Part shown: positions 1-64,000 of the stretch, one piece after another | Layout: every line of letters begins with the position of its first letter | How positions within the stretch are numbered: position 1 is the stretch's first letter | Source: Embleya hyalina | GTDB lineage: Bacteria; Actinomycetota; Actinomycetes; Streptomycetales; Streptomycetaceae | Assembly (NCBI RefSeq): GCF_003967355.1 | Contig: NZ_BIFH01000022.1 | Span: 124,001-188,000 of the forward strand | Length of the DNA: 64,000 nucleotides | Reading direction: 5' to 3' | Translations under genes and position numbers: made by a program | Notes under the pieces: generated by a model | Told to the model about the DNA's origin: nothing | Database searches by the model: none | What the model saw: only the letters and a program-made list of their open reading frames with translations

Positions 1-849
1 GGCCGAGCACTCGCGCGCGGGCGCCGTGGGGCACCGGGCGGCCCTGACGGGGGCACAGGCAACGTCGGTCGCCGTATGTACATCGTGGCCCTGCCGGTGC
101 CGGCGGGCATCGGACAAACACGCCAAGTGCCCGTGTGCCCGCGAGGGGCGACGATCCGGGCCGCCGTACCGCGCGGATGCCGGGACGGGACAGGGCGGAG
201 ACCGGAAATAGGCCACCTGGGCCATGCTCCCGGCGGATGATCGCGACAGGGTTCTAGCGCAATCACAAGATCTTCACTCGCTCGACCAACCCTCTACGTC
301 GGGCAACGGGGAACGCGAAGAATCCATGAACTCCACCCTCGGCCCGGCTTCTCCCGGGTCACGTACACCCATACCCACCGGCCCCTTCACGGCCGAGACA
401 CCGCCTGAACCCAACGGGCCCCTCGCGGCTGGAACACCGCCCGAGACACCCGGGTCCCGGGCACCGGACGCACCGGCCTCGCGACGGTCGTCGGCGACCG
501 TCGGGCACACGTCGAACCGGACTCGAGGCATCGACCCCACGAGCACACGCGACGGGCACAGCCGTCGGCGGCGCGTCACGCCTGTCCGCGACAGGGCGAT
601 CGTCGTGGCCGCTCGGATCCGATGCCGCCTCGCACCGCCGACCGGCCCGTCGGCCCCAACCGGCGCACCGGCTCCGGAGGAACGACGTCACGACCGGTTC
701 CTCGCCGAGCGAGCCCGCTCCGACACGCGCTGACCCCCGCGACGAAACACCCCACGCCTCGAACGTGCCGACCACACTGCGGTCGGTGTCTGACGCGACG
801 GCTTGTTTCCGTGTTCGCGAGATCAGGCGCCGGCTCGATCGGAGTCTTC
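1..849. other. gene-free upstream region
   Basis: I see no supported gene here. The open frames are Arg/Pro/Ala-rich on both strands with no family resemblance, and none has a convincing ribosome binding site. The end of the region, just before position 850, carries a GGAG that serves the AraC-type gene downstream. Confidence 0.5.
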
Positions 850-1725
850 ATGCAGTACCCCGTCCCGAGCGATACGAATTGGTCGGTCCTGCCCGCGATC
901 GGAATCGTGGGCATGCGCAATGTGCGAATCTCGGCGGACCGGCACCCGTGCGGAAGCGAACTCGCCGATGTGATCGACCGTTTCTGGACGGTGCGATGGA
1001 AGGTCCCGCCCGGTGAGCAGGGATCGGCGGTCTTCATCGGACATCCCGAGACGAACCTGGTCCTGGGCTCCGGCCGGGTGTCGGCCTACGGCGTGCAGCG
1101 CAAACGCCTGACGGTGCGGTTCTCCGGGACGGGAAGCGCCTTCGGCATGGCGTTTCGACCCGGTGCCGCGCTCGGCCTGCTGGGCGGAACGGCCGTGCAG
1201 TACACCGACAGGTCCAGGCCGCTGGCCGAGTCGTGGGGCACGGCGGAGGTCCGCCGTTTCGAGGAGGCGTTGCGCGCCGCGACCGACACAGGATCGCGGA
1301 TCGCCGTGGTCGAGCGACATGTGCGGGCGAGACTGCGCATGTCACACGGTGAGGAACGGGACCAGGGTTTGAGCCGTGTCGAGGAGATCGTCGACATGAT
1401 GCGCGACGAGCAGTCGATTACCCGGGTCAGTGAGGTCTGCCGGCACAGTCACCTGTCCACCCGATCCCTGCAGCGCCTGTTTCGGCACTATCTGGGGATC
1501 TCCCCCAAGTGGCTGCTTCGGCAGTACCGGCTCCAGACGGCCGCCGCCCGTCTGGCCGCGGGTCTGCCGCAGCGGTGGACGGAGATCGCGGTGGATCTGG
1601 GCTACTTCGACGAATCGCACTTCGCGCGGGACTTCACCCAGATCGTGGGCGTCACCCCGTCCTCCTACGCCCGCAACCGCGTGCGCGCATCGACCGCCGC
1701 GGCGACCGCGGAACGGGCGGCGTAA
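850..1725 (+). CDS. AraC-family transcriptional regulator
   Basis: A 291-aa one-component regulator. The C-terminal third has the two helix-turn-helix units of the AraC/XylS family: a first around ITRVSEVCRHSHLSTRSLQRLF and a second around WTEIAVDLGYFDESHFARDF, followed by the typical VGVTPSSYAR end. The N-terminal 170 residues resemble the beta-rich sensor domain (DUF6597-like) found in actinobacterial AraC proteins, with RFSGTGSAFGMAFRPG. The ATG at 850 is chosen because GGAG lies six bases upstream; the frame is open further upstream but that part looks non-coding. It is convergent with the next gene. The effector and targets are unknown. Confidence 0.85.
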   Translation: MQYPVPSDTNWSVLPAIGIVGMRNVRISADRHPCGSELADVIDRFWTVRWKVPPGEQGSAVFIGHPETNLVLGSGRVSAYGVQRKRLTVRFSGTGSAFGMAFRPGAALGLLGGTAVQYTDRSRPLAESWGTAEVRRFEEALRAATDTGSRIAVVERHVRARLRMSHGEERDQGLSRVEEIVDMMRDEQSITRVSEVCRHSHLSTRSLQRLFRHYLGISPKWLLRQYRLQTAAARLAAGLPQRWTEIAVDLGYFDESHFARDFTQIVGVTPSSYARNRVRASTAAATAERAA

Positions 1726-1794
1726 CGCCGTTTCGGCGCGTCGTGGTGGATCCGGCTCGGCCCGGACCGGTGCGCCGCGACACCGCCCGTGTGT

Positions 1795-1828
1795 GGCCGC
1801 TGCGGTGAACTACCCTCCCGCAGCGGCC
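1795..1828. terminator. bidirectional hairpin terminator
   Basis: A perfect 11-bp inverted repeat (GGCCGCTGCGG at 1795-1805, complement at 1818-1828) with a 12-base loop lies between two convergent genes. There is no T-tract, as is usual for high-G+C actinomycetes. It probably ends transcription from both sides. Confidence 0.6.
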
Positions 1829-1846
1829 GATTCGTACCCGCTTCGG

Positions 1847-4396
1847 TCAGTCGCAGGTCCACAGCCGGGCCGACGAGAACGTTCCGGCGGCCGAGTTCGG
1901 GGTTCTGACGTACAGGTCGGTCATGTAGCCCTGGACGCGTGCGCCTCCCGCGGTGTACGTCACCCTGTCCCAGATGTCGCTGGGAGCGGCGGGCTCGTCA
2001 CCTCGATCGCGCGTCACCCGCTGCCCGCGCGTCTGGCAGTGAACCGTGATCTTCCCCGTGTATCCGGCCGGGATCTGGGGGCTGCGGGCCGAGACCTTGG
2101 GCCCGGGGTGGATGCCGATGGTCACGCCGTTGGCGATGTTGGGTCCGACGTTGAAGTCGACGGGCGGAGGCGTCAGGTCGATCGATCCGGTGAGCGCGGC
2201 ACTGCTGCCCGCGGCGTTCCCGGCCACGACGGACACCGCGTACGCGTGGCTGTTCTTGAGCTGCCCCACCACGTGCGTGGCGGCGGTGACCGTGGCGGTC
2301 GGCAGGCCCTGTACGGCCACCTGGTAGGACACCTGGGCGCCGCCGGTGTTCGTCGAGGCGCTCCAGGCCAAGGTGGCCCCGTGACCCCCCTGGCCCGGGG
2401 TGATCTTCAGCCCCTTGGGGGCGGTCGGGGCGGTGCAGGGTCGAATCGGGGTCGACGGAGCGGAGTTCATCGAGCCGTTCGGGTAGTCGGCGATGACGAA
2501 GAAGCTGTACTCGGTGTCGCACTTGCCGCCGGAGACGGTGAACATCTTGGCGCCGCCGGGGGCGATCGAGTCCGGGGTGTGGGTCAGACCCTCCGCGGAG
2601 CCGCCGAGCCGGTAGCGCGTGGGTGTCGCTCCCGCCGCCGGGGTGAAGGTCAGCGTGATCTTGCCGTTGCTCGCCGCGGCCTGGGGTACACCCGGCGGCT
2701 TCATCGGGGCCTCGGAGGGCGGTGAGGAGGCGGGCGGGGTCGGGCTCGACGACCGCGTCGGCTTCGACGAGGCGGGGGGCCCGGACGACGTGGTTGTCCC
2801 GGTGGGGGTCGCCGTGGCCGTCGGTGCGGACGGTCGCGCGGACTTGGACGGCCGCGCCGGCGTGGACGACGGTGTCACGGTGGCGGTGACGGTCACTGTC
2901 GGCCCCGGCACCTGGCGCGGCGGTGCCGGCGGGGGGGCCGACCGTTCCGGCTTCGGGGCGCGCCCGGTCGTCTCGGGCGGGTTCGACGGGGGCTCGGGGG
3001 ACGTCGGAGGTTCCTGCGCGGGCACCGTGATCGGCTCCTCGGGCGGCGCCGTGTCCTCCGCGGGCTCTTGCGGACCGGGCGACGTCGACGGCGGACGCGA
3101 CGGCTGGGCCGACCCGGAGGGGGTCTGCGCGGACGGGATCGTCTCGCCGGGGATCGACCGGTCGCCGGGCGTGTCCCGACCGGGCGTGCCGTCCTTGCCG
3201 ATTTCGTGCACCCGGCCCTGGACGTTGACCACCGCGGCCGTCGCGTTGTTGGCGTCGTTCGCCCACAGCAGGCCGCCGCGCACCGTGATCTGCAACGGCC
3301 CCGGGACGCCGGTGACCTTGATCGGGGTCTCGAACCTGGCCTGCGCGGTGTTGTAGACGACCAGCGAACCCGTGGTGCGATCGGGCACGTACACGCGCAC
3401 CCCCAGCACCTGCGGGCCGCCGTACTCGTGGTTGTCGATGCGCAGCGGAACCGCTTTCACCGAACGGTTGTCGATGTCGACGAGGGTCAGGGTGCCGGTG
3501 TCCGACGCGAGGATCGGCACCACCGGACCCTCGGTGGCGTCCGGCGTCGAGAGCTTGTCCCCCGTGCCCTTGGTCATGTCGGTCGGCAGCGTGATCGACA
3601 GCCCGACGCCCCCGTCCGTGACGACCATGGTCTTGGCCCCGACCACGTCGGTGACGACGATGCGTCCGGAGGCGAGCGTCACCAGGATCCTGCCCCCCGG
3701 CTCGGCGACCTTGATCGCCGGCCCCTTCTGCGATTCCCGCACCGGTACGACCTCGCCGGTGGCCGAGATCGGCACCCATAGCGTGCCGCCCGCGTCCACC
3801 TGGGCGCGTCCGAGCGGCTTGGCGCCGAGGTCGACCGGGGCGCCCAGGGGCGCGAGGGTGACCGGGTCCATGGCCTGGACGGTGCCCCGGCCCGCCGAGA
3901 TGCGCCAGGAGCGACCTCCGCCCGTGGCGATGTCGTCGGCCGGGTTGCCGGCGTCCGAGGTCTGGGCGACCGTCAGCAGCGCGGGGTCGATGCGAGTGAC
4001 CCGTCCCGTCTTGCGGTCCAGGACCAGGACGGTGTCGCCGTCGTTGCTCACCTCCAGGGCCGAGTCGTTCGACCGGGCCAGGGCCACCCGGCCGTCGACC
4101 CGCCCGGAAAGTCCGTTCACGTGCGTCACGGTGCCCCTGGCGTTGCTCGGCAACCAGGCGCCGACGTCGGACACCGCGGCGTCCGCGCCCATCGCGCCCA
4201 CGCCGACGATCGCCGACGCGGCGATCAGCGCCCCGGTCGCGAGCACGGCGACCACCGCCGTGGGACTTCGGCGGCCCAAACGTATCCGCTCGACCAGGCG
4301 ACGAACCGAACCGGCGGGCCCGGCGCCCGCGTTCGTTCCCGGTCCCGAAACCTCGGGACCGATGTCGTTCGAACCGGGCGACCGTCGCTGGAACAT
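1847..4396 (-). CDS. secreted/membrane-anchored fibronectin type III protein
   Basis: 849 aa. Residues about 35-70 form one hydrophobic membrane segment (VVAVLATGALIAASAIVGVG). Then comes a roughly 330-residue beta-propeller-like part with repeats such as GTLTLVDIDNRSV. A long Pro/Ser/Thr-rich linker with TVTVTATVT follows, then two fibronectin type III-like modules, one after GVPQAAASNGKITLTF and one after APTAPKGLKITPG. The start is the ATG at 4396, preceded by a strong GGGGGAG. Related proteins in actinomycetes are encoded near MoxR/DUF58 operons, and one such operon lies 15 kb away here. The likely place is the cell surface with an adhesive or scaffolding role; that role is inferred. Confidence 0.75.
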   Translation of the reverse strand: MFQRRSPGSNDIGPEVSGPGTNAGAGPAGSVRRLVERIRLGRRSPTAVVAVLATGALIAASAIVGVGAMGADAAVSDVGAWLPSNARGTVTHVNGLSGRVDGRVALARSNDSALEVSNDGDTVLVLDRKTGRVTRIDPALLTVAQTSDAGNPADDIATGGGRSWRISAGRGTVQAMDPVTLAPLGAPVDLGAKPLGRAQVDAGGTLWVPISATGEVVPVRESQKGPAIKVAEPGGRILVTLASGRIVVTDVVGAKTMVVTDGGVGLSITLPTDMTKGTGDKLSTPDATEGPVVPILASDTGTLTLVDIDNRSVKAVPLRIDNHEYGGPQVLGVRVYVPDRTTGSLVVYNTAQARFETPIKVTGVPGPLQITVRGGLLWANDANNATAAVVNVQGRVHEIGKDGTPGRDTPGDRSIPGETIPSAQTPSGSAQPSRPPSTSPGPQEPAEDTAPPEEPITVPAQEPPTSPEPPSNPPETTGRAPKPERSAPPPAPPRQVPGPTVTVTATVTPSSTPARPSKSARPSAPTATATPTGTTTSSGPPASSKPTRSSSPTPPASSPPSEAPMKPPGVPQAAASNGKITLTFTPAAGATPTRYRLGGSAEGLTHTPDSIAPGGAKMFTVSGGKCDTEYSFFVIADYPNGSMNSAPSTPIRPCTAPTAPKGLKITPGQGGHGATLAWSASTNTGGAQVSYQVAVQGLPTATVTAATHVVGQLKNSHAYAVSVVAGNAAGSSAALTGSIDLTPPPVDFNVGPNIANGVTIGIHPGPKVSARSPQIPAGYTGKITVHCQTRGQRVTRDRGDEPAAPSDIWDRVTYTAGGARVQGYMTDLYVRTPNSAAGTFSSARLWTCD

Positions 4397-4857
4397 GGCC
4401 ACTCCCCCGTCCCTCGTCGATGTCCGGAACCGCACGAGTCCCGTCGCGCAGCATGGCCGCGCGCCTGCGGTGCGCGACAGGAGAAACACGCCGATTCGTG
4501 CGGGGATCCGACGTTCCTCCGGCCCGGTCGAGCCGGGAACGGTTGGGGAACTCGCGAGCCGGTCGCCGCGACGTGCCACTCCCCCGGCGTCGCCGGGTCT
4601 CGGCATCACCGCACGCATCCGGAGGGGTGGTTCGCACGGCGACCGCGTCCGTCGCGTCGCTTTTCTCCTATGCGTACCGAATTCCGGTCGCAGAATTGAG
4701 GCCCCGGGGCGCCTCGCTCCCCGGGGCCGCCGAGCCGGCGCACGACGACGCGCCTCGGCGCGCAACCCGCCGGATCCGACGGCAAGTTCGCCGGCGAGGA
4801 ACCACCCATACGTGCGTCGGCACGCCCAATCCTGCCACCGGCGCACGTACGGCTCGA
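4397..4857. other. divergent intergenic region
   Basis: The 460 bases between the divergent fibronectin-type gene and the riboswitch hold no supported gene. They must carry both promoters, but I cannot place -10/-35 boxes with confidence. Confidence 0.4.
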
Positions 4858-6049
<1,192 letters not shown>

Positions 6050-6317
6050 CCCCGCCCCGCGACGGCCATGGGCCGCACACGCGCCAGCCGGCCGGCCGAG
6101 TCGAGAGTCGGCGGTTCGTCGATCGTCCCCGGACGGCGAACCGCCCTCTTCGCGGGGGACGTTGCCCAACGACGTGCCGACCGTGTCTCGGCCTGGCGCC
6201 TTTTTCCGGTTTCACCGAGTCGAGAGCTGTGACGGTGGACGCATGCGTCACCTCTCGCGACCACACCTCGCCACGCGGCCGGCCGGAAGGCGCACGGCGG
6301 CGGACGCCGGAAGCACG

Positions 6318-7781
6318 ATGCGCAGACTGGTGGTCATGGCGGCGACGGCGTTGCTCCTGACCGCGTGCGTGGGCTCGGCCGGCACGGGAAAGCCGGTGAA
6401 CCCCACCAGCGCGTCCCCGCTTCCCGCGAGCGAGAAGCTGAACGTGCCCGACGGATTCGACAACAACCACGGGCGCGTCTTCGAGGAAGCCGACCGGGTG
6501 TTCGCCTTCGCACCGAAGGCGGGCGCCGTCGTGGACGTGCACGACTCCCACGGTGAGCGGGACACCATCCCGCCCCGCGGCGCCACACCCACGCCCAGTA
6601 GACGCCCGAGCCCCGCCAAGAGCCCGGACGTCCCGTTCGTCGTCGGTCGCAGCGCCCGCACCGGAGCGATCCTGTGGTCCTCGGAACCCCCCGGTACGCT
6701 GCTCGACCAGGACTCCCCCGAACTGCACGTGGTCGACACGGAGGCCGGCGAGTACGTCCTGCTGGTACGCCGGGGCACCACGCCGGAATCCGGTCGGGTT
6801 CGGGCTCAACGCGTGGTCAGCATCGATGCGTATCCGACCACCGCCTCCGGGACCGGGGTGCGGCCGACACGACACTTCGAGCGGCAGGTCGAGGACAACG
6901 AGCGTGACGCGACCGTGCGGATCGGCGACGCGGGAGTGTTGGTGTCCCCGGCCACCTCCACCGCGACCCCACCGCCCTCGGTCCTGTGGAATCCACTGAC
7001 CGGCGCCACGACCGACGTCGCGGCCGTCACCAAGGCCACCGCGACCTGCCCCGAACGCACTTCACCGTGCCAGGTCACCACTCGCATGCTGCGACCGACC
7101 AGGGCCGGGATGCTCAGCCAGACCACCTCCGACGAGGTGTCCTCCTCCTCCGGCCGCCTGTGCAAGGACTGCGTTCGCGAATTCGGCATATCCGGGAAGT
7201 GGTCCAGTGTGAACGTCGCCCCCGCCGATCAGCCGATGGGGATCCCGCTCGGTACGACGTCGACGGCACTGGTGGCCCTGTGGTGGAAACGCGACCAGGA
7301 CCCGCTCAAGGGCGACCCCGTGCTCTACACGGTGCACGACCTCGGCACCGGGACCGTCATCACCTCGGTGAGTTGCACCGCGTTTCCGGATCTTTTGAAC
7401 AAAACGAAGGAACTGCCGCTCGTCCCCACGACATCACCCAACAAACGCTACGTCGCGGCGGGCCCGCTCGTGGCCGACCTCTCGGCCGGACGCGCGGTCT
7501 GCCTGGGGCCGGACGAAAAGCTCAAGGGCGTCATGTTCGGCACGGTGACCGATCGGGGCCTGGCGTACGGGACGCTGGAAAAGAGCGAATTCGACTCCCA
7601 GCTCAAGAACATGCCCCCGCTGGGAGCCACCCTGGACATCGCCACCGGCCGCACCGACGTACTCCCGGACGTGGTCGTCGCGCCCGTCGGCCCACTGGTC
7701 GGCGGTATGGCGCTGTTTCGCTCCCCCACCGCCAAGACGCCCCAGCGCGTCATCCTCTACCCCTTCGTGGGTGACGGATGA
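6318..7781 (+). CDS. secreted lipoprotein, unknown function
   Basis: 487 aa with a short lipoprotein signal ending in the lipobox LLTAC (Cys about residue 17), so it should sit lipid-anchored on the outer face of the membrane. The body has no motif I can name; it is Ser/Thr/Pro-rich early on and beta-rich later, with phrases like VLWNPLTGATTDV that suggest a PQQ/propeller-like fold. The ATG at 6318 is preferred because it gives a compact signal peptide with GGAAG upstream; an ATG at 6243 is also open. It follows the cell-wall hydrolase in the same direction after about 270 bases. Confidence 0.6.
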   Translation: MRRLVVMAATALLLTACVGSAGTGKPVNPTSASPLPASEKLNVPDGFDNNHGRVFEEADRVFAFAPKAGAVVDVHDSHGERDTIPPRGATPTPSRRPSPAKSPDVPFVVGRSARTGAILWSSEPPGTLLDQDSPELHVVDTEAGEYVLLVRRGTTPESGRVRAQRVVSIDAYPTTASGTGVRPTRHFERQVEDNERDATVRIGDAGVLVSPATSTATPPPSVLWNPLTGATTDVAAVTKATATCPERTSPCQVTTRMLRPTRAGMLSQTTSDEVSSSSGRLCKDCVREFGISGKWSSVNVAPADQPMGIPLGTTSTALVALWWKRDQDPLKGDPVLYTVHDLGTGTVITSVSCTAFPDLLNKTKELPLVPTTSPNKRYVAAGPLVADLSAGRAVCLGPDEKLKGVMFGTVTDRGLAYGTLEKSEFDSQLKNMPPLGATLDIATGRTDVLPDVVVAPVGPLVGGMALFRSPTAKTPQRVILYPFVGDG

Positions 7782-7900
7782 AGGGATTCGCGGCCTCGGA
7801 ACCGCTCCGACGAGACCGGGGCCAAGTATTCGGGACGAAGCGAAGAGACCCCGAAACGCATCCTGGTCCGTCGAGCCGGTCGGTCACTACAGTGCCGCCC

Positions 7901-8266
7901 ATGGACTCGAAACAGGCCGACCTCGATTCCGTGCGCAGCTACGCCGCGGAGATACCCGTTTCCTGGCTGCGGTGCCGCGAACTCGGACACAACTGGGGTC
8001 CGCACAGCGCGCGAGTCATCGAGGACGGTGGCTTCGACCGTGTCCTGCGTTGCCGACGTTGCCCCACGAAGCGGTACCAGGTCCTCGACGCGTTCGGACG
8101 TATCGTCTCGAACACCTATGACTATCCGGACGGCTACCGGATGCCCCCCGGCCGTGGCCGAATCACCGGTGACGGCCGCGGAGTTCTACGCGTGGTGAGT
8201 ATCCGTATGGGCATCGAGGCGGATCAGCGGCGAGCCGTCGGCCGGCGTGATCGGGGCGGGGTCTGA
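7901..8266 (+). CDS. small Cys-containing hypothetical protein
   Basis: 121 aa. It contains LRCRELGHNW and, 30 residues later, LRCRRCPTKRYQ, a spacing that could form a small zinc site. I recall similar proteins near integrative elements and plasmid genes of streptomycetes, but I cannot assign a role. The start is the ATG at 7901; the frame is open further upstream. Its stop overlaps the next start (TGATG), so the two genes are probably translated together. Confidence 0.55.
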   Translation: MDSKQADLDSVRSYAAEIPVSWLRCRELGHNWGPHSARVIEDGGFDRVLRCRRCPTKRYQVLDAFGRIVSNTYDYPDGYRMPPGRGRITGDGRGVLRVVSIRMGIEADQRRAVGRRDRGGV

Positions 8267-8907
8267 TGGCACAGACCATCGCCAGCGTCTGCGACTGGTG
8301 CGACATGCACGGCATCCTGGACGTGCCCGCGATCACCTCCCACTCGCTGTCCCTGGACGGGCCCGCGCGGAGGGTCGACCTGTGTGCCCGATGCGAGATC
8401 GCGCTGTCGGATGTGGCGGCGTTGTACGACCGGGGGCAGAAGCTGCCCGAGGCCCACTCCGGTGTCGCCGGGTTCACGGGCGGCGTGACCGAGGGCTCCG
8501 CCACCGACGCCGGATCCTTCCCGTCCGTGTCCGATCGCGACGCGCCGGGGGCGGGTTCGACGGACGTACGGTCGGCCGGTGAGGGCCGAGCACTCGGCGG
8601 CTCTTCCACGGGGAAGCCCGAAGTCGTGTGTCCACTCCCCCATCGGTCCACCCGGGGTGGACCGATGGCGATCGCCTACGCCCACCGAACGTCGCACGCC
8701 GACATGGTCCACGAGGGTGCGAAGGTGTGGGACATCCGTTGGAGCGACCCGGCCGGAATCCTCACCCACCGCTGCGTCGTGCACGAACCGTGCGTGGCTC
8801 GGGATGTCGCCTTCACGACCGCGAAGGGGCTGACGGCGCACATCAACAGTTGTCGGCTTCCTCGGATCGCCAAGCGAGACACCGACCGCGGCGCGACCGC
8901 TTTGTGA
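8266..8907 (+). CDS. Cys-pair hypothetical protein
   Basis: 213 aa. The N-terminus has two CxxC pairs, VCDWCDMHG and LCARCE, resembling a treble-clef zinc ribbon. A Gly/Ser/Asp-rich linker follows, then a C-terminal part with HRCVVHEPCVARDVAF and HINSCRLPR, which may be a second metal-binding element. Start ATG overlaps the previous stop by one base. Together with the 121-aa partner it sits directly before the parAB region, so a plasmid or mobile-element origin is plausible. Function unknown. Confidence 0.55.
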   Translation: MAQTIASVCDWCDMHGILDVPAITSHSLSLDGPARRVDLCARCEIALSDVAALYDRGQKLPEAHSGVAGFTGGVTEGSATDAGSFPSVSDRDAPGAGSTDVRSAGEGRALGGSSTGKPEVVCPLPHRSTRGGPMAIAYAHRTSHADMVHEGAKVWDIRWSDPAGILTHRCVVHEPCVARDVAFTTAKGLTAHINSCRLPRIAKRDTDRGATAL

Positions 8908-9138
8908 GCGATCCGCGCGATTCACTCGCGGTGCCGGACCGCGACCATTGAACTCGCCTTCACCGGCAGGCGGTGCCGGGGTGTCGGCACGGCATGTCGT
9001 CCGGGGTGGATCCATATTGCCCGGGCGCCGTCCGGCGGACTTGGAAGAACGCGACAGACACGGTGGCCGGGTCGCGGCGGTGGGGTGCGCGTGGCGGGGC
9101 CGCAGGTTGGGCGCGTCGCCGCGAGACGCCGGGGTCGG

Positions 9139-9156
9139 ACTTTACGGCCGTCAAGT
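9139..9156 (+). repeat. 18-bp near-palindrome copy 1 (candidate partition site)
   Basis: Exact ACTTTACGGCCGTCAAGT, followed by TTTT. It lies 123 bases beyond the parB stop. The element is palindromic except for one pair (position 5 T against position 14 C), and all ten copies in the window share the same orientation. Confidence 0.8.
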
Positions 9157-9278
9157 TTTTCTCGGGCCCGCCGCCACGGACGCCGTTCGCCCGATGGCGG
9201 CGGAAGTGCTTCCACGCTCGGGCACGGTGGTCGTGTGGGGTCGGCTCCGACACCCGACGGGCGGCGGAGCCGACCGGC

Positions 9279-10382
9279 TCACGCGTCGACGCTCAAGAGG
9301 TCGATCAACTGCGAACGATGCTCCGCCGTCATGTGCCGACGCAACAACCGGTCCAGGGCCGTCGGCGAGTGCCACGGCAGACCGAGCGTGTCCGTGTCCG
9401 ACTTTACGGCCGTCAAGTTTTGCGGCTCGTGCCGCTCCTTCGGGTCATCCACCACCGGTGCGGGCGGCGACTTTACGGCCGTCAAGTTTGTGGATCCGTT
9501 GCCCGTGCTCTCGGTCGACCGCGCGGGTGCGGACGGCGCCTCCGGGATGTCCCGCACTACCGGTACGGATTCCTGCGGACGAGCCGAAGGGATGGACGGC
9601 ACGGGGGCCGGTTGTGCCGCCGGCGCAGCCGCAGCCTCGTCATGAACCGGAGGCGCCTCCGGTGCGACGCTCGGCGCCGAGGCACGCGGGGCGGGCCTGG
9701 GCCGATCCTGCTCCAGTGCCCACCACGCGAGTTGCCCCGCCTCGTCCAGTCCGTAGTCCTTGGTGGCCTTGGCCAGCTTGCGCGCCTTCTCGACGGGCAT
9801 CTGCCGCGAACTCACCAACTCCCGCAGGGCCGGCCCCAGGCGCAGCAGGGAGCGGCGCTGGGACACCCACGCCTCGTGCTTGCCCCGGTGCTCGGCCACA
9901 TTGCGGGCACTGCCGAATTCGAGAACCATGGCCTCCACGGCCTCTGCTTCCTCGATCGGATCGAAGTTCTTGCGGTCGATGTTCTCCGAAAGAACCGCGT
10001 CCAGGAACTCCCGCCGCGACGCGGCCACCTCGTCCCGGATCACCGCCTCGATGACTCCGAGGCCACCATGGGTCGCGGCACGGAAGCGCCGCTCGCCATT
10101 CGCGATGACGTAGGTGGCCGAGCCCACCTCGTCGGTGTGCTCCGGGAACAGCTTGAGGTAGAGCACCCGGGACACGACCACGACCGGCTGGAGTTGCCGC
10201 CGGCGCATGCTCCCGGCGAGTTCCGCCAGGTCCTCCGGAGTGCCGAAGTTGGTGCGTGGATTGAGCGGGGTGGGGACGATGCTCTCGAGCTTCAGACGTA
10301 CCAGCGTGGGGGTGCTGCGGCCGGGGACGTCTTCGACCTTCTCACCGGCGAGCGATGCCAGGCTCGTGCGTTTGCCTGCCAT
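9279..10382 (-). CDS. parB: ParB-family partition protein, plasmid type
   Basis: 367 aa. Residues about 28-125 form the ParB/sulfiredoxin-like N domain with the CTPase/arginine patch GERRFRAA (96-103), followed by SENIDRKNFDPIEEAEAV. A helix-turn-helix lies around 165-190 (GKHEAWVSQRRSLLRLGP). After residue 245 there is an Ala/Pro-rich linker, then a short C-terminal helix likely for dimerisation. In the linker the peptide NLTAVKS occurs twice because two copies of the 18-bp repeat are embedded in the coding sequence. Start ATG overlaps the parA stop by one base (TGATG), so parAB is one operon. It should bind centromere sites and spread from them; the surrounding repeats are the best candidates. 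Confidence 0.9.
   Translation of the reverse strand: MAGKRTSLASLAGEKVEDVPGRSTPTLVRLKLESIVPTPLNPRTNFGTPEDLAELAGSMRRRQLQPVVVVSRVLYLKLFPEHTDEVGSATYVIANGERRFRAATHGGLGVIEAVIRDEVAASRREFLDAVLSENIDRKNFDPIEEAEAVEAMVLEFGSARNVAEHRGKHEAWVSQRRSLLRLGPALRELVSSRQMPVEKARKLAKATKDYGLDEAGQLAWWALEQDRPRPAPRASAPSVAPEAPPVHDEAAAAPAAQPAPVPSIPSARPQESVPVVRDIPEAPSAPARSTESTGNGSTNLTAVKSPPAPVVDDPKERHEPQNLTAVKSDTDTLGLPWHSPTALDRLLRRHMTAEHRSQLIDLLSVDA
9401..9418 (+). repeat. 18-bp near-palindrome copy 2 (inside parB)
   Basis: Exact ACTTTACGGCCGTCAAGT followed by TTT. It lies inside the parB reading frame and encodes NLTAVKS on the minus strand. Confidence 0.8.
9470..9487 (+). repeat. 18-bp near-palindrome copy 3 (inside parB)
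   Basis: Exact ACTTTACGGCCGTCAAGT followed by TT, 69 bases from copy 2. It again encodes NLTAVKS in ParB, in the same frame as copy 2. Confidence 0.8.
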
Positions 10383-11107
10383 CAGGCGTTCCCCCCGCCG
10401 TAGCCCAGTTCGAGCGCGAGGCGGAAGAAGTCCTCACGGGCCTCCATCGCCACCCTGTTCTTGGCGTACTGGGTGACCACCTGGCCCTCGGCGGCGGCGC
10501 GAGTGTGGACCTTGTACCGACGGATCACCGTCTTGGTACGGGGCCACCCCTGGGCGTCGACGTACTCTCGCGTCTGGTCCAGGTCGACCGAGCCGTCGCG
10601 GGGATCCCAGTTGTTTATGGTCACCTTGAAGGGCAAGCCCGTCGGACGAATGACCCTGGCGATGGTGCGTGCCGTGGGGTCGAACGCCAGGGGCTCCGGC
10701 GGAAGGGGCACGATCACGTCGTCGGCGACGGCGAGTGCCTGGCGCAGGAGGTCTTCGTCCTGGAGGCTGCCGGGGGTGTCGATGAACACGTGCTGGCGGC
10801 CGTTGTCACTCGTTTCGAGGACGGACGCCACCACGGCGGCCAGGTTGAGGGCCGTGGTGGTCTTTCCGACACCGCCCTTTTGATTGGCGATGACGTGCAC
10901 GAGAGCGGAGTCGCCGCTCAGGAGCTTCAGGTGTTCGGGAGTCTCGTGCTCCTGGGAGAAATCGAAGGGCAGATCGGTGATGCGGTCGGCCCACCAGACG
11001 GTGGACGCCTGAGGGTCGACCGAGACGACATACACGCTTGCAACCATGTGCTCCGTTTGCTTCCCGTGGGTTCCGGTACTTCGGGCAGATGGCAGTTTGG
11101 CAGACAT
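10382..11107 (-). CDS. parA: ParA-family ATPase with rearranged N-terminal motifs
   Basis: 241 aa if started at the ATG at 11107 (GGGGGA upstream); an ATG at 11047 (GGAG upstream, 221 aa) is equally possible. The C-terminal two thirds are an ordinary plasmid ParA: HVFIDTPGSL (107-115), VADDVIVPLPPEPLAFDPT, NNWDPRDGS and a helical end. The deviant Walker A motif NQKGGVGKTT is at 75-84. The VVSVDPQAST block, which normally follows Walker A by about 30-40 residues, here stands at 27-36, before it. The first two beta-alpha units therefore appear swapped. It should drive segregation with ParB if it folds. The swap may be a real permutation, a damaged gene or an assembly error. Confidence 0.85.
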   Translation of the reverse strand: MSAKLPSARSTGTHGKQTEHMVASVYVVSVDPQASTVWWADRITDLPFDFSQEHETPEHLKLLSGDSALVHVIANQKGGVGKTTTALNLAAVVASVLETSDNGRQHVFIDTPGSLQDEDLLRQALAVADDVIVPLPPEPLAFDPTARTIARVIRPTGLPFKVTINNWDPRDGSVDLDQTREYVDAQGWPRTKTVIRRYKVHTRAAAEGQVVTQYAKNRVAMEAREDFFRLALELGYGGGNA

Positions 11108-11190
11108 GTGTCCCCCATGCGTCGGCGACCCGACGGTGCGTACGGGATGGCACTCCGATGGCCGCCGGATGCGGGTCGGGGCCGAACCGA

Positions 11191-11208
11191 ACTTTACGGC
11201 CGTCAAGT
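11191..11208 (+). repeat. 18-bp near-palindrome copy 4
   Basis: Exact ACTTTACGGCCGTCAAGT, preceded by GA and followed by TC. First of six copies in the 490 bases upstream of parA. Confidence 0.8.
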
Positions 11209-11266
11209 TCGTGGTCGGGCGAGCCATCAGGGGAGGAATCCAGGTGCGTTCGTGGCCCGGAGCCGG

Positions 11267-11284
11267 ACTTTACGGCCGTCAAGT
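11267..11284 (+). repeat. 18-bp near-palindrome copy 5
   Basis: Exact copy, 76 bases from copy 4, same orientation, followed by TT. Confidence 0.8.
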
Positions 11285-11381
11285 TTCGCCCGGGAGCGGG
11301 GGCGCCGCCGTTGAATTCGGTGGGGGAGTGACGAGTTGGCGTGCCGGGGTGGGCGGTGTCCGGAGGTGGGCCGGCACCGAG

Positions 11382-11399
11382 ACTTTACGGCCGTCAAGT
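11382..11399 (+). repeat. 18-bp near-palindrome copy 6
   Basis: Exact copy, 115 bases from copy 5, same orientation, followed by TTTT. Confidence 0.8.
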
Positions 11400-11461
11400 T
11401 TTTCCGAGCACCTGCACGGGACTTCCGGGGGGTTCATGGATGTGCGTGGCGCAGGAGTCGA

Positions 11462-11479
11462 ACTTTACGGCCGTCAAGT
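11462..11479 (+). repeat. 18-bp near-palindrome copy 7
   Basis: Exact copy, 80 bases from copy 6, preceded by GA and followed by TT. Confidence 0.8.
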
Positions 11480-11541
11480 TTCTCCGAGTGCCCATGCGAG
11501 GTTGCCGGGTGTGCTCGGGTGCGCGTGGCGCGAGGGTCCGA

Positions 11542-11559
11542 ACTTTACGGCCGTCAAGT
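11542..11559 (+). repeat. 18-bp near-palindrome copy 8
   Basis: Exact copy, 80 bases from copy 7, preceded by GA and followed by TTT. Confidence 0.8.
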
Positions 11560-11659
11560 TTTGCCTCGGCAGCTGCTCGCGATCCGTGATCTCGGTGGGG
11601 GAGCGGCGGAGTTGCCGCGCTCCCGCTGGGCGGCTTCCGAGCGTCTTCTCGGCAGCGGA

Positions 11660-11677
11660 ACTTTACGGCCGTCAAGT
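11660..11677 (+). repeat. 18-bp near-palindrome copy 9
   Basis: Exact copy, 118 bases from copy 8, preceded by GA and followed by TTTT. Last of the cluster. The 490-base stretch 11191-11677 has no supported gene and looks like a centromere-type array. Confidence 0.8.
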
Positions 11678-11774
11678 TTTTCGCCGACTCGGATCGAGGC
11701 GTCCGCCGTAGTGGCAACCGTCGGGCGTTCGAGGGCGATCCGATGTGTGGGGGGATCGGGCGCTGTCCGCTGGG

Positions 11775-12350
11775 TCATCGGTCCGCGGCCCGGGCCTGGA
11801 CGCGCGCTGCGAGTTCGCGATCCGTGATCGCGGCGCGGATGCCTTCGCTGTGCAGCCAGTGGTCGCAGCGGTCGCGAAGTGCGGCGACCTGGTCGATGGT
11901 GAGTCCGATGACGGGCATCGGGTCGAGGCATAGCCGGGGGTCGGGCGGAGTGGCGGTGGGGATCAGGTCTCGGCGGTGTCGGGCGATGTCGTCGAGGAGG
12001 ACTTGGCGGTGGTGTTCCCGGAGGTGGATGAGGCCGCGTGGTTCGGGCCGGTCGCCATCGATCGCGTGGACGAACAGCCGCAGTCGCAAACCGATTCCGC
12101 CCCGGAGCACCCGGGCTCTGCCGGGTGGCCGGTCCTCGGGACGGGGTGGACGCAGCACCGTGCCGGCGAGGACCGCCACGTCCGTGTCGCTGAGGTGGAA
12201 CGCCGCGCGTTCGAGCGGCCCCGGCACATCCAACGCGGCGGACACGACGGCCAGGCGCCACGGCCGCAGGTGACCGTCGACGGGGTTGAGATGGATGCTC
12301 CAGGCGGCCATGGACACGACGGCCCCGTGAAGTGTCCCGACGTCGGTCAT
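11775..12350 (-). CDS. hypothetical protein next to the parAB repeat array
   Basis: 191 aa, start ATG at 12350 with GGAG five bases upstream. It is rich in Arg, His, Asp and Leu, with no signal peptide or membrane segment. The C-terminal part, TIDQVAALRDRCDHWLHSEGIRAAITDRELAARVQAR, reads as a helical domain. I do not recognise the family. It points toward the repeat array and parAB, so it may belong to the same plasmid-derived block. Confidence 0.55.
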   Translation of the reverse strand: MTDVGTLHGAVVSMAAWSIHLNPVDGHLRPWRLAVVSAALDVPGPLERAAFHLSDTDVAVLAGTVLRPPRPEDRPPGRARVLRGGIGLRLRLFVHAIDGDRPEPRGLIHLREHHRQVLLDDIARHRRDLIPTATPPDPRLCLDPMPVIGLTIDQVAALRDRCDHWLHSEGIRAAITDRELAARVQARAADR

Positions 12351-12525
12351 GTGGACTCCAACATTCTTGCGAGCACGGTTTGATGGCGAGGGTGGATCCG
12401 GACGCCACTCGGGTGTCCCCAGGGTGGACACGTGCGCTCCGGGGGCTCGTGTCGCAGACGTGGTGCGTGGCACTCGTCGGCCGGCAACGTGTCCATGTCC
12501 GTAGCATCGGGCCGTAAATGCGACG

Positions 12526-12548
12526 ACCGGGGACGGATCGTCCCCGGT
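12526..12548 (-). terminator. hairpin terminator
   Basis: A perfect 10-bp stem (ACCGGGGACG / CGTCCCCGGT) with a three-base GAT loop, 21 bases beyond the stop of the XRE-TPR gene on the minus strand. No T-tract. Confidence 0.6.
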
Positions 12549-12568
12549 CGCGATGTGTACCTGGCGTG

Positions 12569-13786
12569 CTACGCGGCGATCAGTCCGACGCGGGTCGCGA
12601 GCTTGAGCGCGTCCTCACGCACGGTCGCTCCACCGTTGTCGACCAGGCCGGAAATCAGTGACCGGCCGCTGGGGGAGTAGGTCAGGGTTTCCGGGCTGGC
12701 ACGCCAGCTCTTGTGCAACAGGCTCGCGGTGGCGAGATGATCGCCGCGGTGGTGCGCCCCGCGGGCGAGTTCGATCCAGTGCCGAGATCTGCGCTCGACG
12801 CTGGGGATGCTGCTCGGGTCCAGTTGGTCGGCTTTGCGTTGCGCTTCGCCGGCCTGCCCGACCTCGACGTCGATCATGATGTCGTACAGGTCGACGATCG
12901 CCCGGCCGAAGCCGTGCCAAGGGTGGGCGTAGCCGTCGGGAAGCTTCGGCACGATCGCGGCGGCCTTGTCGAAATGCCTACGGGCCTCACCCTCATGGCG
13001 CTCACGTGCGGCGGTCAACGCCGCGCACAGCCACAGGTGTCCGTATATCGGCAACAGCCGGTTCGGGTCGTCGCCGAGTCGGGGGCGCAGCGACTCGGCC
13101 GCGCGGGATACCAGGTCCTGGGCTTCGTCGCCTCCGTCGCAGGCTCGGATGAGATGGGCGAGGTAGAAGGCGGCGCCCGCAACGGCCAACGGATCGCCGG
13201 ACGCGCGGGCGGCGGCCATCGCGCGATCGGCAACGAGCCACACCAACCGCGGCTCGGCCTGCCAGGCCAGGTACGCCTGCGCCAGGTGGTAAACCTCGGA
13301 CAGCAGGGCTTGCGCGGTGTGCCTGTCGTGGCCGTTGTGGGTGTCGGCCGCCTGCTCGGCCTCGTGCACGAGGCCGGGAAGTACGCGACCGATCTCGGTC
13401 CGTTGGTGGGGCGACGTGTGCCACGTGCGCCACGCACCGTCGAGTCGGGCGCGCACGCGGTCGAGTGTGGGCGGTTCGTCGGTTGCGCCGGCCAGTGGAT
13501 ATGCGGTGAGTGCGCGACGCACGGTGTCGAGACCGTCGTGTCCGGGCCGGGCGTAGTCCATGGTGCGCACCTGTCGGCCGACCAACTCGGTCAGGTCCGC
13601 CACGTGCAGAACGTCGGCCAGGCGCAGGAGCATGGGCAAAGGTGTGCTTCGTTTGCCGATCTCGATGCTCTTGAGCCAGTCGGAACTCTTCCCGCAGGCT
13701 GCGGCAACCGCAGCGCGGGTCATGCCTTGTCGGGTTCTCCGGTCGCGGATGCGCCGGCCGATCTCCTGTGCGCGATCGTCAGCCAC
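12569..13786 (-). CDS. XRE-family regulator with C-terminal TPR-like helices
   Basis: 405 aa. Residues about 6-60 are a Cro/C1-type helix-turn-helix (IGRRIRDRRTRQGMTRAAVA, then CGKSSDWLKSIEIGKR). The remaining 330 residues are Ala/Leu/Arg-rich helical repeats, as in the large actinomycete family of XRE regulators with a TPR-like sensor region. The GTG at 13786 is chosen because GGGGA lies seven bases upstream and the HTH starts a few residues later. It is divergent from the ABC exporter operon starting at 14067 and may regulate it; this is inference from position only. Confidence 0.8.
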   Translation of the reverse strand: MADDRAQEIGRRIRDRRTRQGMTRAAVAAACGKSSDWLKSIEIGKRSTPLPMLLRLADVLHVADLTELVGRQVRTMDYARPGHDGLDTVRRALTAYPLAGATDEPPTLDRVRARLDGAWRTWHTSPHQRTEIGRVLPGLVHEAEQAADTHNGHDRHTAQALLSEVYHLAQAYLAWQAEPRLVWLVADRAMAAARASGDPLAVAGAAFYLAHLIRACDGGDEAQDLVSRAAESLRPRLGDDPNRLLPIYGHLWLCAALTAARERHEGEARRHFDKAAAIVPKLPDGYAHPWHGFGRAIVDLYDIMIDVEVGQAGEAQRKADQLDPSSIPSVERRSRHWIELARGAHHRGDHLATASLLHKSWRASPETLTYSPSGRSLISGLVDNGGATVREDALKLATRVGLIAA

Positions 13787-14066
13787 TGTGTCCCCTACCC
13801 GTAGGTTCGGGTCTGCCCCCGGGGGCGGTGCGGTGTACGGCGGGGGCGCCACCCTGCCTGTGTGTGAACCACCGCCAGGCTACGCCCGCGGGAGGCGCCG
13901 ACGACCCCGTGCGGGTCGGGGTCGGTTGTGGCGGTCGCCCGATCAGTCGGGTTTTTCCTGGCTCGGTGCCGCCATGGGGGGCGAGGATGCCTTGGTTGAG
14001 GCTCGGGCCGCCCTCCCCGGCGGCCGGGGACGGAATCGTGTGTGACGGAGAGGGAAGCGTGAGCCC

Positions 14067-14867
14067 ATGACGCGGCGGGGTGAGCGCGGCAGGTCCGCAG
14101 AGGTCGATTCCTCCGCGCCAGCTCTGCGCCTCGACGGGCTGCGCAAGGTCTTCGGGGAGCGGATCGCGGTGACGGGCCTCGACTTGACCATCGAACCCGG
14201 CTCCTTTTTCGGGCTTGTGGGACCCAACGGCGCGGGGAAGACGACTGCCCTGTCGATGGCCGTCGGCCTTCTGCGTCCGGACGCGGGAACCTCGCACGTG
14301 TTCGGGGCGGACGTGTGGCAACAGGCCGGCCGGGCTCGTGAGCTTTTGGGTGTGCTTCCCGACGGTCTGGCCATGCCCGAACACCTCACGGGTCGCGAAC
14401 TGCTCACATACCTGGGCCGACTTCGCCGTCTCGATCGCACGACGGCCGCACTGCGAACGGACGAACTGCTGGACGTCATGGACCTGATGGACGCCCAGCG
14501 CACGCCCATCGTGGACTACTCGACGGGGATGCGTAAGAAGATCGGCCTGGCGACGGCACTGCTGCACGCCCCCAAGCTCCTGGTGCTGGACGAGCCGTTC
14601 GAAGCGGTCGACCCCGTTTCGGCCGCCGGTCTCAAGCACATTCTGCGGCGCTTCGTGGCCGGCGGCGGGTCGGTGCTCCTGTCCAGTCATGTCATGGCGC
14701 TGGTCGAGGAACTGTGCGACACCGTCGCGGTGATGGCCGGGGGCGACGTCGTCGCGGCCGGCCCGCTGCACCTCGTCAAGGGGCACGGCACGTTGGAGGA
14801 CGCCTTCGTCGAGCTGGTGGGAGGCACGCGGGCGGAGGGGGAGGTCCTGCCGTGGTTGGTGTCCTGA
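14067..14867 (+). CDS. ABC transporter ATP-binding protein
   Basis: 266 aa nucleotide-binding subunit of an ABC-2-type exporter. Walker A is GPNGAGKTT, the signature is YSTGMRKKIGLA, Walker B is LLVLDEPFEAVDP with the catalytic Glu, and the switch His is in LLSSHVM. The signature is divergent from LSGGQ but matches the bacitracin/drug-efflux subgroup with STGM. Start ATG has GGGAAGCGTGAGCCC upstream. The downstream permease overlaps by 16 bases, so the pair is one unit. Substrate unknown. Confidence 0.9.
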   Translation: MTRRGERGRSAEVDSSAPALRLDGLRKVFGERIAVTGLDLTIEPGSFFGLVGPNGAGKTTALSMAVGLLRPDAGTSHVFGADVWQQAGRARELLGVLPDGLAMPEHLTGRELLTYLGRLRRLDRTTAALRTDELLDVMDLMDAQRTPIVDYSTGMRKKIGLATALLHAPKLLVLDEPFEAVDPVSAAGLKHILRRFVAGGGSVLLSSHVMALVEELCDTVAVMAGGDVVAAGPLHLVKGHGTLEDAFVELVGGTRAEGEVLPWLVS

Positions 14868-16684
14868 TCCGCATGAAGCTCACCATCATGCGGCGTGGCA
14901 TGACCGACTCCAGGGCCTCGTGGATGCTCGTCGGTGCTTTCGCCGGGCTGTGTCCGGCGTCGTGCACGATCTGGCTCGCCACACGCGAGGCGGGGCACCC
15001 CGGGGCCCTTGTGGACCTTCTCGCGCTCGTTCTCGCCATGTGGACCTTCGGGTGGATGCTCGGCCCCGTGTGGAGCGGCGAGCCGGTTCTCGGCCCGGAG
15101 AGCTTCGCGCTTGTTCCGCTTCGTCGTCGTGTCTTGGCGCTGGGCCTGCTCGGGGCCGCCCTGGTCGGGATACCCACCGGGGTGGCCCTGATCGCGTTCG
15201 GTGCTCTCGTGGTGTTCGCGGCCCGTCTGGGGGTGGCGCCGGTGATGGTGGCCGTCCCGGTCGTGGTACTCCAGGTCCTGTTCGTGGTTGTGCTCTCGCA
15301 GTTGACGGGGCGTGCTCTTCGCGCGGTGTCCGGTTCACGTCTCGGTGCCGCGGTCGCGGGTCTGTGCACGGCCGCGATGTTGGTGGCGAGCCAGTCCGGT
15401 TGGATCGTCTTCGTCGCTTTGGACGAGGTTCTCGTGAGCGGATTGTCGCCGCGGGTCTCGTGGGTGATACGTGCCCTGCCGTCGGGCTGGGGATTGGCGG
15501 CCATCGACGCCGCCGGCCGTGCCGACTGGGGTGTCGTCGCCGTGGATCTGGCCGGTCTGTGTGTGTTGATCGTTGTGCTGTTCACGCTGTGGTCGCGCTC
15601 CCTGGGGCCCCGCCGGCGGGCACGTTCGGGTGCGGTGCGGGGCTCACGTCCGGCGATGCGACCGGGGTTCCGGGGCGACGAAGCCACCGCCGCGGTGGTG
15701 TCGCGGGAGTGGCGGGCCTGGTGGCGTGATCCTTTGCGGGTGCAAACCCTCGTCGCGGCACCGGCGTTCGCGATCATGTCCTGCGCGCTGCCACTGGCCT
15801 TCGACTCGACGGCGCTGTTGCCGTTCGCCGGTGCCCTGACCGCCGTGATGGGGGCGGTGACGTCCGCGAACCCGTACGGGCAGGACGGCACCGCCCTGTG
15901 GTTGACGCTGCTGGTTCCCGGGGCCGCGCGTCGCGATGTACGCGGGCGGGCGCTCGCGTGGATGGCCCTGTTCGGGCCGTCGTCGATCGTCCTCATGCTC
16001 GGTGGGGGAGTGCTGAACGATCGCGCCGGCGTATGGCCCTGGGCCGTCGCCGCCACACTCGGGGCGCTGGCCGGCGGTGTCGGGCTCATGCTCCTCGTCG
16101 GCGTCGAACAACTCGTTCCCGGCCCCGATCCGCGGCGTCGGAAGTCGTCACCCCTGGATCACGGCAACGTCACCGGCCAGGCGTTCGTCGTGTTGATCGG
16201 CATCGGCGCCGTGACCTGCCCGGGGTTCGGCGTGATGTGGGTCGGCGAACGTGTGGGCAGCGCGTCGACGGTCGGGGTCGGCGCCGTGTTGTGCGTGCTC
16301 GTGGCGTGCTTGTCGGCCCTGTACTGCGGACGGCGTGCGCGGCGCACACTGATCGCCCGTGGGCCGGAACTCCTGCACCTCATGCGCACGGGATCGAACT
16401 CGGACACATCCCGAGCCGGCGCGACGTCGCCGGTGGGGGAGCGAGTCGGGCAAAGGCATCCGATGGTGTGGATGTGCGCCGTGCTGGGGCTGATCGCGTG
16501 CGTCCCCCAGGCGCTGGTGCCCACGATCATGAAGATCAACGGGACCATCGCGCCCGTGTGGTTCCTCGCCCTGCATCTGCCGAACAATTGGCAGTGGCTG
16601 GTCATCGGTTTCATGTACGGACTGGGGATCATGCTCCTCGGTCTCTCCGGCATCCTCTACCGGGGCCGTCTGCGATCCTTCTGA
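14852..16684 (+). CDS. ABC-2-type transporter permease
   Basis: 610 aa polytopic membrane protein with about a dozen hydrophobic segments, split by a charged cytosolic stretch around residues 250-300 (RRRARSGAVRGSRPAMRPGF, then VVSREWRAWWRDPLRVQTL). That middle motif resembles the coupling region of ABC-2 permeases. The GTG at 14852 is preferred over the ATG at 14873 because GGAGGGGGAGG lies seven bases upstream, inside the end of the ATPase gene. It forms the membrane channel for the ATPase encoded just before. Substrate unknown; a role in export of a small molecule or self-resistance is possible. Confidence 0.85.
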   Translation: MVGVLIRMKLTIMRRGMTDSRASWMLVGAFAGLCPASCTIWLATREAGHPGALVDLLALVLAMWTFGWMLGPVWSGEPVLGPESFALVPLRRRVLALGLLGAALVGIPTGVALIAFGALVVFAARLGVAPVMVAVPVVVLQVLFVVVLSQLTGRALRAVSGSRLGAAVAGLCTAAMLVASQSGWIVFVALDEVLVSGLSPRVSWVIRALPSGWGLAAIDAAGRADWGVVAVDLAGLCVLIVVLFTLWSRSLGPRRRARSGAVRGSRPAMRPGFRGDEATAAVVSREWRAWWRDPLRVQTLVAAPAFAIMSCALPLAFDSTALLPFAGALTAVMGAVTSANPYGQDGTALWLTLLVPGAARRDVRGRALAWMALFGPSSIVLMLGGGVLNDRAGVWPWAVAATLGALAGGVGLMLLVGVEQLVPGPDPRRRKSSPLDHGNVTGQAFVVLIGIGAVTCPGFGVMWVGERVGSASTVGVGAVLCVLVACLSALYCGRRARRTLIARGPELLHLMRTGSNSDTSRAGATSPVGERVGQRHPMVWMCAVLGLIACVPQALVPTIMKINGTIAPVWFLALHLPNNWQWLVIGFMYGLGIMLLGLSGILYRGRLRSF

Positions 16685-16883
16685 CCTGCAACGATGCCCT
16701 GTACGACGATCTGAGCGTCGATCGCACGTGCCGCCAGGGAATCACCTCGGGGAGTCGGCGTTCGGCCGGTAGGCGCGAATCGCGATAAAAGCGCAGGTCA
16801 GAGGCATGAACAGGGCGGGGGCGCGGGGGAGTTGGAGGAGACGCGAGGGTAAATGTCGATGTAGTGATCAAAGACCGTGCATT

Positions 16884-17858
16884 TCACGGGGACTTCGAGA
16901 CGGTGGTTGTGGCGGGTGCCGGATTCGGCGCCAGGTTGTCCGCCGCGCATACCGGCTCACTCGGAGCCACCTTCATGGCGGGCTCGGCACTGATCAGTGT
17001 CACCACCACGACACAGGAGTTGGCGGTCACGGCGTTCCCCGCGAGGACCGTCATCTGCTCGTCGGCGCGCACCGTCGAGGAGTTCTGGAACTCCCCGGCG
17101 GGGCTCTGCGCGATCGCGAGGTATCCCGCGACGCCGTCGATGCGCGTGGGAGGCAACCATGACACCTGCACGCTGCCTTCGAAGCGTCGTCGCGTCACCT
17201 GTTGCGGCTGATACGCGGCGAGCAACTCCGGGCCGATCGCGGAGGCCGTCTGTGGGGGCGCGGACTTCGGGGACGTCGCTCGTTCGGAGGTGCCGTCACC
17301 CGAGACCAGCACGAAGGCCACGGCCGTCGCGACGACCAGGAACGCACCGATCGCGGTCCACAACACCCACGATCGACGCGCCTTCGGCGAACCGAAGGCC
17401 CAGTCGCCTTCCGGACCCGCAGGTGTGGTGAAGTCCCAACCGAACACGGCCTCCGCGTCCGGTGGTGCGGCCGGGGACACGTCCGGAAGCGGCGCGTCGT
17501 CCGCGTCCGGCGCGGGCGCGGAGTCGACCGACTCGGACGACCGCGGGGGAGTGGCGGACACCTCCGTGGCCGGTATCGCCGTCGACTCGTCGAATGCCTC
17601 GGATCGCGATGCCTCGGGCGGAACCGTCTCGGAGGGCACCGCTTCCGAGCGCGACGCCCCGGACGTGGCCGACTCCGGTCGGAATTCCGGCGAGTCGATC
17701 GGCTTCGGTGGTGTCGCCACGCTCGGCCACCCCGGCGGAGCGGTGAGCCTCGGTCCGGTCCACTCCCGGCTCTCCATACCCCGATCCGCCTTCCCATCGG
17801 GCCCGGATGAGCCCGGCTCCACCCGCTGCACGTCGTGTTCGCCGGCCGTCGCCATCAT
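16884..17858 (-). CDS. single-pass membrane protein with extracellular FnIII-like domain
   Basis: 324 aa. The first 180 residues are cytosolic, acidic and Ser/Pro/Glu-rich with low complexity. One membrane segment follows (WVLWTAIGAFLVVATAVAFVLV), then an extracellular domain of about 110 residues. That domain, from FEGSVQVSWLPPTRIDGVAG to VVVVTLISAEPAM, reads as a fibronectin type III fold. Start ATG at 17858 overlaps the stop of the upstream gene by four bases (ATGA) and has GGAGG upstream. It is the last gene of the MoxR operon. Confidence 0.7.
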   Translation of the reverse strand: MMATAGEHDVQRVEPGSSGPDGKADRGMESREWTGPRLTAPPGWPSVATPPKPIDSPEFRPESATSGASRSEAVPSETVPPEASRSEAFDESTAIPATEVSATPPRSSESVDSAPAPDADDAPLPDVSPAAPPDAEAVFGWDFTTPAGPEGDWAFGSPKARRSWVLWTAIGAFLVVATAVAFVLVSGDGTSERATSPKSAPPQTASAIGPELLAAYQPQQVTRRRFEGSVQVSWLPPTRIDGVAGYLAIAQSPAGEFQNSSTVRADEQMTVLAGNAVTANSCVVVVTLISAEPAMKVAPSEPVCAADNLAPNPAPATTTVSKSP

Positions 17859-20161
17859 CTCCGCCTCCCGTCCCTCGCCCGCAGCGTCGCCCACACCCCG
17901 CCGGGGCGCAGTCGTCGCCATACCCGCACCCGCCGTCGGGGGAGTCCGTCCGCGTGGCGCAACGCCGCCTCGACCGCCGTGCAACGAAGCCAGGCGGCAT
18001 CCGCGTCGGCCGCTTCGACGGGCCGGCCGGCGTAGACCGACTCGTTGACCAACAGGCCGAGTTCGGACAACCCACTGCCACCCGGTTCGGGCAGGCGGGC
18101 TACGCCGTACGCGACCACCTCGCTCACGGTCCGCGTCGCGTCCGCCGACATCCCCGCATGGACGAGTCGATCCCCGACCTGCTCCCAGGCGCCGATCACC
18201 CGATCGTGGGGATCGCGTCGGCCGCGACGTCGACGACGCGTAAGCCGCGGCGCGGCCGCCGCCATCAGTACGTGTGCCACGAGCAGCGTGCCCAGGAGCA
18301 CCGCCGCCATCGACCACAGGGGCGGTCGCCAGGGGCGGTGCGCCCGCGACGTCGGCCCGTCGTGGCCGGCGGGGGGACGCGGTTCGGCGGCGATCCGGGC
18401 GTCCTTCTCGCGACGCGACGCCTCCTTCGGGGCCGCTTGCTCCGGTGCCTGCTCCGGCTCGCCCGCCCGGGAAATCGGCGACGCCGCGGGCGAGTCGGCC
18501 GTCGGCCCGGGGGTCGGCGCGAACGGCACCCAGCCCACGTCGGCGAACTCGATCTCCGGCCAGGCGATCACGTCACCGCTGCGCACCTGGACCGAGCCGT
18601 CGCCGCGATCGTCGCCGCGCGTGAAGCCGACCACCACGCGGGACGGCAGGTTGAGGGTGCGCGCCATCACCGCGAACGCGGCGGCGAATTGTTCCGATGT
18701 GCCGGCCCTGGACGTCTCCAGGAAGAACCGGAGGTTGCGGTACGAGTGGCCGGGCACGGCCCCCCGGTCGTACGTGTAGGTGCCGCGCAGCCAATCGGCC
18801 AGGCGCAGTGCCTGCTGGTACGGGAAGGTGCTGCCCCGCGTGGCGATCATGGCCTGTTCGCGGAAGAAGTCAGTGGGGGAGTCGTCGGCGTCGCCGAGCC
18901 GCGGCGTCGGCAGCGACGTCGCCCCGGGGTCGTCGGCCGCCTGGAGGTATTGCAGCCGGTCCGGATCGTGGTGGGGAATCCGGGATTCGACCTCGTAGCG
19001 CAGACCGGGGCGCAGCCCCGAGCCGGTGGCCGGTACGCCGCCGGCCGGTTCGATCAGCAGTTCCACACCGGGCGCGTCCACGCGTACCGGTCGATCGGCT
19101 TCCGGCAGCCAGATGCCGTCCAGTTCCTGAATGGTCACCCCGTACACGGCGCGTGTGCTCGATTCCGGCGCGAGGCCGCTTTGTCGCGGGATTCGTCCGG
19201 TGGTCGGCCGCAGACCGGCCGGCGGCAGCCAGCTGACCCCGTCGTAGTCGTCGAGCACGGCCAGCCGCCAGCAGCCTTCGCCGCCGGAGGGCGGTTCGGT
19301 GTCCTTCCCCCGTACGGTGAACAGCGCGACGTCCGGTTCCTGCAACCACGCGGAGACGCGATCGAGCGGGTTGACCGCGTGCAGCGGTGCGCCCGGTGGC
19401 GGGGTCACCTTCTCGTGCAGATCGGGAGGTTGCCGGGCGTTGGCCCGATGCAGCAGCGGGCCCAGTACTCCGGTGAGCACGACGATCGTCGCCACCAGCG
19501 GAACGCCGACGGCGGTCGTGCGCACCGATGTTCGCGTGACGGGGGCGCGCACGAGCAGCAGCAGACCGAGGGAGGCGATCAGCGCGGGCACGATCATCGT
19601 GTTGCTTCCGGGTCCTCCCACGCCGAGCGTGACGGGAACCGCCAGGGCGAGCGCGGCCGGGATGGCGGGCACGAGCAACGTGCGGGTGCGCAGCGCGAGT
19701 TCGGTCCCGGTGAACGCGGCGAACCACACACACGCGGCGACCAGGACCAGGGTGTTCGGGCGTGCGGGCGCGGGTGGCACCGTGGTCAGGATCGTGCGCG
19801 GCGCGTCGATCAGGTCGGTGCTCATGCGCCGGATCAGGTCCGGGGTGGGCAGGACGCGGGCCGCCGCGCGGTCGCGGTACAGGGTGGCGGACATGGCGAA
19901 CGTCCACGCGAGGAGGGTGGCGACCAGCGACGGCCACAAGGGTTTGCCGGTCTCGCGCGCGGGCTTCGACGGGTGTGCCCAGGCGGGGTCGGGCCGCGGG
20001 GCTCCCGAGGACACGAGCGCCACCACCGTGGGTGCGAGAGCACACAGCACGGTGACGCCCAGGACCTCCCGGACGCCCAGGACACGATGGAACGCGAGCC
20101 CGACGCAGGTCGCGAGCATCAGCACCGGGAGCAGGGTCGCGCGTCGGCGTGCCGCGGTCAC
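17855..20161 (-). CDS. TgpA-like transglutaminase-fold membrane protein, likely inactive
   Basis: 768 aa. The N-terminal 220 residues hold about six membrane segments (DUF3488/TgpA type). A large extracytoplasmic region follows, containing a transglutaminase-like core, then one more membrane segment (WSMAAVLLGTLLVAHVLMAA) and a DUF4129-like tail. In the core the usual Cys is Ser (RAGTSEQFAAAFAVMAR) and the usual DAHAWPE is GDVIAWPE, so the Cys-His pair is missing while the fold motifs GWVPFAPTPG remain. GTG start overlaps the DUF58 stop by four bases. It probably acts as a binding or scaffold protein at the cell surface rather than an enzyme. Confidence 0.85.
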   Translation of the reverse strand: MTAARRRATLLPVLMLATCVGLAFHRVLGVREVLGVTVLCALAPTVVALVSSGAPRPDPAWAHPSKPARETGKPLWPSLVATLLAWTFAMSATLYRDRAAARVLPTPDLIRRMSTDLIDAPRTILTTVPPAPARPNTLVLVAACVWFAAFTGTELALRTRTLLVPAIPAALALAVPVTLGVGGPGSNTMIVPALIASLGLLLLVRAPVTRTSVRTTAVGVPLVATIVVLTGVLGPLLHRANARQPPDLHEKVTPPPGAPLHAVNPLDRVSAWLQEPDVALFTVRGKDTEPPSGGEGCWRLAVLDDYDGVSWLPPAGLRPTTGRIPRQSGLAPESSTRAVYGVTIQELDGIWLPEADRPVRVDAPGVELLIEPAGGVPATGSGLRPGLRYEVESRIPHHDPDRLQYLQAADDPGATSLPTPRLGDADDSPTDFFREQAMIATRGSTFPYQQALRLADWLRGTYTYDRGAVPGHSYRNLRFFLETSRAGTSEQFAAAFAVMARTLNLPSRVVVGFTRGDDRGDGSVQVRSGDVIAWPEIEFADVGWVPFAPTPGPTADSPAASPISRAGEPEQAPEQAAPKEASRREKDARIAAEPRPPAGHDGPTSRAHRPWRPPLWSMAAVLLGTLLVAHVLMAAAAPRLTRRRRRGRRDPHDRVIGAWEQVGDRLVHAGMSADATRTVSEVVAYGVARLPEPGGSGLSELGLLVNESVYAGRPVEAADADAAWLRCTAVEAALRHADGLPRRRVRVWRRLRPGGVWATLRARDGRRR

Positions 20162-21327
20162 CTTTGGGCCTCCGCCCGCCAGGCCACGCCCAGTTCGTCC
20201 AGTCCGGTGACGTCCATCCCGACCACACCGGGCGGCAGCGCGCTCGGCGCGGGGTGCCGGTGGTGGGCCGGGGCGATCCGTATCACGACCACTCGGTCGT
20301 AGCGGCGCCCGAGGCGTCCCAGCCTGTTCGGGCCGATCGTGGCGGTGGTGCCGGTGACCACGACCAGGGTGTCCGTGGGCCGCAGGCGTTCCAGGGCGTC
20401 GAGGGCGGCGGCGAGGGTGTGTCCCGGGTCGGTCTCCACCAGGGCCAAAAGGTCCAGGATGCGGCCGGCGTCCGGGCCTCGTCCCCGGTCGTCGTCCAGG
20501 GGGCCGGCGCCGGTGAGGAAGCGCAGGGGGAAGTGGTGCCGGGCGACCGCGCAGGCCACCGACGCGGCGGCGTCCACGGCGACCTCGAACACCGGGGGGC
20601 CGCCGCGGTCTTCGTAGGCGGAGGGGTCGGTGTCGAGGACGACGGTGGTGACCGGCAGGCTCACGTCCACCATGCGGCGCACCATCATGCTCCCCATCCG
20701 CGCGGTGGACTTCCAATGCACGCGGCGCAGGTCGTCGCCGAGGACGTACTCGCGCAGCGAGTGGAACGTCAGGGTGCCGTCCTGGGCGGTGTCCGAGGTC
20801 GGACCCTCCAGGTGGTGGGTTCGTCCGGCGGGCAGCACCGGCAGTGGGACGGTCCGGGGGCGGACCAACAGGGTCTCGATGTCGCCGTGGACGCGTGCGT
20901 GCCGACCGAGGCCGAGCGGGTCGCCGCGAATCAGGTGCATCGGGCCCACGGGCACCCGGCCGCGCCGGTGCGAGGGCAGGGGGTAGCGGGCGCGTACCTG
21001 TCCGCCCGGCGGCACCGGCGGCAGGGCGACGGGGTAGACCGGTTCTCCCGCGACGAAGTCCTCGGCACGCAGTCCGCGGACGGTGCGGGTGCCCGTGTTG
21101 GACAGCACCACCACGCCCTCGGTTGGGTCGCCGCGGGCCACCTTGGCGGGTACCACCTCGCGTCGGGCCCGGATCGACTGTCGCGGATAGGCCCAGGCGG
21201 CGGCGAGCACGACCGCGAGCAGGCAGGCGGCACCCAGGTCGACGGCCTCGGGGTAGCCCAGTCCCCAGCCCAGGCCGCTCAGGAGCACCCCGGTGCCCAG
21301 CACGGCGTGTCCGCCGGGTGAGAGCAT
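20158..21327 (-). CDS. DUF58 domain protein
   Basis: 389 aa. Two hydrophobic segments lie near the N-terminus (GTGVLLSGLGWGLGYP and LGAACLLAVVLAAAWAYP). The DUF58 signature is in the middle: LREYVLGDDLRRVHWKSTAR. A von Willebrand A-like domain follows, with VVLDTDPSAYED. DUF58 proteins are regularly encoded with MoxR ATPases and transglutaminase-like proteins, probably as substrate or partner of the ATPase. Start ATG overlaps the MoxR stop (TGATG) and its stop overlaps the next GTG. Confidence 0.9.
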   Translation of the reverse strand: MLSPGGHAVLGTGVLLSGLGWGLGYPEAVDLGAACLLAVVLAAAWAYPRQSIRARREVVPAKVARGDPTEGVVVLSNTGTRTVRGLRAEDFVAGEPVYPVALPPVPPGGQVRARYPLPSHRRGRVPVGPMHLIRGDPLGLGRHARVHGDIETLLVRPRTVPLPVLPAGRTHHLEGPTSDTAQDGTLTFHSLREYVLGDDLRRVHWKSTARMGSMMVRRMVDVSLPVTTVVLDTDPSAYEDRGGPPVFEVAVDAAASVACAVARHHFPLRFLTGAGPLDDDRGRGPDAGRILDLLALVETDPGHTLAAALDALERLRPTDTLVVVTGTTATIGPNRLGRLGRRYDRVVVIRIAPAHHRHPAPSALPPGVVGMDVTGLDELGVAWRAEAQR

Positions 21328-22340
21328 CAGGTGTGGTTCCGGTTCGGGGCGGGCCGGGGGACGGGCACTCGGGCGAGTACGTCCGCCAGGACGTCGGCGG
21401 CGGTGACTCCGGCCAGCTCGGCGTCCGGTGTCAGCAGCAGCCGGTGGGTGAGGATCGGCGCGGCCAGTGCCTTGACGTCCTCGGGCAGTACGTGCCCTCG
21501 ACCCAGGGACGCGGCGCGGACCCGGGCCGCGCGCACCAGCGCGACACTGCCGCGTGGCCCGGCGCCCAGTCGGGTGTGCTCGGACTCGCGGGTGAGTCGG
21601 GCGAGATCGACCGCGTAGTCCACCACCGGCGCGATCGCGGCGACCCGGTGGCGGGCGAGCGCGGTGAACTCCTCCACGTGGCGGGCCGTCGCGATGACGG
21701 GAAGGGTCTCCACCGAGGGCGCGCCGCCCATGCCGGAGGCCACCGCGACCTCTGAGGCACGGTCGGGGTATCCGAGCGAGACGCGCATCAGGAAGCGGTC
21801 GAGTTGGGCCTCGGGCAGGGGATAGGTCCCCGACATGTCGACGGGGTTCTGCGTGGCTACCACCATGAAGGGGCGGGGTACGGCGTGCGGGACGCCGTCG
21901 ACGGTGACCCGGCCCTCCTCCATCACCTCCAGCATCGCCGACTGGGTCTTGGGGGAGGCGCGATTGATCTCGTCGCCGATGACGATGTGCGCGAAGACCG
22001 GGCCGGGCAGGAATTCGAAGGTGCCGCTGGTCTGGCGGTACATCGAGACGCCGGTGATGTCCGAGGGCAGCAGGTCGGGGGTGAACTGCACGCGCTGCCA
22101 TGATGCGTCCAGCGACGCCGCCAGTGCCCTGGCCAGGGTCGTCTTGCCGGTCCCGGGCACATCCTCCACCAGCAGGTGTCCGCCCGAGAGCAGGCAGATC
22201 AGGGTCAGGTCGATGGCTTCGCGCTTGCCGACGAGCACGCGCGCGATGTTGTCGCCGAGGGCGCGAAAGCACTCCCGGAACAGTCGCAACGTCTCCTCGA
22301 CGGACGCCTCGCCGTGCGTCGGGTTCGCGGTAGTGCTCAC
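21327..22340 (-). CDS. MoxR-type AAA+ ATPase
   Basis: 337 aa AAA+ ATPase. Walker A is EDVPGTGKTT, Walker B HIVIGDEINRASP, and the conserved VVATQNPVDMSGTYPLPEAQLDRF stretch carries sensor 1 and the arginine finger region. A helical lid follows. MoxR proteins act as chaperone-like remodelers for VWA-domain partners. The GTG at 22340 has GGAG five bases upstream. It is the first gene of a four-gene operon in which every junction overlaps by one to four bases, which implies fixed stoichiometry. Confidence 0.92.
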   Translation of the reverse strand: MSTTANPTHGEASVEETLRLFRECFRALGDNIARVLVGKREAIDLTLICLLSGGHLLVEDVPGTGKTTLARALAASLDASWQRVQFTPDLLPSDITGVSMYRQTSGTFEFLPGPVFAHIVIGDEINRASPKTQSAMLEVMEEGRVTVDGVPHAVPRPFMVVATQNPVDMSGTYPLPEAQLDRFLMRVSLGYPDRASEVAVASGMGGAPSVETLPVIATARHVEEFTALARHRVAAIAPVVDYAVDLARLTRESEHTRLGAGPRGSVALVRAARVRAASLGRGHVLPEDVKALAAPILTHRLLLTPDAELAGVTAADVLADVLARVPVPRPAPNRNHT

Positions 22341-22579
22341 GGTGCTCCAGATCGAATCGCGCCGCGGGCCGATCGGACGCCGCGTCGTTCGCGCCGCGGT
22401 CGGCCGTCGTCGACGTGTGCGGCGGGGCCGGCCGAGGGCTCGCTGTCCGCGACCACGGCGAGCGCGATGCCGACGGGTGGTCTCGACACGGTGTGCGCGT
22501 CCGTGGCTCGCGGGCCCATAGTGGGGGAGGCGACCGCCGGGGCCCTAGGAAAAATCCGCCACTCGCTCCCGTGGCGCCG

Positions 22580-23011
22580 TCAATGGTCCCGGCCGCACCG
22601 GAGCCGGCCCGACGTGTGCGCTCCGACGCGTTCCGCACGCAGTGCCGCAGCCACCAGGTCCATCAGCTCCCGCTGCAGCCGCTCGGGCTCGCTGTTTGCG
22701 AAATGCGGGTGCAGGACCGGTGGGATGGCTTCGTCGGGATCCGCGAGGTGCCGGAACAGGCCGGGCAGTCGCACGCCGACGAGGTGCTTGCTCTCGTCCA
22801 TGAGGACGCGCAGCCCGCTCTCCCGGCGCAGCGCCCGATGCTCCGCGGCGGCCAAGGCGTCGACGACGCGGGCGTGTTCGGCCGCGTCGATCCGCCGCGC
22901 GCTCTCCGCGCGCAGGGCTCGTCGGCGGGCCCGTAGGGCGCAGGGCACGGTGATCGCGGCGGTGGCGCTGCCGAGGCACAGCAGGGTCAGCAGGGCCGTG
23001 GGTACGAGCAT
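22580..23011 (-). CDS. small membrane-anchored hypothetical protein
   Basis: 143 aa. An N-terminal hydrophobic helix (PTALLTLLCLGSATAAITV) is followed by an Arg/Ala/Glu-rich helical stretch likely to form a coiled coil, then a conserved-looking end with ERLQRELMDLVAAALRAE. It begins 31 bases after the PLP decarboxylase gene in the same direction and is probably cotranscribed with it. I do not recognise the family. Confidence 0.6.
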   Translation of the reverse strand: MLVPTALLTLLCLGSATAAITVPCALRARRRALRAESARRIDAAEHARVVDALAAAEHRALRRESGLRVLMDESKHLVGVRLPGLFRHLADPDEAIPPVLHPHFANSEPERLQRELMDLVAAALRAERVGAHTSGRLRCGRDH

Positions 23012-23042
23012 GATGAGGGTCCCGGTGGTGAGGGTGCGTGGA

Positions 23043-24413
23043 TCAACCGGCGGGTTCGGATTCTTCCGGCGCCGGGTCGAGGAGGCCCACGAGGGAATCG
23101 CCGTGTTCGTCGCCGCCTTCCTGGACCAGTTCTCCGATGCTCTGGGCGTCTCGGATCGGCGCGAACCGTACCCGGTCGTCCTCGCCCACCCGATAGCCGT
23201 AGACCGCCGGTCGCGGCAGGGAGTTGTACGCGAAGTGGGTGGAGAAGTAGTAGGCGCCGGTGTCGTGGAGGGCCACCACGTCGCCCGGTTCCAGGAGCGG
23301 CAACGGCCGTGCCACGGCGGTCAGATCGCCCGCGAAGCAGCAGGGGCCCGCGATGTCCTGGGGGACCGTGGGGCCTTCCTTGGGTCGGCCGTTCGCGTCG
23401 TGGGCGCCGACGCGCAGCGGCCAGGCGTTCGGCATGAACACGGTACGGGTGGCCACCTGGGCGCCGGCGTGGGTGATCGCGATCGGCCGTCCGCCCGACG
23501 TCTTGGTGTACTCCACCAGGCTCGCCACGGTGCCGCTCTTGGCCACCAGCGAGCGGCCGAACTCGGTGAGCAGCGTGTAGCGTCCGTCGAGGAGGCCGGG
23601 GACTCGCGCGCGCAGTACGTCGACGTAGTCCGCGTAGGTGGGTTTGACTTCGTCGTCGGCGAAGTTGACCGGCAGGCCCCCGCCGATGTCCAGGGAGCGT
23701 ACCTGGAAGCGCCCCAGGAGGGTGTTGATGTGCTCGGCGAGTTTGTAGGTGGCCTTGATGCCCGCCGCCATCAACTCCAGGGAACACCCCTGTGAGCCGA
23801 CGTGGGCGTGCAGTCGGCTCAACCAGGGCCGCTGGGCGAAGGCGGCGACGATCGCGTTGACCGCGCCGGGGTCGCCGAGCGCGATGCCGAACTTCGAGGT
23901 CTGGGTCGCGGTGCTCATCGCGCCGATGCTGCCGGTGCCGACCTGCGGGTTGACCCGCAATCCGATCGGGGCGCCGGTGCCGACGCCCTCGGACCTGAGC
24001 GCGTCGACCCGGGCCAACTCCTGGAAGTTGTCGAGGTTGATCGCGATACCTCGGGTGAGGGCGAAGCGCAGTTCCTCGACGGTCTTGGCGGGGTTGTCCA
24101 GGATCAGCCGCTCGGGTGGGAACCCCGCGGCGAGCGCCAGGTGCAGTTCGCCGGCGCTCGCCACCTCGCAGCCCATGCCCGCCTGTGCCATCAGTCGCAG
24201 GACCGGCACCAGAGCGCAGGCTTTCGCGGCGAACGTGTGCAGTACCGGGGCGGGTTCGAAGGCGGTGCGCAACTCGTCGACGGCCCGCAGGACGCCGTCG
24301 ACGTCGAGGAGGCCGATCACGGGCGCGTGTGCGCCCAGGAGACCGAAGCGCACGGCCTCGCCCAGGGCCACGTTCCTGGGAGTCGGTCGCACGCGGGTGG
24401 GAGCGGGAATCAT
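23043..24413 (-). CDS. fold-type III PLP decarboxylase (DAP/ornithine decarboxylase-like)
   Basis: 456 aa. The PLP lysine is in HTFAAKAC (family pattern YAxKAN), the barrel His-Gly region is HVGSQG, the phosphate-binding glycine loop is LDIGGGLPV, and the C-terminal active-site Cys/Asp motif is GPCCFAGD, with HDTGAYYFS binding the cofactor. This matches group IV decarboxylases such as diaminopimelate decarboxylase. Which amino acid it uses cannot be read from sequence. The ATG at 24413 is chosen with GAGG nine bases upstream; an ATG at 24458 is possible. A PucR-type regulator is encoded just upstream in the same direction, which suggests a catabolic or secondary role rather than core lysine synthesis. 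Confidence 0.85.
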   Translation of the reverse strand: MIPAPTRVRPTPRNVALGEAVRFGLLGAHAPVIGLLDVDGVLRAVDELRTAFEPAPVLHTFAAKACALVPVLRLMAQAGMGCEVASAGELHLALAAGFPPERLILDNPAKTVEELRFALTRGIAINLDNFQELARVDALRSEGVGTGAPIGLRVNPQVGTGSIGAMSTATQTSKFGIALGDPGAVNAIVAAFAQRPWLSRLHAHVGSQGCSLELMAAGIKATYKLAEHINTLLGRFQVRSLDIGGGLPVNFADDEVKPTYADYVDVLRARVPGLLDGRYTLLTEFGRSLVAKSGTVASLVEYTKTSGGRPIAITHAGAQVATRTVFMPNAWPLRVGAHDANGRPKEGPTVPQDIAGPCCFAGDLTAVARPLPLLEPGDVVALHDTGAYYFSTHFAYNSLPRPAVYGYRVGEDDRVRFAPIRDAQSIGELVQEGGDEHGDSLVGLLDPAPEESEPAG

Positions 24414-24644
24414 TGCCGTGCACCTCGAACCTGGGATCGGCGTGGGGAAAGTCGGCATCGGGAGCGGATCCGGGCACCCGTCGGCACGTCTGTGCGACGT
24501 GCCGACGGGGTTGATCGGCGGTCCCGTCCGCCGTGTCCTCCAGCTTCGGGGCGTGGACGTGCGACGTCATCACCCCGCGACACCAAAGCCGGCTGTGGGA
24601 TGTGCCGCCGCGCGCCACGAAACGATCTTGAGGGAGGGGAGGGA

Positions 24645-26363
24645 TCACGGGTGCCCGCGGATCAGACGCAGGCCCAACTCGGCCAACAGGCGCGTGCCCG
24701 GATCGGTCAGGTCCACCCCGAACAGCTCGTGCGCGCGCCGCAGTCGGTAGCGAAGCGTGTTCCGGGTGATGTGCAATCGCCGTGCCGCCCGTGCGGTGTC
24801 GCCGAACACCTCCAGGTAGGCCGACACCGTGGCGCCGTAGTGCGAGCCGTGTGCCCGGTCGTGGTCCAGCATCGTGTGGATCGGGCTCGTGGCGGCCTCC
24901 CACACCGGCTTCATCCGCTCCAACGCCTCCAGCAGCGTCGCCTCGACCACCACGTCGCCGGCCGACACGAACGCCGAGGTCGGCGGGGCCGCGCCGAGTG
25001 CGGCGCGCCGGCGCAGCACCCGCAACGCGGTTTCCGCGCCGAGTCGCGCGGCAGGCAGTTCCAGGAGGTTGCCCGCGACGGGGCCGACACCGGCGAACAC
25101 CACGCAGGTGGGGAACGAGGCGACGGTCGACAACAGTTGCTCCGCCCGGGCCGTCACGGGCTCGGTCCCGACCGGGGCCACCACGAACAGTCGGTGGCCG
25201 ACGCGGGTGGTGCAGACGCCGTGTGCCGAGGCCGTCGCCTGGAGCGCCAGGACGTCCAACAGTCGCTGCTCGGACGGGCTCGGCGGTCCGGGATCGACGG
25301 GGGACCGATCCGGGCGCGCGTCGGCCTCGGACGATCCGCGCTCGCGCACCTCGGCCACGGTCACCGAGTACGGCCGGTCCACGTCCAGTCCCAGGGTTCG
25401 GGCGGCTCCGGCCAACTCCGGCCGGCGGGCCGCGGTGCCCTCGTCGAGCAACACGCCGAGGGCCCGCTCGCGTCGGCGCTCGCGCGGCCGGCCCCGGGTG
25501 CGGTGGTGGACGAGATGGGGGGCCGCGGCCCGGGCGGCGAGCCGCAGCGCGCCGGCGGCGGCATCGGTGAGCGGTCGGCCGTCCGCGGCGACCCAGATCG
25601 AGCCCAGCACGTGGGCGCCGTCGCGCACCGCGATCACCAGGCGTTCGGCGTGGCGATCGTCGGCGGGCAGCCGTACCGCGTCGTCGCTCGCCCACAGGGT
25701 TCGGAAGAAGCCGCTCTGGCGCAACTCGGCCACCCGCCAGGCGGGTACCCGTTGCCCCAGGATGGTCAACCGGCGCAGCGGGTCCGGCTCGCGGTCCATG
25801 CGCGAGTAGGCCAGGACACGCGACTGCGGGTCCTCGATGGTGATCGCCCCGCCCACCATGTCGGCGACGACGTTCGCCAGACCCGGCAGATCGCCGATGG
25901 GCAATTCGTCCGCGGCGTCGGTCCCGCTGACGGAGGTGTACGTCAGGGAGGTCCGCAGCAGATCCAGGACCTGTGCCCAGTCCCAGTCCGGGCCCCGGGT
26001 GAGCACGACCGGCATCGGCGACTCGCCGACGGCCGCTTCGCGTTCGATCGCCGCGTGGAGCAGGGCGGGTATCGGCTCGGGCCCGCCGCGCACCACGACC
26101 GCGGCGGCGCCGGCCCGTCGGGCGGCGGCCAGGACGGTCGCGACGGCGGGTGACGTCGGATGCACCCCGATCGCGAGCAGGACCCGGTGTCGGCCCCGGC
26201 CGCCCCGTTCGCCGTGGTCGTCTTCGGGGGCGAACAGATCCACTCCGGTGACCGGCACCTCGATGCCCCCGGGTGCGTACACCACCTCCATCACCTCGTC
26301 GCCGACCAGCGCGAGCACCCCTGCGAGAGTGACGGTCGCGAGGGGGTGCGGCGTCTCTGGCAT
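24645..26363 (-). CDS. PucR-family transcriptional regulator
   Basis: 572 aa. The N-terminal part (LAGVLALVGDEVMEVVYAPGG) is a PucR purine-catabolism-type sensor domain. The middle is GGDEF-like (CdaR). The C-terminal helix-turn-helix is GDTARAARRLHITRNTLRYRLRRAHELFGVDL, the hallmark HTH_30 motif. ATG at 26363 has AAAGGA six bases upstream. Members usually activate genes for use of nitrogen compounds; the PLP decarboxylase downstream is the obvious candidate target. Confidence 0.9.
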   Translation of the reverse strand: MPETPHPLATVTLAGVLALVGDEVMEVVYAPGGIEVPVTGVDLFAPEDDHGERGGRGRHRVLLAIGVHPTSPAVATVLAAARRAGAAAVVVRGGPEPIPALLHAAIEREAAVGESPMPVVLTRGPDWDWAQVLDLLRTSLTYTSVSGTDAADELPIGDLPGLANVVADMVGGAITIEDPQSRVLAYSRMDREPDPLRRLTILGQRVPAWRVAELRQSGFFRTLWASDDAVRLPADDRHAERLVIAVRDGAHVLGSIWVAADGRPLTDAAAGALRLAARAAAPHLVHHRTRGRPRERRRERALGVLLDEGTAARRPELAGAARTLGLDVDRPYSVTVAEVRERGSSEADARPDRSPVDPGPPSPSEQRLLDVLALQATASAHGVCTTRVGHRLFVVAPVGTEPVTARAEQLLSTVASFPTCVVFAGVGPVAGNLLELPAARLGAETALRVLRRRAALGAAPPTSAFVSAGDVVVEATLLEALERMKPVWEAATSPIHTMLDHDRAHGSHYGATVSAYLEVFGDTARAARRLHITRNTLRYRLRRAHELFGVDLTDPGTRLLAELGLRLIRGHP

Positions 26364-26641
26364 GGTCGTCCTTTCGTCGACGGGTGAGGGCCGCCTCGGC
26401 GCTGTGCCCGTTCGTGTGCCGCGGATCGTCACGTGCCGACGGCCCTGTGTCGTGTCTGTCCAAGCCGTGTCGTCGGGCCGGACCGAATCATGGTGGGCAT
26501 CCCGATTCGGCGCCTGTCATGTGTCGGCGTATGTCCGATGGCGGCAGGGCGTCGGGTGGGATCCACGCCGGCGATCGCGCCGCCGCCTCGGATGGCCGTT
26601 CGCCTTCGCGAACGCCGCTGCCACAGTTCGGAGTAGTCACG

Positions 26642-27622
26642 GTGCACGCATTCGATGCCTCCGCCCCCCTGCCCACGCGCCTTCTGACGGATCCGGCGAT
26701 GATCGCGGCGTGCGCGGCACGTGACGTCGGGGCGGTGTTTCGGCTGGCGAAGACCGTGGGTCTGTACCACAGCAGAATCGCCAGGCTGTGCGAGATGACG
26801 CCCAGTCGTGTGGCGGACTACGTCGAGGGCAGGGTGTGCGCACAGCGGCATACGGTGCTGGAGCGGGTGGCGGACGGTCTGCGCATCCCCGGCGCCATGC
26901 TGGGTCTGGCGCCGCGCGACTGGGAGTCGGCGCGGTCGCGCGTGTCGTCCCAGGCCGGCGAGTACGGCACCGGCGAGGGCTCGTTGCCTGATCCGCGCCT
27001 GACACGGGGCCTGAATCCGCGCAGCCGGACGGTGCGACTGGGACTGTTCACCCAGGCCGTGATCGAGACGTCGCGCGCGGTCGACATCGACATCGACACG
27101 CGGGGCCGAGCCGTCGTACGCGTGCGGGAGAACGTTCACAACCTCGGTGCCCACCCGGTCACGCGCCTGCACCACGACTTCTGGTTCGAACGCACCGTCG
27201 GCCGCTTCGACGTGCGGCTGTCGCACGGGGTCGGTTCCGGTGACGGGCAGCGGCTGGAGCGACTGCATGACACGAGCACGCTGAGCAAGTTCGTCGTGTG
27301 TCTGCCCGAGCCGCTCACTCCCGGGGACACCGCCCGCATCGAATACGTGTGTACGGGTGGCGTGTTCGACGATCGACTCTTCTGGCGGCAGACCATCGCC
27401 CGTCCCACCGAACAACTGTGGCTGCGCGTGCGTCACCGAGGCCCGCAACGGATCGACGCGTGCACCGCGGTCCAGGAGCATCACGACGGCGGCGAGACAC
27501 CGGTGGGAACGAGGGTCGACCGTGCCCCGGGCGTGACGGAACTCAACGTGATCCGAAGCCACTTGATGCCGGGAGAGGCGCTCGTGCTGCGATGGCACCG
27601 GGACGAGCCCCCCGCGCGCTGA
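26642..27622 (+). CDS. helix-turn-helix protein with C-terminal beta-rich domain
   Basis: 326 aa. Residues about 25-80 form an HTH of the actinomycete 'RDVGAVFRLAKTVGLYHSRIARL' type, followed by VLERVADGLRIPGAMLGLAPR, the typical linker of these regulators. The C-terminal 200 residues are beta-rich (VVRVRENVHNLGAHPVTRLH, LWLRVRHRG) with no domain I can name. GTG start at 26642 has GGAG upstream. It is divergent from the PucR gene, with a 278-base shared region. Confidence 0.65.
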   Translation: MHAFDASAPLPTRLLTDPAMIAACAARDVGAVFRLAKTVGLYHSRIARLCEMTPSRVADYVEGRVCAQRHTVLERVADGLRIPGAMLGLAPRDWESARSRVSSQAGEYGTGEGSLPDPRLTRGLNPRSRTVRLGLFTQAVIETSRAVDIDIDTRGRAVVRVRENVHNLGAHPVTRLHHDFWFERTVGRFDVRLSHGVGSGDGQRLERLHDTSTLSKFVVCLPEPLTPGDTARIEYVCTGGVFDDRLFWRQTIARPTEQLWLRVRHRGPQRIDACTAVQEHHDGGETPVGTRVDRAPGVTELNVIRSHLMPGEALVLRWHRDEPPAR

Positions 27623-27928
27623 GCGGATGCGAACGGCGGGGCGGGGGTACGGTGCGCGCGAACCCCGCACAGGATCGTCGTATCGGGGCGCGGCCCGGGC
27701 GATGGACACCACGTCGCGATCATGGCCGCGACGGGATCCGACCCCCTTGGATAAACACGCCGCGTCCGTCGACCGGAATGGCGGCAGCGGAACCGGCGTC
27801 GCGCCTGTCGTGGCTCCCGTCGTGTTCCCTGTCGTGGATTTCCTTTCCGACGTCCATCCGGCCTCGCCAGGCTTTCGGCCCAGGCGGGGAGACGGCGATC
27901 CGCATGACGGACGGAAGGCGGGGCGGCG

Positions 27929-29455
27929 GTGCGAGAGCGGGTGGTTCGCGCGTTTCGATTCGCGCTCGATCCCACACCGACCCAGCTTCGGGCCTTCCAG
28001 CGACACGCGGGAGCGGCTCGCTGGGCGTTCAACTGGGCCCACGGCCTGAAACTCGCCGCTCAGGAGACACGCCGCGCCGAGATCGCCGAACTCGTGGCGG
28101 CCGGGCACACCCGGGCGTCCGCGGCCAGGGCCGCGACGACGCGCGTGCCCACGAAGGCGCAACTCCAGAAACAGCTCAACGCCCTCAAGGGCGATTCTCG
28201 CGTGCACCTGCCGCCCCCGGACGCCCCCGGTCCGCATCGGCCCTGCCCCTGGTGGCACGAAGTGTCGACCTACGCCTTCCAGTCCGCCTTCGACGACTGC
28301 GACATCGCCTGGCTCAACCGGGCCAAGTCGCTGTCCGGCGAACGCGCCGGCCGCGTCGTGGGGCCGCCCAGGTTCAAGAAGAAGGGCCGTGCCCGCGACG
28401 CGTTCCGGCTGTACGGGAAGAGCCTGCGCCCCGAGGGGTACCGTCGTGTCCTGCTTCCCAAAATCGGTTCGGTGCGACTGCACGAGTCCACCAAGCGGCT
28501 GTCCCGCCTGATCGATCGCGGGCACGCCGTACTCAAGTGCGTGACCGTCTCCCGCGCCGGGAACCGCTGGTACGCCTCGATCCTGGCGGAGGTCGAGCAG
28601 GAAATCCCCGCTCGGCCCACCCGCCGGCAACGCGCGGCCGGCACCGTGGGCGTCGACCTGGGCGTGCGGGCCCTGGCCACCCTCTCCCGACCGCTGGAAC
28701 CCGATCGTCCCGACAGCGACCGCATCCCCCATCCCCGCCTGCTGGAACGCAACCTGGACCGGTTGGCGAAGGCCCAGCGCCGATACGCGCGCACGCGCGC
28801 GGGTTCCAACCGCCGGAGCAGGGCCGCGCGACGCGTCGGCGCGTTGCACGCCCGCATCGCCGAACAACGATCCACCCACCACCACCGGATCACCAAACGA
28901 CTGACGACCACCTTCGCGGTGGTCGGGATCGAGAACCTGGACCTGGTCGCGCTCACCGCCGCCACGGCCGGCGTCGCCGACATCGGCAGCGGGGTCAGGG
29001 CCCGCTTCAACCGGTTGCTCCACGACGCCGCGCTCGGCGAGTTCCGCCGTCAACTCCTGTACAAGGCACGCTGGTACGGCTGTACACCCGTGGTTGTCGA
29101 TCGTGGTACGCCGACCAATCGTGTCTGCTCCTCGTGCGGATGGGAAAACCCACCCCTACGCCCCGGAGCGGACCTGTTCACCTGTCACGCGTGCGATCTC
29201 CGGATCGGCCGGGCCGTCAACAGCGCCCGCAACATCCATCGGATCGCACGGCACACGCACCACGTCGCCCCTGACGGAGGGGAGACGTCAAACGCTCGTG
29301 GAGGGGGCGCGTCCGAGGGCATTCGTGTCCGGGACACGCCCGCGACGAAACGAGAAGGCCCGAACGGGTCACCTCGGCGGGGTAACCCGCCGGCCATCCA
29401 CGGCACGGATGTCGGCGCCGCGTACGTCCTCCGGGAAGATCGGCGGATCCGGTAG
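27929..29455 (+). CDS. tnpB: IS200/IS605-family TnpB, third RuvC aspartate missing
   Basis: 508 aa RNA-guided nuclease-like protein. RuvC-I Asp is D243 in GVDLGVRAL, RuvC-II Glu is E335 in VVGIENLDL, and the C4 zinc finger is CSSCGWENP to CHACD (400-422). At RuvC-III, where the family has DRDxNAAxN, this protein has GRAVNSARN (427-435), so both Asp residues are gone. It may be nuclease-dead or use a shifted acid. No tnpA is nearby. The C-terminal 60 residues overlap the conserved guide-RNA-like region. GTG start with GGAAGGCGGGG upstream. It resembles the second copy at 48.07 kb throughout but with many differences, so they are not recent duplicates. Confidence 0.85.
   Translation: MRERVVRAFRFALDPTPTQLRAFQRHAGAARWAFNWAHGLKLAAQETRRAEIAELVAAGHTRASAARAATTRVPTKAQLQKQLNALKGDSRVHLPPPDAPGPHRPCPWWHEVSTYAFQSAFDDCDIAWLNRAKSLSGERAGRVVGPPRFKKKGRARDAFRLYGKSLRPEGYRRVLLPKIGSVRLHESTKRLSRLIDRGHAVLKCVTVSRAGNRWYASILAEVEQEIPARPTRRQRAAGTVGVDLGVRALATLSRPLEPDRPDSDRIPHPRLLERNLDRLAKAQRRYARTRAGSNRRSRAARRVGALHARIAEQRSTHHHRITKRLTTTFAVVGIENLDLVALTAATAGVADIGSGVRARFNRLLHDAALGEFRRQLLYKARWYGCTPVVVDRGTPTNRVCSSCGWENPPLRPGADLFTCHACDLRIGRAVNSARNIHRIARHTHHVAPDGGETSNARGGGASEGIRVRDTPATKREGPNGSPRRGNPPAIHGTDVGAAYVLREDRRIR
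29262..29393 (+). ncRNA. putative omega/reRNA of TnpB copy 1
   Basis: This stretch at the end of tnpB matches 49409-49541 in blocks: ACGTCGCCCCTGA, AACGCTCGTGGAG, CGAGAAGGCCCG, GGGTCACC. It ends in a 7-bp stem with a GTAA tetraloop (29375-29392). A stem differs in sequence between copies but keeps pairing (GGGCG with CGCCC here; TGGTC with GACCA in copy 2). TnpB guide RNAs are known to lie at this position and overlap the 3' end of the gene. The guide would be the sequence after about 29393. Confidence 0.65.
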
Positions 29456-29803
29456 GGCGAGCGACCACGAGGGTGCCGCGGATCGAACCGGTCCGGGGCG
29501 CCGCGTGTCGTGGGAGGGTCGGTGAATCGGCGATTCCCCGTTCGCCTTCCGGGAAGGTTTCCCGTCGCGCGGACGTGACGCGCGATTCGGTGCGGATGGG
29601 TCGGATCCGACGCTTTCGCGGCTCGGTGGGCCATGGGCGACGGAGTATCGGCGAGTCGGGGGGAAACCGGAGCGGATATCCCGGATACCGGTCCGCGGAG
29701 AATCCGCGTATCGGAGCACCGTGGAAGTGTTGTGCGTGTCACCTGTGGTTTCGGCGGACGGCGTCGTGCGGTCGCTGGATTTCGGAGAAGAAGGATCCTG
29801 ACA

Positions 29804-30151
29804 ATGGCTCGACGCGTGGTCACGCTCTATATCGACGACATCACCGGCGGCGAGGGGGCGGACGTGGTGACGCATACCTTCAGCTTGGACGGCATCGGTT
29901 ACGAGATCGATCTCGGTATCGACAGCTTTCAGGGGCTGTTGGACGTACTGGGGCCGTATTTCGGCGCCGCCCGCAGGATCGGCACGAACACGAACCGGCG
30001 TCGGAACGCCGGGAAGGGGCAGGCCGCCGTCCTGCGGCCCAGCCCGGCGCGGGTACGCGCGTGGGCGAGCACGCACGGCATCGAGGTCAACACCCGGGGT
30101 CGGTTGTCCACCGAGGTGTTGGCGCGGTACGAGGCGACGCACTCGCTGTAG
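29804..30151 (+). CDS. lsr2: Lsr2-family nucleoid-associated protein
   Basis: 115 aa. The N-terminal dimerisation domain starts MARRVVTLYIDDITGG, and the C-terminal DNA-binding domain is VRAWASTHGIEVNTRGRLSTEV, with the RGR AT-hook-like motif that inserts in the minor groove of A+T-rich DNA. AAGGA lies upstream of the ATG. Lsr2 silences foreign A+T-rich genes in actinomycetes. This is probably an accessory paralogue, given its place beside a TnpB gene and 9 kb from an A+T-richer peptidase gene. Confidence 0.92.
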   Translation: MARRVVTLYIDDITGGEGADVVTHTFSLDGIGYEIDLGIDSFQGLLDVLGPYFGAARRIGTNTNRRRNAGKGQAAVLRPSPARVRAWASTHGIEVNTRGRLSTEVLARYEATHSL

Positions 30152-30195
30152 GACGCGGGCCCGACGCCCGACCCGCGGCGATGATCGGATGCCGT

Positions 30196-30229
30196 GTCGC
30201 CCCGGTCACGATGGCGTGACCGGGGCGAC
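30196..30229. terminator. bidirectional terminator
   Basis: A perfect 15-bp stem (GTCGCCCCGGTCACG and complement) with an ATGG loop sits between the convergent lsr2 and thioester-protein genes. One of the strongest hairpins in the window. Confidence 0.75.
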
Positions 30230-30288
30230 GGCTCACCTCATGCCCCGCGCTCGAAGCGTGGCGTGGCCTCTGCGGGCGGCCGGTGTGT

Positions 30289-31452
30289 TCAGGACGCGGG
30301 GGTCTTCGTGGCGCGACGGCGCACCGCGCGGTGGGTCAGGACGGCGCCGAGGCCGACGAGCACGGCGCCTCCGGCGAGGACGGCGGGGGTGTCGACCCCG
30401 CTGCCGCCGGTTTCGGCCAACTCCGGTCCCTTGGCAGGCGTGGGCGGCGTGGGCGGGATCGCGGTGTCGCCCGTGGTTCCGCCGGGGGTGGGTGGCGTTT
30501 GCTTGGCCGTCCAGCCGGCCCTCGCGCTGTCCTCGACCTTGATGTCGCGCTGACCGACCGCGATCACCAGCTGCCCGGGCTTGAGCCCCTTGAAGACGCG
30601 GCCCGCCTCGACGCTCGCCTTGCCGGACACCTCGAGCGTCGCCTCGCCGGCCTCGGTGCCCTCGGGTGGCGCGATCCACACCCGGTCGCCGTCGCCGAGC
30701 CGGCCGGTGACGGTGGCGCCGTCCTTGTCCACGAGCCTGGTGCCGGAGGTGCCGGTCGGCGCGGCGGAGATCGCCTTGCCGGTGGCGCTGGTGGTCACCG
30801 TGAACGGACCGATGCCGGGTTTGTCGGCACGGCTGCCGGTGAGTCTTTCGGGGGTGATCGTCAGGGAGATCTTCGGTTCGGAGCCGTCGTCGGGCTTCGC
30901 GGTCCTGATCAGGTAGTCGTACAGCTTCTTGACGTCCTCGTTCTTCTCCTTGGCGTTGTCGATCTCCGCACCGTCGCTGAAGTGCCAGATCGCGGCCTGG
31001 GTGGCGCCGCCGGCCTCACCGGCGTCCAGGCCCGCGATCCCGGACGCGTCCTTGAGCTGTTGCAGGGTCTTGGTGGGGAAGGAGTTGCCGAGGATCCACT
31101 TGAGCTTGGCCTTGTCGACGGCCGGAACGTCCTTGTCCGCGAGCCAGGTTCCCTCCCAGGAGGACTCCTGGTACCGGTCCGTGACGTCGTGCAGCAGATC
31201 GACGCAGTAGACCTTGATCACCTCTCCGCCGTCGAGCCTGAGGTTCATGTAGCCCATGGGGAGGGTGCGGTTCATCCTCGGGTCCGGTCCCTTGACCGAG
31301 ACCAGGGTGGTCTGGTCGGCCCCGAAACCCTCGAGGGTGCCGCTCACTCCGTCGGCCCGAGCCGTGCCCGCGAAGCCGATCGCACCGGTCACACCTATCG
31401 CGGCGGTCCACGCCGACAGGCGTGCGACGCTCCGTCCGGGTACTCGGAACAT
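30289..31452 (-). CDS. thioester-domain surface protein with LAETG anchor
   Basis: 387 aa. Signal peptide ending near GTARA. A thioester adhesin domain follows, with Cys in KVYCVDLLHD and Gln in GATQAAIWHFSDG; in this family the two side chains form an internal thioester that can bond covalently to host or surface amines. Then come beta-rich segments, a Pro/Thr linker, the sortase motif LAETGGSG, a hydrophobic helix and an Arg-rich tail. Class E sortases of streptomycetes prefer LAXTG. ATG at 31452 with GAGGGGATT upstream. No sortase gene is in the window. Confidence 0.88.
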   Translation of the reverse strand: MFRVPGRSVARLSAWTAAIGVTGAIGFAGTARADGVSGTLEGFGADQTTLVSVKGPDPRMNRTLPMGYMNLRLDGGEVIKVYCVDLLHDVTDRYQESSWEGTWLADKDVPAVDKAKLKWILGNSFPTKTLQQLKDASGIAGLDAGEAGGATQAAIWHFSDGAEIDNAKEKNEDVKKLYDYLIRTAKPDDGSEPKISLTITPERLTGSRADKPGIGPFTVTTSATGKAISAAPTGTSGTRLVDKDGATVTGRLGDGDRVWIAPPEGTEAGEATLEVSGKASVEAGRVFKGLKPGQLVIAVGQRDIKVEDSARAGWTAKQTPPTPGGTTGDTAIPPTPPTPAKGPELAETGGSGVDTPAVLAGGAVLVGLGAVLTHRAVRRRATKTPAS

Positions 31453-31777
31453 GTGGGAATCCCCTCGATGAATGCCGAAACGAAATCGACTCGTGCCGGC
31501 TTCACGCCTCGCGTGGCGGCCCCGAGTGGACAGTGGCTTGATCGTAGGAGATCCCACCCGGGTTTTCGCAAGCCGGGAAGGGATTGGGTTTGCGAAATTC
31601 ACACGAACTGTTTTCTTCGTGTCGAAGAATATGCGGAGGGTCATCGGGAATCGCCGTGCGAAATCGCGGATCGGGTCGACCGATCCGATGCCTCGAGGTT
31701 ATTCACGGATGGAAGAGCGCGATGCGAGTTGTTGTGGAGAACGCTGTGCGTACGGGCCTTTCGCCCGGTGTGGAATT
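31453..31777. other. A+T-richer intergenic region
   Basis: About 325 bases without a supported gene, upstream of the thioester protein. The stretch 31560-31730 is visibly richer in A and T than its surroundings (TTTTCG, GAAATTCACACGAA, GTTTTCTTCG). It probably carries the promoter and may attract Lsr2. Confidence 0.4.
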
Positions 31778-31836
31778 CGTCGTGGACACGGACGGCGGGC
31801 GACGGGGAAGAACACCCGCCGTCCGTGTCCACGACG
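31778..31836 (-). terminator. very long hairpin terminator
   Basis: A perfect 22-bp inverted repeat (31778-31799 with 31815-31836) around a 15-base loop, nine bases beyond the stop of the carboxylate-amine ligase gene on the minus strand. Confidence 0.75.
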
Positions 31837-31845
31837 GTCGTGGGG

Positions 31846-33015
31846 TCAGCCGACCAACGGCGGTTGGAGCAGGTGACGCGGTGTCACGGCCGCGGGGTCG
31901 CGGCCACCGGTGGTCGGCGCGTCGGAGCCGACCGGGCGAAACGTCCTCGTCCGGGAGATGAGCAGATCGACCGCGTGTCGAGGGTCGGCGGCGCTGCGGC
32001 GGATGTCGTGCGCGCCGCCGCCTTGGGCGAGCAGGTCCGCGGTGGCCTGCCGGACGAATGCGAGGTCGCCGGCGGCGGAGAGTTCGGGTGCCAGGTCCTC
32101 GACGAGTCTCCACACCGTGGTGCGCGCGGATTCGGCGGTCATCGTCGTCGGATCGACCAGGAGTCCGTCGAGTCCCGAACGTGCGGCACGCCAGGTGGCC
32201 GCTCGCAGCCACACCTCCGGACAGCTCGGCATGGTCCGGTCGTTCGCCGCCGCGGCGACGCCCCTATGGACCAACGCGCGGAAGACGGCGGCGATCAGCA
32301 CCGAGGTGTTCACGTCCGGACAGGCGTCACAGATGCGCATCTCGATGGTGGGCGCGTGCGCGGACAACCGCAGGTCCTGGTAGTACATGCCGGTGTCGGT
32401 GATCACCCCCGACCGCACGAGGCCCTCGACCAGGGCGTCGTACTCACGGGCGGAGCGAAATCCGGTGGCCGGGCCCGCCGAGGGCCATCGTTGCCACACC
32501 ATGTTGCGCCAGCTCGCGTAGCCGGTGTCCTGTCCGAGCCAGTAGGGCGAACTCGCGGACAGGGCGAGCAGCGTGGGCAGATGCGGGGAGATCCAGGCCA
32601 TGGCGCGGGCGGCGATGTCGCGGTCGTCGACCTGGACGTGTACGTGCAGACCGCAGATGACCTGCTCCCTGGCGACCCGGGCGTAGTCGCGGGCGATGGC
32701 GACGTATCGCTCGCCGGCGCTCTGCGGCGCGTCGTCCAGGTGCGCGATGGGCGCGGTGCCCGAGGCGATGACCGCCACGCCGGCGCGTTCGGCGGCGTCG
32801 GCCAGGAGTGTGCGCGAGGCGACGAGGTCGGCGTGGAGGTCGGACAGGTTCGCGTGCGGACGGCTGTTCGTCTCGATGCAGGTTTCCTTGGCCTCACGGG
32901 TGAATACGGCCGCCGGAAGCTCGGCGAGCAGTTCCGTCGCGGCCGGGCTCAGGCGTCGAGTCCGTCGGTCCACGATGTGGAACTCCTCTTCGACGCCCAC
33001 GGTCTGAATCGACAT
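31846..33015 (-). CDS. glutamate-cysteine ligase-like carboxylate-amine ligase (YbdK/GCS2)
   Basis: 389 aa. The start MSIQTVGVEEEFHIVD carries the GVEEE motif of GCS2-type ligases, followed by CIETNSRPHANLSDL, CGLHVHVQVDD (metal/ATP-binding His pair) and the APTIEMRICDACPDV block. These ATP-dependent enzymes join an amino-acid carboxylate to an amine; some make gamma-glutamylcysteine, in mycobacteria for ergothioneine. The substrate here is uncertain because no pathway partner is adjacent. ATG at 33015 with AAGGGAACAG upstream. A small gene upstream reads into its 5' end. Confidence 0.88.
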   Translation of the reverse strand: MSIQTVGVEEEFHIVDRRTRRLSPAATELLAELPAAVFTREAKETCIETNSRPHANLSDLHADLVASRTLLADAAERAGVAVIASGTAPIAHLDDAPQSAGERYVAIARDYARVAREQVICGLHVHVQVDDRDIAARAMAWISPHLPTLLALSASSPYWLGQDTGYASWRNMVWQRWPSAGPATGFRSAREYDALVEGLVRSGVITDTGMYYQDLRLSAHAPTIEMRICDACPDVNTSVLIAAVFRALVHRGVAAAANDRTMPSCPEVWLRAATWRAARSGLDGLLVDPTTMTAESARTTVWRLVEDLAPELSAAGDLAFVRQATADLLAQGGGAHDIRRSAADPRHAVDLLISRTRTFRPVGSDAPTTGGRDPAAVTPRHLLQPPLVG

Positions 33016-33325
33016 CTGTTCCCTTGGGTCTTTCTCGGGCCGGATCGAGGGGACTCGAGGTCGGCGCCGGAGCGGGCTCGATGGGTGGGTCGCCGAACGT
33101 CGTCGTCTCGTCGACGGAGCACGCGACGAGTGCGACCGTGCCGTCGTGGTGGTGCGGATGGGGCACGGCCCGGACGGCGTCCCACACGACGGTGGCCTCG
33201 ACCGGCGCCTCCACGACGTGTCCCGCCGTGTCGGGGTGCGTGACCACCGGTAGGCGCGCGTGGTCGGGCGGGGCGAACCCGGTCGCCGACGCCAACCACT
33301 CCCGGGACGTCGACGGGCGTGTCAC
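32894..33325 (-). CDS. small hypothetical protein overlapping the ligase gene
   Basis: 143 aa from a GTG at 33325 with GAGG just upstream. From the start to about 33030 nearly every third codon position is G or C, which supports real coding; WLASATGFAPPDHARLPVV and VVWDAVRAVPHPHHHDGT are typical stretches. The last 40 residues run out of frame through the first 122 bases of the ligase gene and look arbitrary, so the original stop may have been lost. Function unknown. The 130 bases before it hold nothing I recognise. Confidence 0.5.
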   Translation of the reverse strand: MTRPSTSREWLASATGFAPPDHARLPVVTHPDTAGHVVEAPVEATVVWDAVRAVPHPHHHDGTVALVACSVDETTTFGDPPIEPAPAPTSSPLDPARERPKGTDVDSDRGRRRGVPHRGPTDSTPEPGRDGTARRASGGRIHP

Positions 33326-33495
33326 GGCACCTCGAACCCTTCGACGAATCCCGGACAACGACATCGGCGACCCGGCACCGTCCGCGTGCGAGCGCCGTCA
33401 CAGCGTCGTGGCCCGGCCCGGGGGCGGTATAGGAAATTCCCGTCAAACGCCGGTGTCCGGACGTAGCGGCGGAACTCACCCTCCGCTCGCACCTT

Positions 33496-34278
33496 CTACG
33501 CACCCCGGCTCATCGGGACATGCCGGCGGGTGCGGAACACGGAACCACCCCGAAGCGCGGCGATACGCCGTGCGTGGTGGGCGCGGAGCGCGTCGCGCCG
33601 GTCCGAGTAGTCGGGCTGCGCGGTGGTCTGGTCCGGCCAACGGCGGTACCCGTACACGGGAGTTCGGGCCAGGTAGTGGCACTCGAAGTGTTCGCCGAGG
33701 GTGAGCATCAGGGCGGTGTCCTCGGACACCGGCAGCGCCGGCCATCCACCGACATGGTGGACCGCGTCGGTCTCGGCCACGACGGCGGCTCCGCAGAAGG
33801 GAGGGAATCCGAGTTCCCGGTACCGGTCGTAGATCGCGCCGCGGGCCTGCCGCCCGGGCTTCAGATAATCCGGGAACGCCACCATGCGGTCACCGACCAG
33901 ATCGACCGTCAATCCCGCACCCCATACGGCGTCGTCGTTCGACACCGCCGTGAACAACGCGTCCAGCCCGCCCGGAAGCCACACGTCGTCGGCGTCGAGG
34001 GTGGCCAGCCACGGTGTCGTCACCTGACCCAGGGCCACTGTTCGGGCCACCGCCGCACAGCTGGGACGGCCGGTGGCCATCACCCTGATTCCCGTCAGTG
34101 ACGGCTCTTCCACACGCGCCACGATCTCCAGGAGTTCCCGGGGGATGGTCGCGCCGTCGTAGGAGACGATCCATTCCATCGGTGTCCGTTGCCGACCCAG
34201 GGAGCGCCCGGCTTCGGCCAGGAATGGGATCGCCCCGTCGTGCACCGGAGTGATGACCGTGAGATCTGCGCCTGCCAT
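33496..34278 (-). CDS. family 2 glycosyltransferase
   Basis: 260 aa with a GT-A fold. The N-terminus LTVITPVHDG is the nucleotide-sugar-binding strand, TTPWLATLDADDVW carries the DxD metal-binding motif, and WPALPVSEDTALMLTLGEHF carries the catalytic ED. It transfers a sugar from a nucleotide donor; acceptor unknown. ATG at 34278 is chosen with AAAGGG ten bases upstream; an ATG at 34299 is possible. It has no membrane segment. It is not in an obvious polysaccharide cluster. Confidence 0.85.
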   Translation of the reverse strand: MAGADLTVITPVHDGAIPFLAEAGRSLGRQRTPMEWIVSYDGATIPRELLEIVARVEEPSLTGIRVMATGRPSCAAVARTVALGQVTTPWLATLDADDVWLPGGLDALFTAVSNDDAVWGAGLTVDLVGDRMVAFPDYLKPGRQARGAIYDRYRELGFPPFCGAAVVAETDAVHHVGGWPALPVSEDTALMLTLGEHFECHYLARTPVYGYRRWPDQTTAQPDYSDRRDALRAHHARRIAALRGGSVFRTRRHVPMSRGA

Positions 34279-34480
34279 CCTCGAACTTGCCCTTTCCATC
34301 GCCGAATCGCCGCACGTCGAGCCACCGGTCGGCGACCGTGCCGACCGGATCGTGACGTGCACAACGTGCTCGGGGCGTCGTCGGGGCGATAGGAAATAGC
34401 CGTCCGGGCGACCCCTGTGACGGATCGGGCGCCGTCGGGGCGGGAAGGTCGCGCGCCTCGATGTGTCCGTCCGGACGTCG

Positions 34481-35131
34481 TCACGGTCGAGGTCGAACGG
34501 TGTGCCGCGCTTGGGGGTGGGTGGTGTTGTCGGACGGTGTGGGGGAGGGGTCGTGCGGTGGTGACGTCGTCGGGTGGGTCGAGGACGGGGGAGCGGAGGA
34601 GGGGAGGGGGGTCCGCGAGGGTGGGGCCGACGTCGACGGTGATCGAGGGGTTCGGGAGCGAGTGTGCGCAGGGCCGGGGGTGGGGGCGACCGTCGGAGGA
34701 GGTGAGGACGATCCGCGTGGTGTGGGGGTGCCGCCGGTCTTCCGGGGCGTGGCCGGTTTCCGGGTGGCCCGGGGGGTGGCCGCGGCGCGCGGCGTGCCCG
34801 GGGCGGTCGCGGAGGGCACGGATGACGAGTGAGTCGTGCTCGGCGGCCGGGTCGGGGTGAGGGCGGATGGTTTCGCCGTGGTCGTGGACCCCGTGGGTGA
34901 CGGGGTGCGTTCGGGCGCGGTGACGGTGGTGGTGTCGCTTGCTCCCGTGCGGTCCGCTCGATACGGCCGGGTGTGCGCGACGACCGCGCCGGTGACCGAT
35001 ACGGCGACGAGGATCGCCAAGGCGGCGAGCAGGGGCTTGGGGACGAGGGGCGAGCGGCGGTGTCTGCCGCGAGGGCGGGCGTGGTCCAGGCCAGGGAGGC
35101 GCAGGTGTCGGCGGCGCTTGTGCCGGGGCAC
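34481..35131 (-). CDS. membrane-anchored Thr/Pro/Ser-rich protein
   Basis: About 216 aa. An Arg/His-rich cytosolic start is followed by one membrane helix (LLAALAILVAVSVTGAVVA), then 150 residues made almost only of Thr, Pro, Ser and Ala. This is typical of an extracytoplasmic stalk that may be O-mannosylated. GTG at 35131 has AGGAG eight bases upstream; GTG at 35137 is also open. The low complexity gives little to assign a function. Confidence 0.55.
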   Translation of the reverse strand: MPRHKRRRHLRLPGLDHARPRGRHRRSPLVPKPLLAALAILVAVSVTGAVVAHTRPYRADRTGASDTTTVTAPERTPSPTGSTTTAKPSALTPTRPPSTTHSSSVPSATAPGTPRAAATPRATRKPATPRKTGGTPTPRGSSSPPPTVAPTPGPAHTRSRTPRSPSTSAPPSRTPLPSSAPPSSTHPTTSPPHDPSPTPSDNTTHPQARHTVRPRP

Positions 35132-35288
35132 GGGCACGTCTCCTCTCCCGGTTCGGACGGTGGACGATGTCGACTGGCCGCGTCACCTCCACCGAAAGCT
35201 CCCGATGGGACGAATATGGGCATCTCAGGCAACGATCGGCGTTGCGCATCCGTGGGGATCGGAAAAATACGACCGAAGGCGTGCCGTC

Positions 35289-35546
35289 TCATCGGGACAC
35301 GGCGCGAGGTCCCCTGGGTCGGATGACCTCCCCGTCGCGCAGGAGCTCCCCGCCCCACACACCGCGGGGCTCGTTGCGTGCCAGCGCCTCGGTCAGGCAG
35401 GACCTGCGAAGCGGGCAGTGGCGGCACACCCTCTTGGCCTTCTCGATGCCGCGGGCCGATTCGTCGAAGAAGACTTCGGGATCACACGTGCGGCATGGGA
35501 TGGAGGCACCGATGCGTCGAATGTGGTCGTGCAGGCTCAGTCCCAT
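35289..35546 (-). CDS. WhiB-family iron-sulfur regulator
   Basis: 85 aa. Four cysteines in WhiB order: PCRTCDPEVFF, then KRVCRHCPLRRSCL, to hold a 4Fe-4S cluster. The G[VI]WGG turn is present as RGVWGGEL, followed by a basic C-terminus for DNA contact. WhiB proteins bind sigma factors and control development, redox response or resistance. It is short but complete and has no co-directional partner close by. Confidence 0.9.
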   Translation of the reverse strand: MGLSLHDHIRRIGASIPCRTCDPEVFFDESARGIEKAKRVCRHCPLRRSCLTEALARNEPRGVWGGELLRDGEVIRPRGPRAVSR

Positions 35547-35893
35547 GGCTGTCTCCGCAGGTGGTGTCTCGCGGCGGACACGGCGTCACCCCCCACCGAT
35601 GGTCGCCGGCCCGACGGGGCTCGGCTCGACGCGTCCGGTGTCGCACCGTGAGTGCCAAGATTTCCGGCCGTGCGGCGCGGCGCGATTGTAGGAAGCCGCC
35701 ACATCACGGCCGCGATCACTCCTTCGTCCCTTCGACGGCGATCACCGAAATACCCGATATTGGCCACTTGGGTCATGTATCGCCAACGGCATGAGCGCAG
35801 GATCGTCGCAGAGTCCGTCGCGTGCTCGGGGCGAGGACGGGTTCGGGATCGGCCGGCTACGGGGCCGACCGGCGGCAGACCCGGGAGACGATC
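35547..35893. other. divergent promoter region
   Basis: About 350 bases between the divergent whiB and anti-sigma genes. No gene is supported. It must hold both promoters; I cannot place the boxes with confidence. Confidence 0.4.
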
Positions 35894-36391
35894 ATGACGA
35901 CCATCCGAGCACACACCTACATGTTCACCATCCCCTCGCTGGGGTGCCGCGTCGCGGGTGCCCGGCAGACGGTGCTGACCGTGTTCGCCCGCTGGGGCGT
36001 CCCGGTGCGGTCCGAGACCGGCGAATCGATCCGTCTCGTAGCCTCCGAGCTGATCACCAACGCCGTCGAGCACGCCGGCCGGGTCACCCCGGACATCGCC
36101 ATCGTGCTCCAGGAGCGCGACGACGGAACGCTGCGCCTGGGAGTCCGCGACCGCCATCCCGGGCGACCGCGCCTGCGTGCCCGAACCCGGGCGGGACTGC
36201 CGACGAGCGGGCGGGGACTGGCGATCGTGCGGGCCGTACTCGCCGAGGTCGGCGGCCGAAGCCGCGTCGAACGTCACCAGGACGGCGGCAAGACGGTGTG
36301 GGCGGAGATTCCTCCCGAGGCGACGCGAGCCGAGTCGGACACGGACGCGCGCATCGAGAGCCGACCCACGTCCTGCGCCGCCATCGCGTGA
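35894..36391 (+). CDS. RsbW-like anti-sigma factor / GHKL ATPase
   Basis: 165 aa. It has the N box ELITNAVEHA, the G1-like GVRDRHP and the G2 GRGLAIV of histidine-kinase-type ATPases, but no kinase dimerisation domain. Such single-domain proteins phosphorylate anti-anti-sigma factors and bind sigma factors; dozens exist per streptomycete. ATG at 35894 with GGGAG upstream. No sigma factor or antagonist is adjacent, so the partner is unknown. Confidence 0.88.
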   Translation: MTTIRAHTYMFTIPSLGCRVAGARQTVLTVFARWGVPVRSETGESIRLVASELITNAVEHAGRVTPDIAIVLQERDDGTLRLGVRDRHPGRPRLRARTRAGLPTSGRGLAIVRAVLAEVGGRSRVERHQDGGKTVWAEIPPEATRAESDTDARIESRPTSCAAIA

Positions 36392-36560
36392 GCCGGTGGC
36401 GCGTACGCCGAACCCACGGGATCGGGCACCCACTTCGGCTTGGCGCCACCCCTCGAAACGCTGGGGCTGTCGTGTTCTTCCATGTGGGGATGTCCGGCGC
36501 GCGACGACACTGACCCGCGAGCACGCGAACCGCTCGAAGGCGGGGAGGGTCACTGTCGTC

Positions 36561-37238
36561 ATGCGGGTTCTGGTGGTCCAGGACGGAGAGCACGTGGCCG
36601 ACGCGTTGCGTCGGGGACTCGAGGGCGAAGGGTACGTGGTCGACGCGGTCAGCGACGGCGTGGACGCCGTCTGGCTCGGCCGCGAGAACCCCTACGACGC
36701 GATCATCCTCGACGTCGAGTTACCCGGCCTCGACGGATATCGCGTGTGTTCCACCCTTCGGGACGACGGCGTCTGGACGCCGATCCTCATCCTCACGGCC
36801 AGGTCCGGCGAACGCGACGAGGTCCAAGGGCTCGACCAGGGTGCCGACGACTACCTCACCAAACCCTTCTCGTTCGCGGTACTCGTGGCCCGACTGCGCG
36901 CCCTGATGCGTCGCGGCGCGCCGGAACGCCCCGCCGTACTCGTCGCCGGGGATCTTTCCCTCGACCCGGCCACCCGGTGCGTACGCCGCGGCGACACCCT
37001 CATCACGCTGACCGGTCGTGAGTTCTCCCTGTTGGAGTTCCTGCTCCGCCGTCGCGGCCAGGGGCTGTCCAAGCGGGAGATCCTGCGACACGTCTGGGGC
37101 GACGACTTCGAGGGCGCCACGAACCTGGTCGAGGTCTACGTGAGGCGTCTGCGCAACAAACTCGACCGACCGTTCGACCGGGCGGCCATCGAGACCCTGC
37201 CCGACCGGGGCTACCGACTGGCGGTGGACGGCGGCTGA
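36561..37238 (+). CDS. OmpR-family response regulator (orphan)
   Basis: 225 aa. The receiver domain has the phospho-acceptor Asp in IILDVELPGLDG, the Thr in LILTAR and the Lys in DDYLTKPF. The first acid pocket reads VVQDGE instead of VVEDE, so one acidic residue is replaced by Gln. The C-terminal winged helix is LTGREFSLLEFLLRRRGQ to LVEVYVRRLRNKLDR, ending TLPDRGYRLA. No histidine kinase is adjacent. The next gene encodes a small secreted peptide and may be a target. Confidence 0.9.
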   Translation: MRVLVVQDGEHVADALRRGLEGEGYVVDAVSDGVDAVWLGRENPYDAIILDVELPGLDGYRVCSTLRDDGVWTPILILTARSGERDEVQGLDQGADDYLTKPFSFAVLVARLRALMRRGAPERPAVLVAGDLSLDPATRCVRRGDTLITLTGREFSLLEFLLRRRGQGLSKREILRHVWGDDFEGATNLVEVYVRRLRNKLDRPFDRAAIETLPDRGYRLAVDGG

Positions 37239-37344
37239 GCCGGACCCGTCCGCGTTCAGCGTTCGGTCAGCGCCGGTGCGCGAGGATGAGCCCGCCGGGC
37301 GCGGGCGTCAAGGCCAACGCCCTTGTACGAAGGGGGACTTCATC

Positions 37345-37563
37345 GTGAGTCGAGTCGGCAGGTGGATCGTGGGAGGCGCCGTGGCGGCGGCCTTCGTCGT
37401 CGGCGGCAGCGGGGCCGCGTTCGCGGCGGGTACGAGCGCGGAGACGCCGCCCGCCCGGACGGACGGCACGCGGGTCACGCAGACGACCTCGGCCGACGAC
37501 GCCGGCGGCGCGGGCGCCGGGACCGACAACCGGGAATACGGCACCGACAACCGCGAGTACTGA
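37345..37563 (+). CDS. small secreted peptide with tandem GTDNREY tail
   Basis: 72 aa. Signal peptide MSRVGRWIVGGAVAAAFVVGGSG with cleavage near AFAA, then a short Thr/Asp/Gly-rich body that ends in two direct heptapeptides GTDNREY. GTG start at 37345 has AGGGGG upstream. The mature product would be about 45 residues. It follows the response regulator by 106 bases. No family recognised. Confidence 0.65.
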   Translation: MSRVGRWIVGGAVAAAFVVGGSGAAFAAGTSAETPPARTDGTRVTQTTSADDAGGAGAGTDNREYGTDNREY

Positions 37564-37701
37564 GCGGCCCGTCCTCGCGCGCTCGGGCCGGTGTGTCCGA
37601 CCTCGTGCCATGGCCACCGGCACCCGGGCGCGCGGGGGGCGCGTTTCTCCCCCTTGCTCCGCAATCAGCGTGACGTTCGAATCCGAAGCAGGGAGTGGCC
37701 G

Positions 37702-38112
37702 ATGCTCATCTCCTTTTCCGCGTGGCGGGACTCGACGCACATCCCCCTCGCGGAGATCCTCCTGCGCCTCGGATCTCGCGGCCTCGTCCTGGAATGGTCG
37801 TGCGACATCGAGGAGATCACGCCGGGCCACCCACACGCCCCGAAGCTGGAGACCCTGTCGTCCCGCGACCGGATCTCCACCCTCGGGCTCCTGTCGCTGA
37901 TCACTCCCGACACCCGGGTCATCAACGGCCGAGTCGAGGGCGCGACCGTCACCACGGGCGAGACCGTGCTCTCGATCGAAGCCCTCCACTGCTCCAGATG
38001 GCACATCGAGACATCGGACCCCGAAGTCCTCGACCTCTTCGCCACGACCTACCCCCTCATCCCCCGTGCATCCACCACCCGCAACGCGCACTCCTCCAGC
38101 ACGCGGGGGTAG
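37702..38112 (+). CDS. hypothetical protein
   Basis: 136 aa, acidic, no signal peptide or membrane segment. Sequence such as IPLAEILLRLGSRGLVLEWSCDIEEI and GETVLSIEALHCSRWHIETSDPEVLDLF suggests a mixed alpha/beta cytosolic domain. GGGAG lies upstream of the ATG. I do not recognise it. Confidence 0.6.
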   Translation: MLISFSAWRDSTHIPLAEILLRLGSRGLVLEWSCDIEEITPGHPHAPKLETLSSRDRISTLGLLSLITPDTRVINGRVEGATVTTGETVLSIEALHCSRWHIETSDPEVLDLFATTYPLIPRASTTRNAHSSSTRG

Positions 38113-38210
38113 CCCCGAGCCGGGATCCCACCCCGACGCCGCGCCGAACGGCGAGGCCGATCAGCGTGTCGACGGGAGTGCCTTCGGATCCGGTCTCGTC
38201 ACGACGGGGA

Positions 38211-39158
38211 TCACGTCCGGTGGGGGGTTCGCGTGACTCCGGCCGGACGTGCGCGGAGCGCCTGCTCGAGGGTATGCCGCACCGCCCGGCGGAAGGCGAG
38301 GACGACCGGGCGCGAACTCCGGTCCCGCCGCACGGTCATCGACAGACTTCGTCGACCGGCCTCCCCGATCGACACGGTCGGTCCGGTCGGCGTTCCGTCG
38401 CCCCAGGCCAGATCGGGCAGGAGAGCGACCGCGTGGCCGTCCTCGACCAATCGCACGCGCACCGTCGGATCGCGCGACTCGAAGCGCACGTCCGCCTCGA
38501 TGCCCGCACGCGCGAGAAGGGCGTCCGCCCAGCGCCGCGAAGGGGTGTCGATCGGCTCCATCACCCACGGCTGCTCGGCCAGGGCCACGATCGTGCTCCA
38601 GGGGCGGTCCCGGTTCACCGTTGTTCCCGGCGGCAGCGCCAACCACACGCTGTCGTGCCCGAGTTCGGTCACCTCCACGTCCGCGGGCCACGCGGGCGGC
38701 TCACCCGGATACTCCTCCACGAGGGCGATGTCGATCTCCCCGGCCGACAACGCGGCCGGGGCCGCGTCCGGCGCATGGTCCGTGAGTCGGACCAGCAGCT
38801 CGGGATGCCTGCCGCGCAACAGGTTCAGCACCGCCGACATCAGCGACGGCGCGGCTATGTTGAATCCCGCCACCCGTACGGTCCCGATCAACGCCGCGGG
38901 CGACGCAGCCACATCGACCTCCGCCTGAGCCAGCCGCGCCAGGATCGCCTCCGTGTGGGCCACCAGGATCTCCGCCTGCACGCTCAGCCGCACCCGTCGC
39001 TCCGCCAGTTCCAGTAGGGGAACGCCGATGTCCGCCTCCAGGAGCGCGAGTTCGCGCGCGACGGAGGCGGACGTGGAGGACATGGTCGCGGCAACGGCAC
39101 CCAGCGTGCCCTGAACCCCGAACTCGCGCAGCATCCGCAGCCGTTGGATATCGAGCAC
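38211..39158 (-). CDS. LysR-family transcriptional regulator
   Basis: 315 aa. The N-terminal winged HTH is LDIQRLRMLREFGVQGTLGAVA, then SSTSASVARELALLEADIGVPLLE. A two-lobe periplasmic-binding-type effector domain follows, from GTVRVAGFNIAAP to AVALLPDLAWG. GTG at 39158 with AGAGG upstream gives the standard length; the frame upstream is not LysR-like. No divergent target gene is next to it, which is unusual for the family. Confidence 0.9.
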   Translation of the reverse strand: MLDIQRLRMLREFGVQGTLGAVAATMSSTSASVARELALLEADIGVPLLELAERRVRLSVQAEILVAHTEAILARLAQAEVDVAASPAALIGTVRVAGFNIAAPSLMSAVLNLLRGRHPELLVRLTDHAPDAAPAALSAGEIDIALVEEYPGEPPAWPADVEVTELGHDSVWLALPPGTTVNRDRPWSTIVALAEQPWVMEPIDTPSRRWADALLARAGIEADVRFESRDPTVRVRLVEDGHAVALLPDLAWGDGTPTGPTVSIGEAGRRSLSMTVRRDRSSRPVVLAFRRAVRHTLEQALRARPAGVTRTPHRT

Positions 39159-39313
39159 GTGTGCCTCTCGTGGTTGGTGAAGGTGGTGTACCGGGAACGA
39201 CGGCGACCGGGAAGCGGAGCCCGTGTCCGGGGCCGAGGGGTCGAACCGAGGGGGAGCGGTTGCCGGTGAAGCGTCGCTTCGGATGCGAGCGATGGCGTTT
39301 GCGGTCGGCTCGC

Positions 39314-40354
39314 TCATACCAGGAGCGATCGACTCCCCGGGCGCACCGCCCCCACGAACTCGGAGGCGTAATAGGCGCCCGGAGCAAAGACGTCACGAAT
39401 CACCCTCACCTTGGCGCCGCTGTGCGGAGCCTCCACGACCGCGCCATCTCCCAGATAGATGCCGACGTGATGGATCTGGGATGTGGATTTTCCGTAGCCG
39501 AGCAGCAGCAGATCCCCGGGTCTCAGTGAATTCTGATCGGTAATGACGGGCTGAAATTTTCTCCATATTTCCTGTGTGTTGTGTGGCAGAGTCACGCCGA
39601 TTTGCGCATACGCGTAGAGCGCCAATCCGGAACAGTCGAATCCCATCTTCTTCGCGTCCTGCTTGATCCCGTAACTTTGCCCCGTCGCGTTTCCGCCGCC
39701 CCATGAATAGGCTACGCCGACCTGTTTCATGGCCGCTCCGATGACGGTGCTTTCCTGTTTCGGAGTCATCGGCGCGAGGGCGACTTGCCGGCATTTGACT
39801 CCCTCGATCGCGCCGACTATTTGATTGGCCGGCTTTTCCCATTTTGCATATGCCTCCGGGAAAGCGGAGATTTGCACCTTCTGGGCGGCGATCGTCAGCG
39901 GCAGGGATTCCCAGTTCGGTAGGGCGATCAAGCGAGCATAGAAGAGCTTCGCACTGCTCTTCGGATCCATGCGCTCCTGCAGGGATCCCCACGAGTTGCG
40001 CTGTTGGAAGAGGCCTCGTGAATCTGGCCCGGCTTTGTCGCCGTGATTCAGAACCCGCAACGTACTTTCCTGCATCGCAGTCGCGACGGCAATGACCCAT
40101 GCGCGCTGAGGAAGATTCATCTCTTTCCCGGCCGCGACGATGAGAGACGCATTTTGCAATTGTTCTCCCCGAAACCCCGCGATGCCGTTGGGAATGTTCG
40201 ACCCGTCCGGGCTGCAGGCAACACCGTGCTGCCCGGCCGAGGCCGCTGCCTCGGACGTCGCGAATTGAGAGGGAACGATGACGGCGGTCACGATTGTGAG
40301 AAATACGACAAAAAGCGCACCGGGAAGGCATCCCAGCGCCAGCCATTTCTTCAC
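39314..40354 (-). CDS. A+T-richer C40 (NlpC/P60) peptidase, possibly conjugative
   Basis: 346 aa. An N-terminal membrane helix (LALGCLPGALFVVFLTIVTAVIV) is followed by a lysozyme-like part with MQESTLRVLNHGD and SRGLFQQRNSWG. A C-terminal NlpC/P60 domain has Cys in MGFDCSGLAL, His in HHVGIYLGDG and a third residue in VEAPHSG. The two-domain plan matches peptidoglycan hydrolases of Gram-positive conjugation systems. Codons use A and T at third positions far more than neighbours, a sign of recent transfer. GTG start. It is divergent from a lipoprotein gene and lacks other transfer genes nearby. Confidence 0.85.
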   Translation of the reverse strand: MKKWLALGCLPGALFVVFLTIVTAVIVPSQFATSEAAASAGQHGVACSPDGSNIPNGIAGFRGEQLQNASLIVAAGKEMNLPQRAWVIAVATAMQESTLRVLNHGDKAGPDSRGLFQQRNSWGSLQERMDPKSSAKLFYARLIALPNWESLPLTIAAQKVQISAFPEAYAKWEKPANQIVGAIEGVKCRQVALAPMTPKQESTVIGAAMKQVGVAYSWGGGNATGQSYGIKQDAKKMGFDCSGLALYAYAQIGVTLPHNTQEIWRKFQPVITDQNSLRPGDLLLLGYGKSTSQIHHVGIYLGDGAVVEAPHSGAKVRVIRDVFAPGAYYASEFVGAVRPGSRSLLV

Positions 40355-40629
40355 GATCGATCACCGTGTTCTACGTGCGATTCGGACGTTCGTCCATTTC
40401 TGCACGGTGGCGGGCAGGTCGCACCGTGAGTGGCCATCGATACGCCAGGATGCAACGCGGGCGGAAATCGCACACGGAAAAATGCGCCTTTATTCGCACG
40501 GTTCCCGGGGATCGGTCGATCGCTCGACAGGTGGATGGAAAATGTCGTGTTTTTGCTTTCCTCGTCCGGGAGCGGCACGCAAGAATTACCGGCCGACTTG
40601 TGCCGGAATGCGAACAGGAACGGGGCGAA

Positions 40630-41256
40630 ATGAAGCCGACCGGGCGCGGAAGGGACAACGGCGCGAGGAACGTGCTCGGTGTCGCACTTGTGGTCGTGTC
40701 GCTGACTGCCTGCGGCGCCGACACGGGATCGAGCCCCGTCCCCGTCGATGGCCCGTCGAGCTCGTTCGTGTTCGTGCCGCTGCCTACCGGCCGAACGAGT
40801 ACGCCGATTCCCCGTGACACGGAAGGAGGGCGAGGTGTCCCGTCGTCGTCCGCGAGCCGGGAGCCGGTCCTGGACGGGCCGATCGCGGCGGCCCGTGAAT
40901 GGCTCGTCCGGTACCGCTCCGTGAGCTGGACGGATTCCGCGCCCAGTGCGTGGGTCGACCGGATACGCCCCGTCGTCACCGACCGACTGGCCGCCGAGTA
41001 CGAGCCGTTTCGCCAGGGTGGTGCGGCACGGTGGTCGGATTTCGTCGAGCGACGGTGTGCGACCACCGCGGAGGAGGTCGACGGCACCGTCCCCCGTGAG
41101 GCGCCGGCGACCGAGAGCGCGGTGTCGGTGCTGGTGAACGGCCGCGTCGTGACCAGGTGTGAGCGACGGAAGGACGTCGTCGAGGAGTTCAGTGCCGTGG
41201 TCGAAGTCGTGCGTGCCCCGGATGGTGTGTGGCGCGTCGATCAGCGGGACTGGTGA
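40630..41256 (+). CDS. lipoprotein with NTF2-like domain
   Basis: 208 aa. Lipoprotein signal ending VVVSLTACG, a Ser/Pro linker, then a compact domain of about 120 residues from AAREWLVRYRSVSWTDSAP to EVVRAPDGVWRVDQRDW. This resembles accessory proteins I recall beside C40 peptidases in actinomycete conjugative elements, with an NTF2/VirB8-like shape inferred only. ATG at 40630. It is divergent from the C40 peptidase, and the 275 bases between are also A+T-richer. Confidence 0.65.
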   Translation: MKPTGRGRDNGARNVLGVALVVVSLTACGADTGSSPVPVDGPSSSFVFVPLPTGRTSTPIPRDTEGGRGVPSSSASREPVLDGPIAAAREWLVRYRSVSWTDSAPSAWVDRIRPVVTDRLAAEYEPFRQGGAARWSDFVERRCATTAEEVDGTVPREAPATESAVSVLVNGRVVTRCERRKDVVEEFSAVVEVVRAPDGVWRVDQRDW

Positions 41257-41641
41257 CCGGGCACGAGGTATCGGAAGAACCCGGGCGATGCCGTCCCGTC
41301 GTGTCGGGATCGCGTCGGACGTGGTGGCGCGTTTGTCCATGCGCGGCGGCGGCTCGGCGGAGATCGTTGGCGAGCGGCCCGGACAGGGCGCGTCGTCCGG
41401 CATCGGTCGTAGGCAGGCGCGTGCGACGGCCGGTTTCCCCGGAGCGCGTATCGACCGGGTCGCTCGGGAAGTGGTTCCCGTCGTGTCGTCCGGCGCTTGG
41501 GGACGGCGACATGATGGGAACCACGGCACCCGTTCACGACGGGCCCATCCCGCCTCGGCGACGAACCCGGTGCGGCGCACGCCGTAGGCGGGTGAGCGAT
41601 CACGCCCGACGGTGAGTGGCCCGAGGCGTACTCCGGCTGGG
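41257..41641. other. intergenic region with a short element shared with 61.5 kb
   Basis: No gene is supported in these 385 bases between convergent genes. Positions 41303-41343 resemble 61492-61534, including 16 identical bases (TGGCGCGTTTGTCCAT). Confidence 0.4.
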
Positions 41642-42811
41642 TTACTTGTTGTTGGTCAGTGTGATGGGCTTGCCGTCCAGGGTGTTTCCGGACTGGGTGA
41701 AGGGCGTGTACGGCTCGGGATTCGCCGAAGGCGGATATACGGGCGCGCCCTCGCGGTAGGAGTGGAACCGGTTGTTGGTCACGCTCATGTTCTTCGCGTG
41801 CAGGTAGAGCTGGTAGTAGCCGCCGCCGCGCAACTCGTTGCCGTCGAAGACGACGTTCTCGTTCACCCGGTCGTTCCAGGTCTGCAGCATCATGATCGCG
41901 GTCGTCTGTGCCTTGGTCCGCGGGTTCGGCGCGGTCATGTCGAAGACGTTGTTACGGATGACCAGGTTGCTGCACCCCATCGGATGCAGGGCCTCCATGT
42001 GGACCTCGGAGTTCGTGACCGGCGGCGGCGGGTCGAACACGGAGTTGCTCAGGGTCAGCCCGTCACACTTCCAGAATTTTCCGTCCCGTCGGTAGTTGGT
42101 CGCCTGAAAGTGCGTGGTGTCGGTCGCGCCGCGGAAGCGGGCCCGGTCGACGACGACGGTGTCCAGCCCCACGTTGTCGATCGTACGCACGTCGATATTG
42201 GTGAATCTCATGTTGCGCTTCACCGGAAGCGGCGCGATTCCGGTGCGACCGCGGTTGATCGCGATATAACCGTCGACCTTGACGTTGGTGACGGTGACGT
42301 CGTTGGCGACGACGAACAGGTTGCCCTGGATGTTCATGTTCGAGATCGAGGTGCCGTCGACGTTGATCTCCAAGTCGCCGGCGTGCTTGGCCAGGTTCGC
42401 TCCCGATCGGGTCCCGGCGCCGCCGGCCGCGGTCCTGTCCTCGGCCGCCGAGGTGGACCCCGTCTTGGATGTGCCGGCGGTGTCCGAACCGGACGCGCCT
42501 TCGGGCTTGTTCGAACCGGACGTCACAGGCGTGCCCGCAGAGGGGTCGTTCGCCGGGGTCGACGGGGCGTGGGTGGGGGAGGCCGCCGGCTCGGGGCCGG
42601 TCGCGCCGGGCAGCGGTACGACGACGGAGTCGGGCGTGGTGTTCGGCGACGGAGCCGTGGAGGCGACATTGCCGGTCGAGTCACCGGAGGAGATCGCGGC
42701 GACGGCCCCGCCGATCACGACGACGGCCGACACCGCGGCGGCGACAACGAGCCGGCGGCGTTTCACGGACGGTCGGCGACGGTCGGAAGTGGGAGGCGAA
42801 GTGCGAGACAT
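41642..42811 (-). CDS. secreted right-handed beta-helix protein
   Basis: 389 aa. A basic N-terminus and membrane helix (VVAAAVSAVVVIGGAVAAI) act as signal or anchor, followed by a Ser/Thr/Pro linker of about 100 residues. Then come many short beta turns with Asn ladders: NVDGTSISNMNIQGNLFVVA, DVTVTNVKVDGYIAI, CSNLVIRNNVFDM, NMSVTNNRFHS. This is the pattern of parallel beta-helices found in polysaccharide lyases and pectate-lyase-like proteins. No catalytic residues can be assigned. ATG at 42811. Confidence 0.75.
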   Translation of the reverse strand: MSRTSPPTSDRRRPSVKRRRLVVAAAVSAVVVIGGAVAAISSGDSTGNVASTAPSPNTTPDSVVVPLPGATGPEPAASPTHAPSTPANDPSAGTPVTSGSNKPEGASGSDTAGTSKTGSTSAAEDRTAAGGAGTRSGANLAKHAGDLEINVDGTSISNMNIQGNLFVVANDVTVTNVKVDGYIAINRGRTGIAPLPVKRNMRFTNIDVRTIDNVGLDTVVVDRARFRGATDTTHFQATNYRRDGKFWKCDGLTLSNSVFDPPPPVTNSEVHMEALHPMGCSNLVIRNNVFDMTAPNPRTKAQTTAIMMLQTWNDRVNENVVFDGNELRGGGYYQLYLHAKNMSVTNNRFHSYREGAPVYPPSANPEPYTPFTQSGNTLDGKPITLTNNK

Positions 42812-43252
42812 GTGGGGATCCAAGTGTGCTCGTATCCGTCGGGAAGTCCGAAATTCCCGCTTCGAGATGAGCGCCCCCTCGTCGAGGCCGATCCGGAAAG
42901 GGAGACACCGCTCGGAATAATGCGTCGGCGAGTGCGGATGTTCAAGTCGGGAAACCCTTCGATATTCTCCTCGTCGGATCGACGCGTTTTTCCTATCCGC
43001 GCAGTCGAAACCGGAGTCCTGCCGGCCGTTTTTGGATCGTGAATACGATGGCCTTCGAGGACTTGATAGTCTGGCCGTCGCCGAGTACGGACTCGGGTGA
43101 TTGCGTCGACGTTTGTGCCCGCTGGTCGGCCCGATGTCGGCTGTTCGTTCCACCGATTTCGACAGCTCGATGTCGTGTCGCAACGAGGTTCATCGGTTCA
43201 TCGAGGCCCATTCGGGTCCATGGAATCGACCCACTAAGGAGAGTCGTCGCCC
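42812..43252. other. A+T-richer divergent intergenic region
   Basis: 440 bases between the divergent beta-helix and RipA-like genes. No gene is supported. The part 42930-43060 is richer in A and T than its surroundings and probably carries the promoters. Confidence 0.4.
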
Positions 43253-44335
43253 GTGGCGTCCCAACGTCGATCCGGACAGCACCGTAAGCCCAAGCCGCCC
43301 AGCGCGGTCCGTACCGCGGCGACCGTGGTCACGGCCGCCGCGGCGATGACCGGAGTGGTCGCCTTCTCCGGCGCCGCCTACGCCGACCCCGCTCCCTCGC
43401 TCCAGCAGGTCAAGGAGGAGGTGAATCGACTGCACGGCGAGGTGGTCAAGGCCACCGACGCCGCCAACGGCGTCGAGGAGCAGGTCAAGAGCCGGCAGGT
43501 CACGGTGGACCGCACCCAGGCCCGCATCACCGACGAGCAGGCGGCGCTGAACACCCTGCGCGACGAGATCGGCGTACTCGCGGCCGACGCCTACCGGGGC
43601 GGTGGACTTCCGCCCGCACTGTCCCTGGCGTTGAGCGGCGACCCGGAAGGATATCTGCAAAAGGCCCAGTTGATGGCGCAACTCGACGAGCGCCAGGTCG
43701 CCCGACTCCGCGAGATCGCGACCCGGGCCCGGGTACTGCGCCAGGACCGTGCCGACGCGTCCTCGCAACTCGCGGAACTGGAAAAGCTGCGCACCGAGTT
43801 GACCACGGGCAGGGCCGAGATCCAAAGGAAGCTCGGCGAGGCGCAGCGGCTGCTCAACACGCTCACTCGCAAGCAGCAGGAGGAGATTCTCGCCTCCGAC
43901 GAGCACGGCGCGACCGACGTCGCCCGGGACACACCGCACGGCTCGCGCGACAAACCGACGACTCCGTCCGCGGACGTACCCGTGTCGGGGCGGGCCGGCA
44001 AGGCCATCGAGTTCGCCCGCGAACAGATCGGCAAGCCGTACGTCTCCGGCGCCGAAGGGCCAGACAGTTACGACTGTTCGGGTCTGACCCAGGCTTCCTG
44101 GGCAGCCGCGGGGGTCAAGCTCAGCCGCACCACGTACACCCAGATCAAGGACGGCCCCGGCGTGGAGAAAGGCGCTCTCCTGCCGGGGGACCTGGTCTTC
44201 TTCTACCCGGACAACCGGCATGTGGGCCTGTACATCGGCAACCGGCAGATCATCCACGCCCCGCGCCCGGGGGTGGCCGTCAAGATCGACCCGGTCGACT
44301 CGATGCCGTTCCTCAAGGCGATTCGGCCCGGATAG
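43253..44335 (+). CDS. RipA-like NlpC/P60 endopeptidase with coiled coil
   Basis: 360 aa. Signal peptide ending GAAYA, a coiled coil of about 190 residues (LQQVKEEVNRLHGEVVKATDAA to RLLNTLTRKQQEEIL), a short linker, and a C-terminal NlpC/P60 domain with Cys in DSYDCSGLTQ, His in RHVGLYIGN and the third position in IHAPRPG. The coiled coil resembles the inhibitory or divisome-binding part of RipA-type hydrolases. GTG at 43253 has GGAGAG upstream. It cleaves peptide stems outside the cell, likely in division or sporulation. Confidence 0.9.
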   Translation: MASQRRSGQHRKPKPPSAVRTAATVVTAAAAMTGVVAFSGAAYADPAPSLQQVKEEVNRLHGEVVKATDAANGVEEQVKSRQVTVDRTQARITDEQAALNTLRDEIGVLAADAYRGGGLPPALSLALSGDPEGYLQKAQLMAQLDERQVARLREIATRARVLRQDRADASSQLAELEKLRTELTTGRAEIQRKLGEAQRLLNTLTRKQQEEILASDEHGATDVARDTPHGSRDKPTTPSADVPVSGRAGKAIEFAREQIGKPYVSGAEGPDSYDCSGLTQASWAAAGVKLSRTTYTQIKDGPGVEKGALLPGDLVFFYPDNRHVGLYIGNRQIIHAPRPGVAVKIDPVDSMPFLKAIRPG

Positions 44336-44343
44336 CCACCCCG

Positions 44344-45015
44344 GTGACGGAGTCCACGACCGGGAGGTACGACGCCGCTTTGGACACGTTGGAGGACATC
44401 GGCTGGACGGTGCTCGAAGCGGATGAGGAGGACGTGCCCGAGGCGAACCCGTTTCTGCGGCTGCCCGTCGACGAGGACGACAGCTTCGACGCGGACGGCA
44501 ACGTCGTTCGGGAACTGCGAGTGACCTGGCGCGGAAGCGCCGCCGACGCGCAGGTCGCCTTCGCCGCCCAGGGCCTCGTCCTCGTCATCCCCCTCACACA
44601 GGACGAGGGCGTCGCCACCCTGCTGCCGCAGGACACCGCCGCGCGTGACTTGCAGAGGATCATGCGGGTGTTCGCCGGGCTCCGCGCGCGGGGTTATGTC
44701 GCCGAGGGAGCCTTGGCCTGGGCCAACACGGACGGCTGGGCGTCCGTCCGAAGCCGTGGCGGTGACGCGGGCGCCGTGTTCTGGACGACACAGAATCACG
44801 AGAACTGCTTCGATCGGGACTGCGACCTGCTGTTGCCCCTGCCCCTGCAGTGGGCCGGGGACGAACGGCGACTCGCCGAGGCGTTGGCGGTCTGCGGCCT
44901 CGGTGTCGAGGTGCCCGATTCCGAGGACGTCGTCTTCTACCTCCTCCCCCGTTCGGATGCTTCGAGTGCCTCCGGTGTCTGCCGACGGACGTTGGCGTCG
45001 ACGGGGGCGGGGTGA
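44344..45015 (+). CDS. hypothetical acidic protein
   Basis: 223 aa, starting GTG eight bases after the RipA-like stop, so probably cotranscribed. Acidic N-terminal half (EADEEDVPEANPF, VDEDDSFDADG), then RELRVTWRGSAADAQVAF and a Cys pair in NCFDRDCDLLLPL. No signal peptide. I do not recognise the family. Confidence 0.6.
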   Translation: MTESTTGRYDAALDTLEDIGWTVLEADEEDVPEANPFLRLPVDEDDSFDADGNVVRELRVTWRGSAADAQVAFAAQGLVLVIPLTQDEGVATLLPQDTAARDLQRIMRVFAGLRARGYVAEGALAWANTDGWASVRSRGGDAGAVFWTTQNHENCFDRDCDLLLPLPLQWAGDERRLAEALAVCGLGVEVPDSEDVVFYLLPRSDASSASGVCRRTLASTGAG

Positions 45016-45300
45016 TCGACTGTCGCGGAATTCCTATGCGCGGGCGGCTCGACAGGCGACCATGTCCGACGTCGAGGATGGCTCGGTCACCGCTCGACGG
45101 GGCCGGATCCGGCGCTCCCCGCGAGGGAGTTCCCGGTGTGGAGGGATCGTGTCCCGGTTCATCGCGACCGGTCGCGCTCGTCGCGGACCCGGTGCGACCC
45201 TTCACCCGGGTGTCACACCGGCCGGGATCGAGACCGCGGTATCACCCGGCTCGAATCCCGCGACCGGGGTGCGATGTATCCCGAAACCTCATGTGGTCGA

Positions 45301-45530
45301 GGCGAGTTCGCATGCCGTGGGAGGTCGTCCGCGACTGCTCCGGGGTGGCGGGCCCGCGGCGCCACGCGATGTGGGCGGCCGCGCCCGTCCGGGCGCAGCC
45401 GCCTGCGGTACTCATGGAACCCGAGGTCGCCAACGGGGGGTCGCGACATTCCATGGCTCCCGCCCGCCAACCATCGCCGAACGGCGGCGACGCCGCCAAG
45501 GAAGAACGCGACACCGAGGAACGTCGGTGT
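45301..45530 (-). repeat. dispersed 230-bp repeat, copy A
   Basis: Matches 56561-56793 along its length, with the last 140 bases nearly identical. It contains two conserved hairpins: CATGGAA pairing with TTCCATG, and ACACCGA pairing with TCGGTGT at the end. In the frame open on the minus strand, substitutions between copies fall on all codon positions, so it is unlikely to be protein-coding. The strand shown is a guess. The surrounding 45016-45812 has no supported gene. Confidence 0.75.
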
Positions 45531-45812
45531 ACGAATGCGCGGACGGGATCCGAGGCCCCCGACGACACCACAAGAAGGTCTTGGGCTACCTCACACGGAC
45601 CGGTGGTCTGCGAGGGATGTGCGGCGTGCCGCGAGGCCGGTGCGGACGCATAGCGTTGATCCACACGACCCCGTCGCCCAGCCCCACGCACCGGCGGCAC
45701 GGTCCCGGTGGCGGCGAAGGGTGGTCTCGCGCCCGCCGTCGTGGGGTGCCGTGTCGACGGCATCGCGGTACCCGCCCCGTTTGCCTTCCATCCCTTTGCG
45801 AGGATCCGTCGC

Positions 45813-46571
45813 ATGTTCGTGTTCGCGCACGTGAGTGATATCCATATCGACGGCACGCGCCGCAGCGCCGCGCGCGCCCGCACCGTGATGAGCTATCTCG
45901 ACGCGTTTCCCGGGGACCTGGACGCGATCCTGGTGACCGGGGACGTCGCCGGCAACGGCCTGCCGGCCGAGTATGTCGGGGCCCGCACGCTCTTGACCTC
46001 TCGTCATCCGGTGTTGGCGCTGCCCGGCAACCAGGATGTGCGCGGGTTGTTTCGTGCGGGACTGCTGGGCGACGCGGGCGGGGTCGACAGCGACGCTCCG
46101 ATCAACCGGGTGTACCGCTCGGCCAACGCCACATACGTGTTGTGCGACTGGCTGAGTCCGGGCCGCGTCGACGAACCGCCGACCGATGAGACGCTGACCT
46201 GGCTGAGCAGCATCCTGGACGCGTCGACCGGCGCCTCCCCGGTGTTCGTGGCCTTCCATCATCCGCCGGTGGAACTGGGCGCCCCCGACGCCGAGCCGGT
46301 CCGGCGTTTCCACGCCGACCGGCTCGCCGAGGTGGTCGCGGATCGGCCGGACGTGGTGGCGTTCCTGTGCGGACACGCGCACGCTCCGGTGGCCACGACG
46401 TTCGCGGGCAGGCCGCTGATCGTCGCGCCGGGAGTGGTCTCGGGAGCCCGGCTGCCCTGGGAACACCCGGTCGGGGACGTCTCCGTCGACCGCACGATCC
46501 CGCCCGCGCTCGCCTTCCACGTCCTCGACGACGCGGGCAGACTGACCACCCATTACCGGGTTCTCCGCTGA
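45813..46571 (+). CDS. calcineurin-like metallophosphoesterase
   Basis: 252 aa, class III cyclic-nucleotide phosphodiesterase-like. Metal-binding motifs in order: HVSDIHID, VTGDVAGNG, LPGNQD, FVAFHHPPVE and CGHAHAP. The usual GNHD is GNQD, so the His that helps catalysis is replaced by Gln. Related enzymes cleave cAMP or other phosphodiesters. ATG at 45813 with GAGGATCC upstream. It stands alone, with a dispersed repeat 280 bases upstream. Confidence 0.85.
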   Translation: MFVFAHVSDIHIDGTRRSAARARTVMSYLDAFPGDLDAILVTGDVAGNGLPAEYVGARTLLTSRHPVLALPGNQDVRGLFRAGLLGDAGGVDSDAPINRVYRSANATYVLCDWLSPGRVDEPPTDETLTWLSSILDASTGASPVFVAFHHPPVELGAPDAEPVRRFHADRLAEVVADRPDVVAFLCGHAHAPVATTFAGRPLIVAPGVVSGARLPWEHPVGDVSVDRTIPPALAFHVLDDAGRLTTHYRVLR

Positions 46572-46820
46572 GTGGCCGTGAGACGGTTTCCGGAAGCCTC
46601 GTCGAGACATCCCGATGCCGGATCGGAAACGGTCACGGCAGCGGTATCCGGAGTCGATTCAAGGCGTACATTGAATGCGTGATATCGGATGAGAAAAAGT
46701 AAAAACACGCCATAAATGCGTCGATGCGGCCGGCCGAAAACCGTGCTATCAATCATTTGTCCCTCCGCGTCCGGTCGAAGCGAACGATGCGCGGACAAGA
46801 GCGATAAATCGGGGAACACG

Positions 46821-47903
46821 ATGCCATCAGTGGTCCGCAATCGACGTTCACAACGGGTCGCCGCACTCGCGGTCTCGGCAGGCGTCCTGGTCGGCGTCCA
46901 GATGGGCGCGGCGGCGCTGGTGACCGCCGCGCCGGTCGCCGAACCCGCCTTCGACAACGGCAGCGAGCGTTTGAACGTACGCCCGGGCGACACGGAGACC
47001 GTGACCGTGAAGGCGCCCAAGGGAGACACCGCGACCTTCACCTTCGACAAGGCGTTGACGGGGGTGACCATCAAGCCGAGTTCCACCTGCTCCGGGTCCG
47101 GCCTGGTGTACACGTGCGCGGCCAACACCCTCGGGCTCGACAGCGAGTTGTGGAACTTCGCGCTCACCGCCGCTGCCGGGGTCACGGTTCCGCAGAACGT
47201 GAACCTGACCGTGACCGACAAGACCGGCAAGACCCTCAAGGGCACCGTCTCGGTCAACCACCGCAGCCAACTGGAGCCGCTGGCGCAGAGCCTCGTCTAC
47301 GTGAACACCCAGACGGGCGTCGTCCAGGACGGCGGCATCCCGTTCAAGGTCACCAACCTGGGCAAGGACCCGAGCCCGGCGAAGCTCAAGATCACCGCCG
47401 TGTCCAACGTGCGCTTCACCGGCCCCTCCACCGGCGACGGCACGTGTGACGTGCAACCGACGGTCGTACAGTGCACCTTCGGTGCGATCGCGGGCACCAC
47501 GGGCCAGGCGGCCTTCAAGGTCCCGGCCGTCTTCTCGGGCAAGGCACAGGATCTCGAACTCGAGGTGAGCGGCCCCAACTGGCAGCAGGATCCCAGCCGG
47601 GCCACCGCTCGGGCGCACTACACCAGCGACGTCCAGGCACCGCCGACCACGTCGCCCACGGCCACGCCGACCGGGACCGGATCGCCGACCCCGACGTCGA
47701 CCGCGACGCCCACGACGTCGGACGATCCGACCGCGAGCGAGTCCGTGATACCCATCTCCCAGGGCGACGACGGGTCGGAGCTCGCCGAGACCGGTGGCGG
47801 CGGCAACGAACTGCCCCTGATTCTCTCGGGCGTCGCGCTGCTCGCGATCGGGGTGGCGGCCGCCCTGTACGCCCGGCGGCGACGCGGCATCGACGGCATC
47901 TGA
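46821..47903 (+). CDS. LAETG-anchored surface protein
   Basis: 360 aa. Signal peptide ending VTAAPVA, then about 250 residues of beta-rich Ig-like domains (VTVPQNVNLTVTDKTGKTLKG, CDVQPTVVQCTFGAI), a Thr/Pro stalk, the sortase motif LAETGGGGN, a hydrophobic helix and RRRR tail. It should be covalently linked to the cell wall by a class E sortase. The 160 bases upstream are A+T-richer. Its anchor is like that of the thioester protein at 30.3 kb. Confidence 0.8.
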   Translation: MPSVVRNRRSQRVAALAVSAGVLVGVQMGAAALVTAAPVAEPAFDNGSERLNVRPGDTETVTVKAPKGDTATFTFDKALTGVTIKPSSTCSGSGLVYTCAANTLGLDSELWNFALTAAAGVTVPQNVNLTVTDKTGKTLKGTVSVNHRSQLEPLAQSLVYVNTQTGVVQDGGIPFKVTNLGKDPSPAKLKITAVSNVRFTGPSTGDGTCDVQPTVVQCTFGAIAGTTGQAAFKVPAVFSGKAQDLELEVSGPNWQQDPSRATARAHYTSDVQAPPTTSPTATPTGTGSPTPTSTATPTTSDDPTASESVIPISQGDDGSELAETGGGGNELPLILSGVALLAIGVAAALYARRRRGIDGI

Positions 47904-48072
47904 CGCGGACGTTCGGTCGCGGTCCCGGGAACGCCCGCGTCGGGGCCGCGATCGACCGTACGGCTTGGCGGGTATTTCCGAGCCGCGACCTCTCCCTTTT
48001 GATGGGATGTATTTCGGCCGTCACCCGATGGCCCGAGTGCATCGAGCGATCGCGACGAAGGGGGAATTCGGC

Positions 48073-49605
48073 ATGGTCGAGACGACCATCCGATCCTTTC
48101 GATTCACGCTCGATCCCACGGCCGACCAGGAGATGAACCTCACGCGCCACGCCGGCGCGGCACGATGGGCCTACAACTGGGCCCTGGGGCACAAGATCGC
48201 GGCCTACGATCTTCGCAGAGCGGAGATTTCGGCATTGATCGAGAGCGGGCACACCGAGGCTTCGGCGAAAAAGGCGACGACGGTTCGCATTCCGAGCAAG
48301 GCGGCCATTCAAAAACATCTGAACAGGATCAAGGGCGACTCCCGTCGCCACCTTCCCGAGCCCCAGGCGTACGGGCCGCATCCGCCCTGCCCCTGGTGGC
48401 ACGAGGTCTCGACGCACGCGTTCCAATCCGCGATGACGGACTGCGACACCGCCTGGGACAACTGGGTGAAGTCCGTCGCCGGCAAACGCGCGGGCCCCAG
48501 GGTGGGCATGCCCCGCTTCAAGCGCAAGGGCAGGGCCCGCGACTCGTTCCGTCTGTACGGCATCGGCCTGCGCCTGGACGGCTACCGTCGGATCAGCCTT
48601 CCCCGCATCGGCTCGGTGCGCCTGCACGATTCGGCCCGCCGACTGGGACGGCTGATCACGCGGGGGATCGCGACCATCAAGAACGTGACCGTCACGCGTC
48701 GCGGATCCCGCTGGTACGCCTGCGTGTTGACCGAAGTGACCGACGCGAGCCCGCCCACGCGAGCGCGGCGCGCCGGTGGCACGGTCGGGGTGGACCTGGG
48801 GGTGCGATGGTTGATCACGCTCTCCCGACCACTGGATCCCGCCGTGCCCGACAGCGACACGACGCCGAACCCGCGGTGGATCGAACGAGACGCCCGACGC
48901 CTGCGCAAGGCACATCGCAGGTTCTCCCGCACCGTCCGCGGCTCACAGCGCCGTCGCCGGGCCGCCCGGGCACTGGGCGCGATCCACGCCCGCGTCGCCG
49001 AACGCCGGGCGGGGCATCTGCATCGACTCACCAAGCGCATCACCACCACCTTCGACGTCATCGGCCTCGAACGCTTCGATCTCGTCCGGGCGAGCGCGTC
49101 CGCGCGCGGGACGGTCGAGCAACCCGGAACCAACGTCGGCGTCAAGTCCCGCTTCAACCGCCTCCTGCGGGACGCGGCCCTGGGCGAGACCCGCCGCCAG
49201 ATCGACTACAAGGCACGCCGCTACGGCTCGACCGTCGTACACCTCGCCCCCGGAACGCCCACCAATGCGATCTGTTCGTCGTGCGCGTGGGAAAACCCAC
49301 CCCCGCGCCTGGGCACCGATCGTTTCGCGTGTGGGAAGTGCGGCCTGCGCGTACGCCGCGCCGTCAACTCGGCGCGCAACATCGAACGATTGACACATCG
49401 ATCGGTACACGTCGCCCCTGACACAGAGGAGACGCGAAACGCTCGTGGAGTGGTCTCGTCCGACGCCTCACCGGCGCCGAACGCGACCACGGGGAAGCGA
49501 GAAGGCCCGCAAGGGTCACCCCGACGGAGCAATCCGTCGGTCACCGGGTCCACCCCGGTCGAGTCGGAGACCGCCACCAGTGCGGGCATCCCGATCACCC
49601 GATGA
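48073..49605 (+). CDS. tnpB: IS200/IS605-family TnpB, second copy, third RuvC aspartate missing
   Basis: 510 aa from ATG 48073 (GGGGGAATTC upstream). RuvC-I Asp in VGVDLGVRWL and RuvC-II Glu in VIGLERFDLV are kept. The zinc finger is CSSCAWENP to CGKCG. RuvC-III reads RRAVNSARN where the family has DRDxNAAxN, the same loss as in copy 1. N-terminal FTLDPTADQE and HAGAARWAYNW are typical TnpB. No tnpA nearby. The two TnpBs share gene length and motif order but differ widely, so they are related, independently placed elements. The C-terminal tail overlaps the guide-RNA-like region. Confidence 0.85.
   Translation: MVETTIRSFRFTLDPTADQEMNLTRHAGAARWAYNWALGHKIAAYDLRRAEISALIESGHTEASAKKATTVRIPSKAAIQKHLNRIKGDSRRHLPEPQAYGPHPPCPWWHEVSTHAFQSAMTDCDTAWDNWVKSVAGKRAGPRVGMPRFKRKGRARDSFRLYGIGLRLDGYRRISLPRIGSVRLHDSARRLGRLITRGIATIKNVTVTRRGSRWYACVLTEVTDASPPTRARRAGGTVGVDLGVRWLITLSRPLDPAVPDSDTTPNPRWIERDARRLRKAHRRFSRTVRGSQRRRRAARALGAIHARVAERRAGHLHRLTKRITTTFDVIGLERFDLVRASASARGTVEQPGTNVGVKSRFNRLLRDAALGETRRQIDYKARRYGSTVVHLAPGTPTNAICSSCAWENPPPRLGTDRFACGKCGLRVRRAVNSARNIERLTHRSVHVAPDTEETRNARGVVSSDASPAPNATTGKREGPQGSPRRSNPSVTGSTPVESETATSAGIPITR
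49409..49541 (+). ncRNA. putative omega/reRNA of TnpB copy 2
   Basis: Matches the end of TnpB copy 1 in the same blocks. It ends with a perfect 8-bp stem and GCAA tetraloop (49521-49540), preceded by a small CCC-GCAA-GGG hairpin. The internal stem TGGTC/GACCA replaces GGGCG/CGCCC of copy 1, so pairing is kept while sequence changes. The guide would start after about 49541. Confidence 0.65.
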
Positions 49606-49628
49606 CCCGGGCACCCTCGCCCCGAGGC

Positions 49629-49659
49629 CCATCGGGCCGATGGTACGCGGCGGCGTACC
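49629..49659. promoter_or_regulatory. stacked palindromes before marR, possible operator
   Basis: Two adjoining inverted repeats: CCATCGG with CCGATGG (49629-49643) and GGTACGC with GCGTACC (49642-49659). They lie 26-56 bases upstream of the MarR start codon. MarR proteins often repress their own gene through such palindromes. Alternatively they are a terminator of the TnpB gene. Confidence 0.4.
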
Positions 49660-49684
49660 GTCGGCCGGTGAGTATCGTTGTGCC

Positions 49685-50173
49685 ATGGCCCAGACCCAGC
49701 GCGCGAACTCGGGCGACGCCCTCGCCCCCACCCGCCGCGACCCGGACCGTCCGGACCTGGCGGCGATGGTCGTACCGCTCGGACGGGCTCTGATGGCCGC
49801 CGAACTCCCCGTGCTGCGCGCACACGACCTGACCATGTGGGCGTACACGGTGCTGCTCGCCCTGGGCGACGAACCGGTGCGCTCCCAGGCCACGTTGGCC
49901 GAATCCATCGGCGCGGACAAGACGCGTGTGATCGCCGTACTGGACGACCTGGAACAGCGGGGCCTGATCCGTCGCCGCCCCGATCCGGCCGACCGGCGCG
50001 CCCGCCTGCTGTCGCTGACCGAGCAGGGCCACCGGGTACGCGCGGCCGTACGATCCGGGATCCGCGTCCGTGAGGAACGCCTCTTGGCGCGCCTCCCGGA
50101 CGCCGACCGACTCGGCTTCCTGAACGCGCTGCGGACCCTGTCCGCCCTACCACCCGAGACCATCGCCGACTGA
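49685..50173 (+). CDS. MarR-family transcriptional regulator
   Basis: 162 aa winged-helix dimer. The HTH is SQATLAESIGADKTRVIAVLDDLEQRGLI, followed by the wing RRRPDPADRRARLLSLTEQG, the signature of the family. ATG at 49685. It binds palindromic operators and is usually released by phenolic ligands. The next gene is convergent, so the targets are not evident from position. Confidence 0.9.
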   Translation: MAQTQRANSGDALAPTRRDPDRPDLAAMVVPLGRALMAAELPVLRAHDLTMWAYTVLLALGDEPVRSQATLAESIGADKTRVIAVLDDLEQRGLIRRRPDPADRRARLLSLTEQGHRVRAAVRSGIRVREERLLARLPDADRLGFLNALRTLSALPPETIAD

Positions 50174-50275
50174 ACCCACGACGATCGCGCGGGCGAGCGG
50201 GCGAGGCCGGCGCTCATCGAGGGGTGAACCGCTCCGGGGCACGGTCGCCAAGGGCACGATCGGTTGGCGCGAACG

Positions 50276-50596
50276 CTACGTCGTGGCGGGGGACCGGGCG
50301 GACGACGCCCCGCCCGGCGACTCCGTCGGGAGTCGCCGATCCTCCTCCGCCGCGGACCTCGCCACGGCGGTCAGCCGGTACACCCGTCGGGTCGTACCCT
50401 CCACCACCCGCCGATCGCACTCCAACAGCCCCTCGGCCTCCAGCCGGGAAAGGAGCGGATAGACCATCCCCGCGGTCACGACGTCCCCGTGTTCCGTCAG
50501 ATCCCGCAGCACCCCCGCGCCGTGCACGGCGCCGCGCTCGTCGATCACCCGCAGGACGCGCGAACTCAACGATTCGCGTGCCGTATCGCCCGTCAC
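50276..50596 (-). CDS. PadR-like transcriptional regulator
   Basis: 106 aa. Winged HTH of PadR type: SSRVLRVIDERGAVHGAGVLRDL, VVTAGMVYPLLSRLEAEGLLE, then a basic wing VVEGTTRRVYRLT. GTG at 50596 with GAGAGG upstream is chosen; the frame upstream is low complexity. Targets unknown; it is divergent from an unknown gene at 50784. Confidence 0.75.
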   Translation of the reverse strand: MTGDTARESLSSRVLRVIDERGAVHGAGVLRDLTEHGDVVTAGMVYPLLSRLEAEGLLECDRRVVEGTTRRVYRLTAVARSAAEEDRRLPTESPGGASSARSPATT

Positions 50597-50783
50597 GCGC
50601 GCCTCTCCCGAGTGGTACGCGTCTCGCGCGATTCGGGCCGTGGCATCGGGGATTTCCAGGTGTCGTGTTCCACGAGACGTACCTTGGCCTCGACGCCACC
50701 GGACCCGATTGTACAAACCCGCCCGCCGGCCCCACGGCGGTAAAGCGGTTGGTCACCCCCGGTCGACGTGCTCTACTGACCGC

Positions 50784-51572
50784 ATGGAAGTCGGCGACGG
50801 TCGGATGCGGTTGCGCGTGACGAGTCATCCCGTGGCGGACCCGGAGTCCGGACTCGGGCGGATCCTGAGCACCGGACACATGCTCCGCGACACCGTCGTC
50901 CACCCGCCCGACCTGCGAGTCGCGTACCTGAAGGCGAATCGCGCCGATCTCCTGCGGCTGGGCGCGCTGTTCCGCGTCGCCGCCACGAGCCCGCACAGCG
51001 CGATCCACGTCCCGGTGCCGCCGGGCGCGCGACCGATGGCGACCTCCGCCGGGCGGGACATTCGTCCGCTGCCCTTGCTCGTGGCCCGCGAGGACACCGG
51101 ACTGCGGACCCGCGACTGGCCGAAGTTGCGGCATCGGATGCGCCGAACCTCGACGCCGTCGCGTGTGACGGCTCCGGCACCTCGACCGGCCGACCGCGAC
51201 GACGACGTCCTGCGCCGAGCCGACCGCCACCCCGCCCGCCTCGCCGAATGCGCCGCGACGATGGTCATCACCGCCCGTGCCGAAGTCCTGTTCATGATGG
51301 GGGACTGGCTCACCGCCGTCGGAGACCGGGTGGCCGGGGACCGCCACATCCACCGGACCGGCGAAAGCTTCCTCGGCGACATGGTCGGCTTCTTCCACCC
51401 CGACGGCGCGGACCGACCGATGCACGCGTTCTGCGTGGTCGCCGTCGACCCGTTCTTCCACCGGGCGCGCCGGCTCCGGCCACCGGGTGGGGGGCCTTCG
51501 TCGGGGGAACGTTCGCCAACCCCGCGACGACCCACCCGCGGACGCACGACCGCGAACCCGGCCCACCGCTGA
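50784..51572 (+). CDS. hypothetical protein
   Basis: 262 aa. An early stretch reads LGRILSTGHMLRDTVVHPPDLRVAYLKANRADLLRLGALFRV; a later one, ARLAECAATMVITARAEVLFMMGDWLTAVGDRVAGDRHIHR. The C-terminal 30 residues are Arg/Pro-rich and weakly coding. No signal peptide or family recognised. Confidence 0.5.
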   Translation: MEVGDGRMRLRVTSHPVADPESGLGRILSTGHMLRDTVVHPPDLRVAYLKANRADLLRLGALFRVAATSPHSAIHVPVPPGARPMATSAGRDIRPLPLLVAREDTGLRTRDWPKLRHRMRRTSTPSRVTAPAPRPADRDDDVLRRADRHPARLAECAATMVITARAEVLFMMGDWLTAVGDRVAGDRHIHRTGESFLGDMVGFFHPDGADRPMHAFCVVAVDPFFHRARRLRPPGGGPSSGERSPTPRRPTRGRTTANPAHR

Positions 51573-51603
51573 CACCGGACTCGATCGGGTGTCGACGGAT
51601 GGC

Positions 51604-52806
51604 TCAGTCCTGCCAGTGGAACAGCAGGGTGTCGACGGTCAGGGGCTCGCGGTCGCCGAAGTGGTAGACGCACAGATCGGTGACTCGGATCGCGCCGGTG
51701 GCGTCGTCGATCCAGCGGAAGCCGGCCGCCTCGAGGGCCCGACGGGCGACAGGGTGGTCTTCGTTGCCGGTGGCGAACCGGCCGAGGGTGCTGATGAGCA
51801 GCTCGCCCTCGTCGCACACGATCACGTGGTAGGTCCCGTCGCCCTGTCGATGGTGATCGCCGCAGGAGACCGGTGGCATCGGCGCGAGGCCCGCCCGCGT
51901 CAACGCCGCCGTCGCGCGGCGCAGTTGCCCGTCCACGTCGGGACGCGCGGGTGGCTCGGCGCACAGGGCTTCGACGCGCCATCGCGGATCGCTCCGCCGT
52001 TGGCAACCACCCGCGTACTCGTGCACGATCGCGCTTCGGACCTCGTCGTCCAGGCCGGACACCTCGACCCGCGGGTGCCCCAGCGCGGCGTGGATGCGGC
52101 GGGTCTCGTCCGTGTCGCCGGTGAGGCGATGCAGCGCGAACACGGCCCACGACTTCGCCTCGACCGTCGGCGCCTCGTCGAGGTAACCGCGCAGGCGTGC
52201 CGGATCCGACAGGAGCGACTGGGCGAGGTACGCGACGTCACGGTCGGGGTCGGTCAGCGTTTCCGTCACGTCCGCTCCGGCACGATGGCGCATCCGGACG
52301 CGGAACATACGATCCTCGGGCCGGTCGCCGAGATCGGTCAGGATCGGCTCGACCCCGTAGCGCGCGACCAGGGCCTCCAGCCCGGCCTCGCCGATCCGCT
52401 GCCGGCGTCGCCACGCGGACGCCGCCAGCGTCGCCAACTCGGGCGCGGCCGAGCGGTCACCGACTTCGCCGCGGGCCCGAAGGATCGCCTCGGGCAGGCC
52501 GTACGAACGCTCCCGCCGCCCGTCCACGTCCCGCAGCCAGGGCATCAACTCCGGCCGTTCCACGAGCAGTTCGAGTAGCGCGATGCGAACCTCGGCCACC
52601 TCGTCCCGGTCCCGGACCCGTGCGACCAGGTCGGCGACCCGGTGCTCCGGAACCCGCCCGGTCAGTGCGCGCACGCAGGGCCCGCGTCGCCACCACGGGT
52701 GTGTCGGGTCGGCCGCGTAGCGGGCGAGTACGTCCGCGTCGAGCGCGCGCAGGCCGGCGACGTCCACCCGGCCTGCGGCCGGTATCAACACCTCGACGCT
52801 GCCCAT
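51604..52806 (-). CDS. HEAT-like repeat protein, hypothetical
   Basis: 400 aa. About the first 270 residues are helical repeats with patterns such as HRVADLVARVRDRDEVAEVRIALLELL and VAYLAQSLLSDPARL, resembling HEAT/armadillo scaffolds. The C-terminal 110 residues form a separate beta-rich domain (GTYHVIVCDEGELLISTLGRFA to LTVDTLLFHWQD) with Cys and His residues. No signal peptide. Probably a protein-binding scaffold; partner unknown. ATG at 52806. Confidence 0.65.
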   Translation of the reverse strand: MGSVEVLIPAAGRVDVAGLRALDADVLARYAADPTHPWWRRGPCVRALTGRVPEHRVADLVARVRDRDEVAEVRIALLELLVERPELMPWLRDVDGRRERSYGLPEAILRARGEVGDRSAAPELATLAASAWRRRQRIGEAGLEALVARYGVEPILTDLGDRPEDRMFRVRMRHRAGADVTETLTDPDRDVAYLAQSLLSDPARLRGYLDEAPTVEAKSWAVFALHRLTGDTDETRRIHAALGHPRVEVSGLDDEVRSAIVHEYAGGCQRRSDPRWRVEALCAEPPARPDVDGQLRRATAALTRAGLAPMPPVSCGDHHRQGDGTYHVIVCDEGELLISTLGRFATGNEDHPVARRALEAAGFRWIDDATGAIRVTDLCVYHFGDREPLTVDTLLFHWQD

Positions 52807-52858
52807 TCACGGATGCTATCCCTCGAACGATCCTTCCGAACCCGAACATCCCGGTCCG

Positions 52859-53507
52859 TCACGCGACCTCGGCGCAGGTGGGCGAGAAGGCGGATCGTGC
52901 ACGCGGCGGCGACGGTGTGGGCGAAGTAGCGGACGGCCGAGAGGAATCCGATTTGTCGGTGGCAAGGAAACCGACGGCGATGATGCGGAAGCCGGAGACC
53001 ACGTCGGCGTGCCGATCGGCCGGGGCCGCCTGGATGATCGTGGTCAGGCCGCCCGAGGTATGCCAGGCCCTGGCCGATGCCGGCGATTGCGGTCGCGACC
53101 AGGAGGAGCGTCGGCGAGGACACGCCGCCGGCGACACCCGGCAGCACCAACCCGAGTGCCGACAGCGGCAGCCCGCCGAGTTCCGGACGCCGGGCCGGTT
53201 TGCCGTGGCCGGCGAGTTGGGCGAGGGCGGAGCACACGAGCACGAGCGCGACGGCGGCTCCGCCGAGCAGGAGATTCGTGCTGCCGGACAGGGTTGCCGT
53301 GTACGTGGGCACGAGGGTCGGGAACAGCCCGATCACGGCGAACGCCAGGAAGCTGGTGGTGCCGCTGGTGGCGAACACCGGTCGCAGGGCGGCGAGCACG
53401 TCGGGGCGGCGGGCGCGCCGGCGTTGCGGCGTGGGCGGCTCCGAGAGCATGCGGATCGCGATCGTCGCGGGGATCAGGGCGACCTCGCCGTATCGCAGGG
53501 ACGCGAC
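52859..53507 (-). pseudogene. decayed MFS transporter
   Basis: Coding for the C-terminal half of a major facilitator transporter, with LIPATIAIRMLSEPP, VFATSGTTSFLAFAVIGLFPTLVPTY and LLVATAIAGIGQGLAYL. After GLAYL the reading moves to another frame (GGLTTIIQAAPADRHADVVSGFR) because of one extra G near 53053. Near 52960 it returns to the first frame (FLSAVRYFAHTVAAACTIRLL). The N-terminal half is missing. It is a clear pseudogene. Confidence 0.75.
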
Positions 53508-53919
53508 GTGATCGCACGGCGATGACCGACATCGGCCGATCCCCTGGCCGCCCGAAGCCGCGCCCAGTGGAAATGTTCGAAGTGGCGGAAGTCGGCGAGA
53601 TCGTCCGCCGGCTTCGGACACCCCGGATCGAGCGCGAACGCAGGATCGTCCCCATCCGGATTCTCGGGCGCGACATTGGGCCCTTCCCGGACGATGTCGG
53701 GCACCGGGTCGCGTTCTTCCTATGGCGGGTCTCGCGGCTCCGTTCACACTGATCACCCACTCGGTGCCGCGGAACGGCTCACCGACGACGCGTTCGTCGC
53801 CGTCGTCCGAGTCGTCACCGACCCCATACGAAGCCGCGCGGCTTCGGCTCCCCCCGACGCGATGCGGTCAACGCCCGGCTCCGGTGGTTTCGGTGAACGG
53901 GTGATCGGGCGGAAGGAAC
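53508..53919. other. intergenic region with possible gene remnant
   Basis: About 410 bases with no intact gene. On the minus strand near 53620-53665 a short stretch reads APENPDGDD, the same nine residues as in the gene at 60771-61328, which suggests a remnant of a related gene. The end, GGAAGGA, is the ribosome binding site of the patatin-like gene. Confidence 0.35.
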
Positions 53920-55251
53920 ATGATGGCGGGTGCAGGCGGGCCGGGGATGGTCGCCAGAGCGACCCTTGCGACGATCACCCCCTACGTCGACGCCGCGTCC
54001 ACCGCCGTTGCGGCCGAGGATCGCGGGAAGCCCGTGAACCCGCTTCGCGCCTCCGCCGTCGAGCGACTCGTGTGGCGGGTACCGCCGTCCGATCGGGACA
54101 ACGTGCCCGACCGTCTACCGACGGGGCGCCCCCCGGTCATCGCCGTCGTCGGCTCCAGCGGCTTCCGCGCCAGTTGGCAGGCGGGTGTCCTTGACGCCTT
54201 GGAGGACATCGTCGACCCGATCCGGCTGGACCTCGCGTCGGGCGGAACGATCCCCGGCCTGGCGCTCGCCGCCGGGATCGGCAAACACCGGCGGCGCATC
54301 ATCAACGCCGGAGCGCCGACCGGCGAGGCCATCACGCGGGTCGGCGGCCCGACTTGGTACGAGCGTGGAAACCTCGACCTCGCGGGCATCTACCACCTGG
54401 ACGGGATCGAACGCTGGCTCGCCGCCTGGCTGGAGTGGGCGGGGATCCGGACGTTTCGCGACCTGCGCTACCGTCCGGGGGACAGCGCCCCGCGCGGCGT
54501 CACGCACCGGGTGGGCATCGGCGTCGTCGTCTGGCGCACGGCCGGCAGCCACCCGCGACGGTTCACCGCGGCGGAACTTCGCGACCCGCCGACCATTCGA
54601 CGGTTGTTCCGGTGGGCGTTCTTCGGCCGTCAGTTCCCCTGGAAACACTTTCGTCAGATGTGGATCCCCGACACCGTCGGCGAGCATCTTCCGTGGCTGG
54701 CCGGGGAGATCGACGACCACAGTCCGGCCTTCTGGGCACGCGTGTCCATGAGCCAGTGGCCGTTCTTCCTGCCGACCGTGCTCCAGGATCCGGACACCGG
54801 ACACCTGGTGTTCCTGGCGGACGGCGGCCACATTGACAACCAGCCCAGCCTGTTCAACGACGGACGTGTCCCCGACCATCCGATCATCAACCCGAGGTTG
54901 ACGCAGAACGGTCGGCAGAACACTCGCGCCCAGCGCGAACGCGACGCCCGGCGCATGCCGTTCGGGCACGTAGCCCGCTTCCCGACCACCGCGGACACCC
55001 GTGTCGGACTGTCGGCCGGCGCGCGACTGGACTGGGCGGCCCGCGACCGCATGTGGCTCACCGGCCTGACCCAGGGTCGGCGATCGTTGCCCCGCGACGT
55101 GCGCCTGATGGCGTACCGCTACGCCTCGGCCCGGCAGGCGGCCGAGCGAGGCCTGCGGACGCGGATCGAGGTGCCCGGTCTGCACGGCTTCCAGGCGATC
55201 GCCGCCGCGGAACGCCCGGGCCGCAAGGTGATCATCGCCCTGCGCAGTTGA
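53920..55251 (+). CDS. patatin-like protein with degenerate active site
   Basis: 443 aa. The order and spacing follow the patatin fold: a glycine-rich oxyanion segment (here VVGSSGFRASWQAGVLDAL), the nucleophile elbow (here LASGGTIPGLALAAG, against GTSAGA) and the catalytic Asp motif (FLADGGHIDNQP). The Ser and Asp are kept, but both glycine motifs are altered. It may be a weak or changed lipid hydrolase. No signal peptide. ATG at 53920 or 53923 after GGAAGGA. Confidence 0.65.
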   Translation: MMAGAGGPGMVARATLATITPYVDAASTAVAAEDRGKPVNPLRASAVERLVWRVPPSDRDNVPDRLPTGRPPVIAVVGSSGFRASWQAGVLDALEDIVDPIRLDLASGGTIPGLALAAGIGKHRRRIINAGAPTGEAITRVGGPTWYERGNLDLAGIYHLDGIERWLAAWLEWAGIRTFRDLRYRPGDSAPRGVTHRVGIGVVVWRTAGSHPRRFTAAELRDPPTIRRLFRWAFFGRQFPWKHFRQMWIPDTVGEHLPWLAGEIDDHSPAFWARVSMSQWPFFLPTVLQDPDTGHLVFLADGGHIDNQPSLFNDGRVPDHPIINPRLTQNGRQNTRAQRERDARRMPFGHVARFPTTADTRVGLSAGARLDWAARDRMWLTGLTQGRRSLPRDVRLMAYRYASARQAAERGLRTRIEVPGLHGFQAIAAAERPGRKVIIALRS

Positions 55252-55376
55252 GCCGCAGCCGACGTCGCGGCGGCGCTTACCGAGGTCAGCGCACGAGGGC
55301 GCGCAACAAAGGAAGCCATCGTCCTTCTCCTGGACCTCGCCGCGCCCCCGGGGCGATCGACCTTCGTGGGGTCGGG

Positions 55377-56180
55377 CTACCAGATGGACGCGACCCACTC
55401 GGGGTGATCGATGAAGGGGTTGCGGTTGTGTTGGTAGTCGCGGTGGATGAGGTCGTTGCGACGTCGCTCGAAGGCGTCGGGCGGGTCCTGGGCGCTCCAG
55501 GCCTTGAGTACGGTGATTCGTCCGATGGCCGGGGCGGATCCGTTGCCCACACGGTCGTTGGGCTCCAGGTCGGGGAAGCCGTCGCCGCCGTCCCAGCGCA
55601 CGGCCATGTAGAGGATCATGCGGGCGACATCGCCCTTGACCGCGTCGCGCGGCTCGAACGAGTCGCCGTCGGTGCGGCTGCCCGGTGCGCCGGTGACCGG
55701 GGAACCACCGTTGTCGAAGTCCTTGTCGCCCCGGACGCCGTTGACCGAGACGTCCTCCGGACGCAGATGATGCAGGTCGGTGCCGGGGCCGGTCGCGGTT
55801 CCGAAGCCGCCGTGGCTCTTGGCCCACACGTGTTCGCGGTTCCAGTCGCCGTTGCCGCCGCCCGATCGATTCTTGGCGATCGACCGGCCGGTGTAGAGCT
55901 CGATCACGTGCGACGGGTCGGCGGGATCCTCGTCGGTCGCACGCAACGCGTTCCAGACGCCGTCGTAGTTCACGGCGGAGGTGCCGCGACTGATGATGGT
56001 GTGCAGCGCGGCCTTCAACGCGGGCCCGCTCAGGCCCAGTGCCGACGCGTAGTAGTCGTCCGCCGCGGCCGTGTCCTTGCCGACGGGTGGTGCGTCGGGG
56101 GCGGCCTGTGCGGTCAGGGGGGTCACGAGGGATATCAGCATCGCGCCGAGCGCGATTCCGACAGGCGGTCCGAGACGCAT
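55377..56180 (-). CDS. secreted endonuclease I family protein
   Basis: 267 aa. Signal peptide ending TAQAAP, then the EndA-type fold with NREHVWAKSHGGFG, TDLHHLRPEDVSVNGVRGDKDFDNGG and HNRNPFIDHPEW; the His-Asn pairs bind Mg and cut DNA. The enzyme should act outside the cell on DNA or RNA, for nutrient use or biofilm turnover. Its gene is convergent with the patatin-like gene. Confidence 0.9.
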   Translation of the reverse strand: MRLGPPVGIALGAMLISLVTPLTAQAAPDAPPVGKDTAAADDYYASALGLSGPALKAALHTIISRGTSAVNYDGVWNALRATDEDPADPSHVIELYTGRSIAKNRSGGGNGDWNREHVWAKSHGGFGTATGPGTDLHHLRPEDVSVNGVRGDKDFDNGGSPVTGAPGSRTDGDSFEPRDAVKGDVARMILYMAVRWDGGDGFPDLEPNDRVGNGSAPAIGRITVLKAWSAQDPPDAFERRRNDLIHRDYQHNRNPFIDHPEWVASIW

Positions 56181-56560
56181 GAGGGCTCCACGGGTGGTGG
56201 GGGCGACGTGGGTCGTTGGGGCGCGCGCCGTGCGGTCGACGGGGTGCCGTGGCGTGAACCACCCCGATCGAGGGGGCCGTTCCCGCCGTGCCGATCACGA
56301 TCGTCCGCTCACCCCGAATGCCCGGACCCCGCCGCTGGACGGGACACGCGAAACGAGAAGACGTCGCTTGTCCAGAGTGACCGGCCCTTCCCACCGACGG
56401 GACCGGCCATCGGGTGAACATCTCGTGACGAGATCCCCCGGCGGCCCCGACGATCACGAGCGAGTCGGACGGCCGGCACATCCACCGGACCGGACCATCG
56501 CACCGGGGAGGTGCGGCATGCCCACCGACGGGGCCCGGGACGGCGACAGTCGATCACCGC

Positions 56561-56793
56561 GGCGAGTTCGGCCGTCGTGGGAGCCCGCCCGCAACCGCTT
56601 CGGCGTGCGGGCGGGGCGCGGTGCCACGCGGTGTGGGCGACCGCGCCCCGTCCAGGCGCAGTCGCCTGCGGTACTCATGGAACCCGAGGTCGCCAACGGG
56701 GGGTTGCGACATTCCATGGCTTCCGCCCGTCAACCATCGCCGACCGGCGGCCACGTCGCCAAGGAAGAACGCGACACCGAAGAACGTCGGTGT
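56561..56793 (-). repeat. dispersed 230-bp repeat, copy B
   Basis: Second copy of the element at 45301-45530. Both hairpins are intact: CATGGAA/TTCCATG, and ACACCGA/TCGGTGT, where the only change is in the loop. The copy lies in the 640-base gap between the endonuclease gene and alkB; the rest of that gap (56181-56560) has no supported gene. Confidence 0.75.
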
Positions 56794-56818
56794 GGGAGTG
56801 GTGAGCAAGGGTGGGCGC

Positions 56819-57484
56819 TCACCGATCGGTGTCGGTGTCGGTGAGGGTGCGCAAGGTCACCGATACGCGCCGCCCGCGTGGGACGCGGCCGTCGACGCCC
56901 GGGTCGCTCCTGCGCGCGGCGATGGCGTGGCGCCAGGTGAACCGGGCCGGACCGGTCATGACCAGCAGGCTGCCCGGCGCGAGCGGCACCGAGAGCTTCG
57001 TGCCGCCCTCGGGATCGGTGAAGTCCATGAGACAGCCGGAGCCCAACGAGATCGCGGCGACGATCGGACCGAAACAGGGCACGCAGTCGACGTGGGCGCT
57101 GATCCCTTGTCCGGGCAGGTACTCGTTGACGATCACCTGCTCCGGCTCGCGGTCCATCAGGCCCTCGCGCACGAGCCGGACGGCCGCCGCCCGCGCCCAC
57201 GCCGGAAGCGGCGGCACCGTCGCCTCCCCGTCGATCGCCACCCGGCGACGGCCGTATTCGTACCGGCGGCCGTAGTGCTGCACGCGTCGCCGCAACTGCG
57301 TCGACCACGGCGCGGCGTCGATGTCTCGGAGCAGGTCCCGGCAGGCGTCGGCGGTTAGCCAGTCGGCGAGGCATCGCAGCCCGGGCACCTCGGCGGCGGC
57401 GGTCGAGCCGCTCACGCCGGGATCCACCGGACGGACGGTGTCGATCCGTGCCGCGGCCGGCACCGAGTCCCCGATGCTGCTCAT
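56819..57484 (-). CDS. AlkB-like 2-oxoglutarate/Fe(II) dioxygenase
   Basis: 221 aa. The double-stranded beta-helix iron site is HVDC (HxD) with the distal His in WRHAIA, and the 2-oxoglutarate Arg pair is in RRVSVTLRTL. NEYLPGQGISAHVD and PLAPGSLLVMTGPARFTWRH match the AlkB family. These enzymes remove alkyl groups from DNA or RNA bases by oxidation. It is divergent from the BRCT-WD40 gene, with about 110 bases between. Confidence 0.9.
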   Translation of the reverse strand: MSSIGDSVPAAARIDTVRPVDPGVSGSTAAAEVPGLRCLADWLTADACRDLLRDIDAAPWSTQLRRRVQHYGRRYEYGRRRVAIDGEATVPPLPAWARAAAVRLVREGLMDREPEQVIVNEYLPGQGISAHVDCVPCFGPIVAAISLGSGCLMDFTDPEGGTKLSVPLAPGSLLVMTGPARFTWRHAIAARRSDPGVDGRVPRGRRVSVTLRTLTDTDTDR

Positions 57485-57593
57485 GCGCGGATGCTACCGC
57501 TCGCGAACGACAGGGCGGCTTCCGAGAAAGGCGGCGTCGCGGCGGCTTCGACGAGAGCGGCTGGTGTCCGCGTCCACCGTTAGGGTCTCGGCC

Positions 57594-59531
57594 ATGGATC
57601 TTCGGGGACGATCGGTTGTGCTGTTCGGGGAGTTCCGCTCCATCGGGAACACGGAGGCGGTGCACCGCCTGGAGGCGCTGGGCGCCCGCGTGACCGAAGC
57701 CGTGACCGGCGAGACGGACCTGATGTTTCTCGCCACGGGCGAACCGGGCCCCATACCCCGGACCGAACACATGCTCCGCGCACCGCAGTTCGACGAGGAA
57801 GCCCTGCTCGGCATGCTCGCACGCGGCGAAGGCGCAGCCGGGCCCGCGGACGAGGAGCCGGCCCCGTTCCTGTCCCGGTCCGCCGTGCCCACCGACGCGG
57901 ACGCGTGGTACACACTGGTCGCGGAAGCCGACTGGTCCGCGTTCGTCCCGGATCGGGACCTGGTGCCGCTGCGTGCCCGTCTCGCCGACCTGGAGCGGCA
58001 CCGAGGTGTGACCGAGGCCCACCGGCTGGCCACTCGCCGGCTGCGAACCACGGCTGCGGCGAGGTTGTGGCATCCGTTCGGCCACAGCGCGGAGATCGTG
58101 GGGCACGCGATGAGTCCCGACGGTCGGTACCTCGCCACCGGGAGTTGGTGCCCCGACGGCGACTACGACGCCGGGGGCGTCCTGCAGATCTGGGAGGTCG
58201 CGTCGGGGCGATGTGTCGACACGATCCCGGATGTCGACGGCGGCGTCGGGTGGCCCGGTTACGGGCGAACGATCCAGTGGTCCGCCGACGGTTCGCGCCT
58301 CGCGGTCGCCCACGCCACGAATGTGGTGGGGCTGTGGAGTCCCATTACGCACAACGTGGAGCCGGTCGCGACGATCGACGTGTCGGACGGCAACTCCCGG
58401 CCGTCGTCGTTCGCGCTCTCCCCGGACGGGCGCAGCGTCTACCACCACTGCACCACCAACGGTGACGGCGGACTTCAGGGCTGCGTCGTCCCGTTGGATC
58501 GCGGTGCCTTGTTCTGGTTGCCGAATCATGTGACGGCCGATCACCCGTACGCCATGGCGCGCGGGCTCTCGGACGACGTCCGTGAGGCGTTTCGGCACGT
58601 CGAGGGCCACGACGACGTCGGCGGGTGGATCGAGAACCCGGTCTGGTCGCCCGACGGGACACGGCTGTTGGGCACCAACGCGATCTGCGTGGACGCCGGC
58701 ACCCGCGCGGTGCGGTGGTATGTCCCCGCTTCGCTCGCCGCGCTCGGTCCGGACGGGCATCGTGTGGCCGTCGTGACTCCGGACGGCCTGTCCTTTCTCG
58801 ACGCCGACAGTGGCCGATGCGAGGGCGGTCCTTTCGATCTGGGCACCGCCTGTACCCTGCGCTGGGCCGACGGACGTCCGAATCGTCTCGCCGTGCTGAC
58901 GCACGGCTCGGACCCGGTGGCCTCCTTCGTCCACGTCTTCGACGCCGAGCAGCACACGAGTTCCGTGGCGATCTCGCACCCGCGATGGCGGGACGGCGAG
59001 GAGCGGAGCGGCGACCGCGACATGTGGGCCTGGGCTCCCGACGGGAATCGCGCGGCCTGTCTGACGGACGCCGACACCGTCGAACTGTTGTCGTTCGCCG
59101 ACCCCGTCCACCCCGAGCGGCTGCGGGCCTTCCCCGCCGAAGGCGCCCGTGCGGTGCATTGGGGCGCCGGCGACACCATCGTCCTGGTGGCCGACCGGCG
59201 TGTGCGGTTCGTCCACGCGGAAACCGGCGGGGTCTTCGGCGACTTCACCCTTCTCCGGACCCCCGAGGGGCCGAGTCCCGTGGAGGGCCACGATGCCTAC
59301 GAGTACGAGCCGCGGACATTTCCCCTCGACGATCGTGTCTGGGCGACGACCCTGGAAGCCGACGTCGTGGTGGCACCGTCGGACCGGGAGGAGGCGTTGG
59401 ACCGCGTTCTCACCTGGGCGGTGGGGCGTCGATACGCGTGGCCCGTGCGCTGGGGCGAACCGAGGGTCCTGGCCGATTTCCGTGCCGCCGCCGATCTCCT
59501 CGACGCCGAGGCCGGCGATGTCTCGGGGTGA
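57594..59531 (+). CDS. BRCT domain-WD40 propeller fusion
   Basis: 645 aa. Residues about 1-78 form a BRCT-like domain (GRSVVLFGEF, AVHRLEALGARVTEAVTGETDLMFLATG), the phosphopeptide- or DNA-end-binding module of ligases and checkpoint proteins. A helical linker follows, then a beta-propeller from about residue 160 with WD40-like blades: AMSPDGRYLATGSW, IQWSADGSRLAVAHA, FALSPDGRSVYHH, PVWSPDGTRLLG. No signal peptide, so it is cytosolic. The fusion is unusual in bacteria. It is divergent from alkB, which may hint at a link to DNA damage. Confidence 0.75.
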   Translation: MDLRGRSVVLFGEFRSIGNTEAVHRLEALGARVTEAVTGETDLMFLATGEPGPIPRTEHMLRAPQFDEEALLGMLARGEGAAGPADEEPAPFLSRSAVPTDADAWYTLVAEADWSAFVPDRDLVPLRARLADLERHRGVTEAHRLATRRLRTTAAARLWHPFGHSAEIVGHAMSPDGRYLATGSWCPDGDYDAGGVLQIWEVASGRCVDTIPDVDGGVGWPGYGRTIQWSADGSRLAVAHATNVVGLWSPITHNVEPVATIDVSDGNSRPSSFALSPDGRSVYHHCTTNGDGGLQGCVVPLDRGALFWLPNHVTADHPYAMARGLSDDVREAFRHVEGHDDVGGWIENPVWSPDGTRLLGTNAICVDAGTRAVRWYVPASLAALGPDGHRVAVVTPDGLSFLDADSGRCEGGPFDLGTACTLRWADGRPNRLAVLTHGSDPVASFVHVFDAEQHTSSVAISHPRWRDGEERSGDRDMWAWAPDGNRAACLTDADTVELLSFADPVHPERLRAFPAEGARAVHWGAGDTIVLVADRRVRFVHAETGGVFGDFTLLRTPEGPSPVEGHDAYEYEPRTFPLDDRVWATTLEADVVVAPSDREEALDRVLTWAVGRRYAWPVRWGEPRVLADFRAAADLLDAEAGDVSG

Positions 59532-59619
59532 ACGCGTGGCCCGAGTCGACCGGAGCGGGTGAGGCCGTGGCGTCGTCGCGGTCCGATCCCTGTTCCTCGA
59601 TGTCGCCCGTGCGCGGGCG

Positions 59620-60633
59620 CTAGTGTCTCGGGCCGCCGTCGCAGGTGTCGCTGCTCCAGGCGTCGAAGAGGGAGACCAGGGGCGGCGCGAAGTACGGGTC
59701 CTCGTCGACGTGTACGTATTGGCGGCCCAGGTTCACGACGTCGGGTGCCTTCGAGCGCAGCGCGCGAGCCGCCGCGGCGGGGATGGCGTTGCCGGTGACG
59801 TCGAGTCGGCGCAGTTCGCCGAAGGCGGACCAGCGTTCGCACAGCCGTAGCGCCGCGTCGGCGTCGAGCACGCCGAACGGCAGTCGCAGGGACCACAATC
59901 GCGCCCCCAGCGCGCTGTCGGCGAGCACGTCGACGAGCTCGTCGCTCACATCGCTCACCAGGGTCAGCCGGCGAAGGCTCTCGAAGCCGGGACCGTTCAG
60001 CAGCGGGAGCAGGTCCCGTGCCGAGCCGCCCCAGCCGTATCCGAAGCGTCCGAGCCACAATTCGAGCGATTCGAGCCGGGGGAAGGAACCCGCGCCCAGC
60101 GCGGACACCACGGCGGGGTCGATCGCCTCGTCGCGCAGGACCAGACGGCGCAGATGGGCGGTCTTCGGCCACACGCGCGAGGGCCCCGTGTCCACGAGGG
60201 CGATGTCGTTGCATTGCACGACCAGTTCACCCAGAGCCGGCACCGCCGCGAACACCCGGTCGAGCGGCACCGAAAGCCGCCACGAGGAGCCGTCACCCGA
60301 TGGGGTGGTCGGGGCGTGGTCGCCGCGCTCGAAGTCGGGGAACAGGAGGGCGCCCAGTCCCAGGCGCACGATCTCGGGCCGGTGCCGGGCGAGGACGTCC
60401 ACGACCGGGGCGAAGGAGCCGTTGTGTACCCGGCTCGTCGTCACCACAAGCTCGGTGAGGGTCCGCCCCGGGTGTGCTCGCAGCCAGCGATCGAGCGCCG
60501 CCGCGCAGTGGTCCTCGTCCACGTCGCGGCTCGTCACGACACCGGCCCGGTCGCACTCCAGCGTGAGATGCAATTCCGCGTACGAACCACGATCGTCGAC
60601 GCGGCGAAGATGGTCGCACGCGGCCGAGTACAT
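59620..60633 (-). CDS. leucine-rich repeat protein, STM4015-like
   Basis: 337 aa. A series of LRR units: LRRLVLRDEAIDPAVVSALG, FPRLESLELWLGRFGYGWGG, FESLRRLTLVSDVSDELVDVLA, LWSLRLPFGVLDADAALRL, LRRLDVTGNAIP. The order, including LELWLG and the gap before it, matches STM4015-type proteins common in streptomycetes. No signal peptide; likely a cytosolic scaffold. ATG at 60633. Confidence 0.8.
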   Translation of the reverse strand: MYSAACDHLRRVDDRGSYAELHLTLECDRAGVVTSRDVDEDHCAAALDRWLRAHPGRTLTELVVTTSRVHNGSFAPVVDVLARHRPEIVRLGLGALLFPDFERGDHAPTTPSGDGSSWRLSVPLDRVFAAVPALGELVVQCNDIALVDTGPSRVWPKTAHLRRLVLRDEAIDPAVVSALGAGSFPRLESLELWLGRFGYGWGGSARDLLPLLNGPGFESLRRLTLVSDVSDELVDVLADSALGARLWSLRLPFGVLDADAALRLCERWSAFGELRRLDVTGNAIPAAAARALRSKAPDVVNLGRQYVHVDEDPYFAPPLVSLFDAWSSDTCDGGPRH

Positions 60634-60770
60634 CGAGGCAGAGTAGCCCGTACCCCTCCCGGAACGGGAGCGACGCCGGAGCACCACCGCTCTGGTGGGA
60701 GTCTCCTGTTTCGGCCGGCGTGTTCTTCCGAGTCCCGGCCGCCCGATTCCGATCGTCCGGACCGCGCGTG

Positions 60771-61328
60771 TCATCCGCTGAGGAGGACGATCAGGCCCCG
60801 GTCGGTTCGGGCCGCCTCCGTCAGCCAGGTTTGGTGGAGCCCGACGACGCGGCGGAAGTGTTCGAAGTCGCGGACGTCGTGTCGGGTGACGCGTGACGCC
60901 ATCGCCATGTCGGCCGCGACCGGCTCGATCTCCGACCATGGGACCGATCGCGCGCGTTCGAGAACCGCGCGCACACGCGCGGGGCGCATCGAGTAGTAGG
61001 CCTCGTATTGCGAGAGTTCGACATCGGCGTCCTCGGCCAGATCGTCGGGCGGCGCCGGACGGTCCGGGCCGAGATCGTGGTACACCGACCCCATAAAGGC
61101 GTCGGCGGCGACTCGCGGACGGTTCGGCAAGCGGCGACGCAGGGTCTCGTAGTAGGAACCCGCCTCGAGGAAGTCGAAGCCCCGGTGGTGGCGTTCGCTC
61201 GCGAACCGAAGGTCGTCCCCGTCCGGGTTCTCGGGTGCGTCCCAATAGAAAGCGGTGCCGCGCGACTGCCGACAGGCCGCGACGGTCGGGATCCAATCGG
61301 CGATCAGGCAGACCACGTCGAAAGCCAT
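60771..61328 (-). CDS. hypothetical protein
   Basis: 185 aa from ATG 61328 (GGAG upstream). Starts FDVVCLIADWIPTVAACRQSRGTAFYWDAPENPDGDDLRFASE, then an acidic middle and a helical C-terminus (RHDVRDFEHFRRVVGLHQTWLTEA). No signal peptide. A nine-residue stretch, APENPDGDD, recurs in a remnant near 53.64 kb. Family not recognised. Confidence 0.6.
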   Translation of the reverse strand: MAFDVVCLIADWIPTVAACRQSRGTAFYWDAPENPDGDDLRFASERHHRGFDFLEAGSYYETLRRRLPNRPRVAADAFMGSVYHDLGPDRPAPPDDLAEDADVELSQYEAYYSMRPARVRAVLERARSVPWSEIEPVAADMAMASRVTRHDVRDFEHFRRVVGLHQTWLTEAARTDRGLIVLLSG

Positions 61329-61462
61329 CGCTCCGTCCTCGCCCATCGGCCACGGCGCCCGCGGTGGAGATCCCCGGGCTACGCACCGGGTGCCCCGCGA
61401 CGGTCGAGCTCGCCGGCCGCCGCCGGTGGACGGTCACGCCGTGACTCGTTCGTGTGGTGTGG

Positions 61463-61480
61463 ACTTTACGGCCGTCAAGT
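61463..61480 (+). repeat. 18-bp near-palindrome copy 10, isolated
   Basis: Exact ACTTTACGGCCGTCAAGT in a gene-free region, 49.8 kb from the parAB cluster and in the same orientation. The T-rich 3' flank of the other copies is missing. Confidence 0.8.
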
Positions 61481-61631
61481 CGCGGTGTCGCGTCGGGTCG
61501 CACCGGACGTGAGGATGGCGCGTTTGTCCATCCGGCGCCAACGATCCGTATGCCACGATCACCGGGACCGGCCCCGTCCCCGGGAAGCCGGCTTCGGTAC
61601 ATGGCCGAGGCCGTCGTGCCTTCCCGCGCCG

Positions 61632-61778
61632 TCAGGGACGGTGTCGATCCACGGGAGGGCTTCCTTCGGGTGCCCGAACCGTCTCGTCGAGGCGCATGAG
61701 GCGACGTCGTACCGCGGCCTTTTCACCCGGGTTCTTGCCAGAAAGGAATTTGGCGTGCATCTTTGGCTGAAATGTCAT
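61632..61778 (-). CDS. possible 48-aa basic peptide
   Basis: A small open frame with MTFQPKMHAKFLSGKNPGE followed by KAAVRRRLMRLDETVR, preceded by AAGAGAT. Codon use is not typical of the genome, so it is either horizontally acquired or not a gene. The rest of 61347-61948 has no supported gene apart from the 18-bp repeat. Confidence 0.25.
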   Translation of the reverse strand: MTFQPKMHAKFLSGKNPGEKAAVRRRLMRLDETVRAPEGSPPVDRHRP

Positions 61779-61948
61779 GATCTCTTCGATGCGTCGTGGC
61801 CACCTCGGGGTCACGGGCCGGGCCGGTGAGCGCCGGTCGTCGCCGGACCCGCGCACGAAGGATCGGGACGAAGAGCCCGCGTCGATGAGTTCGAGGGGTT
61901 CGCGCAGTCCAACCACCGGAACCGTCAGCACGGACCGCAGGAGCAATC

Positions 61949-62554
61949 ATGAGGAAGATCACCGCAGGCCTGTTCATCTCGCTCGACGGCGTCGTGGAGT
62001 CACCCGAGAAGTGGCACTTCCCGTACTACAACGACGAGATGGCCGCCGCCATCGCGAACTCGGCCGAGATCCTGCTGTTCGGCCGCAAGACCTACGACGC
62101 CTTCGCCGGCGCGTGGCCGGAGCGGGAGGCGGCCGGAGGCGCGGACGCCGGGTTCGCGCGCATGTTCGGCGACGCCCGCAAGATCGTCGTCTCGAAGCAG
62201 GACCTCGAGTTCACCTGGCGCAACTCCGAACAGCTCCGGGGCGAACTCGTGGACGCCGTCACCGCGCTGCGCGAGGAACCGGGTGGCGACGTCTCCATGA
62301 GCGGGTCGGTCTCGATCGTCCGCCAACTGCTGGACGCGCACCTGCTCGACGAGTTGCACCTGTTCGTGCACCCGATCGCCGTGCGCTCGGGCATGCGCCT
62401 GTTCGAGGAGGCCGAGGACTCGATCCCGCTGCGACTCCTGTCGTCCAAGGCGTTCGAGACCGGAGTGCTCCACCTCGTCTACGCCCGGACCGCGCCGACC
62501 GAGGAGACCGGCTACGAGGACGTCAAGGCCCACCTGCCACAGGACGTCGCATAG
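61949..62554 (+). CDS. dihydrofolate reductase-like (RibD C-terminal) protein
   Basis: 201 aa. The start MRKITAGLFISLDGVVESPE, the NADPH-binding EILLFGRKTYDAF, the VSKQDLEFTWRN and GGDVSMSGSVSIVRQLLDAHLLDELHLFVHPI blocks are diagnostic of the RibD C-terminal/DHFR-like family common in actinomycetes. It binds NADPH; the real substrate of most members is unknown. ATG at 61949 with GGAG upstream. Confidence 0.92.
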   Translation: MRKITAGLFISLDGVVESPEKWHFPYYNDEMAAAIANSAEILLFGRKTYDAFAGAWPEREAAGGADAGFARMFGDARKIVVSKQDLEFTWRNSEQLRGELVDAVTALREEPGGDVSMSGSVSIVRQLLDAHLLDELHLFVHPIAVRSGMRLFEEAEDSIPLRLLSSKAFETGVLHLVYARTAPTEETGYEDVKAHLPQDVA

Positions 62555-62707
62555 CGCGCCGACCGCACGGGTTCACCGGCTCCCGACACCACCCCAAGCC
62601 GGTGAACCCGTCGTCGACCGGGCGTCGGGGGCATGTGACGGGCCGGGGCCATCCGTGGAAACGGTGCGACCGATGATGGTTGTCCGTGCACGGGAGCGGA
62701 GGGGCGC

Positions 62708-63499
62708 ATGACGCATACGACGACGCGGGACGGGACTCGCATCGCCTACCAGGTCCGAGGCGAGGGAGCGCCACTGGTCCTCCTGGCCGGTCAGGCGAAC
62801 AACCACCACTGGTGGGACACCTGCCGTGCCGACTTCCACGCCGCCCGCAGCACCGTCACCCTCGACTACCGGGGCACGGGCGACAGCGACAGGCCCGATC
62901 TCCCTTACAGCACCGAACTGTTCGCCTCGGACGTCATCGCCGTCCTCGACGAACTCGGCATCGATCGGGCCGACGTCTACGGCACGTCCATGGGTGGCCG
63001 GGTGGCACAACACATCGCCGCCCGCCACCCGCACCGGGTCGGTGCCCTGGTACTCGGCTGCACCTCACCCGGCGGGCCGCACGGCGTGGAACGCGGTACC
63101 GAGGTTCGCCGTGCCCTGGCCCGGCCCGATCCGGCGGCCGCACGACGGGCCCTGCTGGAGCTGATGTACACCCCGACCTGGCTCGCCGACCATCCCGGCC
63201 CCCACCACACCCTCGGCGATCCCACGATGCCCGCCCACGCCCGGCGCGGTCACCTCGCGGCGAGCAACCGGCACGACGCCTGGAACCTCCTGCCCGACAT
63301 CGACACACCCACACTCGTCGTGCACGGCGGCGACGACCTGCTCAACCCCACCGTCAACGCGACCCTGATCGCCGAGCGCGTTCCCGGAGCCCGACTACAT
63401 CTGATTCCGCGGGCCAGACACGCCTACTTCGAGGAGTTCCGCGCCCACGCGAGCCCCCTCGTCCTGGACTTCCTCACGTCCGCCGCGCACCGCCGGTAG
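62708..63499 (+). CDS. alpha/beta hydrolase
   Basis: 263 aa. Nucleophile elbow GTSMGGRV, acid Asp in VVHGGDDLLNP and His in IPRARHAYFEEF give a complete triad; the oxyanion region is LLAGQANNHHWW. Close in layout to 3-oxoadipate enol-lactonase-like and carboxylesterase-like hydrolases, but the substrate is open. ATG at 62708 with GGAGGGGC upstream. Confidence 0.9.
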   Translation: MTHTTTRDGTRIAYQVRGEGAPLVLLAGQANNHHWWDTCRADFHAARSTVTLDYRGTGDSDRPDLPYSTELFASDVIAVLDELGIDRADVYGTSMGGRVAQHIAARHPHRVGALVLGCTSPGGPHGVERGTEVRRALARPDPAAARRALLELMYTPTWLADHPGPHHTLGDPTMPAHARRGHLAASNRHDAWNLLPDIDTPTLVVHGGDDLLNPTVNATLIAERVPGARLHLIPRARHAYFEEFRAHASPLVLDFLTSAAHRR

Positions 63500-63556
63500 G
63501 GGCCGTCCGGTGATGGTCGAGCGGGCGTCGCCGACCGCGCGTCCCGACGGGGCGCG

Positions 63557-64000
63557 CTATGTGACGCCCGCGGTGCCCAGTTCGACCGGGAGGGCGGTGA
63601 GGAAGCGGAAGTTGACCGTGGGTTTCCACGCCAGCGTGTCCCACGCGCCCCGTATCCCCGGGGCCCGGTCCAGCAGCACCTCGAGGAAGATCTCACTCTC
63701 GGACAACGCCAGCGCCGCTCCGAGACAGTAGTGCGCCCCGTGTCCGAAGGCGAGATGGTCGGTGACCCTCCTGGTCACGTCGAGACGGTCCGGATCCGCG
63801 TGGACGAGCGGGTCGCGGTTCCCGGATCCCAGCACCAGGAGCACGGTCTGGCCGGCCCGGAAGCGGGTGTCCAGATAGTCGAAGTCGGCACGAACCGTCC
63901 GCGCGACGAACTGCACCGGGCCGTCGTAGCGGAGCAGTTCCGCGACGGCACCGGGCAGCAGCCCGGGCCGGTCCCGCACGAGGGCGAGCTGATCCGGGTG
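63557..64000 (-). CDS. cytochrome P450, partial (5' end beyond window)
   Basis: The last 147 residues of a class I bacterial P450. The K-helix ExxR is in AELLRYDGPVQ, and the heme-binding loop is LAFGHGAHYCLGAALA with its Cys ligand. The window begins inside the protein, so the oxygen-binding I-helix is not seen. Such enzymes hydroxylate secondary metabolites or xenobiotics with ferredoxin partners. Confidence 0.92.
   Translation of the reverse strand, partial: HPDQLALVRDRPGLLPGAVAELLRYDGPVQFVARTVRADFDYLDTRFRAGQTVLLVLGSGNRDPLVHADPDRLDVTRRVTDHLAFGHGAHYCLGAALALSESEIFLEVLLDRAPGIRGAWDTLAWKPTVNFRFLTALPVELGTAGVT

Follow-up and report, generated by a model that had tools for sequence, protein, structure and literature searches.

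MITEs and other non-autonomous insertion elements are short, noncoding, dispersed and bounded units, and palindrome-bearing derivatives of IS200/IS605 have hairpins, no inverted-repeat ends and strand asymmetry. Strand-biased hairpins go together with single-strand transposition. Small RNAs with C-rich loops are known in actinomycetes, namely 6C RNA (RF01066) and scr5583 and scr1434 of Streptomyces, and are treated in PMC3765725, which describes pairing of a C-run with G-rich mRNA stretches in Staphylococcus RNAIII and leaves open whether C-rich loops act so in the G+C-rich Streptomyces. The window (the whole stretch of 64,000 nt of Embleya hyalina DNA that was analysed) contains a repeat of about 230 bp in two copies. 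The repeat resembles the C-rich-loop RNAs in a predicted stable hairpin, a C-run at its tip and an actinobacterial host, but only one of its two hairpins has the C-run, and the likeness to scr5583 and scr1434 is by description. Like MITEs it is short, noncoding, dispersed and bounded; unlike them, it exists in two copies only, and neither terminal inverted repeats nor a target duplication was seen. It shares with the IS200/IS605 derivatives the hairpins, the lack of inverted-repeat ends and the strand asymmetry, but its copies have different bases before the left end, and no parent was found by DNA similarity. The repeat is tentatively considered a lineage-restricted noncoding module, most likely coding for a small structured RNA.

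Both copies (Table 1) were found where the sequence-only reading had placed two homologous stretches. They represent one unit, 88% identical, lie 11 kb apart in direct orientation on the same contig, are both intergenic, and have no neighbour genes in common. A BLAST search of the genome with copy 2 as query recovered copy 1 at 88% identity along all 233 bases (E 1.8e-76, far above chance), and the 12.05-Mb genome has no full copy besides these two. The sole further match was a 40-base piece at C22:56133-56172 (E 5.6e-5, 45.5 bits). The edges are sharp, with ungapped identity outside both copies falling to 0.26-0.40 over 20-100 bases, which is chance level. The last 140 bases had been called nearly identical, and nine differences were counted there. 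This core is 94% identical and the adjoining left part about 78%; the core is the more conserved (Fisher p 0.003, for a split picked post hoc and a table of 92 left columns, 90 of them ungapped).

Table 1. Coordinates of the repeat copies, their predicted hairpins and the TnpB-type gene in the window.
Feature	Position	Strand	Basis or remark
Repeat copy 1	45301..45530	(-), strand with better-folding hairpin stretch	Sequence, own-genome BLAST, fold
Repeat copy 2	56561..56793	(-), strand with better-folding hairpin stretch	Sequence, own-genome BLAST, fold
Conserved core, copy 1	45391..45530		9/140 positions differ from copy 2
Conserved core, copy 2	56654..56793		Copy-to-copy comparison
13-bp hairpin, copy 1	45374..45403	(-)	Predicted fold; spans left border of core; absent from the sequence-only reading
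13-bp hairpin, copy 2	56636..56666	(-)	Predicted fold; one A-U pair where copy 1 has G-C
Long hairpin, copy 1	45405..45463	(-)	Predicted fold; 59 nt
Long hairpin, copy 2	56668..56726	(-)	Predicted fold; structure as in copy 1
Terminal hairpin ACACCGA/TCGGTGT, copy 1	45511..45530		Overlaps minus-strand terminator-like site
Terminal hairpin, copy 2	56774..56793		Overlaps minus-strand terminator-like site
TnpB-type gene	47965-49605		Between the two repeat copies

The stems CATGGAA/TTCCATG and ACACCGA/TCGGTGT, said earlier to be kept, are present and unchanged in both copies. In copy 1, their arms are at 45413-45419 and 45449-45455, and at 45511-45517 and 45524-45530, respectively, with equivalents in copy 2. 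According to structure prediction, the informative structure is larger than these two stems and folds better on the minus strand. The long hairpin is predicted to enclose the first stem and an inner GTCGC/GCGAC stem, and a run of six C, five of them unpaired, forms its predicted tip. Folding of minus-strand stretches 45372-45464 and 56634-56727, which have the same structure, gave -58.3 kcal/mol (z -3.57) and -53.7 kcal/mol (z -4.49), respectively, with 0/200 shuffles as good in each case, the z-scores of the two copies not being independent of each other. The hairpin stretch on the plus strand reached z -1.85 (9/200 shuffles) in copy 1 and -2.12 (6/200) in copy 2. Overall, z for this stretch ranged from -3.5 to -4.5 on the minus strand and from -1.9 to -2.3 on the plus strand.

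The two-sequence consensus fold, compared with column shuffles, barely separates the strands at full length (minus z -2.61, 0/300; plus z -2.42, 2/300). When overlapping sub-windows were folded, 30 per strand, 14 on the minus strand and four on the plus strand passed z -1.8, and the best was found at minus columns 46-165 (z -3.64, 0/150). Folded in full, the 140-base core does not surpass its shuffles (z 0.56, -0.07, 0.23 and -1.35), and therefore the 93/94-base minus-strand stretch that folds better than shuffles in both copies is a selected one. In the window, z of -3.5 or lower is reached by 28 of 2842 segments of the same size, about 1%. Because of this frequency and the result for the whole core, support for a structured fold of the minus-strand hairpin stretch is moderate. 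A structured RNA had been among the options named earlier, beside a MITE-like element and a regulatory cassette, and this option keeps moderate support from the predicted fold, better on the minus strand.

In the hairpin pair, five substitutions break no base pairs on the minus strand and one on the plus strand. One base pair is changed on both sides, which fits a hairpin on either strand; one such double change arises in 12-26% of random placements. The probability of zero broken pairs is 0.037 with the structure of copy 1 and 0.25 with that of copy 2. Over the full length, 11 and 11 broken pairs were observed on the minus strand versus 12.6 and 10.7 expected, and 10 and 8 on the plus strand versus 9.9 and 10.3 expected; in the core stretch, broken pairs are likewise as many as expected. 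Two sequences give covariance analysis hardly any power, and covariation rests on one pair, the double change found in the two main hairpins. The claim that one change lies in a loop holds for 45518, which lies in the second stem's loop, but not for 45442, which is located between the arms of the first stem yet makes a G-U to A-U pair change in the minus-strand consensus fold.

The module would have been duplicated as one piece on a probable plasmid of Embleya type and would have been retained because its minus strand yields a small structured RNA. We infer that it is transcribed, with the minus strand as the RNA strand, and the RNA could be perhaps 150-230 nt long. It may act in trans, the C-run at the tip pairing with G-rich mRNA stretches as described in PMC3765725 for Staphylococcus RNAIII. 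No promoter-like site of sigma-70 type was identified at either copy in a sigma-70 scan, and the terminator-like site is at the 5' end of the proposed minus-strand RNA, which is the wrong end for this reading. No Rfam match up to E 5, RF01066 included, was obtained at the repeat when 45000-57500 was scanned. A search of the own genome with RF01066 found four matches at E 10 or lower, which are on contigs C23, C26 and C38 and all fall short of the cut-off; the best two scored 46 and 38.7 bits against a cut-off of 47 and are on other contigs than the repeat. If transcribed, the repeat would give a large actinomycete plasmid a candidate regulatory RNA, with the two copies as a natural internal control. 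It is quite improbable, though conceivable, that these are members of an undescribed family of plasmid-borne Embleya small RNAs, duplicated, with C-tipped 59-nt and 13-bp hairpins, which regulates plasmid or host genes via G-rich start regions and spreads as a compact unit. Whichever reading is followed, the evidence supports a candidate only.

A short protein or a decayed gene fragment is a very improbable explanation of the conservation. Four frames run through the core without a stop in both copies (e.g., plus-strand MEPEVANGG...), but long open frames are common in high-G+C DNA, and the changed codons in these four comprise 2-3 synonymous and 5-6 nonsynonymous ones. No synonymous excess was found in six frames, G+C by codon position in the core of copy 1 is 0.59-0.78 in every frame, and no Pfam match was obtained in 10 of 30 stop-to-stop frames of the repeat, each of the six frames being represented in at least one copy. 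The view that conservation is not at protein level thus agrees with the six-frame counts and the Pfam scan, which were without coding signal. Of about nine substitutions reported, three at third codon positions, the nine in the core were confirmed, but the third-position count is frame-dependent, 2-4 of the 8 or 9 core changes that fall, by frame, in whole codons. Many in-frame copies inside coding genes, named earlier as the sign of a protein domain, were not seen. A neutral duplicate, i.e., intergenic DNA that recombination copied a single time and that is now in decay, its divergence uneven by chance or gene conversion, is an unlikely explanation, although the like orientation of both copies on a single contig, the lack of relatives in the searches and the absence of shared neighbour genes are compatible with it. 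The marked divergence of the left part, a number of full-length broken pairs as at random and the folding of the whole core fit it as well, whereas the difference in identity between core and left part speaks against it, as does the strand-biased fold common to both copies at z -3.5 or lower, for a chosen stretch and with non-independent z-scores.

The repeat could also be a remnant or non-autonomous mobile element without terminal inverted repeats, e.g., of the IS200/IS605 or IS110 kind, its hairpins being recognised in single-stranded DNA or coming from the end of a parent; this is possible but rather doubtful. The copies are small, sharply bounded, dispersed and intergenic with the right end at a hairpin, the hairpins are strand-biased as in single-strand transposition, and a TnpB gene lies between the two copies. 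Against this, the genome has only two full copies, with 40 bases as the sole other match, and the terminal hairpin pattern with up to three mismatches occurs at two other places, each with three mismatches. No parent element was recognized by the own-genome DNA search and this pattern, which very short shared ends could escape. A common target of IS200/IS605 type is absent left of the copies (TCGA versus CCGC), given correct end placement, and no target-site duplication was seen by eye in the flanks of either copy. The ends, GGCGAGTTCG and GTCGGTGT, read by eye, are not terminal inverted repeats; when the right end is reverse-complemented, its only resemblance to the left end is a gapped one of 7 bases. 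Without these hallmarks and with two full copies, the MITE-like element suggested in the sequence-only reading is unsupported as a strict MITE. That reading also stated that there is no transposase, to be qualified by the presence of the TnpB-type gene; the resemblance of this gene to the repeat is weak, with the best of four tests equalled by 15/300 shuffles. An attachment-site reading would expect near-identical repeats, against the 88% found, and no integrase was identified among seven proteins scanned between the copies. If it is a mobile remnant, the repeat would point to a type of small element in this group that lacks inverted-repeat ends.

By sequence comparison, the TnpB gene looks unrelated to the repeat, the copies of which sit 2.4 kb before and 7 kb after it. 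A TnpB fragment was considered for an inverted match of 36 bases that the repeat shares with tnpB, in the same reading frame by eye, and rejected; for the minus strand of copy 2, 15 of 300 Markov-type shuffles did as well. The other three tests of the repeat against 47901-49750 were equalled by 126, 159 and 251 of 300 shuffles. A TnpB-associated guide RNA was rejected too, as the copies are not at the 3' end of tnpB and have no similarity to 47901-49750 beyond shuffles.

As to the lineage restriction of the proposed RNA module, searches of genus, family and class samples, of plasmids and phages and of Rfam yielded no convincing relative. Short BLAST matches were obtained in 10 of 393 other family genomes (E up to 1e-3), and in 4/395 others of the relatives sample and 4/393 others of the class sample (E up to 1e-5), these samples overlapping. 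With three further short matches, there were 21 loci in all; 13 were aligned and rejected as pieces of 27-94 columns with local scores of 46-63 that do not extend along the repeat, and the remaining eight were covered by a screen in which nothing but the repeat copies scored above 60. A covariance model found two matches in the own genome, and in the family sample up to E 0.1 it found these two only, under stricter filters that lose weak matches. The DNA pattern of the hairpin had eight matches in genome contigs, none titled actinobacteria, and one in viral contigs, all nine unaligned and judged by title if at all; a longer pattern had none in viral contigs. DNA searches of plasmids and phages, in which records very near this genome may be excluded, were negative up to E 0.01. 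By title and start of abstract, apparently none of the papers listed deals with this repeat.

The replicon is probably a large plasmid of a soil actinomycete, suggested because of a parAB locus with repeated sites. A plasmid collection contains DNA relatives of flanking genes, in Embleya sp. NBC_00888 and NBC_00896. Four stretches from these two match in no more than single genes or at the par locus, and therefore no empty site could be read; hits of the RNA model in them stayed at noise level (best 15.5 bits, E 2.3), and the rest of these records was covered by the plasmid DNA search alone. The copy-2 region is represented in the genus by 46-base pieces only, in two of three genomes. At the phosphoesterase locus, the three other genus genomes have no match to the rest of the locus except pieces of about 27-44 bases, while the phosphoesterase gene itself has relatives of 70-72% in all three and two paralogues in its own genome.

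The two repeat units are homologous from end to end, with 88% identity in BLAST of the own genome and nine differences in the final 140 bases (the core), which confirms the repeat with nearly identical last 140 bases described in the sequence-only reading. Beyond the unit borders, ungapped identity falls abruptly to 0.26-0.40, and on the right the unit stops exactly where the ACACCGA/TCGGTGT hairpin does. The two copies are intergenic. Copy 1 is flanked by an open frame that ends at 45015 and by a calcineurin-like phosphoesterase gene; copy 2 has an endonuclease I gene on one side and an AlkB-type 2OG-Fe(II) oxygenase gene on the other. No neighbour gene common to both was seen in either orientation. 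The phosphoesterase gene lies downstream of copy 1, and the genome contains two more relatives of it, on contigs C16 (C16:108616, 72%) and C22 (C22:241199, 68%).

Features of the window (copies of the repeat in direct orientation)
Feature	Position (copy 1, where paired)	Position in copy 2
Repeat unit	45301-45530	56561-56793
Core	45391-45530	56654-56793
Stretch of two minus-strand hairpins	45372-45464	56634-56727
13-bp hairpin	45374-45403	56636-56666
59-nt C-tipped hairpin	45405-45463	56668-56726
Terminal hairpin	45511-45530	56774-56793
Phosphoesterase gene	45813-46568	
TnpB gene (OrfB_IS605, Cas12f1-like zinc domain)	47965-49605	
ACTTTACGGCCGTCAAGTT, nine perfect copies	9139-11678	
ACTTTACGGCCGTCAAGTT, tenth copy	61463-61481	
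Inverted repeat	31760-31875	
Strong hairpin	30145-30260	

The genome-wide copy number, which had been left to a check, is two full copies in 12.05 Mb, with one further 40-base match (E 5.6e-5) in the DNA search; a covariance model of the core recovers the same two copies. The repeat is absent from all three other genomes of the genus, where the two DNA matches are pieces of 40 and 46 bases. Non-self matches in 394 family genomes, 396 relatives, and 394 class genomes (overlapping samples, each containing the own genome) are 26-73-base pieces, and a covariance model of the hairpins recovered only the two own copies from the family genomes. Plasmids and phages gave no DNA match up to E 0.01, and Rfam none at the repeat.

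Codon changes between the copies are 1-4 synonymous versus 5-7 others, with a synonymous majority in none of the six frames, and a Pfam scan of 10 frames gave no match; conservation at protein level, which the earlier reading argued against, is not supported. Actinomycete genes usually have very high third-position G+C. No frame of the copy 1 core does, with 0.59-0.78 by codon position in every frame.

The whole core folds no better than its shuffles on either strand (z 0.56 and -0.07 on plus, 0.23 and -1.35 on minus). The consensus fold of the two copies indicated the minus strand, on which two adjoining hairpins are predicted with identical layout in both copies. This stretch has z of -3.57 (copy 1) and -4.49 (copy 2) on minus versus -1.85 and -2.12 on plus; with 400 shuffles, the values are -3.51 and -4.01 versus -1.87 and -2.33. 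Column shuffling of the full length gave 0/300 on minus and 2/300 on plus, z -1.8 was passed by 14 minus and 4 plus sub-windows (30 overlapping per strand), and the best was minus columns 46-165 (0/150). Several minus-strand G-U pairs would be mismatches on plus, which accounts for part of the strand bias. Five substitutions in the two hairpins break no pair on minus versus one on plus, the probability of no broken minus pair being 0.037 with the copy 1 structure and 0.25 with that of copy 2. One pair of the 13-bp hairpin, 45378/45399, differs on both sides between the copies (G-C in copy 1, A-U in copy 2) and pairs on plus too. The full length shows no preservation signal, with 11 and 11 pairs broken on minus (12.6 and 10.7 expected) and 10 and 8 on plus (9.9 and 10.3 expected). 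By comparison, 28 of 2842 same-size windows of the 64-kb stretch reach z -3.5. All told, the predicted double hairpin is a fair structure candidate, short of proof.

In the favoured reading, a small structured RNA would be read from the minus strand, and the six-C tip of its long hairpin would be the likely contact site for putative targets. The 6C RNA of Mycobacterium reportedly uses C-rich loops to pair with several mRNAs. PMC3765725 describes conserved Streptomyces RNAs with predicted C-tipped hairpins; it also notes that Staphylococcus RNAIII works via C-rich loops, and leaves the same mode in G+C-rich Streptomyces open. In each copy a terminator-like site falls where the proposed RNA would have its 5' end; the copy 2 site could terminate oxygenase transcription, but copy 1 has no gene in the matching position. 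A mobile element is suggested by the bounded and dispersed copies, but neither inverted-repeat ends nor a target duplication were seen at either copy, and the flanking bases of the two differ. Judging from sequence, the intervening TnpB gene is probably unrelated to the copies. The repeat is lineage-restricted and noncoding and most likely represents a gene for a structured RNA or else the small remnant of a mobile element; its interest is modest pending a transcript or a relative.

The window encodes parA and parB. The perfect copies of ACTTTACGGCCGTCAAGTT lie in one orientation around and inside parAB, and the tenth has one mismatch; no other site at up to one mismatch was found in the own genome, and none in viral_contigs. 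Two perfect copies fall, in frame, towards the 3' end of parB and encode NLTAVK; sites inside parB seem unusual. Among the plasmids searched, ParA has its closest match on a linear record of 3.13 Mb from Embleya sp. NBC_00896 (78.7% over 90% of the query), where a 7.4-kb stretch around the match has four copies of ACTTTACGGCCGTCAAGTT with one mismatch. The array is probably a plasmid centromere. Because of parAB, these repeats, and the NBC_00896 ParA match with its related sites, the contig is probably part of an Embleya-type plasmid, a location that the narrow distribution of the 230-bp repeat fits.

Elsewhere in the window, the predicted fold of the inverted repeat has a perfect stem of about 23-24 bp (z -7.09 on minus, strong on plus too), perhaps a two-way terminator. 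The hairpin at 30145-30260 is strong too (z -3.53), its stem running unbroken for about 15 bp, and is perhaps a terminator as well.
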